From assembly GCA_032358255.1 (NCBI GenBank), contig JAULBX010001447.1, positions 90,253 to 154,252 of the forward strand: a stretch of DNA of 64,000 nt. The letters are read 5' to 3'. Numbering within the stretch: position 1 is the first letter of the stretch; each line of letters opens with the position of its first letter. Below are positions 1 to 64,000 of this stretch, piece after piece. The notes beneath the pieces are model-generated. The model had not been told where the DNA came from. It worked only from the letters and a program-made list of their open reading frames with translations, and made no database searches. The translations under genes and the position numbers were made by a program. Origin of the DNA: Heterotrichella gracilis (taxonomy: Eukaryota > Sar > Xanthophyceae > Tribonematales > Xanthonemataceae).

Positions 1-98
1 ACGGAGGCCATGATGCAGCTCCATTAGATGAGATGGCACAGATCCTTATTTGTGTGTTCACCTCCTTATCTTCTAACTCCCTGGCCTGCCCCCTGCAG

Positions 99-494
99 AT
101 CACCCGGCTGCTGGTTGTGGGCAGGGACTGTGTGCAGCAGGCAAAGGACAAGGTGAGCAACATGTGCAGCAGTGGCAGGGGGGGTACACAGGGTTTTGTA
201 CCACCTTGGCCTTCACAAAGTGTGCACCTCCATGATCCTTGCCACGACAGAAGTGCTTCTTTGGCTCCTGCGCATGGGCCATTACTCCCCCTGACACCTA
301 CTTAGCCCCCACGCAACATGAGGACTTCTTGGTGACGCATTCCTATTATAGGATCTGGCATGATGAGGCAGTGAATAGACACTAAGTGCTGCTTCCCCTG
401 CCCTGTGCAGTTCCTTGTGCAGCGCAGCCACGTGATACAGCAAGAGGAGCAGGCGGCACGGCAGCAGGGGGAGCCGCATGTGCCATACACATGA
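99..494 (+). CDS. Last two exons of an unidentified gene (5' part outside window)
   Basis: Two exons read in one phase. Exon 99-152 follows a pyrimidine-rich acceptor ending CCCTGCAG and stops at a consensus GTGAGC donor. Exon 411-494 follows ACCEPTOR CCCTGTGCAG and ends in TGA at 492-494. Together they code 45 residues plus stop, rich in Gln, Arg and Glu (core VVGRDCVQQAKDK, then QQEEQAARQQG), which looks like the end of a charged, probably helical C-terminus. I do not recognise the family. The gene is convergent with the SAMHD1-like gene on the other strand. A TGTAA at 1169-1173 could be its poly(A) signal, which would give a ~675 nt 3' UTR. The evidence is two good splice junctions and an open phase, with no homology. 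Confidence 0.5.
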
Positions 495-1295
495 CCATGA
501 CACTGGCGTACGGCAACCGGCGAACGCCAGGCTAGACTAGCTGGGCCCAGCATCTAGTTTAAGAAAGGAAGAAAGGGAGGATTGGATGACGCGAGCCGGG
601 GTTGGGGGCACAAGCATAGGGCCTGGCCTAAATTTAGGCTCGTAGCATGCTGCCAGCCTAGAGCACAGCAGGGCGCCATGTAGAGGTTTAACTTAGGGTT
701 ACATTGAAAAGCATTTTAAGGCGGCCATTTGGCTGCTACTGCGGGAAACATGCACTGCAGGTCATAGGTACATGCTGTTAGCACACATTCCACCTGATTA
801 CCTACAATTGGCTGTTGCAAAAATAAATTGGTCAACTACAGACTGAGTGAACTGCAGGCATGCCGTGGCAGCGGGATGTGGGTCATCTAAATTTTGACTT
901 TTGATCCCCGCATTGTCATGCCAGAGCCTGGACAGAAGGTGCTGCAAGCATGTCCACGTTGCAGCTAAACCCTGCAGCCACATGTCTTCTGAACATTTTC
1001 ATTGATGCACTCACATATTGCATATTAATATTGGGCGCAGCGCTGCACATACCGCTTGGGTGACCCGCAATACCAACACAAGTTTGCAAATAAATACATG
1101 GGCTCACTGAGTCAGTCTCAACAATGGTACGCCAGCTGTCTGCCTGCTGAATGAACAGAGAAAATTGCTGTAAACGATAAAAAAAGACAATTTATCGGTT
1201 GCGTAGAAGTCAGGCTGCTAAAAACTGGGGCAGGGGAAAAAATCTAGAGCAATCTGGTAGATTCTGTCAAAAGATGTGCCGCGTGGCTATCATGA
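495..1295. other. Convergent intergenic / 3' UTR region
   Basis: No coding signal is seen. The stretch lies between two convergent stops (494 on +, 1296 on minus). TGTAA occurs on + at 1169-1173 and on minus at 699-703 (TTACA on +). If both are used, each transcript would reach well into the other's 3' region and the two mRNAs would overlap by roughly 470 nt. This is an inference from the motif, which is the usual poly(A) signal in chlorophycean algae. Confidence 0.4.
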
Positions 1296-4200
1296 TCATT
1301 GTGGCTCCGGGCGGTGAATGGAGGCGGGGGCAATACCCATTCCTGTTGCCCATCGGCGCACTGCGGCGTGCACCGCCGGCTCCTGCTCGGGCTGTCGCGC
1401 AAAAACTCTTAGGGTCTTCACCTGCAAGGGGGGCATGGAGGGTAGGAAGTCAGGACCATAATGTGCAAAGTTGCAGCTACGTATGTACCTTGCCAACGAA
1501 TCGTATGGAAGTTAACCCCCAAACCAGACCAGCGCGTTATATGGATGTGGTTATTGATAAACCGACTTGTACACTTTATATGCATGGGCATCTACACTTT
1601 AATGCTCCCATGGGTGTGGTTGTTGATGCATGACCATGAAAACAGTGCTACTATGCTTGTCAAGCCATGGCAGGATAGATTTGGTTGGCGTGGCTCAATA
1701 TAGCTGTCTGCTGATCTGGCTGCAAAACAAACTATGCATGTCACGTGCGTACCCTGAAGTTATCCGGCAGGAACGGCGGATGGTCCCACGGGGGCAGCTG
1801 CGCACAGGTCACTGCCTCCCCTTCGCCCTTGTAGAAGTGGATGTGGTCAAAGGGGTTCTTGTCCTGTGGAACACACATCCCATATGGATTGCATTGCCTT
1901 TAAATGCATTGCACATGATGGCCCCATGCATTGCACATGATGGCCCCTCGTATGGACTCTTAAGTTGTTAACAGAACCCAAGAAGATGCAAGCCCCAACA
2001 CAGCTCAGTACTGTTTTTTGCACGGCGTGGTGCGCGTGGCGGGCGATTGACTGGTGACTGGTCAAAGTCACCAGTCAAATTAACGAGCATCCTATTGGGC
2101 TGGTAATGGTACTGGCCTGGAACTCATATTGACCATCTGTTTCACATGGATACAAAAACTAAATAGAAAGGCATCCCCAGCCGTCATCGGCTTATTGCCT
2201 GTTCACATAGACGCAAATGTATGCATGGGCCTGGCGCTCACCTTGAGCCCAAAGTCCAGCTTGCTTTCCGTGACGATGCTGTCATCTGCAACCAGCCCCG
2301 AGCTCCCTGCATAGCGGCTGCTGGCAAGGTCCGAGGCACTGGGCAGGCGGAAGTGGCAGCTGCAATACACCCACATCATATCAAATGCCATTTCTGTACC
2401 TGTATTTTATATCTACTCAGCAAAGTAATGGCAATATGGATAAGAACTTCATCGGCTGCGTAAGTGGAGTGCTCTTCCCTCAAAGCATGTGACGACAACT
2501 GCTGTCCTGCCTCCCATTTCAGCAAGGCATGATCATGGACAAAGTGCGACTATAAATGGCCCTTGCTCAAATCCAGGATACAGGGGTGAGGGGTGAGCAG
2601 GCACTCTTTACGAGCAGAGGCAAGCAACCACGTGCGCACCACGCCACGCAGCCCAATGTTTGCACCTGTCTGTCAGTTATGCTGGGAGCTTGACCTCAGC
2701 TGCTGTGCCATAGGGCCTGCCTTGGTACACCCTGAATTTAAAGCCTACACCCTCAACCACAACCTACCTTTCTGTCAGCTGCGCTGGCAGCTTCACCTCA
2801 GCCGCTGTGACAAAGAGCCTGCCACGGTACACCTTACACAAAAACAATAATCCCTAAACTATAACCTACCTGTCTGTCAGCTGCGCTGGCAGCTTCACCT
2901 CGGCCGCTGTGACATAGGGACTGCCGTGGTACACCCGAAACCCTACACCCTACACCTGAACCCTAATCCCTAAACTATAACCTACCTGTCTGTCAGCTGC
3001 GCTGGCAGCTTCACCTCAGCTGCCGTGACATAGGGCCTGCCATTGTGCACCCGCTCAAGCACCCGCCTGGCCTGTTCAAGGCATGGCTCTGTGCTCTCCG
3101 AGATGGCAGTCAGGATGGAGTCGTCCAGGCGCAGGAATTCCTGCGGGTCGCTAATTTGCTGTGTGATGTCAAAGCGGTCCTCTACCCTGGCCATCATCAG
3201 CGCGTCCTTCACCATCTCATCCATGGCGCACACCTCCCTGCATGACGTAATAACATAATAACGTTAGTTTAAACTAATTTATTGAACATTATTACGTTAT
3301 TATTAATTAGATTATGACGATAAAATGACCGCTGGAGTGTTTCCGTTCCATAGGCAACTCCCGGGCGGAGCAGTTCCCGAGTTGCGCTTTGCACTGGATC
3401 AACCTGAAGGCATGACCAGGTTGCAGGCATGGAGAGGCTACTGGGCATGGCAACAAAAGCATGGGTGGATGATGTGTGCCTGTTGGCTGCTGCCTCACCT
3501 GCACTGATACACGTATTGGTACATCTCGCATCGCGTCAAGAAGAAGCGCCACACCTCGGATTTGAGCTCCACGGGGAAGCTGATCTTGCCATCAACAACC
3601 TGCCGAACGGAGGGGATTTAGGGTTTAGGGTCGACGCAACTGTGGGTATGCTCCAGCATGCCCAGGGCACTGAACAGTGGCATGGGAGCACAAGAAGCAA
3701 TCAGGGTATAGGTTGGCATGGGACCAAAACAACCGCTTGAATCGCAGCCCAATCCCTACTTGAGGTGCAGCAACAGACTAGGGGGGTCAAGCCCCACATC
3801 AGCCCGGCACGGTGCAAGGCTTCGTGTGGCGCAAAGCAAACATGGCAGGGTGTGAGGCCACAAGTGATCTGTAAGGTGCAGCGCTGTGCCGCAGAGTGTT
3901 GCTGGCATGTAGCATACCTTTGCCCCTTTAAGGAGTGCTGTCAGGTTGCACGGCAGCCTGTGGTCGCTGGGGTGGGTGTGGAGCCAGTCACGCTCAATGT
4001 AATCAAAGCGGTCCACGTCTATCCCGCTGCTGTGGTTGGCTACAATGTCAAACATCCACCCACACTGCGAATCTGCAGGAGGGGCGCCCTCAATGAGCGC
4101 TTTGATGGTGCGCACCTCGGCCTGGCCCAGGTCCAGTGCAGCTTCATCCACCACGCAGTCCACCAGCTGCATGGACATGGCCTCGTGCGTCCTGAAGCAG

Positions 4201-5358
4201 AAAAAACAGCATGAAAACTCTCATGAGGGGTTTTGATGAGGGGTTTTGATACTGCAACCGTGTGCAGAGAGTGGTTGTATAGCCCTGCACACACAGGGAC
4301 GATGGCGGATCGAAGAACATCTAGAGCCATATGGGCACAGCGGCAGCAGTTGCTGGGGTCTTCCACGTTCACGCGTGGCAGCAACAACTCCCGTAGCTAG
4401 CAGCACCTCACAAGCCCTGGGCTGGCCTGACCTAGTGGAGACAGTGGTTGCAATATGCCCCTGGTTGGAAGGCCCGGAATGTCACTTAATGGCATGTTTT
4501 GTGCCTTCTAGCACGCAGATGCGCAACAGCATCACTCACCAGGTTGTGCCCGGCTCCACCCTCTTCATGGTGGCCTCGAAAAGGTGGCTGAACGGCCCGT
4601 GGCCCAGATCGTGCGTCAACCCTACACAGCACCGTTCGGTGTGAGCATCATTCAACAAAACAAGTACCATACAGAACCATATGCAGGGGATGCAGCCAGA
4701 AATCAAGGTACGGTCCACACCAAATGAGGCTGCTGACCACAGGCAAACAGGCTACTCAGGCAGGGCGCACCAGCCAGCTCCACCAGGACCGCGTTGGGTT
4801 TCTCCCCTCGCTGCAGGTTGGTGGAGAGGTGTTTCACAAAGCTGCCAGCAAGGTGGGCTACCCCTTTGCTGTGTTGGTGGCGGTTGTGGTGCGCTGTATG
4901 GAAGCTAGGTGTGAGGGAGCAAGTCCCCAGCTGCCGCAGCCTGCCCAGGCGCTGGAAGGGCCTGGTGTTCACTGCAGCAAAGCAGGAGAGCTTGTCAACC
5001 CTTTCCATGGCACACAAGGTTGGACCAAACCAGATCATGCACAGTGCACCTTGTTGGCCCACTGCACTGCAGAGTACAGCACCAACAACCTACCAGCTTT
5101 CCACGCCATGTCCGACAATTGTAGGCTGTTATGTACAAGGTCAGAGCGACCAGTACTGCTGGGATAGGAGGTGTCCAAAAGAGGCACAGGCGTGGACTCC
5201 GGTTCTGTATACTGCGTCTGTGCCAGCTGGAGGTCTTCATCATCAGAGCTGCACTGCCCATCAAGCCAAGCACCGTCACTGGGCTCAAGGCGTCGCCTTT
5301 TACTCGGCTCAGGGGTACTCAAGTCCTCCTCGTGGAACGTAAGCTTCGCTTTCGACAT
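1296..5358 (-). CDS. SAMHD1: SAMHD1-like HD-domain dNTP triphosphohydrolase, 9 exons, 509 aa
   Basis: Exons (minus, 5' to 3'): 5094-5358, 4771-4971, 4540-4621, 3918-4191, 3499-3599, 2986-3237, 2242-2359, 1753-1863, 1296-1421. All introns are GT-AG and all phases agree. The family cleaves dNTPs to deoxynucleoside plus triphosphate and limits dNTP pools. The visible core follows the family order: NTRPFQRLGRLRQLG, then HHNRHQHS (metal His ~117), GLTHDLGHGPFSH (HD ~159-160), THEAMSMQLV, and GIDVDRFDYIERD (metal Asp ~243). The C-terminal DFGLKDKNPFDHIHFY and the final basic helix also match. There is no SAM domain: the ~65 residues before the core are charged (SKRRR near residue 20) and could hold a nuclear signal. 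The ATG at 5358 is the first in phase. Intron 6 carries decayed copies of the exon 6 end. Confidence 0.92.
2666..3053 (-). repeat. Tandem copies of the exon 6 3' end and splice donor of the SAMHD1-like gene
   Basis: The last ~67 nt of exon 6 with its donor (functional copy 2986-3053) recurs at 2870-2936, 2768-2833 and 2666-2732, at spacings of 116, 102 and 102. The copies keep the CTGTCAG core and, in the nearer two, the downstream GTAGGTT donor. They have diverged by substitutions, the farthest most. Telomere-like CCCTAAAC patches lie between copies. Confidence 0.85.
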
Positions 5359-6880
5359 CTCGCCCAGAGTGAAGGCCTGTCACTTCCTTGCGGGGGGCCG
5401 AGACGATAGCGTTGGGATGGTGTTGCACAGCCCAGCGCATACCGTCTGTGGGTGGCCACTCGTATGTATGCACCGGGTGGAGCGCAAATAAGACCAACAC
5501 CGCAATAAGAAGCTGTTTCGTGAAACTAGCAGCTGCTGACAGAAAGAGAGCTTGTAGCGGCAGCCGACGCTTCACTGGATCGCAACGTGTGTACCCAAGA
5601 TCTGAGGAATAATACTTAGCAGCTCTTCCAGCTTGGCTATGGAAGTTTGTTTCCGCGCGTGCGCAACGTACAGAGACCAGCCCTCACAGGGAACTACTGT
5701 CGAGCCTCCCACTGCGAGGGGGGTGGCAAGCTCTCGAGGGGGAACTATGGAGGTGGTCGCAGACAAGCTGGGAATGTGCTCAGCAGATTCAACTGGGCAC
5801 TAGGCCATTACCTCGGTATGCGCAGGGCACAAAAGTGCTCAATTGCAAAAGTGGTAAAGCTCTGGGGTAGTTGGAGGCTGGAGTGTCGAATGCATGCATG
5901 CGGAGAATGCATGCATGTGCCAAATGCACCATCATGTCACTGTTGGAGCAACCCTGACGGTGCCGCTTGTAAGATGAACCTCTGTCCCACAGCAATCAAA
6001 CCCGAAATCCTTCAACAACCTTGGCAAGCAAGCCTCAACAGTTGGCGTCGTAGAATAAGTGCCAAATATGGCCACAGAATGTTTTTCATACGAGGACCAG
6101 GAAGCCGGTGGCGTGTGTCTGTAGGCAAGAATATATTGCCGGCTGCTGTAGTAAGCAAGGCCTGGTACTTGGTAGGGAGGGTGGCAAGTCCTTTGAAATA
6201 CTGTCACAAACGCAGCTGGGCAACTAGAGGCTGCCTACGTTGCCCCAGTGGGCAACAGCCTTCTCTTGCAGACAGTACTGTAAAATGCATAGCCAACACA
6301 AAGGTGCAGCTGTTTTTCACACGGTCAGCAAATCATGTGTGGCCTGTATGCACTCTGAGAGCACATCCCTTCCAAGCAAACTCTTGCAGTCAAGTATTGA
6401 GGCCCAGGTCACCGCCAAAGCCACCAACTGCACTGCTCTGTGTAGGGGTGTGGGTTGTAGAATTTCAGGGCTGGGGTTGAGGGTTTAAGCATGTATCCTC
6501 ACTCTCAACGTTTACGCACATCAACCACCTGTGACGGCATCGGTTGGGTTTGGCTGAGCACTACCATCACGACCACCAACACCAGCAACAGCACCAGCAG
6601 CAACACCACCGGCACCTGCTTATGGGTGCAACCTGAGGGGGTATGCAGGTATATGTACTGCCAGGCAACTGGGTGCAGAGCACAGTGACAGCGGTCAACC
6701 ATGGTGCAGTGAGGCCACACCTCAGCTCATGACCATCCATTGCAGAATTGCCAGTGGGCACGGAAACTCGTCCATTTGCATTGTCGAGGGCAAAGGACCA
6801 ATACCAGCTGAATCAACGCAGGTGGAAGGGTGTAAACTCCAGGCTCCTCAGCTCCTTCAAGTTTGAAGGGAAAAGCTGCT
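5359..6880. other. Intergenic, upstream of two divergent genes
   Basis: No gene is supported here. The stretch holds the presumed promoter of the SAMHD1-like gene, with no clear TATA box. It also has a small GCATGC-rich patch near 5890-5920 and a CAC/CAG-rich trinucleotide stretch at about 6565-6620. A long open frame at 5647-6480 on + lacks any recognisable protein character. Confidence 0.4.
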
Positions 6881-7165
6881 GCCAACTGGCACTCTAGAGT
6901 TCGCGCGCTTTTTTGCCAACTGGCACTGGCCAGGTTTGCAAGTTTGCAAGTTTGCAAAGTATTTTGCCAACTGGCACTGGCCAGGTGGCAGCTTTTCAAA
7001 CCGAGCTGCTGCAGCACAGGAAGGCTCTCGCCTGCTGATGGGTGTGCCAGAGTCGAGTGCTTTCAGAGGTTTGCCCAGTGCTGTGAACGCCTGGTTTGAA
7101 GGATATATAACCCCCAGATGTATCCATTTGCAGTTACTACCTTCACTCGCCACCTGCTGGTTACA
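6881..7165 (+). promoter_or_regulatory. Promoter of the first cysteine/proline-rich gene
   Basis: A TATA box (TATATAA, 7104-7110) lies ~25 nt before a pyrimidine-rich start region GCAGTTACTACC that is repeated in the paralogue's promoter. Upstream, GCCAACTGGCACT, with GCCA/TGGC dyad symmetry, occurs three times at 6881-6893, 6915-6927 and 6966-6978. TTTGCAAG is repeated in tandem between the last two. The block TGTGCCAGAGTCGAG is shared with the paralogue. The dyads are candidate activator sites for co-regulation of the pair. A 5' UTR intron probably runs from 7298 to 7700 (CAG|GTAGGTGG to TGTGCAG). Confidence 0.7.
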
Positions 7166-7819
7166 TCTCCTGACCTTCGCCCTCCTTCAGCCTTGGCCAC
7201 TATCTTGCGCCGTTGATCTAGCTTCGCTGTTGCACGGTTCGGTTTATCAATAAGGCGCAATTTTTTTTAGAAAACCCAACGACACCTGCGAACCCAGGTA
7301 GGTGGGTACTGACTCTGCTTAGACCTCACATATAGTTGTCAAGGGTGCCTAGGTGCACACCACATTCACAGGCCGTCCTTGCAAGTTTCTGACACTATTT
7401 TCGTATTAAGTACGATTTGAGACCGGTTACGTCTATAACATTAGTGGGTTGACTATCAAATGCGCTGTTCTGGCACAACTAGCACAACTTGTCCTATATG
7501 ACGTTTGCATGCATGCATGCTTGTGCACAGCGCTTATCGCAAGCGCCGACTACAGTACAACGAACCGCACAAAGCATTATACGTATGGTCAGCCATAGGT
7601 CTCATAATATTTTCCTCTTGTCAGCTCGAGTTTTGTGCAGGGCTAAACCCACTGTATTTGCACACAAAAAGCAGTGACTGACACCCACGCTGATGTGCAG
7701 GCTTGACGAAGTTCCTCTCACCTGTCCAGCCCATCCTGTTGAACAGGTTTGACAAGAAGAGGTTTTCAACGTCTAGTATATTCCTTGCACGGCTGCTGGG
7801 ACGCTGCTCTACCTTCAGG

Positions 7820-8806
7820 ATGGCGCGCCTCAATGGCCTCCTAGCTGTGTTCCTCCTCGTCCTAGCCACAGGTGGGTTCAACCTCTTTGCTTTGATTATC
7901 AGTGTGCCATTGCAAGACAGCAAGCGTATGAATATTGGTGGTAGTAATTTAGCCATTTGGCACACACTACTGGCTAATTTTATCTTGCGCCGGAACCCTG
8001 TGAACATGCGTGGGTGACGTTTCTCAGGGTTTAGGGTTTCTCTCGAATTCTCCACCACTACCACAGTTCACAACACCATTTACCTCAGTTCCATGACAAT
8101 CAAGGCATACATGACATTGCATGGAACCACCTGCTTACTGCTAGTACTGACCTCGCTCTCATCCTGTGCAGGTGTCTCCGCCGCTATAATCCAGCCCCGG
8201 GCTTGCCCCCTAAGCCCCTGCAACAAGGTCCTGTCAGGCGGAGTGCTCCTGCCCATTGCCTGCCCAGCCACCGCCAAGCTGTGCTTCACTCAGGATGGCA
8301 CCGAGCTGTTTCCGATTCCCTGCCCAACACCCAAGCCCCCAAGCCCACCTCCCATGTGCAAGCAGTGCCACGGCACCAGCTGCGAGTTCTTTGACATGGT
8401 GCCCTGCCCTCCACCATCCCCACCCAAGCCACCTCCAAAGCCCAAGTCCCCACCACCAGCCCCGCTGTGCAAGGTGTGCCACGGAACCAGCTGCGAGTTT
8501 TCCACCATGGAGCCCTGCCCTCCACCATCGCCACCATCGCCACCTCCAAAACCCAAGTCACCACCTCCAGCGCCGCTGTGCAAGCAGTGCCACGGCACCA
8601 GCTGCGAGTTCTTTGATATGGTGCCCTGCCCTCCACCATCCCCACCCAAGCCACCTCCAAAGCCCAAGTCCCCACCACCAGCGCCACTTTGCAAGGTGTG
8701 CCACGGCACCAGCTGCGAGTTTTCCACCATGGAGCCCTGCAAGCCACCACCACCACGCAAGTCCCCACCACCACGCAAGTCGCCGCCCCCAGCAACCAGG
8801 GGCTGA
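7820..8806 (+). CDS. Secreted cysteine/proline-rich protein with four CxxCHGTSC modules (paralogue 1), 228 aa
   Basis: Exons 7820-7871 and 8172-8806; the intron is GT-AG in phase 1. Exon 1 codes a signal peptide (MARLNGLLAVFLLVLATG). The mature N-terminus has a Cys-rich head (ACPLSPCNKV ... LCFTQDGTEL). Four modules of pattern C-x2-C-H-G-T-S-C-E-F-x2-M-x-P-C follow, alternating CKQC...FFDMVPC and CKVC...STMEPC, joined by PPPSPPKPPPKPKSPPPAP-like spacers. The spacers resemble extensin/pherophorin proline-rich stretches that are normally hydroxylated and glycosylated, so an extracellular matrix or wall role is inferred. The cysteine module itself is not one I can name. The second gene 3 kb downstream is a clear tandem duplicate with the same exon structure. 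A TGTAA at 9399-9403 could end the transcript. Confidence 0.85.
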
Positions 8807-10328
8807 TGGTCCAGGCGGGCCCTGGCAGTGATCATCGATTTTGATTTGTTGAACCCAGTGTGCTTGTACGCCACAGGCTACCAATTGAACCTTATCAGAA
8901 CAATTTACACCGTGATTCATGTGAGAGTGATTCTAACATTTAGGTTGGCTCCATCCTGAATGCCACAATGACGTTACTAGATGCATAACTGCATTATTCA
9001 AGCTCAGTACATTTTGATTGCATCACCATGTGCGCAACATGGCAGTTACAAGGTTAGGTTATTACATATGGTCTCTGACTGTGTAGTATAGACCCCTTTC
9101 AGTACAAAGTATAGGCATACGCAATCATCATTCCTAGCGATCACTTGACATTGCCTACATTCAGGCCTTTAGAATATATCACAACCATATAAACCATATG
9201 AACATTCATCATGTAGCAACTTTCAAAGTCCAAGGACCTACCCGTCACAACACAATGGTGTGGCAACACTGTCTTATCATCTTGTGTAGGCTACTTTTGG
9301 CAACATCATGGTTATGCTTCACCTTTTCACATTGAACTCAATAAGCATCAATCAGCCTGTCCAGTTGCCGGGTCACCTTTGGGCCAGCCATACAACTTGT
9401 AAAGGTTACATCCTGATCATTAGCACACTAGCAATATCTGTGACCCACCCTAGTAGAATTGAATCTAGAACCAGAGTTGGACCATTTAGATCGGCGGCTG
9501 ACGATCATTGCAGTGCGTTTCAGTAACAAGCAGTTAACTTCAGCCATGTCAACGCCATACGATATGAATTCAGTCATTTGTCACATGGTGTAAGTAATTC
9601 AGAAAAACCGATGGCGGCCAGCAATCCGTGAGCAGTCTCATGATCATTCCATCATGATGCCTGCATGCGCATGCAGATTGGAAGTATATGCTGTGCGCAC
9701 CGCTCAGCGGGTTGAACAGTTGGACCCCGGTACTTTAGTACTCAACAGTTGGACCCGGGGCCCGGTATACTGGTGGTTGTTGCAGAGCTTGAGCATCCAT
9801 ACATAAGCGTCACACCCAATGAATTATCTGTGCCACGGTATAAAGTTTGGCGTGACTGAGTAGACCCCTCCCCACTCCACCCTCCAGGACTGTTGTAGTA
9901 CGGTTCGACAAAGTCAGTTTTTTGCCATGATCCTAAGGGTGTGTATGTGGTATGGCCCAATGGGTTTCTGCCAGGATTGTGGGTTTTATACCACTTCAAT
10001 AGTACCAGCAGCTCACAGCGGCGCAGAGGCTGGTGGTGAGGATCCCTTCCCTAGCCAACCCCTCCCACTCCTGTTTTCCTCAGCAAGATTAGCCCGCCCA
10101 AGTCCGCGTTCCCTCGTGCAGCCATCCTCCCCTGGCGCGTGGTGCTCACCGGCACAGTGGCCTTGATGGCGCAAAATAAGGTGCTGCACAGCCTAGACCC
10201 AGGAGTTGACCTTTCTGCAATGGTGCCTAATAGCCAAGGGGAGTGGCGGGAGAGCCCTTGTGTAGGGTTTTGATCAGGGTTTGGCACAAAATATTGCTGC
10301 TTTTCGAAAAAAGAAATGCATTTACAAG
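8807..10328. other. 3' UTR and intergenic spacer between paralogues
   Basis: AT-richer than the genes, with no coding signal. TGTAA at 9399-9403 is the best candidate poly(A) signal for the upstream gene. ACAGTTGGACCC occurs twice (about 9717 and 9746), the second beside a GGGGCCCGGTA block. Confidence 0.4.
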
Positions 10329-10560
10329 GCCAACTGGCACTGTCCAGCGAGCTGCCACATGCCATCTGGCAGCAAAACCGGGCTGCTGCTGCAGCGGAAG
10401 GCTCTCGCTTGCAGCTGGGTGTGCCAGAGTCGAGGCGTGCCTCCAGAGGTTCATCGCTACAGTGCACACTAATCGTAAGGAGTTGAAAGAGGATATATAA
10501 GACCCAGGTTGTGCCGTTTGCAGTTACTACCTCACTCGCCTCCTTCCTACCGTTGCAAGT
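10329..10560 (+). promoter_or_regulatory. Promoter of the second cysteine/proline-rich gene
   Basis: This is a diverged copy of the upstream paralogue's promoter. TATATAA lies at 10494-10500, followed by the shared GCAGTTACTACCTCACTCGCC-like start region. One GCCAACTGGCACT dyad lies at 10329-10341, with a weaker GCCATCTGGCAGC just after it, compared with three good copies in paralogue 1. The shared TGTGCCAGAGTCGAG block is present. A 5' UTR intron 10676-11090 matches the position of that in paralogue 1: both acceptors read CAG followed by GCTT. Confidence 0.68.
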
Positions 10561-11164
10561 GTCTTACTGCAATAAGCACTCGCCACCTCGCCTGGCGCAC
10601 TTGTTGCTGTGCCGATCAGGTTGCAAACTAGTTGCAGGGTTCAACACTACGACGATATCTCGTAAACAATAATAGGTGAGTACTTTCTAGAGACGTTCAC
10701 GCGTGTGAACTAAGTTGCCTTATGCCTTGGTGCACGGAATGGGTCGCAGTGCAATAGAGCGTCGGAGTACCTAGACTCTCCACCGTTTCTCCCTGCACTT
10801 GGGCAAATAGTGGAACAAAATACGCTCGATTAGACTTTTCGTTGTTCGCAGCACACTTGTCGCAGTCTTGCTGTTCGCTTATGACGGTTGAATGCATATG
10901 CCTAGCACTTTCGGAGTAACTGCAGTAAGGAACCGCTCAAAGCCACTTTTTGACCTATAACTATCTCGATACTACTTTATATCTGGAGACATAATTTAGA
11001 AGGTCAAGTTTGTGTAGTGCAGGGCGGTATTCGTTGCAGTGGGCCCATGTAATCAACACACCATCCACTGACTCACACTCCCACTTGCAGGCTTCAGTTC
11101 CCCCTGCTCTCGATAAGTAAGCTCGAGCCACTCCTTGCTGTTAGGCATTGGTTCTTCAGCAGAC

Positions 11165-12243
11165 ATGGCGCGCTTCAATGGCTTCGCGGCTGTGCTCCTC
11201 CTCGTCCTAGCCACAGGTGGGTGGACCTCTCTACCCAGTGGGAGAAACAATCATGCTTCTGAAAATTCTGACAAGCACTTCACCCTCTTGTCACACCATT
11301 TCTGATAGCGTCCTGTGCACAGCCCTGGGAACGTGTGTGTGGTCATGCAATTGCAAGTGCATTTCTACCTAAAGATGGCACATTTGTTTTCACCGCTCGC
11401 CACAGCTCCACTTAGCTCACCACCCCACTACCACCCTGCAAATGCCGTTGCTGACCCCTCCCTTCCTCTTCTGCAGCGCTCTCCAGTGCCACGGCCCAGA
11501 CCCAGGCCTGCCCCCCCAGCCCCTGCAACAAGGTCCTGTCAGGCGGTGTGCTCCTGCCCATCGCCTGCCCAGCCACCGCCAAGCTGTGCTTCACTCAGGA
11601 TGGCACCGAGCTGTTTGTCATCCCCTGCCCAGCACTTAAGTCCCCAAGCCCACCACCTCCATCCCCGCCACCACCTCCCATGTGCAAGCAGTGCCATGGA
11701 ACCAGCTGCGAGTTTTTTGATATGGTGCCCTGCCCTCCACCATCGCCACCATCGCCATCACCACCACCACCATCACCACCGCCGCCGCCCATGTGCAAGC
11801 AGTGCCACGGAACCAGCTGCGAGTTCTTCGATATGGTGCCATGCCCTCCACCACCACCACCCAAGCCACCCGTCAAATCCCCATCCCCACCACCACCACC
11901 ACCACCGCCAATGTGCAAGCATTGCCACGGGACCAGCTGCGAGTTCTTCGACATGGTGCCCTGCCCTCCACCACCACCACCCAAGCCACCCGTCAAGTAC
12001 CCATCCCCACCTTTGCCCCCACCCCCACCCATGTGCAAGCAGTGCCACGGGACCAGCTGCGAGTTTTTCGATATGGTGCCCTGCCCTCCTCCATTGCCAC
12101 CCAAGTCACCTTCCCCACCTCCATCGCCACCACCAGCGCCGCTGTGCAAGGTGTGCCACGGCACCAGCTGCGAGTTTTCTACCATGGAGCCCTGCGCGCC
12201 ACCACCACCACGCAACTCGCCACCACCAGCAACCAGAGGCTGA
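11165..12243 (+). CDS. Secreted cysteine/proline-rich protein with five CxxCHGTSC modules (paralogue 2), 272 aa
   Basis: Exons 11165-11216 and 11477-12243, with a phase 1 GT-AG intron at the same place as in paralogue 1. The signal peptide MARFNGFAAVLLLVLAT is followed by the head domain ACPPSPCNKVLSGGVLLPIA, nearly identical to its neighbour. Four modules are of the CKQC/CKHC...FFDMVPC type and the last is CKVC...FSTMEPC, so the array differs from paralogue 1 by one module and has lost the strict alternation. Spacers are longer runs of P with S or K. An extracellular matrix or wall function is inferred from the signal peptide and extensin-like spacers. The near-identity of module sequences suggests recent homogenisation or slippage between repeats. 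Confidence 0.85.
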
Positions 12244-12823
12244 TGATCCACTGGAGGTCCTTGCAGGTCCTTGCAATACCAGGGTCACACTGTCATAGTT
12301 TTTGTGACAGAGTATTGCAATTGAGAATCAGAACATTTCATGTACGCCATGTGATAGTGTCTACCAGCACGCATTGGAAGTCACTTGTAGGTTTGCTCAA
12401 ATTTTGGCTCAACCTCAGGCCAGGTTGGCACAATCATTATGTGAATGTATCAATGAACACAACTCGTATTTGAATATTCATCAATCAAGCTCAATCCATA
12501 TTTTGCTTTGCGTCACCTTTTACCCCTGCGCCACCTTTTACCCCATGCAGTTTTCAAACCAGCATGCAGCCGCTAGCCTAGGCACAGGCATGCGCACCTG
12601 TGATTGCTAGCTCTCGTAATGATGTCACAGTCTAGGTGTGGTACATAGCCCTTCCAAACTTCAAGTTTACCGTACCAGGACCTGTCACTTCCACGTTTCA
12701 TGTCACGAAACAATCATTTATTGAGATTTAAGACCGTTGAAGTTTATTATGTCACGACGTATTGCAATGGTGTCGCAACATTGTGATAGCATGCTGTAGG
12801 TGACATATCATGATTTCAAAAGT

Positions 12824-12855
12824 TTTAGTCTCAGACTTTGAGTCCTCAGACTAAA
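12824..12855. repeat. Inverted repeat (hairpin)
   Basis: TTTAGTCT at 12824-12831 pairs with AGACTAAA at 12848-12855, and GACT/AGTC pair again inside. It sits in the convergent intergenic region before the putative poly(A) signals and could be a small RNA structure or a remnant of a palindromic insertion. Confidence 0.6.
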
Positions 12856-12984
12856 GTTTAAGACTTTGTTTTCCATTATTATAATGATAGCATTTTGAAC
12901 TCAATTGAAATAAATGGATTCAAGCAAGCCTATCAAGTCTGAGGCCATAATTGTGCTGGCTAGTAGCTGTAGTACATATTGTTG

Positions 12985-12995
12985 TTACAATGTAA
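12985..12995. terminator. Candidate bidirectional poly(A) signal
   Basis: The perfect dyad TTACA-A-TGTAA places a TGTAA signal on each strand one base apart. It lies 740 nt past the stop of the + strand gene and 510 nt past the stop of the minus-strand gene, so a single 11 bp element could define both 3' ends. Confidence 0.45.
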
Positions 12996-13505
12996 CAGAC
13001 CCAGCCATAACGCTTGACATTTTGTATACATATATGAATCGATATTGGCAGTCATGCCAGGAAGAGCAATAGAATATGCTGGAATCATGCCAAGCAAACC
13101 TTAGGCACATTAAAACCCTAGGCACGAGGAAACCCTAGGCTAGTATAGCTGCCCGCAACGGTGCCTGGCTACTGGCAGTTCCATGTCACCCGCACCCACC
13201 CTCCATCATCCCAAACCCTAACAAGGGACGCCCGTGACGCATGCAATCCTTCCCCTACTTGCACCACACTCCAACCTCAGCTACACAACCGCTTTTGAAG
13301 TCCTATGGCATAGCTGCCAGAGCGGCATCAACGCGCTGATGAAGCCGTTCAGTGGCTTGCAAGTGCCCTATTACTGCTATAAATCATTAAATGCTCCCCG
13401 CTCCTCATTCAAACCTCAGTCACAAGGCCGCTATGAAGCCCTGTGACAGCGCTGTCAGAGCGACACCAGGGAAGCGCAGCCACAGCTAGAGTTTCCCTCT
13501 CCTCC

Positions 13506-16500
13506 TCATTCGAACCTCAGCGGTGGCCTAAGCACCGCCTCCAGGCAAGCCACTGGTGAGAACTCTGGCAGCTGCTGGATCTTCTCGAGGATGACAAGGT
13601 TCTGGTAGGTCTGCAAGGGGAGGATGGGGGGGGTGATGGCATGACGTGTGGCATGCAGTGGTGGGGATTGAACCTGTATGCGCGCCTCCCCAAGGTGAGC
13701 AGAGGTCGATGCACATGCGTACAGATAATTAGGAGGATGGTGCGCCTGCCTTCAATATGCAATGTCACCCACCAATGAACCTGGTTCCCTGCATGTGCAC
13801 TCAATCAGCAGCACATGCTGTAATGTTTAGGGTTTTCGTTGTAGATTTAGATGTGCCTCCACCCTCACTCTTGTGACCCAGTCCAGCAGCAGCGATTCGC
13901 AGTGAAGGGATCAGGTTTAGGGTTTTAGGGTTTAGCTTTCCCCACCTCCATCATGGTTGCCTGGTCAAGCAGCAGCGACCCGCAGTGCGCCAGTACCATC
14001 TTCATGTCCTTCTCAATGGGGGGGAAGCGCTTGCACTTGACGCGCATCAGGAAGTCGCTCACCTGCAGGAGAATCCGGGGTCAAGGGGGTGATGACATTG
14101 CGATGACAAATAAATGTGCTGGGGCATGTACAGGTAGGGGAGGGGTATGGCAAAAATATGACATGACATGGGGACTGGTGTGTGGATAAAAAGGATGGCA
14201 AGGGTGGTGACGGCACCGATGTGGGCACAACAAGGAAGCTGGACGCTGGCAAGGTCATTAGGCTTTGTGAGGGGATTTTTGTAGGGTTGTAGGGTTTTTG
14301 CGCCACGCACCAGCAGCTCGCAGTATCGCACGCGCTGGTAGTGGGGGTTCTCCACCGAGTCGCCCCCTCCCCACTCCACCTTCCATGGGGACTTGCCCAC
14401 CCAGCTTCCCGTCCCCTCCCGCAGCTGGAACCTGACCTTCCCCCCTTGGCGCCGCACCAGCACCGTCACCTTTTTGCCCACAGTCACCTTGGTGGTGCGC
14501 TCAAGGTACTGCATGGCCTGGCCCCAGTAGTGCTGGTAGCCAGGGGGGTTGGCGGGGAGGCCGTAAACGTAGGTGGAACCCATGTGGGGGGTGAGGTCAT
14601 CGCCAGGGGGGGCTGAGGCGGAGCCATGGGGGGCGGCCAAGGGGGGCGCTGCGTCCAAGGGGACTGCAGCAGGGGCCTGGTCCTCCAGCGTCTGCTCAAA
14701 TTGGATGGGGTCCAAATAGTAGCCGATGCCGAGGTCCCCCAATTTGAACGCGTAGCCGGGCTTTTTGCCCTCCCACCACTCGGTGGCAATAAAGGGCACC
14801 TGCAGGAGGGATTGCTCAGGCTGCGCAGGGTCCTCTGGTGGGGGCACATTTTCCTCCAATGTGGCGTCATTTTCAGGGTTGACCACCTCCTCAATGTCCC
14901 CATCCCCTTCAGATGCTTCGGGGGTGAGCGCCTCTCGCTCGGGGATGGCAGGTGTGTTTTGGTTGGGATTGATGTTTTCTGACAGTCCCCGAGCGTTGGG
15001 GACTGCGCGCACTGACTTGGCAGCCTGCTGCGGGACCACTGCATTTGCCAAATCTGCGGTTTCCTTAGTGCCATCTGCAAACCGCACTTTCCTCCCCCCT
15101 TCTTTCCCCTCCTGCTTTTCACCCCCTGCTGCAGCCCCGTGGGCACCCCCTGGCTGATTCTGGGATTGTGCTTCCTGGACAGCATCCCCAGCTGGCGCCT
15201 GGGGATCCGCTGGCTTGCGGGGAGTCGGGTGCAGGTTCTGCATTTGCACAGGGTCCCAGGGGGGTGGCGCAAATGACATTTTGCCCGCATTGCTGCTACT
15301 CCCCCCTGGGGCCACATCCAGGTAGGACATGTAGGCATCCAGCATGCGCCCGTCAATGCCGACCCCCAGGGGCGCTGCGATCGTGTAGGGAAACAATGGG
15401 TAAGGGGCAAGATTGCGCATAGAGGTGTCCTCACAAAGGTGTAGTATAAATCGGTTGCAATTGCCTGACTCTGTGACGTGGTGCGCAATGTGGCCACAGT
15501 ACATGTACTTTTAATTACATTTCCATGTGTCATGAAGGGACATTGCGAGCAGCAGCATTACATATGTACTCTTCCCCCCCTTCATTACCTGTGCTTATGG
15601 TGCTGTCCTCATCCAGATGCAGGTCAAACCAGAACACGATGGCATTGAGGTAGCCATCCTCCACGCACTCCAGCTTGAGCAGGCACTCCTTGCCGCGAAT
15701 GGGTCGGTCCCCGTCAAAGAAAACCTCAAACACCCTCTGGGGTTTGGTGAGGCGCCGGTGGGGGATGGTGTCGATGAACACAGTCTCGTAGTCCTTGTCC
15801 CACCTGGGGCAGTAGGGTATGGGGCTTGGTTTAAGGTTTGCTTAGGGATTCAGGATAAGGCTTACCAATAGGGATTCAGGGTTTTGGCTCAGGGTTACCA
15901 CGGTGGCCCAAAACGCTGAACCCTGCACCTGAAACCCTCAAGATTGTTGTTAAGTATGAAGAACAGTCCTAGTCATCTGCAGATAGGGCAATGCTAGTCC
16001 CAAACCCACCAAATGGTATACACATGCACAGGAATGCCACAACATGCCGTACAGTTACAAGCTTTCTTCCACCACTCTGTCCCCCAGTTTAAAACATGCA
16101 GCTGCATTACCCCCATCACCCGCCCTCCCACCTGTACTTGTTGATCGCTGAGAAGTCAAATCCCTCCACCGCCCCAGTCAGGCATTCCAACCCCATGCAG
16201 TACATGGTTGCGGCCCCGGGGATGATGGCTGCGTTGTAGGTCAGCACCCTGCGCTTGGCCTGGTCAAGGATGTACTCCATGGCGGTGCCAAGCAGGCCTG
16301 GAGGAGAGTGGCAGAGGCGTAAATTACATTAACATATTCATTTATATTTAAAAGAAAAACATCATTTACAATTGTATTTGTCTGTTTGTATATATGCAAC
16401 CTGTTTATGAACACGCGTCACAAATGAAGAGCTGGTAAATGGTGTTGCTTTGAGTGGCAGTTTGTGTTGTCCATAATGTTCAATTATCAATGAGTTTGTT

Positions 16501-19500
16501 TACCCAGGAAACGCCTCGTCTTGGAGGGGGTGGTCTGCCATCGCAGCTTCCAGAGCTTTCAGCAGTAGCTCCCAGAGAAGGACAGGAAACCAAGGTGCAG
16601 GGACCCTAAACCCTGGACCCTACTCCCTAAATCAATACCTGCATCAAACATGTCGATGACCCCAATGTTTGCCCCCTGGCGCCGCACTTGGTGGCCGCGC
16701 TCTAGCAGTGCCACATCCCGACACACCACAGACACCTTGGCACCCACGTCGTTGGAGCCGGCAACCTGCAGGGAAATGGGGGCCGGGTCCTGTTTGTGTG
16801 TATGCTTTGGGAAGCACGGTGCTGGGGATGCACAGCATTGAAAGCTGGTACTGCAAGGGGCATACTGCATGGGCGCAATGATTGCAGTGACTTCAAGGGA
16901 TTCAATCCAGAGTGATGTGAAAATGTGCGCTAGCCTACTAGGCGCCAGCTAAAGAGCGTGCAACCACTTGGCCACACATCTTCCCACCCATTCCCCCAAT
17001 TGGGGCATTAGCTAGCATGGCCTGTGGCGTCAGCATGGGCGCCGCACTCCACTCCCCATCCCTCCCACACCCACACCCACCTTCCTAGCCACATCCGCCA
17101 TTGACTCATGCAGGTCGGCCGCCACCGCGCTGTCCGCCCCCGCCTTGGCAGCAAGTGCAGCAAACAGGCCCGTGCCCGACCCCATGTCCAGCACGTGCGC
17201 GTGGCGGTCAGAGGCCTTCTTCTTCTTGATGGCGCGCTCAATGGCGGCCTGGAACGCCTGCGATTGGAAGGGTTTTTAGGGTTTAGGGTTTAGAATATAG
17301 GGACTTTCTAGGGACTAGAGTAAAAGCCTTTTCGTATTGATTGCAATTAAATAATAAATGATGGACTGGAATTAAATTAAGCAATACACTTACGTAAAAT
17401 GCCTGTTACAATTGTCAAGTCCTCTGATATACAAAGGTATAAAATAAAAGCACCGCCACTACCACACCATCAATAGTGCATGGAGGCGTGCGTGTGCAGT
17501 GACCATGATGCAGTGAACCCCACCAACGCAACCAACACCCTCCCCCCCACCACCTCCCCCTGGCCCTCCTCTGCTCACCTCATTGCGCCTTGTGTCCGCC
17601 AGCATAGAGAAGTGCAGCTGCGGGAAGGAGGCGTCGTTCTTGTACAGGTACATGTAGTCCGCCTGCTCGATGTCAAACTTGAGGCGCACGGTGTTGTGTG
17701 TGGCCAGTATGGGCATGCGCAGGCCCGACTCCACGCGCATCTCACCAGCAAGGTACTGCACCGCTGGGCCAAGGCTCTTCAGGCCTGCGCCAGGGGAATC
17801 AGAGGTTCTGACTTATAAAATTTAGCTCCTTCATTCTGTTTTTAAACCCTTTGATAAAAAAAACCACAACATGCTGACTCATATAGATAATCCAATAAGT
17901 ACTGCTCCATGTTGCCAAGGAGGGCGCGATGGTGACAAGCTCAGGGAGGAAAGTCGTGTTTGCTGATTGGAGAGGTGACTCAATTGCCACGCTAACAAAC
18001 CATTCACCACCCAAACCCACCCAAGCCACTACCACCCCACCCCACCCCGCTCACCGTTCTGCACCGCCTGCGGCCCCGTCTCAAAGTGGACGTCATCAAT
18101 GAGCTGCAGCTTGAACCAGAACACCACTGCGTTGAAGTGGCCCCCAGCAGTGAACTCGATGTCAATGTTCTTGGAGGCGTTGGCATCGGGGGGGGACAGC
18201 AGGTCGAAATGCCACACCTCCTGGGGCTCGCTAAGGGGCCTGCAAGGGAAACTCAAATTTTGCAGATAATCCAAAATGTACTTCAGGCATGACCAGTCCA
18301 TCCAAATCAAGGGCTGGAATTTAAGCTAGGAGTTCAAAAACATTCAAATGATCCATGTGGCACAGCTCCTGGGGCTCACTGAGGAAGCTGCACACAACAA
18401 ATTGGGGCACAGCATCCTAGTGCACCAAAGCTTGCGTTTTGTGTTTGTATATCCTGAACAGCATGTTTGGGGGTACAAGGCAATTTGCAACGCCATGCCT
18501 GCTGAACGCCATATCCTTCCCCATATGTCATTCAGCATATGTGCCTCATCATGGCCCTCACCTGTAATACCCCTCCGCCAGTGGCTGCCCTGCTGTGTAC
18601 GCCGGCATCCAGCGATAGCGGTCAGCGGAAGACATGTCGATGCCGCACACTTTGCCGCTGCGCACCTCGGCAGCCTGTGCAGAGTGAGGAGGGTTTGGGG
18701 ATTTGGAAGTAATGGTTAGGGGAGAGTGGTAGATAAAGGACTAGTATCACAGCATCTGAAAATACTTGCAAAACATGCTTGCAGAAACGGTTAGCACACA
18801 CGGCATGGCAAAGCATACTTTGTCACGGCATCAAATGCATGCATCAAATTGTGCACGTGAATGCAGCCATGATCCCAGTCAGTGCTTCCCCCCTCCTTGC
18901 GTCACCATGCATATTTAACCCTTTAGGGTGTAGGATTTAGGCGAGTTTAGGGTTTAGGGTTTAGCCCTCACCTGGGCATACACTGTTGCTGCCATGGGGA
19001 TGACCACCGCGTCGTGGGTGAGCAGCGTGTCCAGCGCATGGCGGATGGTGGGGATCAGGCCAGAGGTCAGCAGGCCTGGAGCAAGAATATAGTAGGTAAA
19101 TCCAATATATATGTTTTAATTTATAAAAATAAAATAACATAAATTGCACAGCTGGCCTTGAACAGGGCACAGTAATGAGAAGGAGTTGCCAAAGAGCTCC
19201 AGGAAGGCATTGGCCTCTTGTCAAAATGAAAACCATTTCCTATCATGTGTGGTTGGGTACGCTGTCATGGTGCCTTTTCCCACCCACCTTCATCAAACAT
19301 GTTGCAAATGAGCATGTTGCACACCAGCGGCACGTCCTTGATGAGCGCCAGGTCTGTGGGGCGCTTGTACACCACGCGGTTACTCTCCTCGCTGATGCTG
19401 TTGGCAATGAAGCTCTCCTGCAGGGTGGAGCCTTAGGATTTAGGGTTTAGGGTTTTGGGTTTGCACATGCTATGCATGGTTGAAGGTGCAGGGTCGCCTG

Positions 19501-22500
19501 CATGATGGTATATACCTGCATATTAGGTAGGTGCTATATGCTGTAAGTGTTCAACTTCTATACACGGACACTGTTCATATCGATACTGCAATCATGCTAT
19601 TAGATGATCTCAAAATCGTACATGGCCCATTGCCGCTTCCCCTCCACCTCAACCCCCACCTTGCACGACATTGCCATGTACAGCCACCTGTCCACAGCGG
19701 TCACATGGTACGCGCCGGCTTGCAGCGCAGCAAGGGAGTGAAGGCCTGCAAGGGGAGGAAAAGGGGTGGTCATGCTCCGACCAGGAATTTTAATAGCGCT
19801 GTAAGACGTCAACGACAGCGTAATTGCTATTTTAGTTCCACAGTTTTAAACCAAAATAAAGACGGTTAAAACCTGTGCCCACCTGCCCCGCAACTCAGGT
19901 CCAGCACGCGGCAGTCCTTGTCCTCCCCGTTCACCCTCTCCACCCCCCTCCTGATGGCCTCTAGCCACGGCTTGTGGCGCAGCGTGTCCTGGAGGAAGGT
20001 GAGGTGGCGCTTGGGCATCTTCACGTCGCTCTGCAAGGGGGAAGTATAATGGGAAGTGGTGCAACTGACACTGGGGAGGAAACACGCAGGGAGTGATGTG
20101 GCGCTGGGGCGTCTTCACGTTACATCGCAGGGATGGGAGGGGTGGGAGGTAGTGCCACACAGGGGAGCAGAGATGCAGGGAATTTGCGGCACTGTGTAAC
20201 AGGGGCATCACATGCAATTGCACCGGTGCTATGGCCCCCACGACCTCCACCACCCACACACACCATGACCGGGAAGCAGTTGCGTGTCCATTACACATCG
20301 GTTCTCAAACCCATATCTTAAGCCCTAAGCAGCCCCCCACCCACCACGACCGTTACGTAGTTGCAAGTACGCTCACGTGATGGCTTCAACTCTAAACCCC
20401 AAACTTGTAAAACCTAAACCCTAACACCTAAACCCTAAGCATCCCCCCATGCACCATGACGGTGACATAGTCGTATGAACCCTAAGCAGCCCCCCACCCA
20501 CCACGACCATTACGTAGTTGTAGGTACCCTGCACGTGATGGCCTCAACTCTAAACCCCAAACTTGTAAAACCTAAACCCTAACACCTAAACCCTAAGCAG
20601 CCCCCCACGCACCATGACAGTGACGTAGTTGTATGTGTCCTTCACGTGGTGGTCGTTCTCTGCCTGGAATGGGGTCAGCAGCTTGAGCGGGAGCATCTCG
20701 TTGGTCCTGATGCGGTGCAGGGGCGTGGAGTATGGCTGGTAGGTGATGCGCTGGGAAGGCTCGGGGGCGGGCAGGGCGCGCGTCTCCTTGCCCTTGCCTG
20801 GGAGGATAACACAAATCATCAATAAAAATCACATCTTGGGAGGGGTGAGGTCATCAGGGATTGAGGTCATTAAGGGTGAGGTAATCAGAGGTTGGCACAT
20901 GGTGTGGGATGAGTGTGGGAAGGGTTGAAATTGGGGGATTATTAGAGGATGTAGGACAAGGGGAGAATGAATGTGGGAAGGTGTACAAGGGGACCAAGCT
21001 TGGGTGCCAGTTCGAGAGCACGGCAAGTGTCATGCCATTTGAATGTCTTTTAGCGAGGGTAGTCCCTGCATTGCACGATGCCAAGCGCCGCGCGGGTGCA
21101 AACCCCATTCCATGCGCCCCCCCCACACCCCTCCAACACCGCGGCCTACCCGTCATCAGGTCCTCCACCACCCCCTGGGTTGCCTCCTCATGCCCGACCT
21201 TGCAGTCAAAGTCAAAGGGGTCAAACATAAGGCCATGCTCAAACTCCATCGCTGCCAGGCGGTGGCGCTTGAGGCCAAGCAGCGCCTGGCCGCGCCGCGC
21301 GTAGGACTTGACGAGGTAGGGCACAGCTTTCTGGTTCCTGCAAGGGGGGAGTTAGGGTTAGGCTTCAGGTTAGGGTTCCTGCAAGCAGCGCCTGGCCGCG
21401 CCGCGCGTAGGACTTGACTTAATAGGGGACAGCCTTCTGGTTCCTGGCAGTGTAGTAGAGGGCATTCAGGATACCGTCTGAGGTCCAAGGGTCAAGGGCA
21501 CAGCCGCAAAGTTTAGGGATCAGCTTAGGGTTCAGCTTAGGGTTCCTGGCAGTGTAGTAGAGGGCATTCAGGATACCGTCTGAGGTTAAAGTGTCAAGGG
21601 CACAGCCGCAAAGGTTAGGATTCAGCTTAGGGTTCAGCTTAGGGTTCTATCAAATTTCAATCCATCAATACATGCAACAACATCCAGACAGCCGCTGCGT
21701 GAAGCTGGTTGCAGCCACTTACAGCCTCTTGAGCACCGCCAGCGCCAGCGTCCTGCACCTGTCTGCATCCCAGATGGCCTCCTCCCAGAACCCCAGGCGG
21801 ATGTAGGCCAGGGAGCGGTTGGAGTGGCAGATGTGCAGCTCGGGGTGGGTCAGGTTGTGCTCCCGCACCTGGGAAATAGGTGCCAAAATGAGGGGGATTT
21901 TTGCGCATTTGGGGGGGTAGGGAGGGGGATGGTGTTGGTGTGGGGTGTAATGTTGCATGCAGGTTGCGGTGGCAGTTGTGCAGTTTGGGGTGGGTCAGGG
22001 TGTGCTCAAGCACCTGGGAAATAGGTGCAAAATGAGGGATATTTCGAGGAAATGTTCGAGGACATTTTAACCATGGAGGATGTTGGTATAGGGTATTGTG
22101 TTGCATGCAAACTGTAGTGGCAGATGTGCACTGCAGTTTTTTCCGGTTGAGCTCCCGGGAAGGGGATCCCACTCATCTCGAGAGTGAATTGCGTGGGTGT
22201 GTTAATGGGGTTGTAGTGCTCTAGCAGGCTTTGGTGTCTGGGAGCGGCAATGAGGGGAGGACAGGTTGGCCTCGCACAGATCACTGAGGATCATAGGGAT
22301 GTAATAGCATGGTGCATATGCATATCCCTTTGCAGCTTTGTTACCACCCTCCAGCGGCAGCTACAATCTACAATCTGCGGTGCGTGTGGGAGGGGGGGTA
22401 TAAGGAGACAGATTTCCTCCGCATACCTTGCGGAAGAGCTTGACGTACGCCGCAACCGCAGAGACGTTGTCCCCCTGCTTCAGAAACCTGATTGCCTCGT

Positions 22501-23785
22501 TATTGAGCATTGTCAGGTTCTTGCGCATGAAGCCAGGGTCCTGGGCAAGCAACTCCTCTGTCCGGGCAAATATCTGCCGCTTGATCTGCAGGGGGGAAAT
22601 TGGAGTCACACATACACCACAGTGCAACCACCACTTCCAGTGCCATGCATGCAGTTGGGAATTGGAGTTGCAGCCACAAATACAATAACAATGCCAAGCA
22701 TGCATGATGGGTCCAAGGGTAATGGCAAGCCACGAACCCAGGTGCATGTCATGGGTGGTAGTGGTTTCCAGTGCCATCGTCCTGATTGAGTGTGCAGGTC
22801 ACATGGCGCCAAGCGGTGCTACCTTCGCCACATCACTGAAACCCTAAACCCTAAACCCTAAACTCTAACCCTAAACAGTTGCTGATTCTGCTCAGTGACA
22901 CACCTTTTCTTTCTTCTGCTGCTCATCTTCATCCCCTGTAGCAGCATGCTCCCCGCTGGGCGCATCAGGTGCGTAGTCTCCCAGAGGGTCTTGCTGCGTG
23001 GCTTCCGCACCAGGTTCTGTGGCACCGCTAGCGTCACCATCTTTGGCTGGTGGGGTGGGGGCCCCAGTGGGCTGGCTGCTGGAAGCGGGAGGAACAGATG
23101 CATCCGGCGTTTTTGGTGGTGGTGGGGTACTGGGCTTTGCAGCCTCAGTTTGACTGGGCTGTGTGGTGGGCGCTGCAGCCGTGTTTTGCGAAGGGGGCTG
23201 GGGTTTGCTGTTGCTTGGGGGCTGGGAGGGGGTTGTGGGTGGAGGTGGGGTGGGGTGGCTGCTGCTGCTGGGTTTGGGAGGCAGGTCCTCTGGTACGGCC
23301 TCCATCTCCTCCTTTTCTTCCTGGAAGCCCACAAGGGGATGGTGTATACACCTCTATGGTTTATGTTGCCCCCCAATAACAACATGCAAAGTCATACCTG
23401 GTATCTCACACGTGGTTGGTAATGGTGTGAGCAGTGACAAGGCAGAACTTTAATAAGGTGTTTATCCTACCTGGGATAGCTCCCTGAAGTCTTCAGCGCT
23501 GCACTCTTGCACGCTGTTTTCAAGCCCGGGTATCTCAAACCGCTTTGCACCCGCATCCCTCTTTGACGGTGGCTGCACGTCAAACATGCTGTTGAGGGAG
23601 TGGAGGTCCACCTGCAGCAGCGATTTGCGTAAGTTGAATCATAGGAAATTTTGTTGCAAGGACAGTTGGTGAGGCACTCTGGTACCAGTTCTGAACTCTT
23701 GTGTGTGATGGGTGCTTGCTGTTGATGGGCACTTGGGAGTTGAGAGCAGCTTTGCACTGACCTTCTTCTTCTCTGGAACCGTCAT
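13506..23785 (-). CDS. TPR protein with two tandem PRMT-type methyltransferase domains, 21 exons, ~1,400 aa
   Basis: Exons: 23762-23785, 23471-23611, 22904-23320, 22427-22585, 21723-21868, 21150-21337, 20613-20797, 19883-20030, 19660-19745, 19288-19417, 18972-19075, 18562-18674, 18055-18239, 17579-17784, 17081-17257, 16639-16765, 16132-16297, 15589-15803, 14311-15374, 13946-14062, 13506-13610. All phases agree over 4,203 nt. Residues ~56-194 are a Pro/Ser/Thr-rich acidic linker and ~195-360 are TPR helices (NRSLAYIRLGFWEEAIWDAD; YARRGQALLGLKRHRLAAME). Domain 1 has VLDLSCGAG (~461) and domain 2 VLDMGSGTG (~766). Each is followed by a PRMT barrel (IPMAATVYAQ; IPGAATMYCM; QYLERTTKVTVGKKV). TPR plus tandem PRMT is the architecture of PRMT9; parts also resemble PRMT7. 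Both acidic residues of the double-E loop are replaced in both domains, so arginine methylation is doubtful. An acidic linker of over 200 residues interrupts the last barrel. Confidence 0.88.
18349..18395 (-). repeat. Diverged copy of the start of exon 13 in the upstream intron
   Basis: The acceptor and first codons of exon 13 of the TPR-methyltransferase gene (around 18207-18245, + strand core CTCCTGGGGCTCGCTAAG) recur as CTCCTGGGGCTCACTGAG about 140 bp farther into the intron, with a GCTGCA in place of the GCCTGCA acceptor. Confidence 0.7.
20341..20653 (-). repeat. Tandem copies of the exon 7 3' end of the TPR-methyltransferase gene
   Basis: The functional exon end (20613-20653, coding DTYNYVTVM plus donor) recurs at 20499-20541, about 20451-20479 and 20341-20384, at ~50-110 bp spacing. 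Telomere-like AAACCCTAA patches separate the units. Copies keep the CATGAC/CACGAC...TACGTAGTTG core but have substitutions that break the frame or donor. Confidence 0.85.
21338..21655 (-). repeat. Partial exon 6 copy and 101 bp direct repeat in intron 5
   Basis: The first ~65 nt of exon 6 (functional start at 21337) is copied at 21379-21445 and contains an in-frame TAA. The adjoining segment from GGTTCCTGGCAGTGTAGTAG to CCGTCTGAGGT is itself present twice (21440-21484 and 21541-21586), with TTAGGGTTCAGC spacers. The segment would read DGILNALYYTA on the minus strand and may be an ancestral or alternative exon. Confidence 0.8.
21869..22160 (-). repeat. Diverged copies of the exon 5 start in intron 4
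   Basis: The 5' end of exon 5 (functional acceptor at 21868, + strand core GGGGTGGGTCAGGTTGTGCT) recurs at about 21960-22030 (GGGGTGGGTCAGGGTGTGCT followed by the same CACCTGGGAAATAGGTG) and more weakly at about 22085-22160. Confidence 0.75.
22839..22877. repeat. Interstitial telomere-like array
   Basis: About five consecutive CCCTAAA units, the last ones degenerate, immediately upstream on + of the exon 3 donor (22904) of the TPR-methyltransferase gene. This is the longest of many such patches in introns of this window (others near 3615, 13911, 17277, 18925-18965, 19437, 20395-20445, 20570, 53210-53345, 57600). The unit is the plant-type repeat. Confidence 0.8.
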
Positions 23786-24963
23786 CTTGTCTTGAAAATT
23801 GTAGCAACCAGGACGACGGCCAAAAGGCCTGCTCTTGTGGCAGCAACGCCTGAAGTTGGGGTGCCTGACGCCTCCTGAAAGTGCACAACACCACTTGACA
23901 AACCTGTGAGGACGGACTTCAAGCAACCACACCAGGATGCAACCAACGCTGGTGTTATACAAACAACGCTGGTATAAGAAGCGCATGTATGTAAAACATG
24001 CTCACAGCGTGAAGCACAGCCGGCAACCAGCAACCCGGCAACACAGGAGCTGTTTTCTGGGAAGAGTCAATTGGCGATTGAGCAAAATGCCTCTGCCTAA
24101 CCCCAACCTAGTGGGATGTAAGTGTGAGCAGGATGGTATACAATCTGGATTGAAGAACAGAGGTTAAAGTGACTTGAGGTGGGAGTGATGGCCCTACCTG
24201 TGTCTGATGGGTTCGGCCACCCTACGGAATGGCACAGATGCCGCTAACGAATTGCGCGCTCTAAGGGTCGCCCAACAACATTTACAGTGATTAATTACCT
24301 TCTGAACTCCTACTATATACTTTAAGCGCTTCTGAGAATGCCTATGGGCGGTGTGCGTGCGTATTCCTCCCACATCGATAGGCATGCATGCTGGTCGATG
24401 GGCTGTTTGTGCTCTGGCACAGAGTGTTTGTGCCAAGAGGGTGCGCTGGTGCTTGACCGCCGACAAGAGTCAGTAACATGGGCGCATATCGTCTAAGCTC
24501 GTTTGCAAGGTGTCCAAAGTGCTGGAACTTGTAGTGCCTGTTCGAAGCGCTGGTGGCCGTTCGGCCCATCGGTGCAGGAGAAAACCCTAATGTAGGGCTT
24601 AAACCCAACCCCATTTATGTTGGTAAACCTTGGACACAGTCATGCCAGTACTTAAGGACTGATGTTTGCAAAGGCCTGTAACAAATTGTGTTGAGCGTCA
24701 CACAATCGCAAAACTAAATCAAAGCAGCTTTCCAGAAGCTGTCCCGCACGCACTGCCGTTGGAAACAGTGACTGACGCCTTGTCCTAATAGCGCAAAACC
24801 ACATCCTCTAACTGCGCACACGCACTCCTAAAAAGATCTTCTCACTACATAAACTAGGAAAACAATTCCACTTTACCAGGCGCCCAATCTGACAAAGCTG
24901 CCCCCAACACCTCAACCACCACTTCACAAGAGCACATCCCCATGCATCCAGCCTGCGCCGCAC
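23786..24963. other. Intergenic spacer between two minus-strand genes
   Basis: No coding signal is supported. It contains the presumed promoter of the TPR-methyltransferase gene and the 3' UTR of the ARPC2 fusion gene. A minus-strand TGTAA (TTACA at 24282-24286) lies ~680 nt past the latter's stop. Confidence 0.4.
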
Positions 24964-27900
24964 TCACTCCCCGGTCCTAGGCCTGGCAGACCGCGCTGGG
25001 CTCATCATGATGAGGTGCGCTGCGTCGTCATCATGAGACACAACCTCCATGGCCGAAGTAGCCGCAGCCGCAGCCACCGCACCCCCGCCCTCCGACCCCT
25101 CCGCCATCAACCCTGCTATGGGCCATGACTTGACCACCCCCTTCTTCCCAGAGGACCCCGAGCCCTCATCGCCCCACAGGTCCCCGCCAAGGATGTCCTT
25201 TAGGCCCCGGGTGCTGATGTGGCCCTTGGGCGTGCGCCCCTCCCCATTTGACCCCCCGCTGCCGGGGCGGGCGCCAGGTGTCGCACCAGCAAAGGGCGTG
25301 TGGAGGCCTGGCTTGGAGGAGAGAGGCCCGCTGCCCCAGGTGGGCATGCGGATGCCAAACGAGGGCTTTGGAGTGACCTCCTGCATGTGGGGAGGGGGGA
25401 TGCTGATGATTTGAAGTGGCAACTTCATAGCATCAGCCCTGCTAGGACCTGGTTCAGATGATACATGGTCAGTATGCACATGCGCACATGGGATCAAGTG
25501 CCATGTGCTACACAGTTGTACAAATAAGTGCATTGCCATCAGGCAATTGATTGCATGACCCCCTCACCCCCAATGCACCACGCGCACCCACACCACATGA
25601 GGCCACCCTTCTAGCATGGATCATACTGCCTGTACCCCCAACCCGAGGCACACGCACCGCTGCCATCGCCAGCGCCTGTGCAGCCGCCGGCGCCTCCTCC
25701 TCCACCCGCAGGGAGTTGGGCGACACCATGTGGAAGCTCAGCGCACCAGCCGCCTCGGGAGATGCGCAGCCCTCGGGGCCCTGGCGGCGCATGGACAGCA
25801 CCAGGTGGCCCTCGCCCTCGGTCTGCATGCGCACCCGCAGCGGGGGGCGCGGGGAGGGACCAAGTTGGGTGCCTGGGGTGGGAGCGCCTTCCCCACTGGA
25901 TGATCGGCTGACCTCCCCTGCCTGTGCGCCCTCCTGGGGTTTTGACGCAAGCAATACTGCTGGTTGGGAAGCATTGGAGGGCGCGGGCTCAATGTCTGGG
26001 GCCGGGCTAGCCTCCCCATTGGATGATTGGGTGACCTCCCATGGCTGTGAGGGCTCCTGAGTGGCTCCATCAACTGGCGAGCACTGTGCGTCGTTTATGG
26101 CGATGTAGCTGGTACCCTCCTGTTCCTCCCCCTCCCTCTTGACCTCTGTGTTGTCCACACCTTGATGGCGACCAGAAGCGTCAGATGGGCTTGATGAGAC
26201 AGCAGTCCCATTGGCAGCAGCTGATCTAGATGGTGCCAGGACGATTATCTCCCCTGTCACATCGTCATCCGAATCCTCCCCTTGGGCGCCTGCTGCACCA
26301 CTGGCAAAGGGGGTCTCCAGCGGCCCTGCAGCAACATGCAGCCATGCCATTCAGCACCTGTGCATGTGGCTAACACAGATTGAATAAAGTTGACTGAGTG
26401 TCGACTGAGCGCATTCACCCAGCCATGGTCAGCAGGCGATGTTGACAATTGCATGCAGGCTAGTCAATGACATATATGCACTTGGGCTTTGGCCCCATAT
26501 GAAGTGCAGATCACCAGGATATACCTGATTCTGGAGAGGCACCCTTGACAGCCACATCATCAAACTGCAGCTGCACCGCCGGCCCCCTGTCATTCGCCAC
26601 AGCGGGGGCGCTATCACCCGCAGCGGAGGGGGTGAGCGCCACTGCCACCGCACCTGTGCCCTCTGCCACGCTCAGCTCCAGCCGAAGCGGCGTCCCCTCC
26701 ATGGCATCAAGATCAGGAGCCGTGTCAACACGTGCAGCGGCGTCCACGTTGGTACCACCTGTATCCCCTGCAAGTGGTTGCTCGCCAGCTGTATCGCCGA
26801 AATCCGGCTGAACAAGTGGCGTTGCCTGATCACAGGGCGTGCCATGTGGCGCCAACGCACCATCCTTGGGGGTCAGCGGCACCCCCTCCCCACACACCCC
26901 AAGCCCAACATGCTCCCAATAGGAGCCTGGTACGGAGGCATCTAGAGTGTATGCCAAGGGGGGAGACGGACGCGGCCGCGAAGGGGAGGGAGAGAGCACC
27001 AGCGCCACCAGGCCAGCCCCAGCATCCACCCGCAGCTCTGCCTGGAGCGGCCCATCCATGGAGAAAGATGCCTCTTGGTCAGGCTGTTGATGGCCCAGGG
27101 GGCGGCGCCTGGTGCCAGAGGGAGTGAGCGAGACTGTCACGTGGTCCGCGCCATGTGCCACCGCCAGCTCAACCTCCACAGCCTGCTGTGCATCTGCCAT
27201 GGCTGCGGCTGCAACGGGGGCATCAGGGACAGCGCTGTTGCCAGGGAATGCCAGCCGGCGCCTCTGGATTGCTGATGCCGGGCTGAGCAGCACGGCCACA
27301 TGATGCGCCTGCTCATCCACATCCAATTCAAGTTCGATGGGTGCGTGGGGCACGTCAGGCTGCCCCTCCACCCGCTTGCGCTTGATGCTCCCGGGAGGGC
27401 TGAGCAGAAGAGAGCGCGCCACTGCATCCTGCTCCCCGCCGCCTGTCTGCTCCATGCTGCCACGTGGCGCACCATGTGGCTCGCCACTCCCCTGCCTGGC
27501 GTCGGACCCCGGCTGCGGAGTCAGCATGACCGACACCTGGCCGGTTGCGCCCACCACCTGGAGCACCACCTCCACCGCCTGGCCCGCCACCACATCCTGC
27601 TGCGGGGTCTGGAACTGGGAGGAGGTATCTGATCGAGCGTCGTCGGCATCGTGGTAGACGGTTTCGTGCGATGTCCCAACCCTAGAGACCCTACGGGGTG
27701 CGCTGCAGGGGCTGATGGCGAGCTTGACAGCGCTGGGTGAGACGCTCCACTCACATGCCACCGAGGATGCATCCGCAGATGAGCTTGCCACATCCGGTGG
27801 CGCCGGCGCTGTGGAAGAGGTGGTGCGGGGGGCAGGAGGTGGCCTGCCAGTTGGGCTGACGCCCGCCGCTGCCGCGGGCGCTGCCTCTGGCCCATCAAAG

Positions 27901-30604
27901 TGCAGCTGCACCGCTGGGTTGTCCTCGTGCGCCACAGGGGGTGCGCCATCACGTGCGGCAGAGGGGGTGAGTGCCACGGCAACCGAGCCCCCGCACTTTG
28001 ACACGCTCAGCTCCAGCCGAACTGGCGACCTCTCGGCGCCATCAACATGGGCATGTGGGTGGGGCGCATGGCCTGGCGTCAGCACCAGGGACACCTCCCC
28101 CGAGGCTGCATGCACATCCAGGTCCACCTGGAGCCTACCGCTGCCGCCAGCAACACCCCTGTCAAGGGGCTGCACAAAGTGGGCCTCGGCGCTGCCTGGA
28201 TTGGAGTCCGGAACAGGGCGCCTGCGGCTGGGGCTGGGGCTGAGCTCCACTGACACTGACGCGGTGGCTTCAGAGACTTGCAGCTGCAGCTCTACCCCCT
28301 CGGCTGCAAGACCCTGGGTCGGGGATGACCCCGAGGCGTCTGCAGGTGACAAACCCCGCTCCTCTCCTTGGGATGCAGCAGGTGCTGACTCATCCCCAAC
28401 AGATTCTGCCACCGCCACCGCTGCAGCTGCTGCAGAGGGTGCCGCTTCCCTCCCGGTGGGCAAAGCTGCTTCCTCCCCTGGGGCAGCGCCAGGTGGCGCT
28501 CTGCCGGGGCGCCCACTGGCCATGATAAAGGTGTGCGCCTGGGGTGGCGGGGTGAGTGGCAGGGGTTGCTGGGAGGGTTTTGACAGGAACCAGCTGGCGA
28601 TGCCGCCCGGCTTCTTGGCCTGGGCGTCGAAGCGCAGGAGCGACAGCTGGGTGGACAGCTCCTGCAGCTGCTTGCGCATGCTGCTGTGGATGTAGGCCTG
28701 GGGCAGGGGGGGAAGGGGGGATTGAGCAACAGACACCCACACTGGATTGTGGCACATGGGCGGAGAATGTGCAGATGAAACCTGCACCTGCCATGAGACT
28801 GCCATGCAGCGGTGCCACAAGCTGCTGCCACAAGCTGGCAGCATGAGAAACGTTCATGATTCATAATTGCCACGGATCTTTGAGCACAGGTATGTTTTCA
28901 AACCCAAGTGGGGTGGTACAGAATGAAGGTGATCGCATGCATGGCATACCTTGACAGCCGCTAGCTGACCCAGAATGTTTTGGCGGAAGCACAGCAATCC
29001 CCACACTGCCTTGTTCAGTTTCTCCCCCTTGATGTGCTGCTTCTGGAAGGTGAGTGTGATGTAGCCCGCTGAACCGCCAGGGATCGTGTCTGCATCACCT
29101 TGAGCGTCTCGCAGCCCCTGGACATACAGAGGTGGGGCCTGCACATGGACACGTGATGATCAAACCCTAATTGAACCCTTATCAAACCCTTCTACCATGT
29201 CACCTTCACCCATCCTGATCCCACCTCAAGACAATGCACCGTGCCATGCTCAACACCCCATGACCATGCATGCGTTTTCTTGTTTGCAACTGTCCACATT
29301 CAGCATAGATAACTTCATCTGTTGCAATGCGCCAGGTGGCATGCAAGCACTCACCAAGGCAGGTGAGTAGGAGCATGAAGGGACGTCGCTGCTTCCCCAC
29401 AGCTTAGTTTTGCTCGCCCCCCTAGGCAATCCCTGCAGCAGGGACACACTGGACTTCAGTATCGGCTCATCCATGGCCCCCATGCCTGCCATGAGTAACA
29501 CCAGTGACCTTTCAGATGGGCTGCCTGTTGTGACACGTGATGAGCCGCAATGCTGTTTGGTGATGTGCCAATGGAGTCCGGACGTTAAGTGCGATCTGGC
29601 AGTTGCCCAAACTCAATGGTTCTGCACACCCCTTAGGGCAGTACTCTGGCACACAAGCTGTAATGGTTTTAGACTTGCAGCTGACAGGCGTACAGTCCAG
29701 GCTTGGGTCAACAGTCCCCGGGCGCAGTACCTGCAGCACAGTCAGCAGCAGTGCGTCGTCCTGCTGGCTGCCCTTGAGGTCGAAGGCAAAGGTGGCGGTG
29801 GCGCCCTCAGCGGTCCTGGTCAGCACCATCTGGTTGGTGGTAGACAGGTGCACCTGGACAGGCTCTGGCTCGCTGGCTGCAGGGCAGCCTAGAAGCTCCC
29901 TGGCCAGAGAATGCAAGCAGTCAAAAGCGGACAGTCACAAGGTGTAGCCACCATTTCACACCCACTAGGGTTCTTATTTGGAGACGAGGTGCCCTGCTCC
30001 TGTAAGGGAATGGATTGGGCATTGTGCTAGTAAACACATGTGGATAAGAATTAGGCGGGCATTTGAAAATTGAGCTCATTGCATGAAGGTTTCTACCTTC
30101 CTTTTGGAGTATGAACTATGAACTATCAGTGCTTACCCAATCAAGGTGCCCATCTGTCACTGCAGTTTCTCCCCCTGCTTGTCCTGGATTTTTATATTAA
30201 CAAGCTCCTTGCAAGCAATCCTACCTGAGCTCTTGGCCCTGTATTGGTAGGCGGAGAGAGGCGAGCTGACGTGCAACATCTCGCTTGTTGGGTATGACAC
30301 CCAAGGCCACCAGGTCGATATTCAGCACTACTTGGGCACCAGGGCGTTCTGGCTCCAAGCCCACCACCATGGGAAACTTGTCAAGCAACGCCTGCAACTC
30401 TGATGGCACTGTACACTGTCTGCCTTCTTGACTGAAGGCGAGGCGCAGCTTGCTGCGGCTGGCCTTGTCCGAAAAAAGCCGATACTCCACCCCATCGAAC
30501 TCCAGGCAAAGCTTTTCAAACGTGGCACCACTTTGCAAGTTGTCTAACCGCTTGATGATTGCTTGGTAGACGGAGGAGTTGAGCACGGGTAAGGACAAAG
30601 CCAT
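24964..30604 (-). CDS. ARPC2: Arp2/3 complex subunit 2 (ARPC2/p34) with a ~1,085-residue repetitive C-terminal tail, 7 exons, 1,387 aa
   Basis: Exons: 30225-30604, 29731-29899, 29355-29432, 28950-29138, 26525-28697, 25636-26325, 24964-25448; 4,164 nt in one continuous phase. ARPC2 forms, with ARPC4, the scaffold of the Arp2/3 actin nucleator. Residues 1-~300 follow that family: EFDGVEYRLFSDKASRSKLR near the start, then TATFAFDLKGSQQDDALLLT, GGSAGYITLTFQKQHIKGEK, and the closing helix AYIHSSMRKQLQELSTQL. Normal ARPC2 ends here at ~300 aa. In this gene the helix exon (28697 down) runs on without a break for 2.1 kb and two more exons, adding a low-complexity linker (ASGRPGRAPPGAAPGEEAAL) and about ten beta-strand-like repeats. 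The tail is long, Ala/Pro/Ser-rich and open over its whole length, which supports translation. I know of no ARPC2 with such a tail. A merged neighbour gene cannot be excluded without transcripts. Confidence 0.85.
25770..28310 (-). repeat. Coding region for ~10 degenerate beta-strand-like repeats
   Basis: In the ARPC2 tail, units of ~22 residues share the pattern hydrophobic-x-[LV]-[EQD]-L-x-V-x4-[GA]-x-V-[AST]-[VL]-x-L-[ST]-P, followed by Ser/Arg/Pro linkers. Examples are LRLELSVAEGTGAVAVALTP, IELELDVDEQAHHVAVLLSP, VEVELAVAHGADHVTVSLTP and LQAELRVDAGAGLVALVLSP. Approximate positions are 28217-28304, 28060-28145, 27940-28040, 27680-27765, 27505-27585, 27255-27345, 27100-27190, 26960-27055, 26600-26700 and 25775-25850. 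A second short strand (PAVQLHFD / PAVQLQFD) follows two of the units. Confidence 0.8.
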
Positions 30605-32159
30605 GTTCGGTCACCAGGCTCTCTGGCAGAGCGCGTTGTTTCAACGCCAATATTGATGCATATGCATATGGCCAACCAATCTGTGCTTGGAAGCTTCCCC
30701 TCGCGAGGCGACGTTACTTGCTTCAGAAACAACCCTTCTGGATCCGGGCTTTCAATAAATCCGTGTTGTGCTTAGGAAACCGTTGCTCCCATAACTCCAG
30801 AGCTGTATGCGTACTATGGCTTCAATCTTGGCAAGTCATCATCACATCAGAAGCCCTAAGTTAGGGTTGAGGAGGGTTTTTGGAAGGCATGCCGTGCATC
30901 AAAATGTTGCAACTGTTGTGCACTACTGTACAAAGGTTTTGCGTTTGGGCTTGCATACATATAAATCTCAAGGGTTCATGGTGGGCCCCCAAGTGGAAGA
31001 CTTCAGTTACAACCATGTTGTGGATGTGATCCACACTGTTTGGCAGTTGACTTGTTCTGAAAAGTGCCCCTCAAGGGTAATACTTTCAGAACATCCAACA
31101 TCAAATGTGTAGGTGGAGTCGGAGAACTCCGGAACATTTTCTGATTGCTTGACCTAATTTGTGCCATTCCACAGCTAAAACTTGTTCCAAATATTTGGTG
31201 CTGCAGGTGTATTGCAAGGCGTGCCATGTTTGTTCCCTGCATGTGAACTGTTATAGCTCGCCATCATTTTCTTGGTCCACCCCAGCACCGAAATATTATA
31301 TGTTCTTAAATACTTGCTACATTGCTCTTCCACGGTTCAACCCAGCACAATCCCTGCGTAGAATGGAAACAAAATATTAGAATTGTACCCTGCCTGGTCT
31401 TGAAAGAGGCATGTTGGTAAGGGGAATCAGCGACGCGAAAAAATTGCCCAGCTTTCCACTAAAGCCCCAACCAATTGGAGCGGGAATGGGCATTGCGCCG
31501 CGCCATGCCAGATTCAGTGTGAGGGGTACTGAGTCAATACGCGACACTTGATGCATTCCCTACTCCAGAGACCAGACAGTTGTGGATGCGCTTCGTCGCC
31601 ACCTAGGCGAGGGAGGGGGTGGGGGTTTGCCGCCTCACCTTGTTGTTGCACGGTGCTGCTTGCCTCGCCTTAGCTCGCCAAACGGGCGCTACCCGACTGG
31701 CCCAGTATTGGAATCCCAGAATCCTATGTCGCAAAGATGTTTTTTTGGGTTTGCAGTGCCGATGGACAGGGCTGTGCGGTAATGGGAGCTGGCACATATG
31801 CATGCATATGCACCAGCAATGCAGTAGTGCCCACTTGGCTGCCACAACCAACTAACGCAGTTACTTGAACAAGCCCTCGTATTGCTGAATACAGCAAAGG
31901 TCGTGCGCTTGTGATCAGGCAGCAACGGGGGGTTCGTGAGAAACACCCAGAGCTTGCGACACAAGTTGTCAACACTTGTTCCGCGCTTAAGCGTCCGCCT
32001 GAGCTCGAGACGCTTAAGCGCGCTTCACGTTACCCAGCATCAGTCCAGAGGGCACCGAGAGATAACTTTTTGCTCGTTTCTTCAACCAAAGCCCCTAAAA
32101 ACGGTTGTCCTCGACGGCGAAAAGGCCAAGCAAGGGGAATAAAGTAATGAAGTCTAGGT

Positions 32160-33118
32160 CGTGTATGCATATGTCACGTTGTGTGTCACCTCCATGCTCA
32201 TATGCATCGGTGCCCCTGGTAGCCTTTTACTAGTACCAGTGTAGTCGCGCAGCAGCATTGGTGTATTCTCGATGTTTCAAAATTGTTAGAACTGCTGTAC
32301 ACACACCTTCCTCATCACATCCTTGCAATTGGTGTATGCATGGCACAGTGTCATCCCCCCTCCTCTACAGTAAATGTCCCGTGAATCTTGCCAATTTACT
32401 GTACCACACTGGAGCCTTCAGTGGGAGGTTGGGGTGCTGCAGCGTTGCCTGTAAGTTCGCCTACCAACCGCCAATTTTACTGCACCACGCTGCAACGCTG
32501 CTGCGTGAAGCTGGTATGCATGCATATGTGTAAACGTACATGCTCATGTGCATCGGTGCCCCTGGTAGCCTTTCACTGGTACCAGTATATTAGCACAGTG
32601 CCACTAATGTATGTTTGACGTTTCTATCACGTTAGAACTGCTGTACACACACCCTCCTCGACACAAACTTGCAGTTCATGTATGCATGGCTGTGCATCAT
32701 CCCCCCTCTTCCACAGTAAGTTTCCTGAAATTCTCGCCAATTTACTGTACCACGCCGCCGCAGCTACGCGTGAACCTGGGGTCGTCTGTATGCATGCATA
32801 TGTGTTGATCTCTATGCTCTTATGCATCGGTGCCGCGGTAGCCCTTTCACTGGTACCACTGTTGTTGCGCAGCAGCACTGGTGTATGTCCGACGTTTCAG
32901 TCACGCTAGAACCGCTGTACACACACCGTCCTCGACACAACCTTGCAACTGGTGTATGCATGGCCGCGCTTCATCCCCCCTCTTCCACAGTAAGTTTCCT
33001 GAAATTCTCGCCAATTTACTGTACCACGCTGGAGCTTAAGCTGCTGCAGCGTTGCCTGTAACTTTGCCTACCACATACAAACTGCCGAACTTACTGTATA
33101 ATGCTGCAATTACACGTG
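32160..33118. repeat. Satellite-like tandem repeat, three units of ~270-350 bp
   Basis: Anchors CATCGGTGCC (32205, 32551, 32825), GCTGTACACACAC and TTTACTGTACCAC recur in the same order three times. Units 1 and 3 carry an extra ~70-90 bp block (CTGCAGCGTTGCCTGTAA ... CCTACCA) that unit 2 lacks. Each unit begins near a TATGCATGCATATG-type dyad. There is no coding character, and mobile-element ends are not obvious. Confidence 0.85.
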
Positions 33119-33720
33119 AACCCAAATACACATACTTTCACTTTTTAAACTTGTGGACATTACCGGCCATGTGAGCACTCAAGCGTGTTAAGTTTCCCCT
33201 GAACATTAAAATGTTCTCAAACCTCCTGGCTGCATTTCAATATCTGTGCCGGCGGCCGAGTGGTAGCCTTGAGTGGTCAGTAGTTGGCACAGATAGCACA
33301 GTTACAAGATGCACCTGGAAGTGCGCCTGCTTTCTTGAACAACCAGTGGCCAGCATAGGGGGAATGCCATCCCACTGGCATGCAACTTTATGGCGCACAA
33401 GCTTGCGGCTGGCAGGGATGCAAAAGGAGTTAACGCAGCGCTGCAAAGGTAGCAACAGCGCAGCCCACAAACTTGACCAGAAAACAACCTGTGGGAGGAA
33501 GTTTGTGTCAACCGCAACAGCAGCCGACAGTTTCAAGTTGTCTGGTTGCAATCGGGGCATTCAAAGGGACTGGAATCCTGTGCACACGTACTCCATCCAC
33601 TGTGCACTGCCCACTGGCAGTGACGGGCAGACGGACAGGACAACGCCAGGACAGCGTATCGGTCCCTAGGGGATGTCTGATGGGGTCACTTGGGAGGGTG
33701 CGAACATGAGGAGGACATGC

Positions 33721-33782
33721 TAGTACACCTGCGTGTGTGCTGCCACTGGCAGTGCATGGACAGCACACACGCAAGGTGTACT
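33721..33782. repeat. Near-perfect inverted repeat (22-23 bp arms)
   Basis: The arm TAGTACACCTGCGTGTG...CTG at 33721-33742 is the reverse complement of CAGCACACACG...GTACTA at 33760-33782 apart from one extra base. The ~17 bp between the arms contains CCACTGGCAGTG, itself a dyad, which occurs again near 33610. It may be a transcript hairpin (small-RNA precursor) or a foldback element remnant. Confidence 0.75.
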
Positions 33783-36700
33783 ATCACCTGCATGGCAATT
33801 TACTGCGGTGGCGGACATCCTTGCTCGTGCTGACCACCACCTGTTGCCATGCTGTTTGGAAACCGTTTTCAAAACTGTTAAAACAGGACTACTGGTTACC
33901 ATATCGGAAAATAAAATCGTCATATTGCATTACATTATTGTTCATATATTAAATTATTATCAAAGTTCTTTAATCATCAAATTCTAGACACCACTAGTGG
34001 TAAACATCGTCTATACCCCCGACCAGCAGCGTAGACAACCAATCTACACATGGCGCACCGCTTCACATGCGCCCGCAGCAGGTGCCAAACTCGTGCCTGC
34101 TGTGCCCAATGAGTGTGCTGGATATGTTGCTGACATCGCCGCCAATCACATGTGCTTGTCTTGCGTTCTCACCACCGCTGCCGCCCTTGCCCACTGCTCT
34201 GGCAGCACGCTGTTTGAGCTGGCCTGGCAGTCTGACTCAGCCACCTTGTCATCCCACGCGTCGCTCAAGCTGGCCCATTCAGGCTCTGCAGGGGCCACTT
34301 GTATCCAGGGCCAGGCCAACCAGCGCGCACGCCAGCCAAAGAACCAGTTGGGGACCTTTTAGGAGTGTTGCATGGATGATCTGCACGTAATGCTAGGGAG
34401 GATGAACTTTTCCGCCTGCGATTCGTCACTGTCGACCCTGGGATGACGACAATGAACTCGATAAAGAAAATCAGCACACTGCGGATTGCAATGCATCCTC
34501 TTCAAGGTTACAGCCTTCACAATCATTGATGAAGATCATTCAAAATTTTATTATGGTCCAATACAATTGGTGATGCTAGTGAACCCCTTAAAGGCTTATA
34601 AGGTGCATTGGCAGTGTCGGTGTGTCCATAAATTTTCCACAGGAATTTTCCATTTCTAGATAGCAGGATGTCCAGATTAGAAGGCTTCGCTGAGCGTGAA
34701 ATATAAACTTTTATCGGTATAGGATAGTAAGGAAGGACTGTCAATTTTGGAATCGGGTGCATGGAAAGAAACGCAAGGCTGGTTGTGACTAATTGGCCCA
34801 TTTTTTTGCATCAATATTCTGGGTGGGTCATTCAAAGCAGCATGGGCACGTCTGTAACCTGTAACAGGATACGCTATATATTCCTTCAATACCCCTACAT
34901 AAGGTTTTACTGGCGCATGGCCAGAAACCCTAAACGAGAATTCTGGCTCTAGAAGCCACGAGGCAACGCAATGCGTCATGTAGCTGGAATTTCCAATGAG
35001 ACGGTCCCTATGCAGCTACACTGAACCATGCCGCATGCAACGCATCGAGGCACTATGCAAACCTGGAAAGGTCTAGAACGCCGTTGCTAACAAGGCATAT
35101 ACAGCTGAGCAAGAACCAGCACAAGCCCAACACCTCTAAGCTGTCGAATGGTCATCAACATTGTCACGTATCTTCATTATCTGGTTACAACACCCCACTT
35201 TCCATTTGGCGCAGTGAGTCATGTCCAGTGTCCCCGAGAGAGGTCCTCTTTGCAGCCATATCAGGACAGTTGCCCAATTGATCCTCACGGCACTCCAATT
35301 GCATCCAACCATGCAGGGTATGCCACCAACTTTGCTGGTGGGCAGCAGCTCTCAATGAATTCCAGATTGGGCCTCCTCGCCGTTGTTGCAGTCCTTGTGG
35401 CGCACCGTCGATGACCAGCTGCTTGTCCACTGCCAACGGCAAAGCAATCCCCCTCATACTGCTACTGGTACCAACCAGTCCTTCCTTACCTGGGCAGCCA
35501 AACCCTACCATAACCCTTCCGTGGCAGCCTGGAAACGCGCCTATATTATATGTTACTAAACCGGGTTATGTTGACCCCCTTTTTCATCCCTCTGATCTGG
35601 CTGGCCTGTCCGGGTGCCGGCCTAGTGTAGAAGGGTGGAGTATGTGTGTAGCACGCAAAGTCCTGAGGTGATGGCGCACGGTGAAGTTTGGAGAGGACAG
35701 GGCAAGGGTCCGGTTGAGTGGGCTGGGCAGGTGCCGCACCCTGCCGGCGGGGCATCCTGATCTGCAGGGCATGTGATGGCATGGAAAACTTGCATGGAAA
35801 GGCAGAAATATTGCAGGCCATGTCATGGAATACTGCTGGAAATTGACACACTGTGAGGTTTGCACATGCACAGCTTGAAAGTTCCAGAAAGGTCTAAGTT
35901 AGATGACGTCACTTCATGTGGAGGGATTATCGACAAATTTCCCAGGTGGACGACTTTTGACATCAGAACGTCGTGCGGTAGGCGAATCCCCAAACGAGGG
36001 CAACTGGACTTTACATAATCAATCACTTCACCTCGGAGAACCACCACATTGTGCTTGTCAAGTGCTCTCTGCTTATAAAAACAGGAAGTGTATGCCTGCC
36101 AAGTTACCGCCATAATGTAGGCGCCACGAGGCGCATGGCCCTGTACACCGACTTCAGGCCTTTGAGAGTCATTATTCATTATGGACAGTGGTTCCGAACC
36201 CGTTGAGCTGTGCCTGGCGGCGCCAATTGGATTCGGTCTTTGCTAAGCCCCGTTGCCAGCAGCGTCAGCCTAATAACTTTAGTGCCAGAAAGGCCCATTT
36301 ATACTGTGTAGCACATGGCATTGGCCTATTGATTTAAACCTCGTACCGGTACCAACTCGGTTTGCCACAGCGTGTACTGTTTCCTCCAGTGGCCACTGAC
36401 GGTCCATTCTGCAGGTATTCACCCTCTTGCGGTGACTGTAACAGTTTTGAAGTGCCCTGTTTGCAGACATAGTACAGCCTTCGGAAGTCTCCTACAAAGT
36501 TCATGCATATTATGGGGTACTGTGAACAGAGTCTGGCGGTCAAATTTTAAAGAGGAAACTGCTGGCCACGTGTTGGAAACGAGCTAATGAACAGTTAGTG
36601 CAACGTTGGTGTGTCTCATGAGACTGTGGGTAATTGTCGAGGTACTTCAAGCAGCTTGCACAATGTCCCTGCCCCAGCCGTTTCCTTCAGTAATACTCTG

Positions 36701-37428
36701 TGCCTGCCTGGCTCAATAGCTGTGACCGCCAGTTTTGCGCATATGCATGGGGTGTGGAAGACCCTGATTCAACTTGAGTAGTACTAACCAGCCCCTGCCT
36801 GGCTGCAGTGACACGAGATGCGATCCAATACATGCGCTCAGCAGGCCTTCACCTCAAAGGTCAGATTGAAGGTTTGATGGCGTACTAGCATAAGGTAAGC
36901 GACAGAGGAGGGGGCCATGGAATGGCTTTGGCAGTAGTTCCTTATAATTCATGGCTAGCTTGCTCTCGTGGAGGCTTAAGTTAAACCCCATGTGCCCGCA
37001 ACCTCCATATGTGGCTCACAGCCGCTGGTTGCATGTGCTGGGCCTGCATCCAACTATGTCAGGCCTGACTCAGCTTGAAGCACAACATAGTGGGAGTCCT
37101 CTTCAGCCAGGGCACACCGGGGTCCCAACACACTGGAGCATTCCCGGTAATGGATTTGGCTATTGTGGCCAATAGCACATTCAGTCACAATAGTATTGTG
37201 ACTGAAACACTGTACACCAGCTCTCAAAAGATGGCCAATCATTACACAGTTGTGCAATGTAGACAACTACAAAAACACCACCATACTCGTTCACCTGGTA
37301 CCTGGGCAATATGTTCCACTTGTGCTAGCAGCTGGGGTCAAAGGGCACCGTATTACTAGTAAATAGTGCCTAGGCCAGGCTCAACCTATGAAAAACTATC
37401 TCTCAAAAGCTGTGACAGCAGGGCACCC

Positions 37429-40400
37429 ATGCTAACACTTCCACTCATGCCACGTCAGGTGTGTACTGCCACGTGCCGCAGGCTCAATCAACAGCGCCAA
37501 ACTTGGTGGCAGCAACTGGCGGCCACAGTGGCAGCCCCAACCACGCACGGTGGTAGCTGCCACACTGCTGGACTGGGCATGGGAACTAGGACGCTATTGG
37601 GGTCATCCAGTGGGGCACCCTTTGCTGCTGAATCACACTTTGCGCTGAAGAATGCATGGGCAAGAGCTGCTGCTGCCGTCACTGTGCTGCTCCTGCTGCT
37701 CCTGCTGCTCCTGGGTTGCTCCTGGCTCTGGCAAGGGCCGCATGCTGTCAGCACCCAACCCCAGGCAACACCTTCTGGAGACCTATGCAGTGGTGCAAAT
37801 AGCTTCTGTCATCAGTCAGGCATGATGGTCCCTGGGATAAGCAACACGGTCACATGGAGCGGGAGCAACATGCAGGTATGGTGCGCATGCGCCGATGCAA
37901 TTGATGCCCGGTTGTTTTTGGTGACCGTACTTCCATTCCCTATCTGCGCATTATCACATGATCTGATGCGCCTTGTAATCGCTCAGCGGACCCTAGCAGT
38001 GCTGTGCCTTGTAAGTGTTGCTCACATATGCGCATGCCCATGCTAAGAAGACGTCTGGCGTTATGCATTATCTGCTTTATGCATCTTGTATGCACATGCC
38101 AGTCTTATTGAAATAACAAGGCACACATTCGCTATCGCCAATCTGAGATTTGAATTACATAGCAAATAACACCACACCGAGCTGAGTTATCCCAGATAGG
38201 GTGCAGTTGTGGTGGGCCAGCCTCTGCAGTTGGCTGCAAACCCCTTCATCCCACAGCGCATCGGCACTCCTTTGGCCCACACATCTAGTAGAGGTAGTCA
38301 CCACTCATATACATTCACATCTTCTACTGCGTATCCTCTCCCATCCCCCACAGGTACCCACCCAAGTGCCTACCCTGCACAACCCTCATCAGCATGCCAC
38401 CCCTAAGCTCCTGTCCAGGCGCCACCTGTCCCAGGCTCCAGTCGCCACCCCAATCCCAGGGTACGCCAAGGTGCACACAACTCAGGAGCTGCAGCAGGCA
38501 CTGGAGGATAAGACAGTGTACTTGATCGACGTGCTAGGTGAGGGCTTAGGGTTAGCAACCAGGTCCCAGGGTTTGCGAATGGTTGCGGCGGTGGGCTTAT
38601 TGGAGCTAAACATCTTGTTTGGGAGGTTGGCTCATTTCATCCAAATATGCGCATGACAGGTGCACGTGTGTGATGCCGCCAATGGCATCTTGTTCAGCCA
38701 CCATGCTAGCAAAATGTGCACTGGTGATCACAACCCAGTGGTAATTTCAATTTGCTGCCCTCTGGCATTCAATGTGTTTGTAAGACTATACCAATTGATG
38801 TTGGTGTTCACCCTGCTCAATTACCTCCCCATGCCCTAAAGTCGCTTCCCTTGCTGCAGGCAATCTCACCAACCCCAACTACCCCCCACCCTCCTGGAAC
38901 ATATCGCGCCCACCTTGTGCCACAACCCTACAGGGTAATCGCACGGTGCAGATCAACGGCAACCGGCCAGCCGGCGGCCCCCTACCCGAAATCGATTTTC
39001 AGTACCTCCCTTGCGTCATCCGAGTCACTACTGGCAGCCAGATTGAGTTTCGAAACCTCGAGTTGACTCGGCTTGACTACAACACGAGTCCTGCATTGTA
39101 CTCGGCTGCGGCGGGGTTCAACTCATTTGCGGATGGCTTCTTGCTGTGGCCTACCCTGGACATGCAGGCGGGATCGCAGGTGGGTGGGCGTGGTGGCATG
39201 TGGCCCCTTGGAGGCAGGGGCCTTGGCCTTGTGGGTGTTGGGGGTGTAGATTTGTCATTCAGCGGTTTGCGTGGTGCCATCCTCACCCACATGACGCACA
39301 GCTGCCTAGCGCATGTGATATGCTTTATACACACCCGGTGACCAAGTTACCTTGGTCAACGTCACCATCCACATCCCCAAGCACCCACTACTCCACACTT
39401 CTTCATCCTTGCAGATCACCCTGGTCAACGCTGCAGTGCTGTTCACTACCCTGCCGTCAACTGTGACCGATTTACGCAGGAGCTCTCTCCACACCCTAAA
39501 CCCTATACCCTAAATGGAAAACCCTATATAACACATGTCGCCCCTGACAGATTAACCTGGTCAACACCACCGTGCACTACCCTGCCGCCTCCTGCGACCC
39601 AGAAGCCGTGGCCAGGGTTTTCATTTCGACGCTGACGGAACTGGGGCCTCAAGCGGTGGTGACAGACCCTGCCAACCGAAGCACACAGATCACGACGCCA
39701 GAGTACCTGTATCGATTTCCAGTGCGAAAGACTGCCAAGAATGATACTGGTGGGGATGAAGGTGGGTATGTGGGTATTTTTTGGGCTGTATTGAAAAAGC
39801 AACTACCAATGATATGCATTTAACTAGAATGAACCTACGTTGCTGTATTAGTTGGTGAGCACTTGAATGGCCAGCCTGCTTGGCAATGCCAAGTGTAAAT
39901 CAATACTGTGTAAACGCACCCGGTAGAATTTGCAGCGCTCTGCAATTGCAATCACTGCACTATTAGTAAAGACAAACGTCTTTCACAAAATTTATGGTGG
40001 AAACGTTGACTGAGTTTTCCTTTCCACCTCTGGCTGTGCCCTCTGCAGTTGGCACAGCGCAGATGTCCATCAGGGGCACAAATACCTTCGTATGCACCCT
40101 CCCTCCTGGAAGTGCCAACGCCACCAATGAGGCGGAGCCACAGCCACCCCCTCCTCCACCTCCAGCTGGGGGTGGCACCAATGCAGCCATGGTGGTGGGT
40201 GTGGTGGGGGGTGCGGTTGCGGCAGCCATCCTGTTGGTGGGCTTGGTTGGCGTGTTGGTGTGGCGGCATCGGCGCAGGCAACGGGAAGCCATCCTAGGCA
40301 CAGAGCTTACAGAGCCAAAGGTACGCCACCATTGGTGCCTGTCGATTGCAAAACCCTGATTGCAAACCATACATTTAACATGTGCGCTACTGTGACAGGC

Positions 40401-43400
40401 ACAGGGACCAACGTGTATCACTAGTACTAAGTGACATGCAATAGTAGAGGGCTCTTTGGCTCCAAACCTTGACGTTCATGGTATGTCGGATTGTACTGGA
40501 GCACCTCGCCAGCTTGCTACACAACCCCCAGTCATGCTCCTCTCCCATGGCAAGGTGGAAATAAGTTGAATGATAAACTATCTCTTTCTAAGTTTTTCCA
40601 TCTTGCTATGGGAGACGATTACACATGTGAAACAAAGAAAACCATTAGCAACGCCACATGGTAACCACCCCTCCCCCTTCCCTCAGGACATTCCCATCGA
40701 CTCCCCCCCCCCTCCCCCCCCCCGGGCCTCCTCCTCCTCCCACCCCCCCTCCTCCCCCTCCACCACCCTGCTGCCGGTGGGGGGCGAGCTGGCCCTCACC
40801 GCCAGCCTGAACCAGTGGCGCTACCGGGGGGGTGGGGTGCCTGAGGGGCTGCTGGTGGGGAAGCTGCTGGGCAAGGGGGGGTTTGGAAGGGTGTACAAGG
40901 GTGAGTGTGGTAGCCAGCGTGCGTTGCTTTCCCTACATGTGTATTGGCGTCAGATGCGCATTGCGGTGGAATGCGGCAGCAGTCCAATGCACTGTAGTTA
41001 TCATGATCACCTGAAACAGAATAATACAATGCTTTCTCATTCTCTGTATTGTTCATGCATGGGTTTTGTTTCAAAATCCGATCAATTGAAACGTGGCGTA
41101 CTTGATGATGCGGATTGGTTCTGTAAGCCCTCATGCATTTTGTATTGCTGGTTTGTCTTCAAGGCAAGCAGCAATGCAAAATTCGCGAGGGCGTTCAGAA
41201 CCAATCCGTGTATTCATATATGCCATGAAAGTTTCAAGGTTGTCTGAATTGGTAATAATTATTTGTGTACCATTATCCACAACAGCTTGCTTTGTCCCAG
41301 GCATGCCCTGTGCCGCAATGCTGGCCACTTGGCTCACTGATTAGGATTCAGCGTTTAGGTTTTAGGGTTAACCCCTGGTGATGGTTGTGCGCAGGCAAGT
41401 GGAACGGCGCCACTGTGGCCATCAAGGTTGTGGAACACAGCGGGGCGGTCCTGGACGCCATGGCACGGGAAACCACCCTCAGCACCTCCATCTCCCACCC
41501 CAACGTGGTCCAGACGTACAAGGCGTGGACCATCCAGGGAGGCGGGGGCAAGGGGGAAGGCATAGGGACAGGGGTTGTAGAGGGAGGGTCACCATGGGCG
41601 GGGACGGGGGGAGCGAGCACCTCAACCAGTATGGGAAGAGGCCAGTCACTGGACAAGCCTGTGAGAGGTTCCAGGTCAGATTCCAAGGGGGGAAGTATAG
41701 GATCCAAGGGAGAGGGGAGGTCCAGTGGGGTGTCAGCTACAGCAGGGTCATCCAGCTCTAAAACCCTGGACAAGGGTGATGGGGAGGGCGGGGATTCGTT
41801 TGCGCTGGAGGTGGGGTCTTCAGGCCCTGCGGGGGGTTATCAGTCAGGCCCAGTAGAGCAGCCTTCATGGGCAGGCAGTGAAGTGGGGTCCAAATTTGCG
41901 GGGACAGCAAGCCAGGAGGGACAGCCTGCGACTGGAGGAATGGCGGAGGTGCAGATAGGAGGGCCCGGGTTTGATCCTCTGCAGGAAATGAGGGAAATCC
42001 CAGCAGAAGGGGAGGGCGCAGCTGGGATGCGCCGCCAGTTGCCGGGGACGCAAGAGCAGCTGTTTTGGTCCCAGGTGCAGATGGACACTGGGGGTACCAA
42101 CAAATCCTTGGATGTTGAGCCAGGGGAGGACGAGCAAGACCATGGGTCAGATGGTGGGGTGGAGTTTGAGACGCTGTACAAGACCTGGATGCTCCTGGAG
42201 TGGTGCGATCGCCAGTCCCTTGACGTGGCCATTGAGAGGGGGCACTTGCTGGACCAGCGGGATGGAACAGTGGACATGGTGCGTGACCCGCCAGAATAAT
42301 AAATATTAATACTAATGAAGTGAACATTTAAAAGTAATAAATAATTCTGGAAATTCTGGATATTGAATATCTCTTTCAGATTCCGTCACTTTTTTGTTGT
42401 CGTGAGTACAGCAGAAGAGTTGCGCAGCCCATCTGCTGCCAGGTGTTGCAGAAGAACATGTCACTCCTTGTGCATTTCATGATGGTGACTCCCGCTGCCC
42501 CTAGTGCACCCCCAGCATCCATTCCCCCCACTGGTTCCATACCATGAAAAGTTTCCCGGTGTTTACCCTCCTCCCCCCTTCCCCCTGTAGATCGCCGTGT
42601 ACAAGACCGTCATCGACATTGCGCACGGACTGGACTACCTCCATGCAGAAGGGATCATCCACGGGGACCTGAAAACCGCAAACATCCTGCTCAAATCCAC
42701 CCTCCACGATCCCCGGGGCTTCACCGCCAAGATCTGCGACTTTGGCCTGTCGCGCAGCCTGGACAGCGCCACCAGCGCTGCCCTCACCAAAACCCTAGGG
42801 ACGGTGGTGTACATGCCTCCGGAGATGCTCAAGGAGGGGAAGCTGACCCAGGCAGCGGATGTGTACTCCCTGGGGATTCTGAGTAAGGAACATGGGGATT
42901 TTAAGGGTGTCAATGCACACATGGCAATGCTTTGGAAATTTCCGTGGGGAGAGTGTTTTTTCACTTCGTGTCTGAAATACTGCCCACATCCTGTCACAGA
43001 AATGTTCAACAAGTAATTGCCACTAGAAAGGCTTTCACTCAAACTCTGTGCTTGATAATATATATACCTTGAAGAAACATAAATAGGTTTACGTTGCCAA
43101 TCTTGTCCATTGCACAGAACAGTTGTTGGTCACTTCTACAGTGTTCTTACTTGGCTGTGGTTGCCTGTTTACGTGACTGTGTTTCTGCAGTGTGGGAGGT
43201 CTTCCACCAGCAGCGCCCCTACACAGGTCTGGGCACAGGCCAACTGTTCCACGAGGTGGTCATGCAGGGCAGGCGGCCCCCCATCGACCCCTCTTGCCCC
43301 GAGCCATACGCCTCCCTCATGGCCAGGTGCTGGCAGGAAGATGCGGCTGCAAGGTGAGAACCACGAGTATCATACCCTTGCGAGGCAATGCTGGTGCAGC

Positions 43401-43857
43401 AGCTGTAACAGTTTAAAACCAAAAATATATAGCATCCTGATGTTATTTTTTACCTGTGCTGGCATGGCACGGATGGATTAAATGAAATGCCAAAATACAA
43501 ACACTAGAAGAGCTTCACATGATTCTGGAATTGACTTGAAGTTCACCGCATGTAGACCACCAGTTATTCCCAGTGCTTTCTTTGAAAGGAAGTTGATGCG
43601 TTGCAGTAGTGTGTAACAATGACCAGTGATTTACTTACATGTGTTCCAGCAATAAAGCCAGATTAGATTGTGTATGATCAGTACTAAAAGTGTTCATTTC
43701 AAGCTTGCACCCGCAAGGGGTGTCTTCCAAGTAAAGAGCGAACCTCATGCCATGCAGGCCCACTTCACAGGAGGTGCTGAAGCTGCTCATGGAGCAGTAC
43801 AGGACCATGATGGAGGAGAAATCCCTCAGGGTCAGCCGTGGGAAGCAAGCCATCTGA
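37429..43857 (+). CDS. Receptor-like protein kinase with extracellular beta-helix-like domain, 10 exons, ~1,028 aa
   Basis: Exons: 37429-37875, 38354-38537, 38860-39179, 39551-39761, 40049-40320, 40687-40900, 41395-42278, 42591-42882, 43191-43353, 43758-43857; phases all agree. A hydrophobic Leu run (AAAVTVLLLLLLLLLGC) near residue 85 acts as signal or anchor. The ectodomain (TQELQQALEDKTVYLIDVLG, PEIDFQYLPCVIRVTTGSQI) resembles the pectin-lyase-like ectodomains of algal kinases. A proline run precedes a transmembrane segment at ~435-459 and a basic stop-transfer. The kinase has LGKGGFGRVYKG, VAIKVVE, HGDLKTANIL, CDFGLSR, MPPEML and WEVFHQQRPY, i.e. TKL type and non-RD, with all catalytic residues. 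A ~205-residue Gly/Ser insert (41540-42158) separates TYKAWTIQ from TWMLLEW. The start is uncertain: the ATGs at 37447 and 37576 are alternatives and an upstream exon is possible. Confidence 0.88.
39345..39513 (+). repeat. Two copies of the exon 4 start of the receptor kinase gene, one a decoy exon
   Basis: The functional exon start (39551, INLVNTTVHYPAA) is preceded by a copy with its own CCTTGCAG acceptor at 39415 (ITLVNAAVLFTTLP), which runs in phase to a stop at 39511-39513. A shorter copy sits at 39345-39378 (TTGGTCAACGTCACC). Inclusion of the 39415 copy would truncate the receptor before its transmembrane segment. Confidence 0.8.
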
Positions 43858-45701
43858 CTGAGTAGGGATGGACACTGGTACATCAGCTGATTATCTATGC
43901 ACACAGGGCCACGGGCGTCTCAAATAATACATCCACAAGATCTGCAGCTGTGATTGGAGAGCCATATAGGACAATGGACAATGGGCCAATCAGTGATCGT
44001 GATCATGCATGATCATCATTGCTGAGCGTTCATGCAATAACATTGCCCGTGACCAAAAGCCGAATGCATATCCAATTGGGCACTGCTGTTGACATTTTGC
44101 TGGGACTTCATCTCGCGAGGAGGCACCAAAGTGGAGCAACCGTATCGGATGCTTCCCACTTTTTGTTGGGAGTACAATCTTGTCTGTTGTGGTTTGTATG
44201 ACAGTGTGAATGTGGTTTGTATTACAGTGTTACCCTATTTCATGTCGTCATTCAATATGATACCGTATTTGATGCACTGCCTGCCTGCCAGGCAGGCGCA
44301 TGGCTCATGTCTAGGCTCACATGCAATTTGCGACGTGGCTGTTGCGCTTTGTCTCGGAACGTGGGTGCTAAGAACTGCTTCTCAGGTACCATGGCGTGCA
44401 GTATGTATTGCGCACATGTGGTTTGTGTCTGGTTGGGTGTCCATTTTAGTAGCAGAGGTAGATCATTTGCTTTCATTTCTTGTGCATGCACCATTTTTGC
44501 TGTGATGGCTTGTTTTTATCAATACGTTTCAGCTTTCGGTGCTTGTGCACTGTGTAGGGTTTTTTATTCGAATTATCCTGCTGCCACGCTAGTCTGTCAA
44601 AGTTTAATCTGTGTGAGCTCGTTGCCACTACCATGTTATGGATGTCATATGAACATGACAACATCTTCAGCACAAGCACAGTCAGCGCCACTGAGAGTCT
44701 TGACAGTACTGCCTTTATTGTGTGCAAATCAGTCCTTGTCCTGGCTTGTCTGTTTCCCTATCATTGTCTCAGGTCGCGTTGGTAGATTTGTCTCGTAGCG
44801 CTATAGATTTTTATTGTTTTTCATTTGTGTCTGAAAAGGTGTCCCGTGTGCGGGCACCCGGCTGGGACCCCTCAATGTGTGTCCACGCTGCGCCAATGCC
44901 ATGACCCAATGCCATGGCCCATGGCGTGCAGGTTGCCCACAACATGACCCCAATTTTTCTTTGCAAGCACACTTGATAGTACATGCAAGTTTGTAGGCTC
45001 ACGCAGACTTCATGCCTTCTTGGTGAAGATAATCTGCGCTGTGCACTGGGCGCTGGTTGCAACAGGGCGTGGGCTGCTAAGAAACGCTTGTGTTGCTGGA
45101 TGCATACACTTGTATGTGGCCCCGAGTGCTAGTAAATGTGATTTGTATCACCTTGGTGTTCTGTGCTTGGTCAATTAGACGGTTGGTCATCTATTTCATC
45201 TCCTCAAGAGCGTGCAACACGGTGTGAGGCACACTAGCCACCTGGGCATGTCACCCGGCAATGACGTGGGCATTGCCTACATATGAAATCCGTAAGCTCT
45301 ACCAGATTATATGCAGAGTGTATGCAGAGATCATACTTGTGTATGACTGCTGTGTACAGGGAGTCAAAAGCTGAACTCAAAAGCTGGCCTAAAAAAGCTG
45401 ACTACGAAGTCAAGTCTGGGATAGAGAAGAAATATTAGATCCCCAAAATTGGATTCGGTCCCATAAACTCACAAACGTTTGTGCCATCACAAAACTGCAT
45501 AAGTGGACAAGCAGGACGCTTTACACGCTTGCACACAGGTAAGGTCGACCACTGTATACAAAACTCCACCACCCGGCTTATCCTCGGCGACTTTGACACC
45601 CCCTGAGTCACCGCCGAAGTTATGTATCCCAATCGGAGGAAAATCACGAGCTGTTAGCGGTGGGGAGTTGAGAGGCTGCCCCCAGCCGGGGCAGTGGCAC
45701 G
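43858..45701. other. Intergenic / 3' UTR of the kinase and upstream region of the Tra1/TRRAP gene
   Basis: GT/TG-rich, typical of an algal 3' UTR, with no supportable coding exon. It contains the 16 bp palindrome TGATCATGCATGATCA at 44000-44015. No TATA box is clear before the Tra1/TRRAP ATG. Confidence 0.45.
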
Positions 45702-48700
45702 ATGCTGACCGCTGAGCGCCTGCAGGAGCATGCGCTGGCGTTTTTCGCGCCTGGCGCGAGTGAGTGGCCATCCACTGTTCGAACCATATGCATGCATTCT
45801 GTCGCCTCTGCTCCTCTGCCACCGCCTCTTCCCCTGCACTGGATGGTTGCCCTGGGTGTACTTCCATCGTTTTTGAAACCTATGCGGTGTTGCTGTGCCG
45901 CCTTACGCACTTTGGCGACGCTCGCCTGCTCTGTGTTGCATGCACAAAGCATAGTGTCATAGACAAGCACCTGCTAACCTCCTTTTGCACCTGCAGCTGT
46001 GGAAAAGCGGCTGCAGCTGGCGCAGGAGGTGCGGGACAGCATCGAGGTGGTCCACTTCCCGGACCAGTACGTCACCTTCCTCAAGCAGTTCTTCCCAGTC
46101 TTCACCCAAGTGCTGCAGACCACCCAGCCCCAGTTCAAGGAGAACGAGGAGCACAAGCTGCGCAACACGGTGCTGGAGATCCTCAACCGGCTCCCAAACA
46201 CCGAGACGCTAAAGCCCTATGCTGTGGAGCTGCTGAAGCTGTGCCTGTCGGTGCTGGACCGTGACAACGAGGAGAACGGGCTGGTGTGCATGCGTATCAT
46301 CTTCGACGTGCACAAGAACCTGCGGCCGCACCTGGAGGCGGAGGTGCCACCGCTCATCGAGTTCATGCGAAAGGTGGGCCTCCACACCGCCTGTAGCTTC
46401 ACTTCCCGCCTCATCTGCTCCATTTTGAGCTGCATTTTATGTACGTTTTGGTCAGGTGCCATGGGGTGCCAACACCTCAGCCTGCCTGTCCCCGAACAGT
46501 CTCTCCCCTCCACGTTGCCACAAAGTGTGTGAGAAGTTTCGCAACCTCAATCCGCCTCCCTCTTGCCCCAGGTGTATGAGAAGTTCCCCTCCACGCACCA
46601 GCACTACTTCGAGGTGATAGCGCCGCAGCTCAAGCCCGAGCAGAAGCTTCAGCTGGAATACGTGCCCAGCTACCAGTCCTACAAAGTGGTGGCAGAGTGC
46701 CCGCTCCTACGTGCGTTTGTTCCCCCTGCATGCCTGGACCTTGAACACAGCTGGTGCCTTGTCGTGCACGCCACACAATACCCACACGGTGGCAGCGAAC
46801 CACACACGCTTTGAGACATGCACTGCACTCGCCACCCCCCTTCTTCATCCCGCCCTCCCACTTCCTTCATACCAGAGGTGCTGCGGTTGATATGGCGGTG
46901 ACCTTCGGTAGAACGCGCCCTCCCCTCCCTCCTCCCCTCCTGCACATGTACTCCCCACCCCCTTTCCCACCCTCACGCGGCTTCCCTCCCCTCCTGGCGC
47001 TCAACCCCCTCCCCGTTCCCCCTCTGTGCAGTCATGTTCCTGTTCCAGATGTACCAGCGCACCGTGCCGCAGTACGTGGCCAACCTCCTGCCCTTCATGG
47101 TGAAGGCCGCCTCGGTACCGGGGCCCAACCCAGACACGGTCAAGGACAACATGCAGGCGCTGTTTGCAGACTTCAAGGCGGCGCAGGTGGGGGAAGAGGC
47201 GACCCTAAACCCTAAGCCCGAACCCTGAGCAGGGCTCGCTCGGACAGGGTGTGCACCCTAACGTTGTAGAGCTGGAGGAGGGGTAGGGCCTCAGGATGCA
47301 GTTCTTGTGCGGTGACCTGCCGGGTTGACAGCTTGTCAATGTCAAGCCAGTGCTATGCACCTTCCGCACATCCTTGACATTTACGGCCCCATTGATGCAG
47401 GGTGCTTCCCCCCCTGCCATTCCCATTGAACAATGCACCTCACCAGCACCACCACCAGGGTGGAAACCCCTAAGCTCCTTGACCCACCTCCCCCACTCTC
47501 CCCAGGTGAAGACCATCTCCTTCCTCACCTACCTGCTGCGCAGCGTGCCCACCATCCTGCGCTCCCTGCCCAACGCCGCGCAGGCCATCTGCGACTGCAT
47601 CGTGACATGCCTGGAGACAGCGCCAGATGTGGTGACCATGCGGAAGGAGCTGCTGGTTTCCACGCGCAACGTGCTGTCCACGCAGTTCAAGAAGTGAGTG
47701 GGTGGTGGTGCACGCGCAGCATGCTGGCAATGCTGTTGAAGAAGTGTGGGTGGTGGTGCTTGGTGTGATGGTGGGGTTGTGCTTGCGCACTGTGCTGTTC
47801 GAGGCATGTCAGTGGGTGCAGAGGTGGTGTGGCGCTGTGTGTGGGGGTTGGGGGCCTGGCACGTGGTTCAAGGTGTGGGTGGCGGGTGACGTTGGTGTGA
47901 TGCGAAGGGTAGGGTGCGGGAGAGCTGACCATGGCTTAGAAGAGAAGAGGATGGCTATTGGCTCAGATACTGGCGCCTCCATCACCCTTCCATTTTGTAG
48001 TTTCTCTCCTGTTTTTCACCTGGTCCTGCACACCGCACACTCCAAACCCCCCACCCCCCACCCCTGCAGCCTGTTCTACAACCGCCTTGAGGTGCTCATG
48101 GACGACCGGGTGCTCATTGGGCGAGGCAGGGCATGCCAGGAGGCGCTGCGCCCGCTTGCCTACTCCATGCTGGCCGAGCTGACGCACCATGTGCGCACCG
48201 AGCTCACTTGGGCGCAGCTCAACAGGGTCATCTACATGTTCTCAAGGTGAGGGCCGGGTGGGGTGGTGGGTGGGGATGGGGGTGGTGGGCGCCATGTGTG
48301 AACCGTAGTCGTAAATTTGGGACTGGTTGGAGTGGGTGGTGTGGTGGTGGTGTACAAAAGGTCCAAGTGTCGGGAACCAAAAATGGACAAAGTATGATGT
48401 CGTATGGAGAAGTTTTATCGTCCTATGGCATCCTTCACCCACTCTTGTCAATTGTCTCCCTCCCCCTCTCTTGCCAAAATTCTCTCTTGCCCACCTCCTC
48501 TCTTGCAAATATCCTCCTCCCCACCTCCCCCCCTTCCTTCGCGCTTGCCAGTAGCCCTCCCCCCCTGTGCAGGAACGTGCACGACGACACCCTGCCCATC
48601 AGCGTGCAGTCCACCTCCATCCGCCTCATGCTCAACGTGGTGGAGGTGGTGTTCAGCAGAAGGCAGGAGCAGCGAACAGCGGAGCAGTACCGCACGCAGC

Positions 48701-51700
48701 TGGTGCGACGGCAGCCCTCAACCCTAGACCTTAAACCCTAAAATTTAGTGGAGGTGGCGTTGAGCTGTAGCGGCCTCAGCGCACGCTCGTACTCCGACAA
48801 CTGTATTCTATTGCATGTGTTGCGGCATGTGGATAATTCCTCTCTACTCTATTGGGGCAGGGGATTTCTAGAATCAGTATCTGCAGCCCACCATGCTTGA
48901 TGACCTGCCTCATCTCCATTCCTTTGCGTTGTGTATAAACTAGCTCTATGCCAGGCCCCTGTCCGCATCCCCATCCCCATCCCTTATCACCCCCACCCAC
49001 ATCCTCCCCCAGGGCCGCATCCTGGAGTGCTTTGTCGCCAAGTTCTCCTACCTGAAGCGCCACACCGCCAAGATGCTGGCCGCCGCCAAGGCCGAGGTGT
49101 CTGCTCGTGAGGCCAAGGAGCAGGAGGAGGCTGGTGGTGCGGACAAGCAGGCGCCGGTGTGCCTGTACAACATGGGGGGAGGGGAGAAGGAGAAGGAGGT
49201 GGGTGGGGAGGGAATGGTGGTGAGGGGGTTGCAGTGGAGGTGGGGGGGAAATCTTGCTGCAATGTGCTGCGCTGAGACACACCTACAGCTTCGGACAATA
49301 CAAGTCCTGCCGCCTGGTCCTTCTTCCGTTAAACTTACTTGAAAAGCACTAGAAGCGACATGTTGGCTGTCTCAGCAGTACAGGCAGATGTGTAGCAGGC
49401 AGCCTTGCACATGGCCCTACTCCCCTGCATAGCATACTCACCCCCTCCCCTTCCCCCCCTTGCCGCAGCTGAACGACAGCAAGACCCTCCTGCAAACCCT
49501 GATCATGGGCATGAAGACACTGCTGTACAGCATCGTCAACTTTGGCAACACGCGGCCCCAGATGCAGCTGGTCCCGGGGATGCCTGTCCCCGCCTCCCAG
49601 GGGATGCGGGAAAACGAGCTGCGCCTGGCGTCCAAAGTGATATCAGCGGGCATTCCTGCGCTGCACCTGTTTAGTGAAACCACTGAGGCGCTGGACATCT
49701 ACGACACATACGCAGACATGTTCACGGTGCTGCAGGTAGGGAAAGGGGCCGGACCCTGCAGGTTGGGGTTAAGGCCTAACCCTACGCACAGATATCAATG
49801 TGGGGAGTAGGGTTTGGGTGGGTCATCCCCACCCTGCTGTTCATCTCATTCAATGTATGGCATCAACCCGACTGCATGTATCTAGAGCTGGATTGCATGT
49901 ACCTAGTGTAATGTACGGCAACGCAGCCATGAGCCACAACCCACTTCTGCAACACCCCTACATCACCCTCTTTCCTCTCGAACTCCCACCGCCACCCCTC
50001 TCTCCCGTCTCCACAGGACCCTCGCGACCTCACCGAGATGTTTGCCCCCCAGCTGCCCTTTTTGTTCCAGCAGCTCATGGTTGAGCCCAAGCTCATCAAG
50101 GTGGTGAGCCAACTGCTGCAGAGCGCACTGGTCAACCGGCACATCGCGCAGCTGCTGCTGGGATACCTGGTGGAGGAGCAGCTGGGAAACCTGGAAGCGC
50201 CAGAGACTAAGGTGGGGGCAGCGGGAGGGCATGGAAGTTTTACAAGATGCAATTGTTCAAGATTGTTTGACGGTCACTCTCAGGGAGCCAACCCAGTAAT
50301 CGTAATCATAATAGTAGTAAAAAATAGTTAAATTATCAATTAAATGAAAGTAGTAATAATAAAATATTTCACTTAGAGACAAAGTGGGGGGCGGGGTGTC
50401 TGTTTCAACACTTTGACTGCCTGTCAGTAAAGTGATGCATGGAAAAAACCTCTAAATTTACAATTCCATTCCGCTGCCTGCAGGAAGCCCACCTGGTCCT
50501 GGCCCTGTTCAAGAAGTTTGTGGAGGCGCTGGCCCTGCCCGCCAACGCGCACCTGGAGGCCTCGCTGCTGCCCCACGCCGCGCCGCTGCTGGCCACCACC
50601 CTGCGGCGCCTGGTGGCTGTGCGCAACAAGAAGGGCTACCTCAAGCTCATGCTGCTGCTGTTCAGGGGGCTGGCCAACAGCAAGTATGAGAGCCTGTACG
50701 CCGTTTTTGGACAGGCGCCGCAGCTGCTGCCCACCGTGACCACGCTCAGGGCCATGCTGGATGGGCCAGGGACCGGCACGTACAAGGTGAGGGATGTGAA
50801 AAAGAAAAGAAAGAAAGGGGGCCTGGGTATGGCTGCTGCTGTTTTGTGGCTGGCAATCAGCAAGAATGAGAGCCTGCACTCGGTGTGTGACTGCTGCCGC
50901 CAATGGCGGGAGCCATGCTGAAATGGCTGGGTATGTGTGTGTGGGGTGGGGCCCAAGAGAAGGGTTGGGAATGAGGCTGCTGTTGCTGATCATCCTCAGG
51001 CCATGCTGGATGAGCCGGCTATGTGGTCATGATGAACAAGGGAGGGTTTCCGTCCCTTCTCCCTCCTCAGGGCATCCTGGTTGAAAGTCTCCCCCCGTTG
51101 TCTCCCCAGTGCAAGACACCCCCCATGAATGTTGCCTCACCCCCCCTTCGCCCCCCCCCGCCCCCCCGCAGGACATCCTTGTTGAGCTGTGCCTCACGCT
51201 GCCCACCCGCCTGTCTGACATGCTGTCGGTGCTGCCCAAGCTCATGCGGCCCCTGTCGCTGGCGCTCAAGGGCACAGACTACCTGGTGGTGCTGGGCATG
51301 AGGACGCTGGAGTATTGGGTAGACTCACTCAACCCCGAGTTCCTGGAGCCAGCCATGTCCGAGGTGGTGGCCGAGCTGATGGGCACGCTGTACAGCCACC
51401 TGCGGCCGCACCCCTACCCGCACGGGGGCAAGGTGCGTGGCGGCGGTTGTGTGTTGCTTTGGGTGCAAGATTTGTGTGTAGTGGGTGGACAGGCTGAGTC
51501 CTTCTTAGGGTTTCTTGGCCTAGAGGAGATGGTGGGTGAGCTGATGGGCAGCCAATAATACCTCAACGTATTGATACCGCCTCTCGTGAAAATCTGCGAC
51601 CGCATGCTTTAGTGCAAGGACGCTGAATCCCTCCAAAACCCTACGAAAGCTTGACAAGCACCTCCCTCAATACTCTGTCAAAACCCTCCCCAAACCCTTC

Positions 51701-54700
51701 CTGAAAACCCTTGCCACCCCTTTCCCCAGGCCCTCCAGCTGCTGGGCAAGCTTGGTGGCCGCAACCGGCGCTTCATGCGCGGCCCCACCGAGCTTGAGTA
51801 CAAGGACAAGTCCGAGCACGGCATGCGCCTCATCCTCACCTTTGAGCCCGCCACCTCTTTCCTGGTGCCTTTGGACAGATGCATCGCACTGGCAAGGGGG
51901 GCGGTGGCAAAGCCATTCCACCCAAAGAGTGAGTGGACATTGAGTTTGGAACCCTAGGCGAGGGTTTGGTGAGGCGTTTTGCTGTGGTGTTACCAATTGT
52001 GGTCCATCTGGTCATAGGGGTACTGCTGGATGGGTGTGGCAGCCTGGGTAACCCCCCGTGCCAAGCTTACAAAAGAAATTATCTGTTAGCCAGGTTGCTG
52101 GCTGCTCTCCCCTTGCTCATGCCCTGCCCTCCCATCTTTTGTCCTCACCCTTTCACCCGCCCTTTGCATTTGCCTTCCCCCTCCCCGTCTGCTCACCTTC
52201 CCCTCCCACCCCGCAGACTCCAAGGAGCTTACTTACCAGCGCCAGCAGGCCCTGCAGTTCCTCCAGGTGTGCGCGTCAAGCGTGCTCAACCTGCGGCCAG
52301 CGGGCGAGTCGGGCCTGCCGGGGCCACCTGCGCACAAGCTGGCTGCCATGCTGTTTGACCCCACCATTGACCCGCCACAGGTGCGGCCGGGGTGGAGGGT
52401 GGAGGAGGTGGTTTTGTTGTTGTGGATCACAGGCCAATGGTGCTGATGCTCCCCTGGCATGCCATCCCCTGGACACCGGTGCTGCGTGGGGGTGTGGGGT
52501 TTGTGATTAGAGGGTGGTTGGGTCCTGTTGGGGAACTGCTTGTAATTAAGCCACCTGGTGATGGCCAGGCTGGGTCCTTGAGGGACCAGGGTTTAGGAGT
52601 ACGGGTTGATTTTGGCGTAGGAGACGCCTGCATGCGGTGGTCCCCTTGTCACGTTATTTCCCCCCCTTGGCGTGTAATTCTTCTTTGTCCATCACCCCCT
52701 TGCAGGTTACCACTGAGCAGGTTGCGCATATCATGGATATGGGGGTCAAGACAAAGACGCAGCTCAGTGCGGAGAGGGAGGTGCGCACATACCCTAAATC
52801 CTACACTCTATAGCCCAAAAATCTCCATGCGTGCAAATCCTAAACCCTCAGCTGTGGTGGCCGAGTGCCCCCCCCCCTCCTCCAGTAGCCCTCCATCACA
52901 CATGGGGGTACAATTACCGGTACAGCGATGATTTGATATCCATGCCTCTTTTTGCTCCCCAGGTGCTGCGCGTGCTGCTGACCACCACCATGGGCGCCGC
53001 GGCAGACGACGACATGTCAGACTCCGCAACCTCATTCGCGCACAACACCTGCCGCCACTTTGCGCTGCTGTTTGCCGCCGGCGCCTCCTCGCCCCCGCCC
53101 GCGGTCCCCACCAGCCGCCAGCTCGACCTGGGGATTGCACGCCACGCCCTCAGCGTGACCAGCCTCAAGGAGTTGGACCCATACGTGTTCCTGGATGCAC
53201 TGGTGGAGGTGAACCCTAAACCCTAACCTATTAACCCTATACCCTAAACCAGCCTCAAGGAACTGGACCCATACGTGTTTTAGGACGCGCTGGTGGAGGT
53301 CAACCTTGAAACCCTAAAACCATTGAACCCTAAAACCTTAAATGTGGGTTTGTGGGGGTGGGTGGTGGTGGTGGTGTGTGCGTGCAAGTGCGATTGGTTG
53401 TTGTTTGTGCGGAGCGTGACCTCAAGTTGTACCTGTATACGTGTTGCAGGATGCACTGCTACAAGTACCCCCAACCCCCAAACCCCAAAGCCCTAAACCC
53501 CGCTCCTCATCCCGCAGGTCATCACGGCTGGGGAGGCCAAGACCGCCACCGGTCTCGAATGCCTGTCAATCTTTCTGGACACCCTGCTGGAGGTGCACGC
53601 GGTGCAGCAGCAAATCGAGGCGCAGGCGCCTCCCGGGGAGGCAAAACCAGACAAGGCGATCCCCGAAAATGCTGCCGAGGCCCCCATCGCACCCACGGAG
53701 GGTGCTCAGCCAGGAACGGAAATGGTGGAAGGGGAGGGGACTGCGGCTGGTGCTAATGCTGCGCCCATGGCTGTGGTGGACGGTGATGGTGGTGGTGGGG
53801 ATGCTGGTGCTGCCAGTGGGGATGCTGCGGCAGCTCCTGCAGCTTCTGACAATGATCCCAAGCTGGCTGAAGCTGTGCCTGTAGAGGTGAATCCCTATTT
53901 CCTTAACCCCATCCCTATTTTCTTAACCCCATCCCGAGATCACGCGTGGTGCATGTGGGCCTCCCGCTGTGTTTGCGCTCGCATTGCAATGCCGCCCCTA
54001 CGCTGCGCCTACTCTCTTATTGCAAGTGCAAATGCTGATTGCACGCTCCTCTGCAAACACCTGCATCCCCATTGCGGTCCCTCCCCTATCGCTGCAGCTG
54101 CTTTCCACTTGTTGCAGTTCCCACTCCTGTCGCCCCGCCTGGACATTTTCTGCATGTCTTCGGGTATGCAATCCCGTTCCTGACTTGAAATTTACAACAT
54201 CCCATACATTCCAACCCACGCATAACCGCACACTCCCGCAACATCCCAAATATGCCTACTCCAGTTTACATCAGCCCTCACCCCCCTCTTCAACCCTCCC
54301 ACAGGCCCCCCTCAACCTGCCCCCCAACGCTCGGCCCCAGCGGCCTCCCGCCCCCATCCTCCCTCCCCAGCCCCCCCGCCGCCGCGCGCCCCCCCTGTCT
54401 GTCCTCTCTGACCTTGTGCCGCGCATCTTGCACTGCTGCTACGGGGACACATGGGCCGCGCGGCTGGGTGGGGCGCACTCTATCAACATACTGGCGGACA
54501 AGTGCGTGGGTCAGGGTTGGTGGCAGGGTTTGGGGTAGGGTTTTACAGTAAGAGGAACACAAGGGACTTGGGAAGGATTTTGGGCAGGGTATATGCCTGC
54601 CATGAAACGGGTTTGCCAGATTTCTGCCTGCCAGGTTTATTTTGGGTTCCTCTCTGGTGCAGTTTTGGTAGGATTCCTGCATGCTGCAAGAAGCAAGTCT

Positions 54701-57700
54701 TGACCGCTTTTCCTTGCTGCAGGCTCCCGCTGCCCATGCTCCAGCAGTACCTGCCCGCCCTGGTCCGAGCCCTGCTCACCGTCATCGGCCTGCTGCCCGA
54801 GCACTCTGTGGCTGAGCGGGAGGGCATCACCGCTTCAGTGAAGCGGGTGCTGTGCAAGGGGGTGGGTATACCCGAGCCAGACGAGGAGGAAGAGGAGGAG
54901 GAGGGGGATGCAGGGGAGGCAGCGGCGGCTGTGCCTGCTGCTCAAGAAGGGGAGGAGAAGAAGGAAGGGGGGGCGAAGGTGGGGGAGGAGGTGGAGGAGA
55001 AGAAAGAAGGGGAGGAGGAGCCAGTGCCTGCGCCCCAGGAAGGGGAGGGCATGGAGGTGGATGCAAAGGAGGAGGTAGGCGATGTGCACGTAGGACGGGT
55101 GTTGCTAGTTGCAGGCCCTCCTCGGAACTGCTATACATGTTTAGGGTTTCAAGGCGTGGTAAGGTTAGGGTTGTTGTCTTCCTCGTCTTACACCTTTTGG
55201 GCAACAGCATGTGGCAGGATAGGGGCTGAAAGGACTTGCTGTGTCCCAAAAGTAACTGAAACCCTAGCAACCCTAGCTCGTTGTCAACAGTCCATGTGCT
55301 GAGAGCGAGTTTTGTCCTATCCCAGTATGACAGCATTGTCACCCCCGTGTGCTCCCTCACAGGTCCCTGGCACCCCCGGGGCCACTGCGCCCCCCCCGGC
55401 CACTGCCCCCGCCCCCGCCCCCGCCCCCCCCCTGGTGCCCCGTTCCGCTGTTGAGGCTGCTGCTGAGCCCCTGGCTGCGGTGCTGGTCAGCCCTCAGACA
55501 CCCAGCTGGCTCAGGGAGAGTGCAGACGCATGCCTCAAGGCAAGGGTGTGGCTGTGGCTGTGGTCATGGTGGTTGAAAGTGTGCTTGTGGTTGTGGCCAT
55601 GGGGCTGGGAGCAGTTGCAACGCTTTTGGTGTTTGGGACACCCGGTAACCATGAGCAGGTTGTAGGCCGATTATTAGGACAGACAGTGGCCAGCAGCAAT
55701 GGTGGGAGATACTTGCCATTTCATGTGTTATGGTAAGCGGGACCACATAACAGGGCAACAGGCTCCCGCCCCCCTTTCCCCACCTCTCCCCGTCCGATCC
55801 CCCCCACACCCTCCTCACACCCACCTCCCACCCCCAGATCCTGTCGCGTGCCAGCGCCACCCCCCTGTCTTTGCTCATCAAGCCCACGCTGGAGCGGCTC
55901 AACCCCCCGCTGGACAAGCGGCGCCTGCTGCCCATCAAGAACATCAACCTGAGACTGGGCCTGGCGGCGGCAGTCACCTACTGCCTGCACCAGGACCCGC
56001 CGCTGTTCAGCCTGAGCCAGGTGGGGTTTTGGTAGGGTTTGGAGGGCTGCGGCAGGGGTTTGGCACGTTGCGATTTGGAGGGTTTGGGTTGGGTGGAGTG
56101 TGCAGCTGGGGAACGCGGCGGGAGTCACATGCTCCCTTTCAGCAGTGCCCACAACTGTTTGGCTTGGGTCCTGTGGGGTTCCGGTAGGGTATTGGTAGGG
56201 TCCTGGAGGGTTGTGGAGATGGTCGCCTGTGACCATACATTCTACAGCCTCCACCCCATCCAAGAGGTGGTCCTCCTTGCCGGTCCTAAACCCTACACCT
56301 TGAACCCTAACCACCCCCTCCCCGCTGCAGGAGATTGTCCTGCTGGCCTCTGACGCGTTTGTGATTGTTGAGATGAACGACGCGCTGCTGAGCAGCAACA
56401 TCGCCAGCCAGCGCTCCGTGGGCCACGACACCCTCACCAAGCTGAGGCGAGCTGCCATGGAGCTGCTGGCGGCAATCATGGTGTGGAAGGACTTCAGGTG
56501 AGGGGGCAAAGCTGTGTGTTTGGGGGGGTGGGGGGGTGTAGGGGACCATGGTCAAAACAAGTTTGTAGTAAAAAATAAGAAAGTTTGAAATCTATTATTT
56601 TTCATTTAATGCCCAAAATTTGCCGCTGTGGCTGCGGCATGCCAACGCCACAATCTATCCCCACTCTCACGGCGGACTCCGCCGACCTGCACAACCCTAA
56701 CCCAGACCCTAAACCCCGATCCTGACCCTGACCCCACCCTCTCCACGCGCAGGGACTCTGCCGAGCTGCACGACCTGCGCAACCGCATCCTGCACCAGTT
56801 CTTTGTGTGCCTGGGGTCGGGCGACGCGCAGCTGCTCCCGCCCGCTAAGGCCGCCGTGGCGCACCTGCTGGTGCACACCAAGATGCCCAAGAACCTGCTG
56901 CCCGCCTCGCTCAAGCCCATCCTGCTCAACCTGGGCCACTCGCACAAGCTGCGCCTGTCGCTGCTGCGCGGCCTGGCGCCGCTGCTGGAGCTGATGTCGG
57001 GCTACTTCTCGATTACCCTGGGTAAGGGTTTGTGGGCGTGGGGGCCAGGAGTTGGAGAAGGGGGTTGGGTGGCCCCTGAGCCGGTACTAGCGACGAACCA
57101 CATTCCATGCGGCAAATGGCAGTAACGAGTTGATTACATTATTTGCATGTGTTCATACATTCCTCGTCATGTGCTCATTCTTCCACTCATCCATGGAAGC
57201 AACAAGCGCCTAAGCAACACAGCCGCGACTAGAGGGTACCCTGCATGCCGTGCAACCGGTGCTTTGCTCCTGCTGACGTGTTCTTTCCCCCTGCCCCCAG
57301 GCGACAAGCTCATCTCCCACCTCAAGGAGTGGCTTGAGCCTGAGAAGCTGATGGCTGCGCCGCACGCCTGGGAGGCTGGCGAGGAGCCTCAGGTTGCTGC
57401 AGCGGTGCTCAACCTGTTCCACCTGCTGCCCAAGCAGGCAGTCATGTTCTTGGAGACATTCAGTGCGTGCCGGGAAACCCTGAAACCCTAACTTGAAAGC
57501 CCTAAAAACACCCTACTTGTGAATTGTCAGGCGTGAACTATGCCCATGCTGCCCAGGGGGCGGTCATGTTCTTGGAGGCGTTCAGTGCGTGCCGGGGAAA
57601 CCCTAATTAAACCCTACTTGTAACCCACTAACCACCCTTGTTCCAGGCGACCCCGCCAACCCTCAACCCTAGGCCCCAAACTCTGTCCCTCGACCCTCAA

Positions 57701-60700
57701 CCCCAAACCCTCCGCTGCCCCAGGCGACCCCGCCAACCCCCAGACCAACCGCCCCGGCCTGGTCATCCTGACCATCGAGCTGGAGAACGCGCTGGCCTCC
57801 ATGCCCGCCACCACCCTGCCCTCGCGCCTGTGGTCGCCCTACCGCGAGCCCCTGATTAAGTTCCTCAACCGCTACGTGGGCGAGGCCACCGCGTACTTTT
57901 TGGACGCCACCCGCATGTCCAACCCCAACTACTTCAACAGGTTCCTGGCCATCGTGCGGTCCGAGCAGGGCCGGCCGCTGCTGCAGAGCGTCATGCAGAA
58001 TGCGGACAAGCTGGCCATGCTGCTGATGCCGGGCAGCGGGGAAGGTGGGTGCGCAAGTGTGATGCATTTTTTTGGGGGAGGGTTTTTGTGCAGGGTTTAG
58101 ATAAGATTGGATGGAGGCTGGATTACGTCTGCAGGATCCTGCGTACGCCATGAATTTACAGGATTTCTAACAGTCACGAGGGAGCCAACTCGACTCACGG
58201 AGAGCATTCCCTCACCGTCCTGTCATGCTGTCCCGCCCTTTACCCGCCATTCTCTTGAACCTCGTACCCCTCAGGCCACTTTGTCCCCCGTTGCTATAGT
58301 GTCCCCCACCCCGCCCCTCTGTGACCCCCCCGTTTTCCTCCCCTTCAGGCCACTCCAACCCCCTTGAGACCCAGCTGCACTGCCTGCACCTGCTGTCCGT
58401 CATCACGCGGCTCCAGCCCGACTGGCTGCCTGACCACATCTTTGAGGTGCTCATGGCAAAGTGGAAAGCGCCGGCACGGGTGGAAAGGTGAGGAGAGGAT
58501 AATATAATTTGGATGGTTGGATAGTCATTTGTAGATGTACATGACCACTGGATGGCGGGGAAAGGGAGAGGAGGTTGTGGGAGGGGCGAGACGTTTACAC
58601 TTATGAGAATCCCCTGCGATTTTTTATTGGTCATCATCCATTACAGGATCAAGTTCGTTTGGGAACAGAAATGTTCCTATGCAAAGGCGGGTGCACGCCA
58701 TTGACAAGCCCCAAACCCCGCCATCTTGCACACCACTAACATACAACCCTCCCCTCCCTTTCCCCCCCAGGCTGCAGAAGGAGATGGAGCTGCCGCTGCT
58801 GCAAGTGCTCGAGTCCAAGCGCATCGCAAAGTGCGTGCTGGGCTACGTGCGGCGCCACCCCGAGCAGGTGTCCCCGCTGCTCCAGCTGTGCTCCATCTTC
58901 CTCACCACCACGCGCGTCGACTTCTCCTTCCTCAAGGACTTTTACACGGACGTGGTGGCGCAGCACTACAGCGCGGAGCACAAGCAGGAGGTGCGGGGAC
59001 CCTAGGGAAGGGTCTGTAACATGTTACTTGCTTTCCAAATCACAGGAAAAACATGCTTCACACATCTCATACTGTGTGCTGGGTGGTGTGCGTGTGGCGC
59101 TGCAGCAGGCTGGGGAAAAATGTGTGGGGGTGAAGTAGGTATGTATCCATGTCTCCCTCTTGAGGGCTTTTATGCTGAGGTAGTGGCGCAGCAGCACAGG
59201 GCAGAGCACATGCAGGAGGTGGGGGAAACCCTAGCAAAGGGTTTGTGGCGGTCTTAGGGTATACGACGGTGAGGTATGCAGGGGTTCTACACTGGCGTGG
59301 TCAACAGGTGACCGAGGGATCCCATCTATATCTGATGCGATGCACCTTACATCTCTGACCGCCCCCTTCTGCAATCCTGTCACAGTTCTGCTTGCCGCAA
59401 TTCCCTTAAAATCCCAAATTTTTAGTAGTGCACGCCTCCCCCTTGTGACCGCCTCCCTCTCCCCCCGCGCTCAGGTCCTCTCCCAGTTCCTGTCTGCGTT
59501 CAAGTCCCAGTCGCTGCCCCAGGAGCAGCTGATGTACGCGCTGCGCCTGCTCATACTGCCAGTGCTGGACGAGGCGTTCACCAGGGGGGAGGCAATACTG
59601 TCCGAGGAGGGGGTGACCACCATAGTCAAGGACCTGCTGGACCCGCCGGATGACGTGGCAGGTGGGTGGGGCACCGAGGGTCTTGATCAGGGCTTTGTTT
59701 AGGCACCGGGGATTCTGATTTAGGGTTTCAATAAGGCCTATGGTTAGTGTTTTGGTTGTGACCCACAAGTAGTTGGCCAGGGACAGGGTAGCAACAAGCA
59801 ACGGAAAAAGCATTTATATAAACAAACTAATAATAAAAATAAAAACTCTTCTCTATTTAGCAGCACTGTATCAGGTACATTCCTGAAATACCACTAGTCC
59901 GGACACTGTTGCAACACAGGCCACGTTGCAACAGCTTCCAGGTCAGCCCAAGAAAACCACAGGGTCTTAATCAACGCAACCAAAACCCTAGGAAGGGTCC
60001 TAACCATCCTAACCAAAACCCTAAACCTAGCCACCATCACCTGGCCTTGCAGCCAAGTACAGCGAGGGCCTGAAAATCGAGCTGCTCAAGCTGGACACGC
60101 TGCTCATCCCTGAAAACCCTAGGCCCTAGTCACCCTGAACCCTAACCGCCCCGCCACCCCTTGCAGCCAAGTACAGCGAGGGCCTGAAGATCGAGCTGCT
60201 CAAGCTGGGAACGCTGCTCATCCGGCGCGTGCCCGGCAGCAGCATGAGCCAGCACCGCAAGGAGTTGATCAAGTACGGGTGGGGCATGCTCAAGCGAGAC
60301 GACAGCTGCAAGTACTACTCGTTCCTCTACGTGGCGCACTTTTTGTCGGAGTTCTCCGCGCCAGAGAAGATCGTGCTGCAGGTGGGTAAACCTTGATTGG
60401 CGTGGGAAGGGCAGGAGGCTGGGTGTGTGTAGCTTATTGTTGGTAGCTAGCAACCATTTGTGCGGGTCTTTCATGCGAGCATATGCAATTTGGAATATGC
60501 CTTCGGGATGGTTTGGGGATCTGGTAACATTTGAAGCACACTTTTCAGCCAAAATCGCTGCGGTAATCGGGGTATGAAGACCCGAATTACGGTAGGTGAT
60601 GTTGGACGCTTTGTGTAAGGCTGGGTGCTGGTGTTGGTCTTGGGTTTGGTGATAGGGGTAGCTACTACTCACATCAAAGCCCTTTTAAAACCCTATCAAA

Positions 60701-63678
60701 ACGCTGCCCAAAACCCTTGCAAAACCCTCCCCACGCAGGTGTTTGTGGCCCTGCTGCGCACCTGCCAGCCCGACTCCCGCCGCAATCTTGTGCGCCAGGC
60801 GCTAGATGTGCTCACCCCTGCAGTGGCCAAGAGCCTGGTCAACAGCGGGGCGGAGGGGGGGTCCCAAGGGGGGTCGCAATTCCAGGGGGCGTCGCAATCC
60901 CAGGGTGTCCCGTCATCCCAGGGGGCGCCGTCTTCGTCCCAGGGAGGGGGCACGCAGGGGTACAAGGTCCCGCTGTGGATTCGGTGCGTGGGTGGGGTTT
61001 GCGGGGGGGTCTCGGCAGCGTGGGTATGCACGCTTGGTTTTTGCACGAGAAGGGGTGTCAATTTTATGTCTGCAGTAGGGTTTCTTCAATATGTAAACTC
61101 CTGTAAAATGCAAACCTTGCAACCATGCATAACCTGCCACCTTACCTGGTATACCAAGAAGGGCCACTCCCTCCCTTTATCCCTACCTGAAAACCCCACC
61201 CTAAAACCTACCGCCCCCGCAGGTACACCAAGAAGATCCTGGTTGAGGAGGGCCACTCGCTGCCGCACCTCATCCACATATGGCAGCTCATCGTGCGCCA
61301 CGGGGACCTGTTCTACCCAGCCCGGTCCCAGTTTGTGTCGCTTATGGTCAGCTCGCTGGCAAGGTTTGGCCTGCCGCAAAATTCCCCCGCTGAGAACCGG
61401 CGCCTAGCGATTGACTTGGCCGCGCTCATTGTGCGGTGGGAGCAGCAGCGGCGGGCAAATGCGGTGGCGGCGGGAGCCGGCGAGGAGGGGGTGGAGACGG
61501 CTGCGGGGGCGGAGGTGGGTGTGGTGGTGGGGGCGCATGGTGTGGCATGGTGTGGCAGGGATTGGCAGTGGGCTAGGCAGCTTTGGCATGTGGTCCCTAC
61601 AGTATGCATGTTATACTTGCAAATATAATATACTTATAGACTCAAGTATATAACATGCATACTGATGCATGTTAGTATGCATGTTACACACATATGCATA
61701 ACATGTAATTCACACCAGCCTTGTGTGCAGTGCTTGCAAAATGGGGTCTTTGCTCAGGCATGCATAGGTGCTTTCTCCGCAGAGTAGCCAACCACCCTTG
61801 CTGCCAACCCACACCCCTCCCCTTGATTGTGCAGGCACCGGAGGCCGCCACCAAGAAGCGCAGCCGCTCCGACATGGAGGCCACTGACGAGCCCCCCGCC
61901 CCCATACCCCCCACACCCCCCACCGAGGCGCCATCCCCCGACGCCCCCCTGGCACAAGGGGATGACCCCTCCGGGGCCCCCGCCCCACCCCCCGCCAAGC
62001 AGCTCAAGGCAGAGGATGGCAGCGCGGTAGCCACTGAGGCGGCGCCAGGTGGCGCCTCCACCTCTGGTGCAGGTGGCGAGGGGGGCGGGGTGCTGGCGTC
62101 TGAGGCGTCCGACCTGGGTAGGATCGGCAGCATGCGGCTGCAGCCCTCGCCCTCGCTCACTGACCTGCCGGTGCAGGGCAGTGCTCAGGTGGGTGGTCAC
62201 GCTAGCGCAGGGTGTAGGGTAGTTTGTTGCCATGGCGGAGGTCTTGGTGCCCTGCTTGCTTAGGTTCAAGCCCCATTGCTGTGCCAAGCAGAAACCACAA
62301 GCCCTGGTGTTTGCCCAGCAGAAAAGCATCCCACGGACGTCCTGAACGATCCCCTTGCATGGCATTGGACAGGTCGTGTGTTTGACCCAGCCCAGGCTCC
62401 AGCCCCTCTCCTGAAAGTACCATGCCCCCCCTTCGCCTGCAGGCCCCCCCGCGCGCCCCCTCGGTTGACAACGAGTTCAAGCCCTCCCCCACCATGATCG
62501 AGATGATCATCAACTTCCTCATGCGCATGACCTTCCTGCTGGGCGAGGGCAAGGAGAAGGACGTGCAGCAGCTGCAGCAGCACACGCTCATGCTGCTCAG
62601 GATAGCGCTGGCGCTGTGGCCCGAGGTGCGGGGCTTTGCTAGGTTTTAAGTAGGGTTTTGTAGGGTTTTGTAGGGCAGAGACGTTTACCTGCTGGCCAGG
62701 AGGCTTTGATTAAGCATTGCATGATGTGGGCAAAAACAATTTGGTCTGTCCTTGGGATGGTCTGGATGCCGTCTGTTAAAAAATTTCACCCTGTTTTACA
62801 TTTATGTACAACCAAATATTTAGCTACTTGGAATCTCTCGCCATTACCATCAATACCCTCTACACACACCCTGTCACCCCCCTACCACGCGCTGCTCAAA
62901 CCCTACCTATATCCTGCTCAACCCCTATTTAACCCCTACCCCGCAGGCCAACGTGAAGATGGGCTACCTTGAGAAGCTGCTGCAGACCAACATCCAGGCG
63001 CAGCTTGACCCGCCCCCCGCCCTGGTCACCGCGCTGGAGGTTATGCGCCTGGTGCTGGACAAGCACAGCCAGTCATTCGTGCTGTCGTCGTACCAGATGG
63101 TGGGTAGGGGTGCACGGGTGGGGGAGGATTGGGGGTGTTTTGATCCCTTTGTGTGTGTGAGAGAGGGTGAAGGGGCAGGGGTGTCCTCTAATTGCCGTGG
63201 GTGTGCGAGGGTGGGAGTGGGTGTCCCCTCCCCTTGCGTACCGGCTCCGTGCCTCCCCCTTTTTGATTGCTTGGTTTACTGGGGTTCATTCTGACTACAC
63301 ACTGCCAGCACTTGGTCTTTTCCCTTCATTACATGTATATCCCCGACCTGCCGTGCGTCGATTGTGGCCTCCACATGTTGTTGCAATGGCCCCCTCCCCC
63401 CCCACACATCGTTGCCATGCTGTACCCTACCTTCAGCACTCTCGCAATCGACAACCCCAATCCCCTGCTGTGCATGTGCAGATTGTCGCCATGCTTGACC
63501 CCACCTTCAGCACCATTCCAATTATTGACCCCAATCCCTTCCCCTGCATGTGCAGATTGTGGCCATGCTGGACCCCACCTTCAGCACCAAGCACGCCACC
63601 ATCGTGCAGCAGCTGTGCGCGGCGCTCAAGATACTCTACTCAAAGTACCCCGTGCCAAAGCCGGAGACGGTCAAGGAG
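45702..63678 (+). CDS. TRA1: Tra1/TRRAP, scaffold of SAGA and NuA4-type acetyltransferase complexes: first 35 exons (~2,478 codons), 3' part outside window
   Basis: Exons: 45702-45759, 45997-46373, 46572-46710, 47032-47186, 47506-47693, 48070-48246, 48573-48702, 49013-49198, 49469-49735, 50017-50211, 50484-50786, 51172-51432, 51730-51928, 52217-52380, 52706-52780, 52963-53208, 53518-53886, 54305-54501, 54723-55074, 55363-55545, 55838-56020, 56331-56497, 56753-57021, 57301-57462, 57724-58044, 58349-58487, 58771-58990, 59475-59661, 60167-60381, 60739-60983, 61223-61514, 61835-62188, 62443-62625, 62947-63099, 63556-63678. All phases agree. Tra1/TRRAP is a HEAT-repeat PIKK-family pseudokinase that binds activators. 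Diagnostic blocks are LDRDNEENGLVCMRIIFDVH, ALRPLAYSMLAELTHHVR, GMRTLEYWVDSLNPEFL, RQALDVLTPAVAK, KKILVEEGHSLPHLIHIWQL and RRLAIDLAALIVRWEQQRR. The start MLTAERLQEHA matches the family N-terminus. FAT and kinase-like domains lie beyond the window. Low-complexity inserts are in exons 17, 19 (Glu-rich) and 32. Exon 20 may instead end at 55539 with a GC donor. Confidence 0.96.
47711..47758 (+). repeat. Copy of the exon 5 end and donor of Tra1/TRRAP in intron 5
   Basis: CACGCGCAGCATGCTG...TTGAAGAAGTGTGGGTGG repeats the exon end CACGCGCAACGTGCTG...TTCAAGAAGTGAGTGGGTGG that finishes at 47693, only 18 bp away. The donor GTGAGT has become GTGTGG. Confidence 0.8.
50833..51014 (+). repeat. Diverged copy of ~140 nt of exon 11 in intron 11
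   Basis: The exon 11 stretch coding LLLFRGLANSKYESLYAVFG (50647-50712) recurs at 50833-50890 with a frame-breaking change and TGA codons. Its later part (CTCAGGGCCATGCTGGATGG) recurs at about 50994-51014. Confidence 0.8.
53249..53300 (+). repeat. Copy of the exon 16 3' end, with a stop, in intron 16
   Basis: CCAGCCTCAAGGAACTGGAC...GTGGAG copies the last ~50 nt of exon 16 (ending 53208) with CTGGATGCA changed to TAGGACGCG, which introduces a stop. CCCTAAAC repeats lie on both sides. A shorter echo follows at about 53430-53465. Confidence 0.88.
57548..57672 (+). repeat. Copies of the exon 24 end and the exon 25 start inside intron 24
   Basis: 57548-57603 repeats the exon 24 end (GCGGTCATGTTCTTGGAGGC...TTCAGTGCGTGCCGGG). 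57644-57662 repeats the exon 25 start with its acceptor (CAGGCGACCCCGCCAACCC). Both ends of the same intron have therefore been duplicated inward, with AACCCTAA patches between them. Confidence 0.85.
59161..59300 (+). repeat. Copies of the exon 27 end in intron 27
   Basis: 59161-59224 repeats the last ~60 nt of exon 27 (GTAGTGGCGCAGCAGCACAG versus GTGGTGGCGCAGCACTACAG). A weaker second copy (TTCTACACTGGCGTGGT) lies at about 59283-59300. Confidence 0.82.
60045..60109 (+). repeat. Duplicated start of exon 29 with intact acceptor
   Basis: CCTTGCAG followed by CCAAGTACAGCGAGGGCCTG is present at 60045-60109 and again at the functional acceptor (60166/60167), nearly identical over 50 nt at a spacing of ~113 bp. 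The upstream copy has no donor and runs into CCCTGAAAACCC. Confidence 0.9.
61147..61180 (+). repeat. Short copy of the exon 31 start
   Basis: GGTATACCAAGAAGGGCCAC at ~61148 repeats the exon 31 start (GTACACCAAGAAG...GGGCCACTCGCTG, from 61223) with an internal deletion of ~15 nt. Confidence 0.7.
63405..63600 (+). repeat. Three tandem copies of the exon 35 start, ~75 bp apart
   Basis: Acceptor plus first codons ([AG]TTG[TC][CG]GCCATGCT...CC[CT]ACCTTCAGCAC) occur at 63408-63440, 63474-63515 and the functional copy from 63549. The last two have identical ATGTGCAG acceptors, and a tiny fourth echo is at about 63358. The middle copy could act as a competing acceptor. Confidence 0.88.
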
Positions 63679-63938
63679 GTGCGAGGGAGAACCCTAGCGC
63701 AAACCCTACCGCAAATCCTGCATGCTGCTGCCCCATGGCGACCCCAGCTTCAATACTCAGATCCAGCGCTGCTTCAGCACGTGCACTTCTCCTTATGTTT
63801 CCATCCCGCGTCTGTTGTGTCAAATTGAGGGAAATGGGTAAACTACCATATGCTGCGCAACTTAAACAACCAAAATTACTCTGCAGCCACAACCCTGAAC
63901 CCTAGAAACCCTGCACGCGCGCGGTGGGGCGGGGCCGG

Positions 63939-63939
<1 letters not shown>

Positions 63940-64000
<61 letters not shown>
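63940..64000. repeat. Poly-G run at the window end
   Basis: At least 61 consecutive G residues run to the edge of the window, inside an intron of the Tra1/TRRAP gene. Such length is more likely a sequencing or assembly artefact, or a contig edge, than native sequence, although a real G-tract cannot be excluded. Confidence 0.85.

Follow-up and report, generated by a model that had tools for sequence, protein, structure and literature searches.

The window analysed here, a stretch of 64,000 nucleotides from Heterotrichella gracilis (positions 90253-154252 of contig C17, in an assembly of 68.5 Mb and 903 contigs), carries on its forward strand a Tra1/TRRAP gene of 35 predicted exons that is truncated by the window end. 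The assignment is based on the gene model, Pfam and solved chains, as the residues of predicted exons 2-13 match both the Pfam family Tra1_central (E 3.8e-120) and solved TRRAP/Tra1 chains. A run of G at 63940-64000 closes the window, and C17 probably ends nearby, with the assembly edge cutting the TRRAP gene.

An earlier note on this DNA had described copies of exon edges in the flanking introns of ten exons of this gene, numbered as in the 35-exon model of the gene finder used here. When each exon edge was compared with its own intron, against a null of 400 comparisons with other introns, a copy was present in the flanking intron at all ten named edges (p<=0.01 each). Overall, 13 of at most 68 edges passed p<0.02 (exons 3, 5, 11, 12, 16, 21, 23, 24, 25, 27, 29, 31 and 35), with about 1.4 expected; those of exons 12, 21 and 23 are additional to the original ten. 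The weakest edge is that of exon 31 (p 0.01), and the exon 3 match spans only 14 nt. At a stricter score of at least 30, nine edges are retained, in 8 of the 34 introns. The gene, its copies and the intervening telomere-like tracts are:

45702..63678 (+): Tra1/TRRAP gene, 35 predicted exons, truncated by the window end
46525..46538 (+): short copy of the exon 3 start; exon starts at 46572; p 0.0025
47711..47759 (+): copy of the exon 5 end with donor site; source 47661-47711
50832..51016 (+): exon 11 copies in two pieces, 50832-50879 and 50987-51016; sources 50651-50699 and 50737-50767
51538..51550 (+): short copy of the exon 12 end, newly found; p 0.0025
53209..53247 (+): telomere-like tract (CCCTAAA-type) separating exon 16 from its copy
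53248..53341 (+): copy of the exon 16 end, donor site and following telomere-like tract; source 53158-53248
53425-53458 (+): weak third piece of exon 16
56115..56159 (+): weak copy of the exon 21 end, newly found; p 0.0025
56674..56696 (+): copy of the exon 23 start, newly found; source 56753-56775
57547..57638 (+): copy of the exon 24 end, donor site and telomere-like tract; source 57424-57514
57622..57665 (+): copy of the exon 25 start with acceptor site; source 57699-57742
59152..59246 (+): copy of the exon 27 end with donor site; source 58923-59017
60018..60109 (+): copy of the exon 29 start with acceptor site; source 60132-60223; exon part 54/57 identical
60110..60166 (+): telomere-like tract plus acceptor region, separating exon 29 from its copy
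61157..61175 (+): partial copy of the exon 31 start, the weakest; p 0.01
63405..63515 (+): exon 35 start with acceptor site, copied twice in tandem; exon starts at 63556

Other genes of the window are affected too, as had been proposed, although they number four (with 10 more matches) rather than three:

2664..3053 (-): array of exon-edge copies in gene 1296-5358, including one (2768-2818) that the gene model treats as a 51-nt exon
20319..20652 (-): end and donor site of exon 20613-20797 copied twice, with telomere-like sequence
21276..21647 (-): start of exon 21150-21337 copied repeatedly, in 106-nt steps
21817..22044 (-): start and acceptor region of exon 21723-21868, duplicated at a step of about 148 nt
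39407..39469 (+): copy of the beginning of exon 39551-39761

The exon called at 2768-2818 (-) is an in-frame copy of an exon end, and the predicted protein repeats a short peptide. It is possibly an exonised copy or an error of the gene model, and is the window's one candidate, inferred from that model, for the creation of cryptic exons that the earlier note had suggested. Elsewhere in the window, two related genes (8324-8793 and 11638-12231) have in-frame 111-nt tandem repeats that encode segments described as proline-rich and as containing cysteine, and a tandem array with units of approximately 266-346 nt lies in predicted intergenic DNA at 32180-33073, the sole clearly noncoding array in the sampled blocks.

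Frequency, anatomy and decay of the copies

The sample consisted of the window, further stretches chosen by place (40 kb from each of contigs C1-C5 and 20 kb from each of C40 and C80) and FAT-domain loci on C12, C316, C137 and C322. Block C1 was left out of the counts as a likely contaminant owing to its 36% GC content; the stretch concerned, C1:40001-80000 (L008-L011), belongs to the largest contig and is bacterial-looking. Gene models for all statistics were produced ab initio by a hidden-Markov gene finder self-trained on the sampled blocks, with no outside data, which converged on the consensus CAG/GTGAGT for donors and TGCAG/G for acceptors. The blocks comprise 112 kb of intron, 90 kb of exon and 78 kb of intergenic DNA; the 395 predicted introns used are each at least 60 nt long, shorter ones having been dropped, as were exon edges of < 30 nt from the comparison of edge 60-mers with introns.

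Across all blocks, 25 of 382 donor-side and 23 of 385 acceptor-side edge 60-mers matched their own intron with a score of at least 30, a large excess over the control comparisons with other introns (0/1910 and 1/1925, respectively). Neither side gave any match between exon edges and the reverse complement of their own intron, in agreement with the direct orientation originally reported. These 48 matches fall in 42 of the 395 introns, so that roughly a tenth of the introns in the DNA sampled carry a short, decaying, direct copy of the edge of a neighbouring exon, and the phenomenon reaches beyond both TRRAP and the window. The blocks chosen by position only (C2, C3, C4, C5, C40 and C80) have a copy in 14 of 277 introns, indicating a higher density in the window and at the FAT-domain loci than in the remaining blocks; clustering from gene to gene was not significant (permutation p 0.10). 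When the set is narrowed to the 231 introns whose splice scores are good and whose flanking exons reach 60 nt, 30 carry a copy. Exon pieces at 60-120 nt from the edge matched in 3/292 and 3/284 cases, and those lying deeper in the exon in 0/539. Random 60-mers from intron interiors matched their own intron in 34 of 1120 cases versus 22 of 5600 in other introns, while the corresponding figures were 6/545 for intergenic pieces and 11/556 for exon pieces compared with the same exon.

After extension, 40 of the 48 matches cross the splice junction. The exon part has a median length of 48 nt (5-95%: 30-84), so that copies of 15-100 bp, as first described, are a somewhat low estimate; the copy distance is mostly 70-200 nt, with a median spacer of 64.5 nt. 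Exon sequence makes up a median of 0.41 of the unit, and more than 0.6 in 3/48. Unit lengths are evenly spread modulo 3 (16/16/16), implying no selection for frame. The noncoding flank is duplicated as well in 23 of 39 testable events, whereas such sharing is undetectable in the other 16, which include two of the youngest (C3:18211, with 35/36 exon identity, and C5:9719, with 30/31); contiguous tandem duplication would thus explain most events, but not all. Introns with a copy have a median length of 376.5 nt, compared with 260 nt for those without, which bears out the suggestion that the copies lengthen introns.

Mismatches between exon and copy occur at 98/783, 93/777 and 192/772 of the first, second and third codon positions (0.125, 0.120 and 0.249, respectively). 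A rate that is the same at the first two positions and twice as high at the third would be expected if one copy drifts freely while the exon is constrained, and it does not match the retained coding constraint of a duplicated or mutually exclusive exon. Median copy divergence at codon positions 1 and 2 is 0.119, being at most 0.06 in 17/48; identities range from about 97% to < 75%, with indels present and ages mixed. Donor-side copies retain GT in 16 of 20 cases and have lost it in four, and acceptor-side copies retain AG in 18 of 21 and have lost it in three; in 12/20 and 15/21, respectively, the score reaches at least the 5th percentile of those of real sites. As most copies keep GT or AG, mis-splicing through the copied sites is possible, judging by their sequence. 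The use of mRNA as a template was also considered and rejected, since the sequence beyond the copied border showed no continuation into the exon that follows (the best score in 41 events was 18, a figure read without a matched null).

Distribution relative to coding sequence

Copies are not restricted to introns. They were found within 300 nt downstream of 5 of 42 stop codons and at 1 of 39 starts, the start case and one stop case being the same place (C40:1803/1911), which was judged a mis-ended gene and set aside. The remaining stop-codon duplicates (4/41) all carry the stop codon or 3' UTR sequence, from which it follows that the process is not splice-specific. Within exons, in-frame tandem repeats of similar unit account for 10 exon-exon pairs at five places. 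Both observations speak against the splice site or exon border as such being the anchor.

The wider distribution was surveyed through a self-comparison of all blocks, retaining direct pairs of at least 40 nt within 800 nt of one another at E<=1e-4. This yielded 69 close pairs, none of them inverted, of which 54 lie at coding edges (about 40 separate places by our own count of rows), the 10 noted above are exon-exon and five are noncoding. Three of the noncoding pairs are intergenic, all derived from the array at 32180-33073, and two are intron-only, one of these lying inside an edge array and the other including 6 coding nt. Purely internal duplicates were likewise rare (3/365 introns and 2/257 intergenic tiles).

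For head-to-tail duplication to place exon sequence in an intron, the unit has to include the splice site, and border copies alone consequently prove no border process. Detection in noncoding DNA was therefore gauged with 110-nt tandem duplicates planted in introns and intergenic DNA, of which at least 59/60 were recovered at up to 12% drift per copy, and 46/60 and 41/60, respectively, at 16%; unplanted controls gave detections in 6/60 intron and 0/60 intergenic contexts. An earlier planting simulation with a shorter-range search had recovered 139/188. As planted noncoding duplicates are nearly always recovered, survivorship alone cannot explain the edge excess, and the excess at coding edges over noncoding DNA is real. 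Units containing < 20 nt of exon are nearly absent, a scarcity that uniform placement fails to predict and that speaks for some requirement for exon sequence. The original proposal of a process anchored at exon borders stands in part: the concentration at edges is upheld by the 54 edge pairs against two intron-only and three intergenic ones, but anchoring at the border or splice site as such is not supported.

Telomere repeats at intron ends

The telomere repeat of this genome is TTTAGGG, seven contigs starting with (CCCTAAA)n, and a repeat identical to it is concentrated at intron ends, where the same heptamers show the top enrichment; an unbiased search of 7-mers ranked telomere rotations top at both ends. 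Telomere 8-mers number 599 in introns (approximately 27 expected), 24 in exons (3 expected) and 66 in intergenic DNA (12 expected). Along introns, they occur at 14.1 per kb in the first tenth and 11.8 in the last, compared with 2.2-6.2 between, with peaks at distances of 10-30 nt for donors and 20-45 nt for acceptors. Near acceptors, the C-rich strand is nearly always the sense strand (11.57 versus 0.24 per kb in the last intron tenth). Genome-wide, CAGGTGNG is followed by AACCCTAAA within 3-30 nt in 630 instances, as against one for a reversed-pattern control, and AACCCTAAA by TGCAGG within 8-38 nt in 1489, as against two for the control. Tracts scoring at least 24 are present at 30/342 and 25/342 intron ends, compared with 0/44 stops and 0/44 starts; given that stop codons are duplicated without them, duplication does not depend on the telomere link. 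Examples of splice-adjacent tracts in the window are found at 53209-53247, 57476-57514 and 60110-60166.

Tracts and copies are associated at the same intron end. Introns with a donor-side copy have a tract in their first 60 nt in 12/24 cases versus 56/295 (odds ratio 4.3, p 0.001), and those with an acceptor-side copy have one in their last 80 nt in 13/23 versus 40/296 (odds ratio 8.3, p 6e-6); the odds ratios between copies and tracts at the opposite intron end, 1.5 and 0.5, were not significant. The overall association also holds within genes (p 0.011). Of 24 informative events, 19 have the stronger telomere-like sequence next to the used site and 5 next to the copy (p 0.011), a bias that would fit either the entry of telomere sequence at the duplication junction or the favouring of tracts beside the used site. 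A search for older copies at the ends of telomere tracts gave few cases (donor 4/32 versus 3/240; acceptor 1/25 versus 5/250). In all six places picked on other contigs because the telomere pattern matched twice at short range, each tandem unit combines an exon edge, a splice site and a telomere-like tract, in steps of approximately 98-150 nt, and the multi-copy arrays show graded divergence. For instance, at L043 (C48:58150-59050) one exon edge, together with its donor site and a telomere-like tract, forms a tandem array of five or more copies at steps of about 150 nt.

Origin of the copies and comparison with known systems

The explanation we favour, with a probability of roughly 0.6, is recurrent tandem duplication through break repair within coding DNA or at its edges, retained only where the protein survives. 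Stretches of mostly 70-200 nt spanning the end of a coding segment, whether donor, acceptor or stop, would be duplicated directly and recurrently; where the splicing or stop signal on the protein side stays intact, the duplicate would be tolerated and decay neutrally in the intron or 3' UTR. Duplications breaking the frame would be lost, and in-frame ones in tolerant regions of the protein would persist as protein repeats. The likely machinery would be error-prone repair of staggered breaks, through either fill-in with end joining or local template switching; telomeric repeats would be inserted at these intron ends or attracted to them. On our analysis, break repair of the staggered fill-in and telomeric insertion type appears the most likely source of the copies; this machinery, coding DNA as its target and the order of telomere insertion relative to duplication are what we infer from the pattern. 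What is targeted may be the edges themselves, or else any coding DNA, selection then sparing the edge events. Standing against this explanation, the data leave unaccounted for a much heavier hitting of coding DNA and its edges than of introns, and pure tandem duplication does not fit all cases, 16 of the 39 events having no detectable shared noncoding flank. A tentative, and on balance doubtful, extension is that a repair process acts throughout the genome on the ends of coding segments, breaks at junctions being handled partly like chromosome ends, with telomere repeats added just within introns and the exon edge re-duplicated. Were this true, exon-edge minisatellites would steadily lengthen introns, and splice junctions would be preferred breakage sites and a main source of intron growth.

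A process specific to splice sites, in which junctions suffer breakage or template switching, for instance where transcription pauses or RNA-DNA hybrids form, and telomerase-type repair adds telomere repeats to them, would account for telomere-like peaks near donors and acceptors with nearly none beside stops or starts, for same-end odds ratios far above those for opposite ends, and for units roughly centred on the junction; it is nevertheless unlikely, as duplicates occur at 4/41 stop codons without telomere tracts and in-frame tandem repeats exist inside exons. Plain survivorship supposes that duplications arise evenly everywhere, that exonic ones are purged and that the exon copy does not drift. 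In its favour, exon sequence entering an intron head-to-tail must carry the splice site, copies decay neutrally with no frame preference, stop codons are affected too and intron-interior 60-mers exceed their controls. Yet the present data are already contrary to it: only two intron-only pairs were found in 112 kb and one intergenic array in 78 kb, against 54 edge pairs, internal-only duplicates are confined to a handful of introns and intergenic tiles, and planted noncoding duplicates are detected, making this account quite improbable.

That the copies or tracts are functional, as decoy or back-up splice sites or as tracts favouring the true site over its duplicate, draws on the splice scores of the copies and on the stronger telomere-like sequence beside the used site, but is very hard to reconcile with a codon-position pattern that is that of a neutral copy, the loss of splice bases in 4/20 and 3/21 copies, their mixed ages and the copies at stop codons. 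Least credible of all is an assembly artefact, through collapsed alleles or mis-joined reads; the assembly is fragmented and the window closes in a long G run, but copies ranging from near-identity to < 75%, with indels, arrays of graded divergence and placement exclusively at coding edges are contrary to such an origin.

The description of the copies as a feature class that could not be named was too strong, as both small tandem duplication through break repair and internal gene duplication are already known. Gao and Lynch 2009 and Hellsten 2011 reportedly treated internal gene duplication and the gain of introns through tandem genomic duplication. Both are covered by a review (PMC3443670) and a Drosophila study (PMC2891723), and the likeness lies in exonic segments being duplicated with splice-site sequence, one copy becoming intronic; in our case, by contrast, the border pre-existed and no new intron arises, only intron growth. 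The fill-in of staggered breaks by CST and polymerase alpha-primase (PMC8355091) gives rise to small tandem duplications that are likewise direct, head-to-tail, tens of nt or more in length and without a homology requirement, and a telomere complex takes part in that fill-in; the copies described here differ in being confined to coding edges, recurring at one site into arrays and lying beside telomere repeats. Mammalian telomeric repeats enter at breaks, some with direct target duplication (3/66 horse loci; PMC7215372), and resemble the present tracts as short, internal runs of the species' own repeat, sometimes with target duplication. The human intronic share given there fits random insertion, whereas the tracts reported here crowd at splice sites. 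Introners also remodel introns genome-wide and are reported mostly from fast-evolving lineages such as green algae (PMC9860276), but the copies here come from the adjacent exon and form no dispersed family in the comparison of exon edges with other introns.

Among the literature titles covered, which mostly exclude subscription papers, none concerned a clustering of telomere repeats at the ends of introns or copies of exon edges in such abundance. The type of event, small tandem duplication, is known, and it is the confinement to coding edges, the density and the telomere company that merit follow-up. If edge confinement extends genome-wide, intron length in this lineage would grow largely by re-copied exon borders and the relics would represent a datable record of break repair, while the crowding of telomere sequence at splice sites would tie telomere-type repair to intron evolution.

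Two candidates for intron gain by tandem duplication, C40:14679 and C12:5408, were rejected and read as mis-called exons; both introns end in a copy of the upstream exon with no matching downstream start (scores 21 and 15, from two introns). Together with 2768-2818, they serve as a warning for annotation, in that copies get called as exons.
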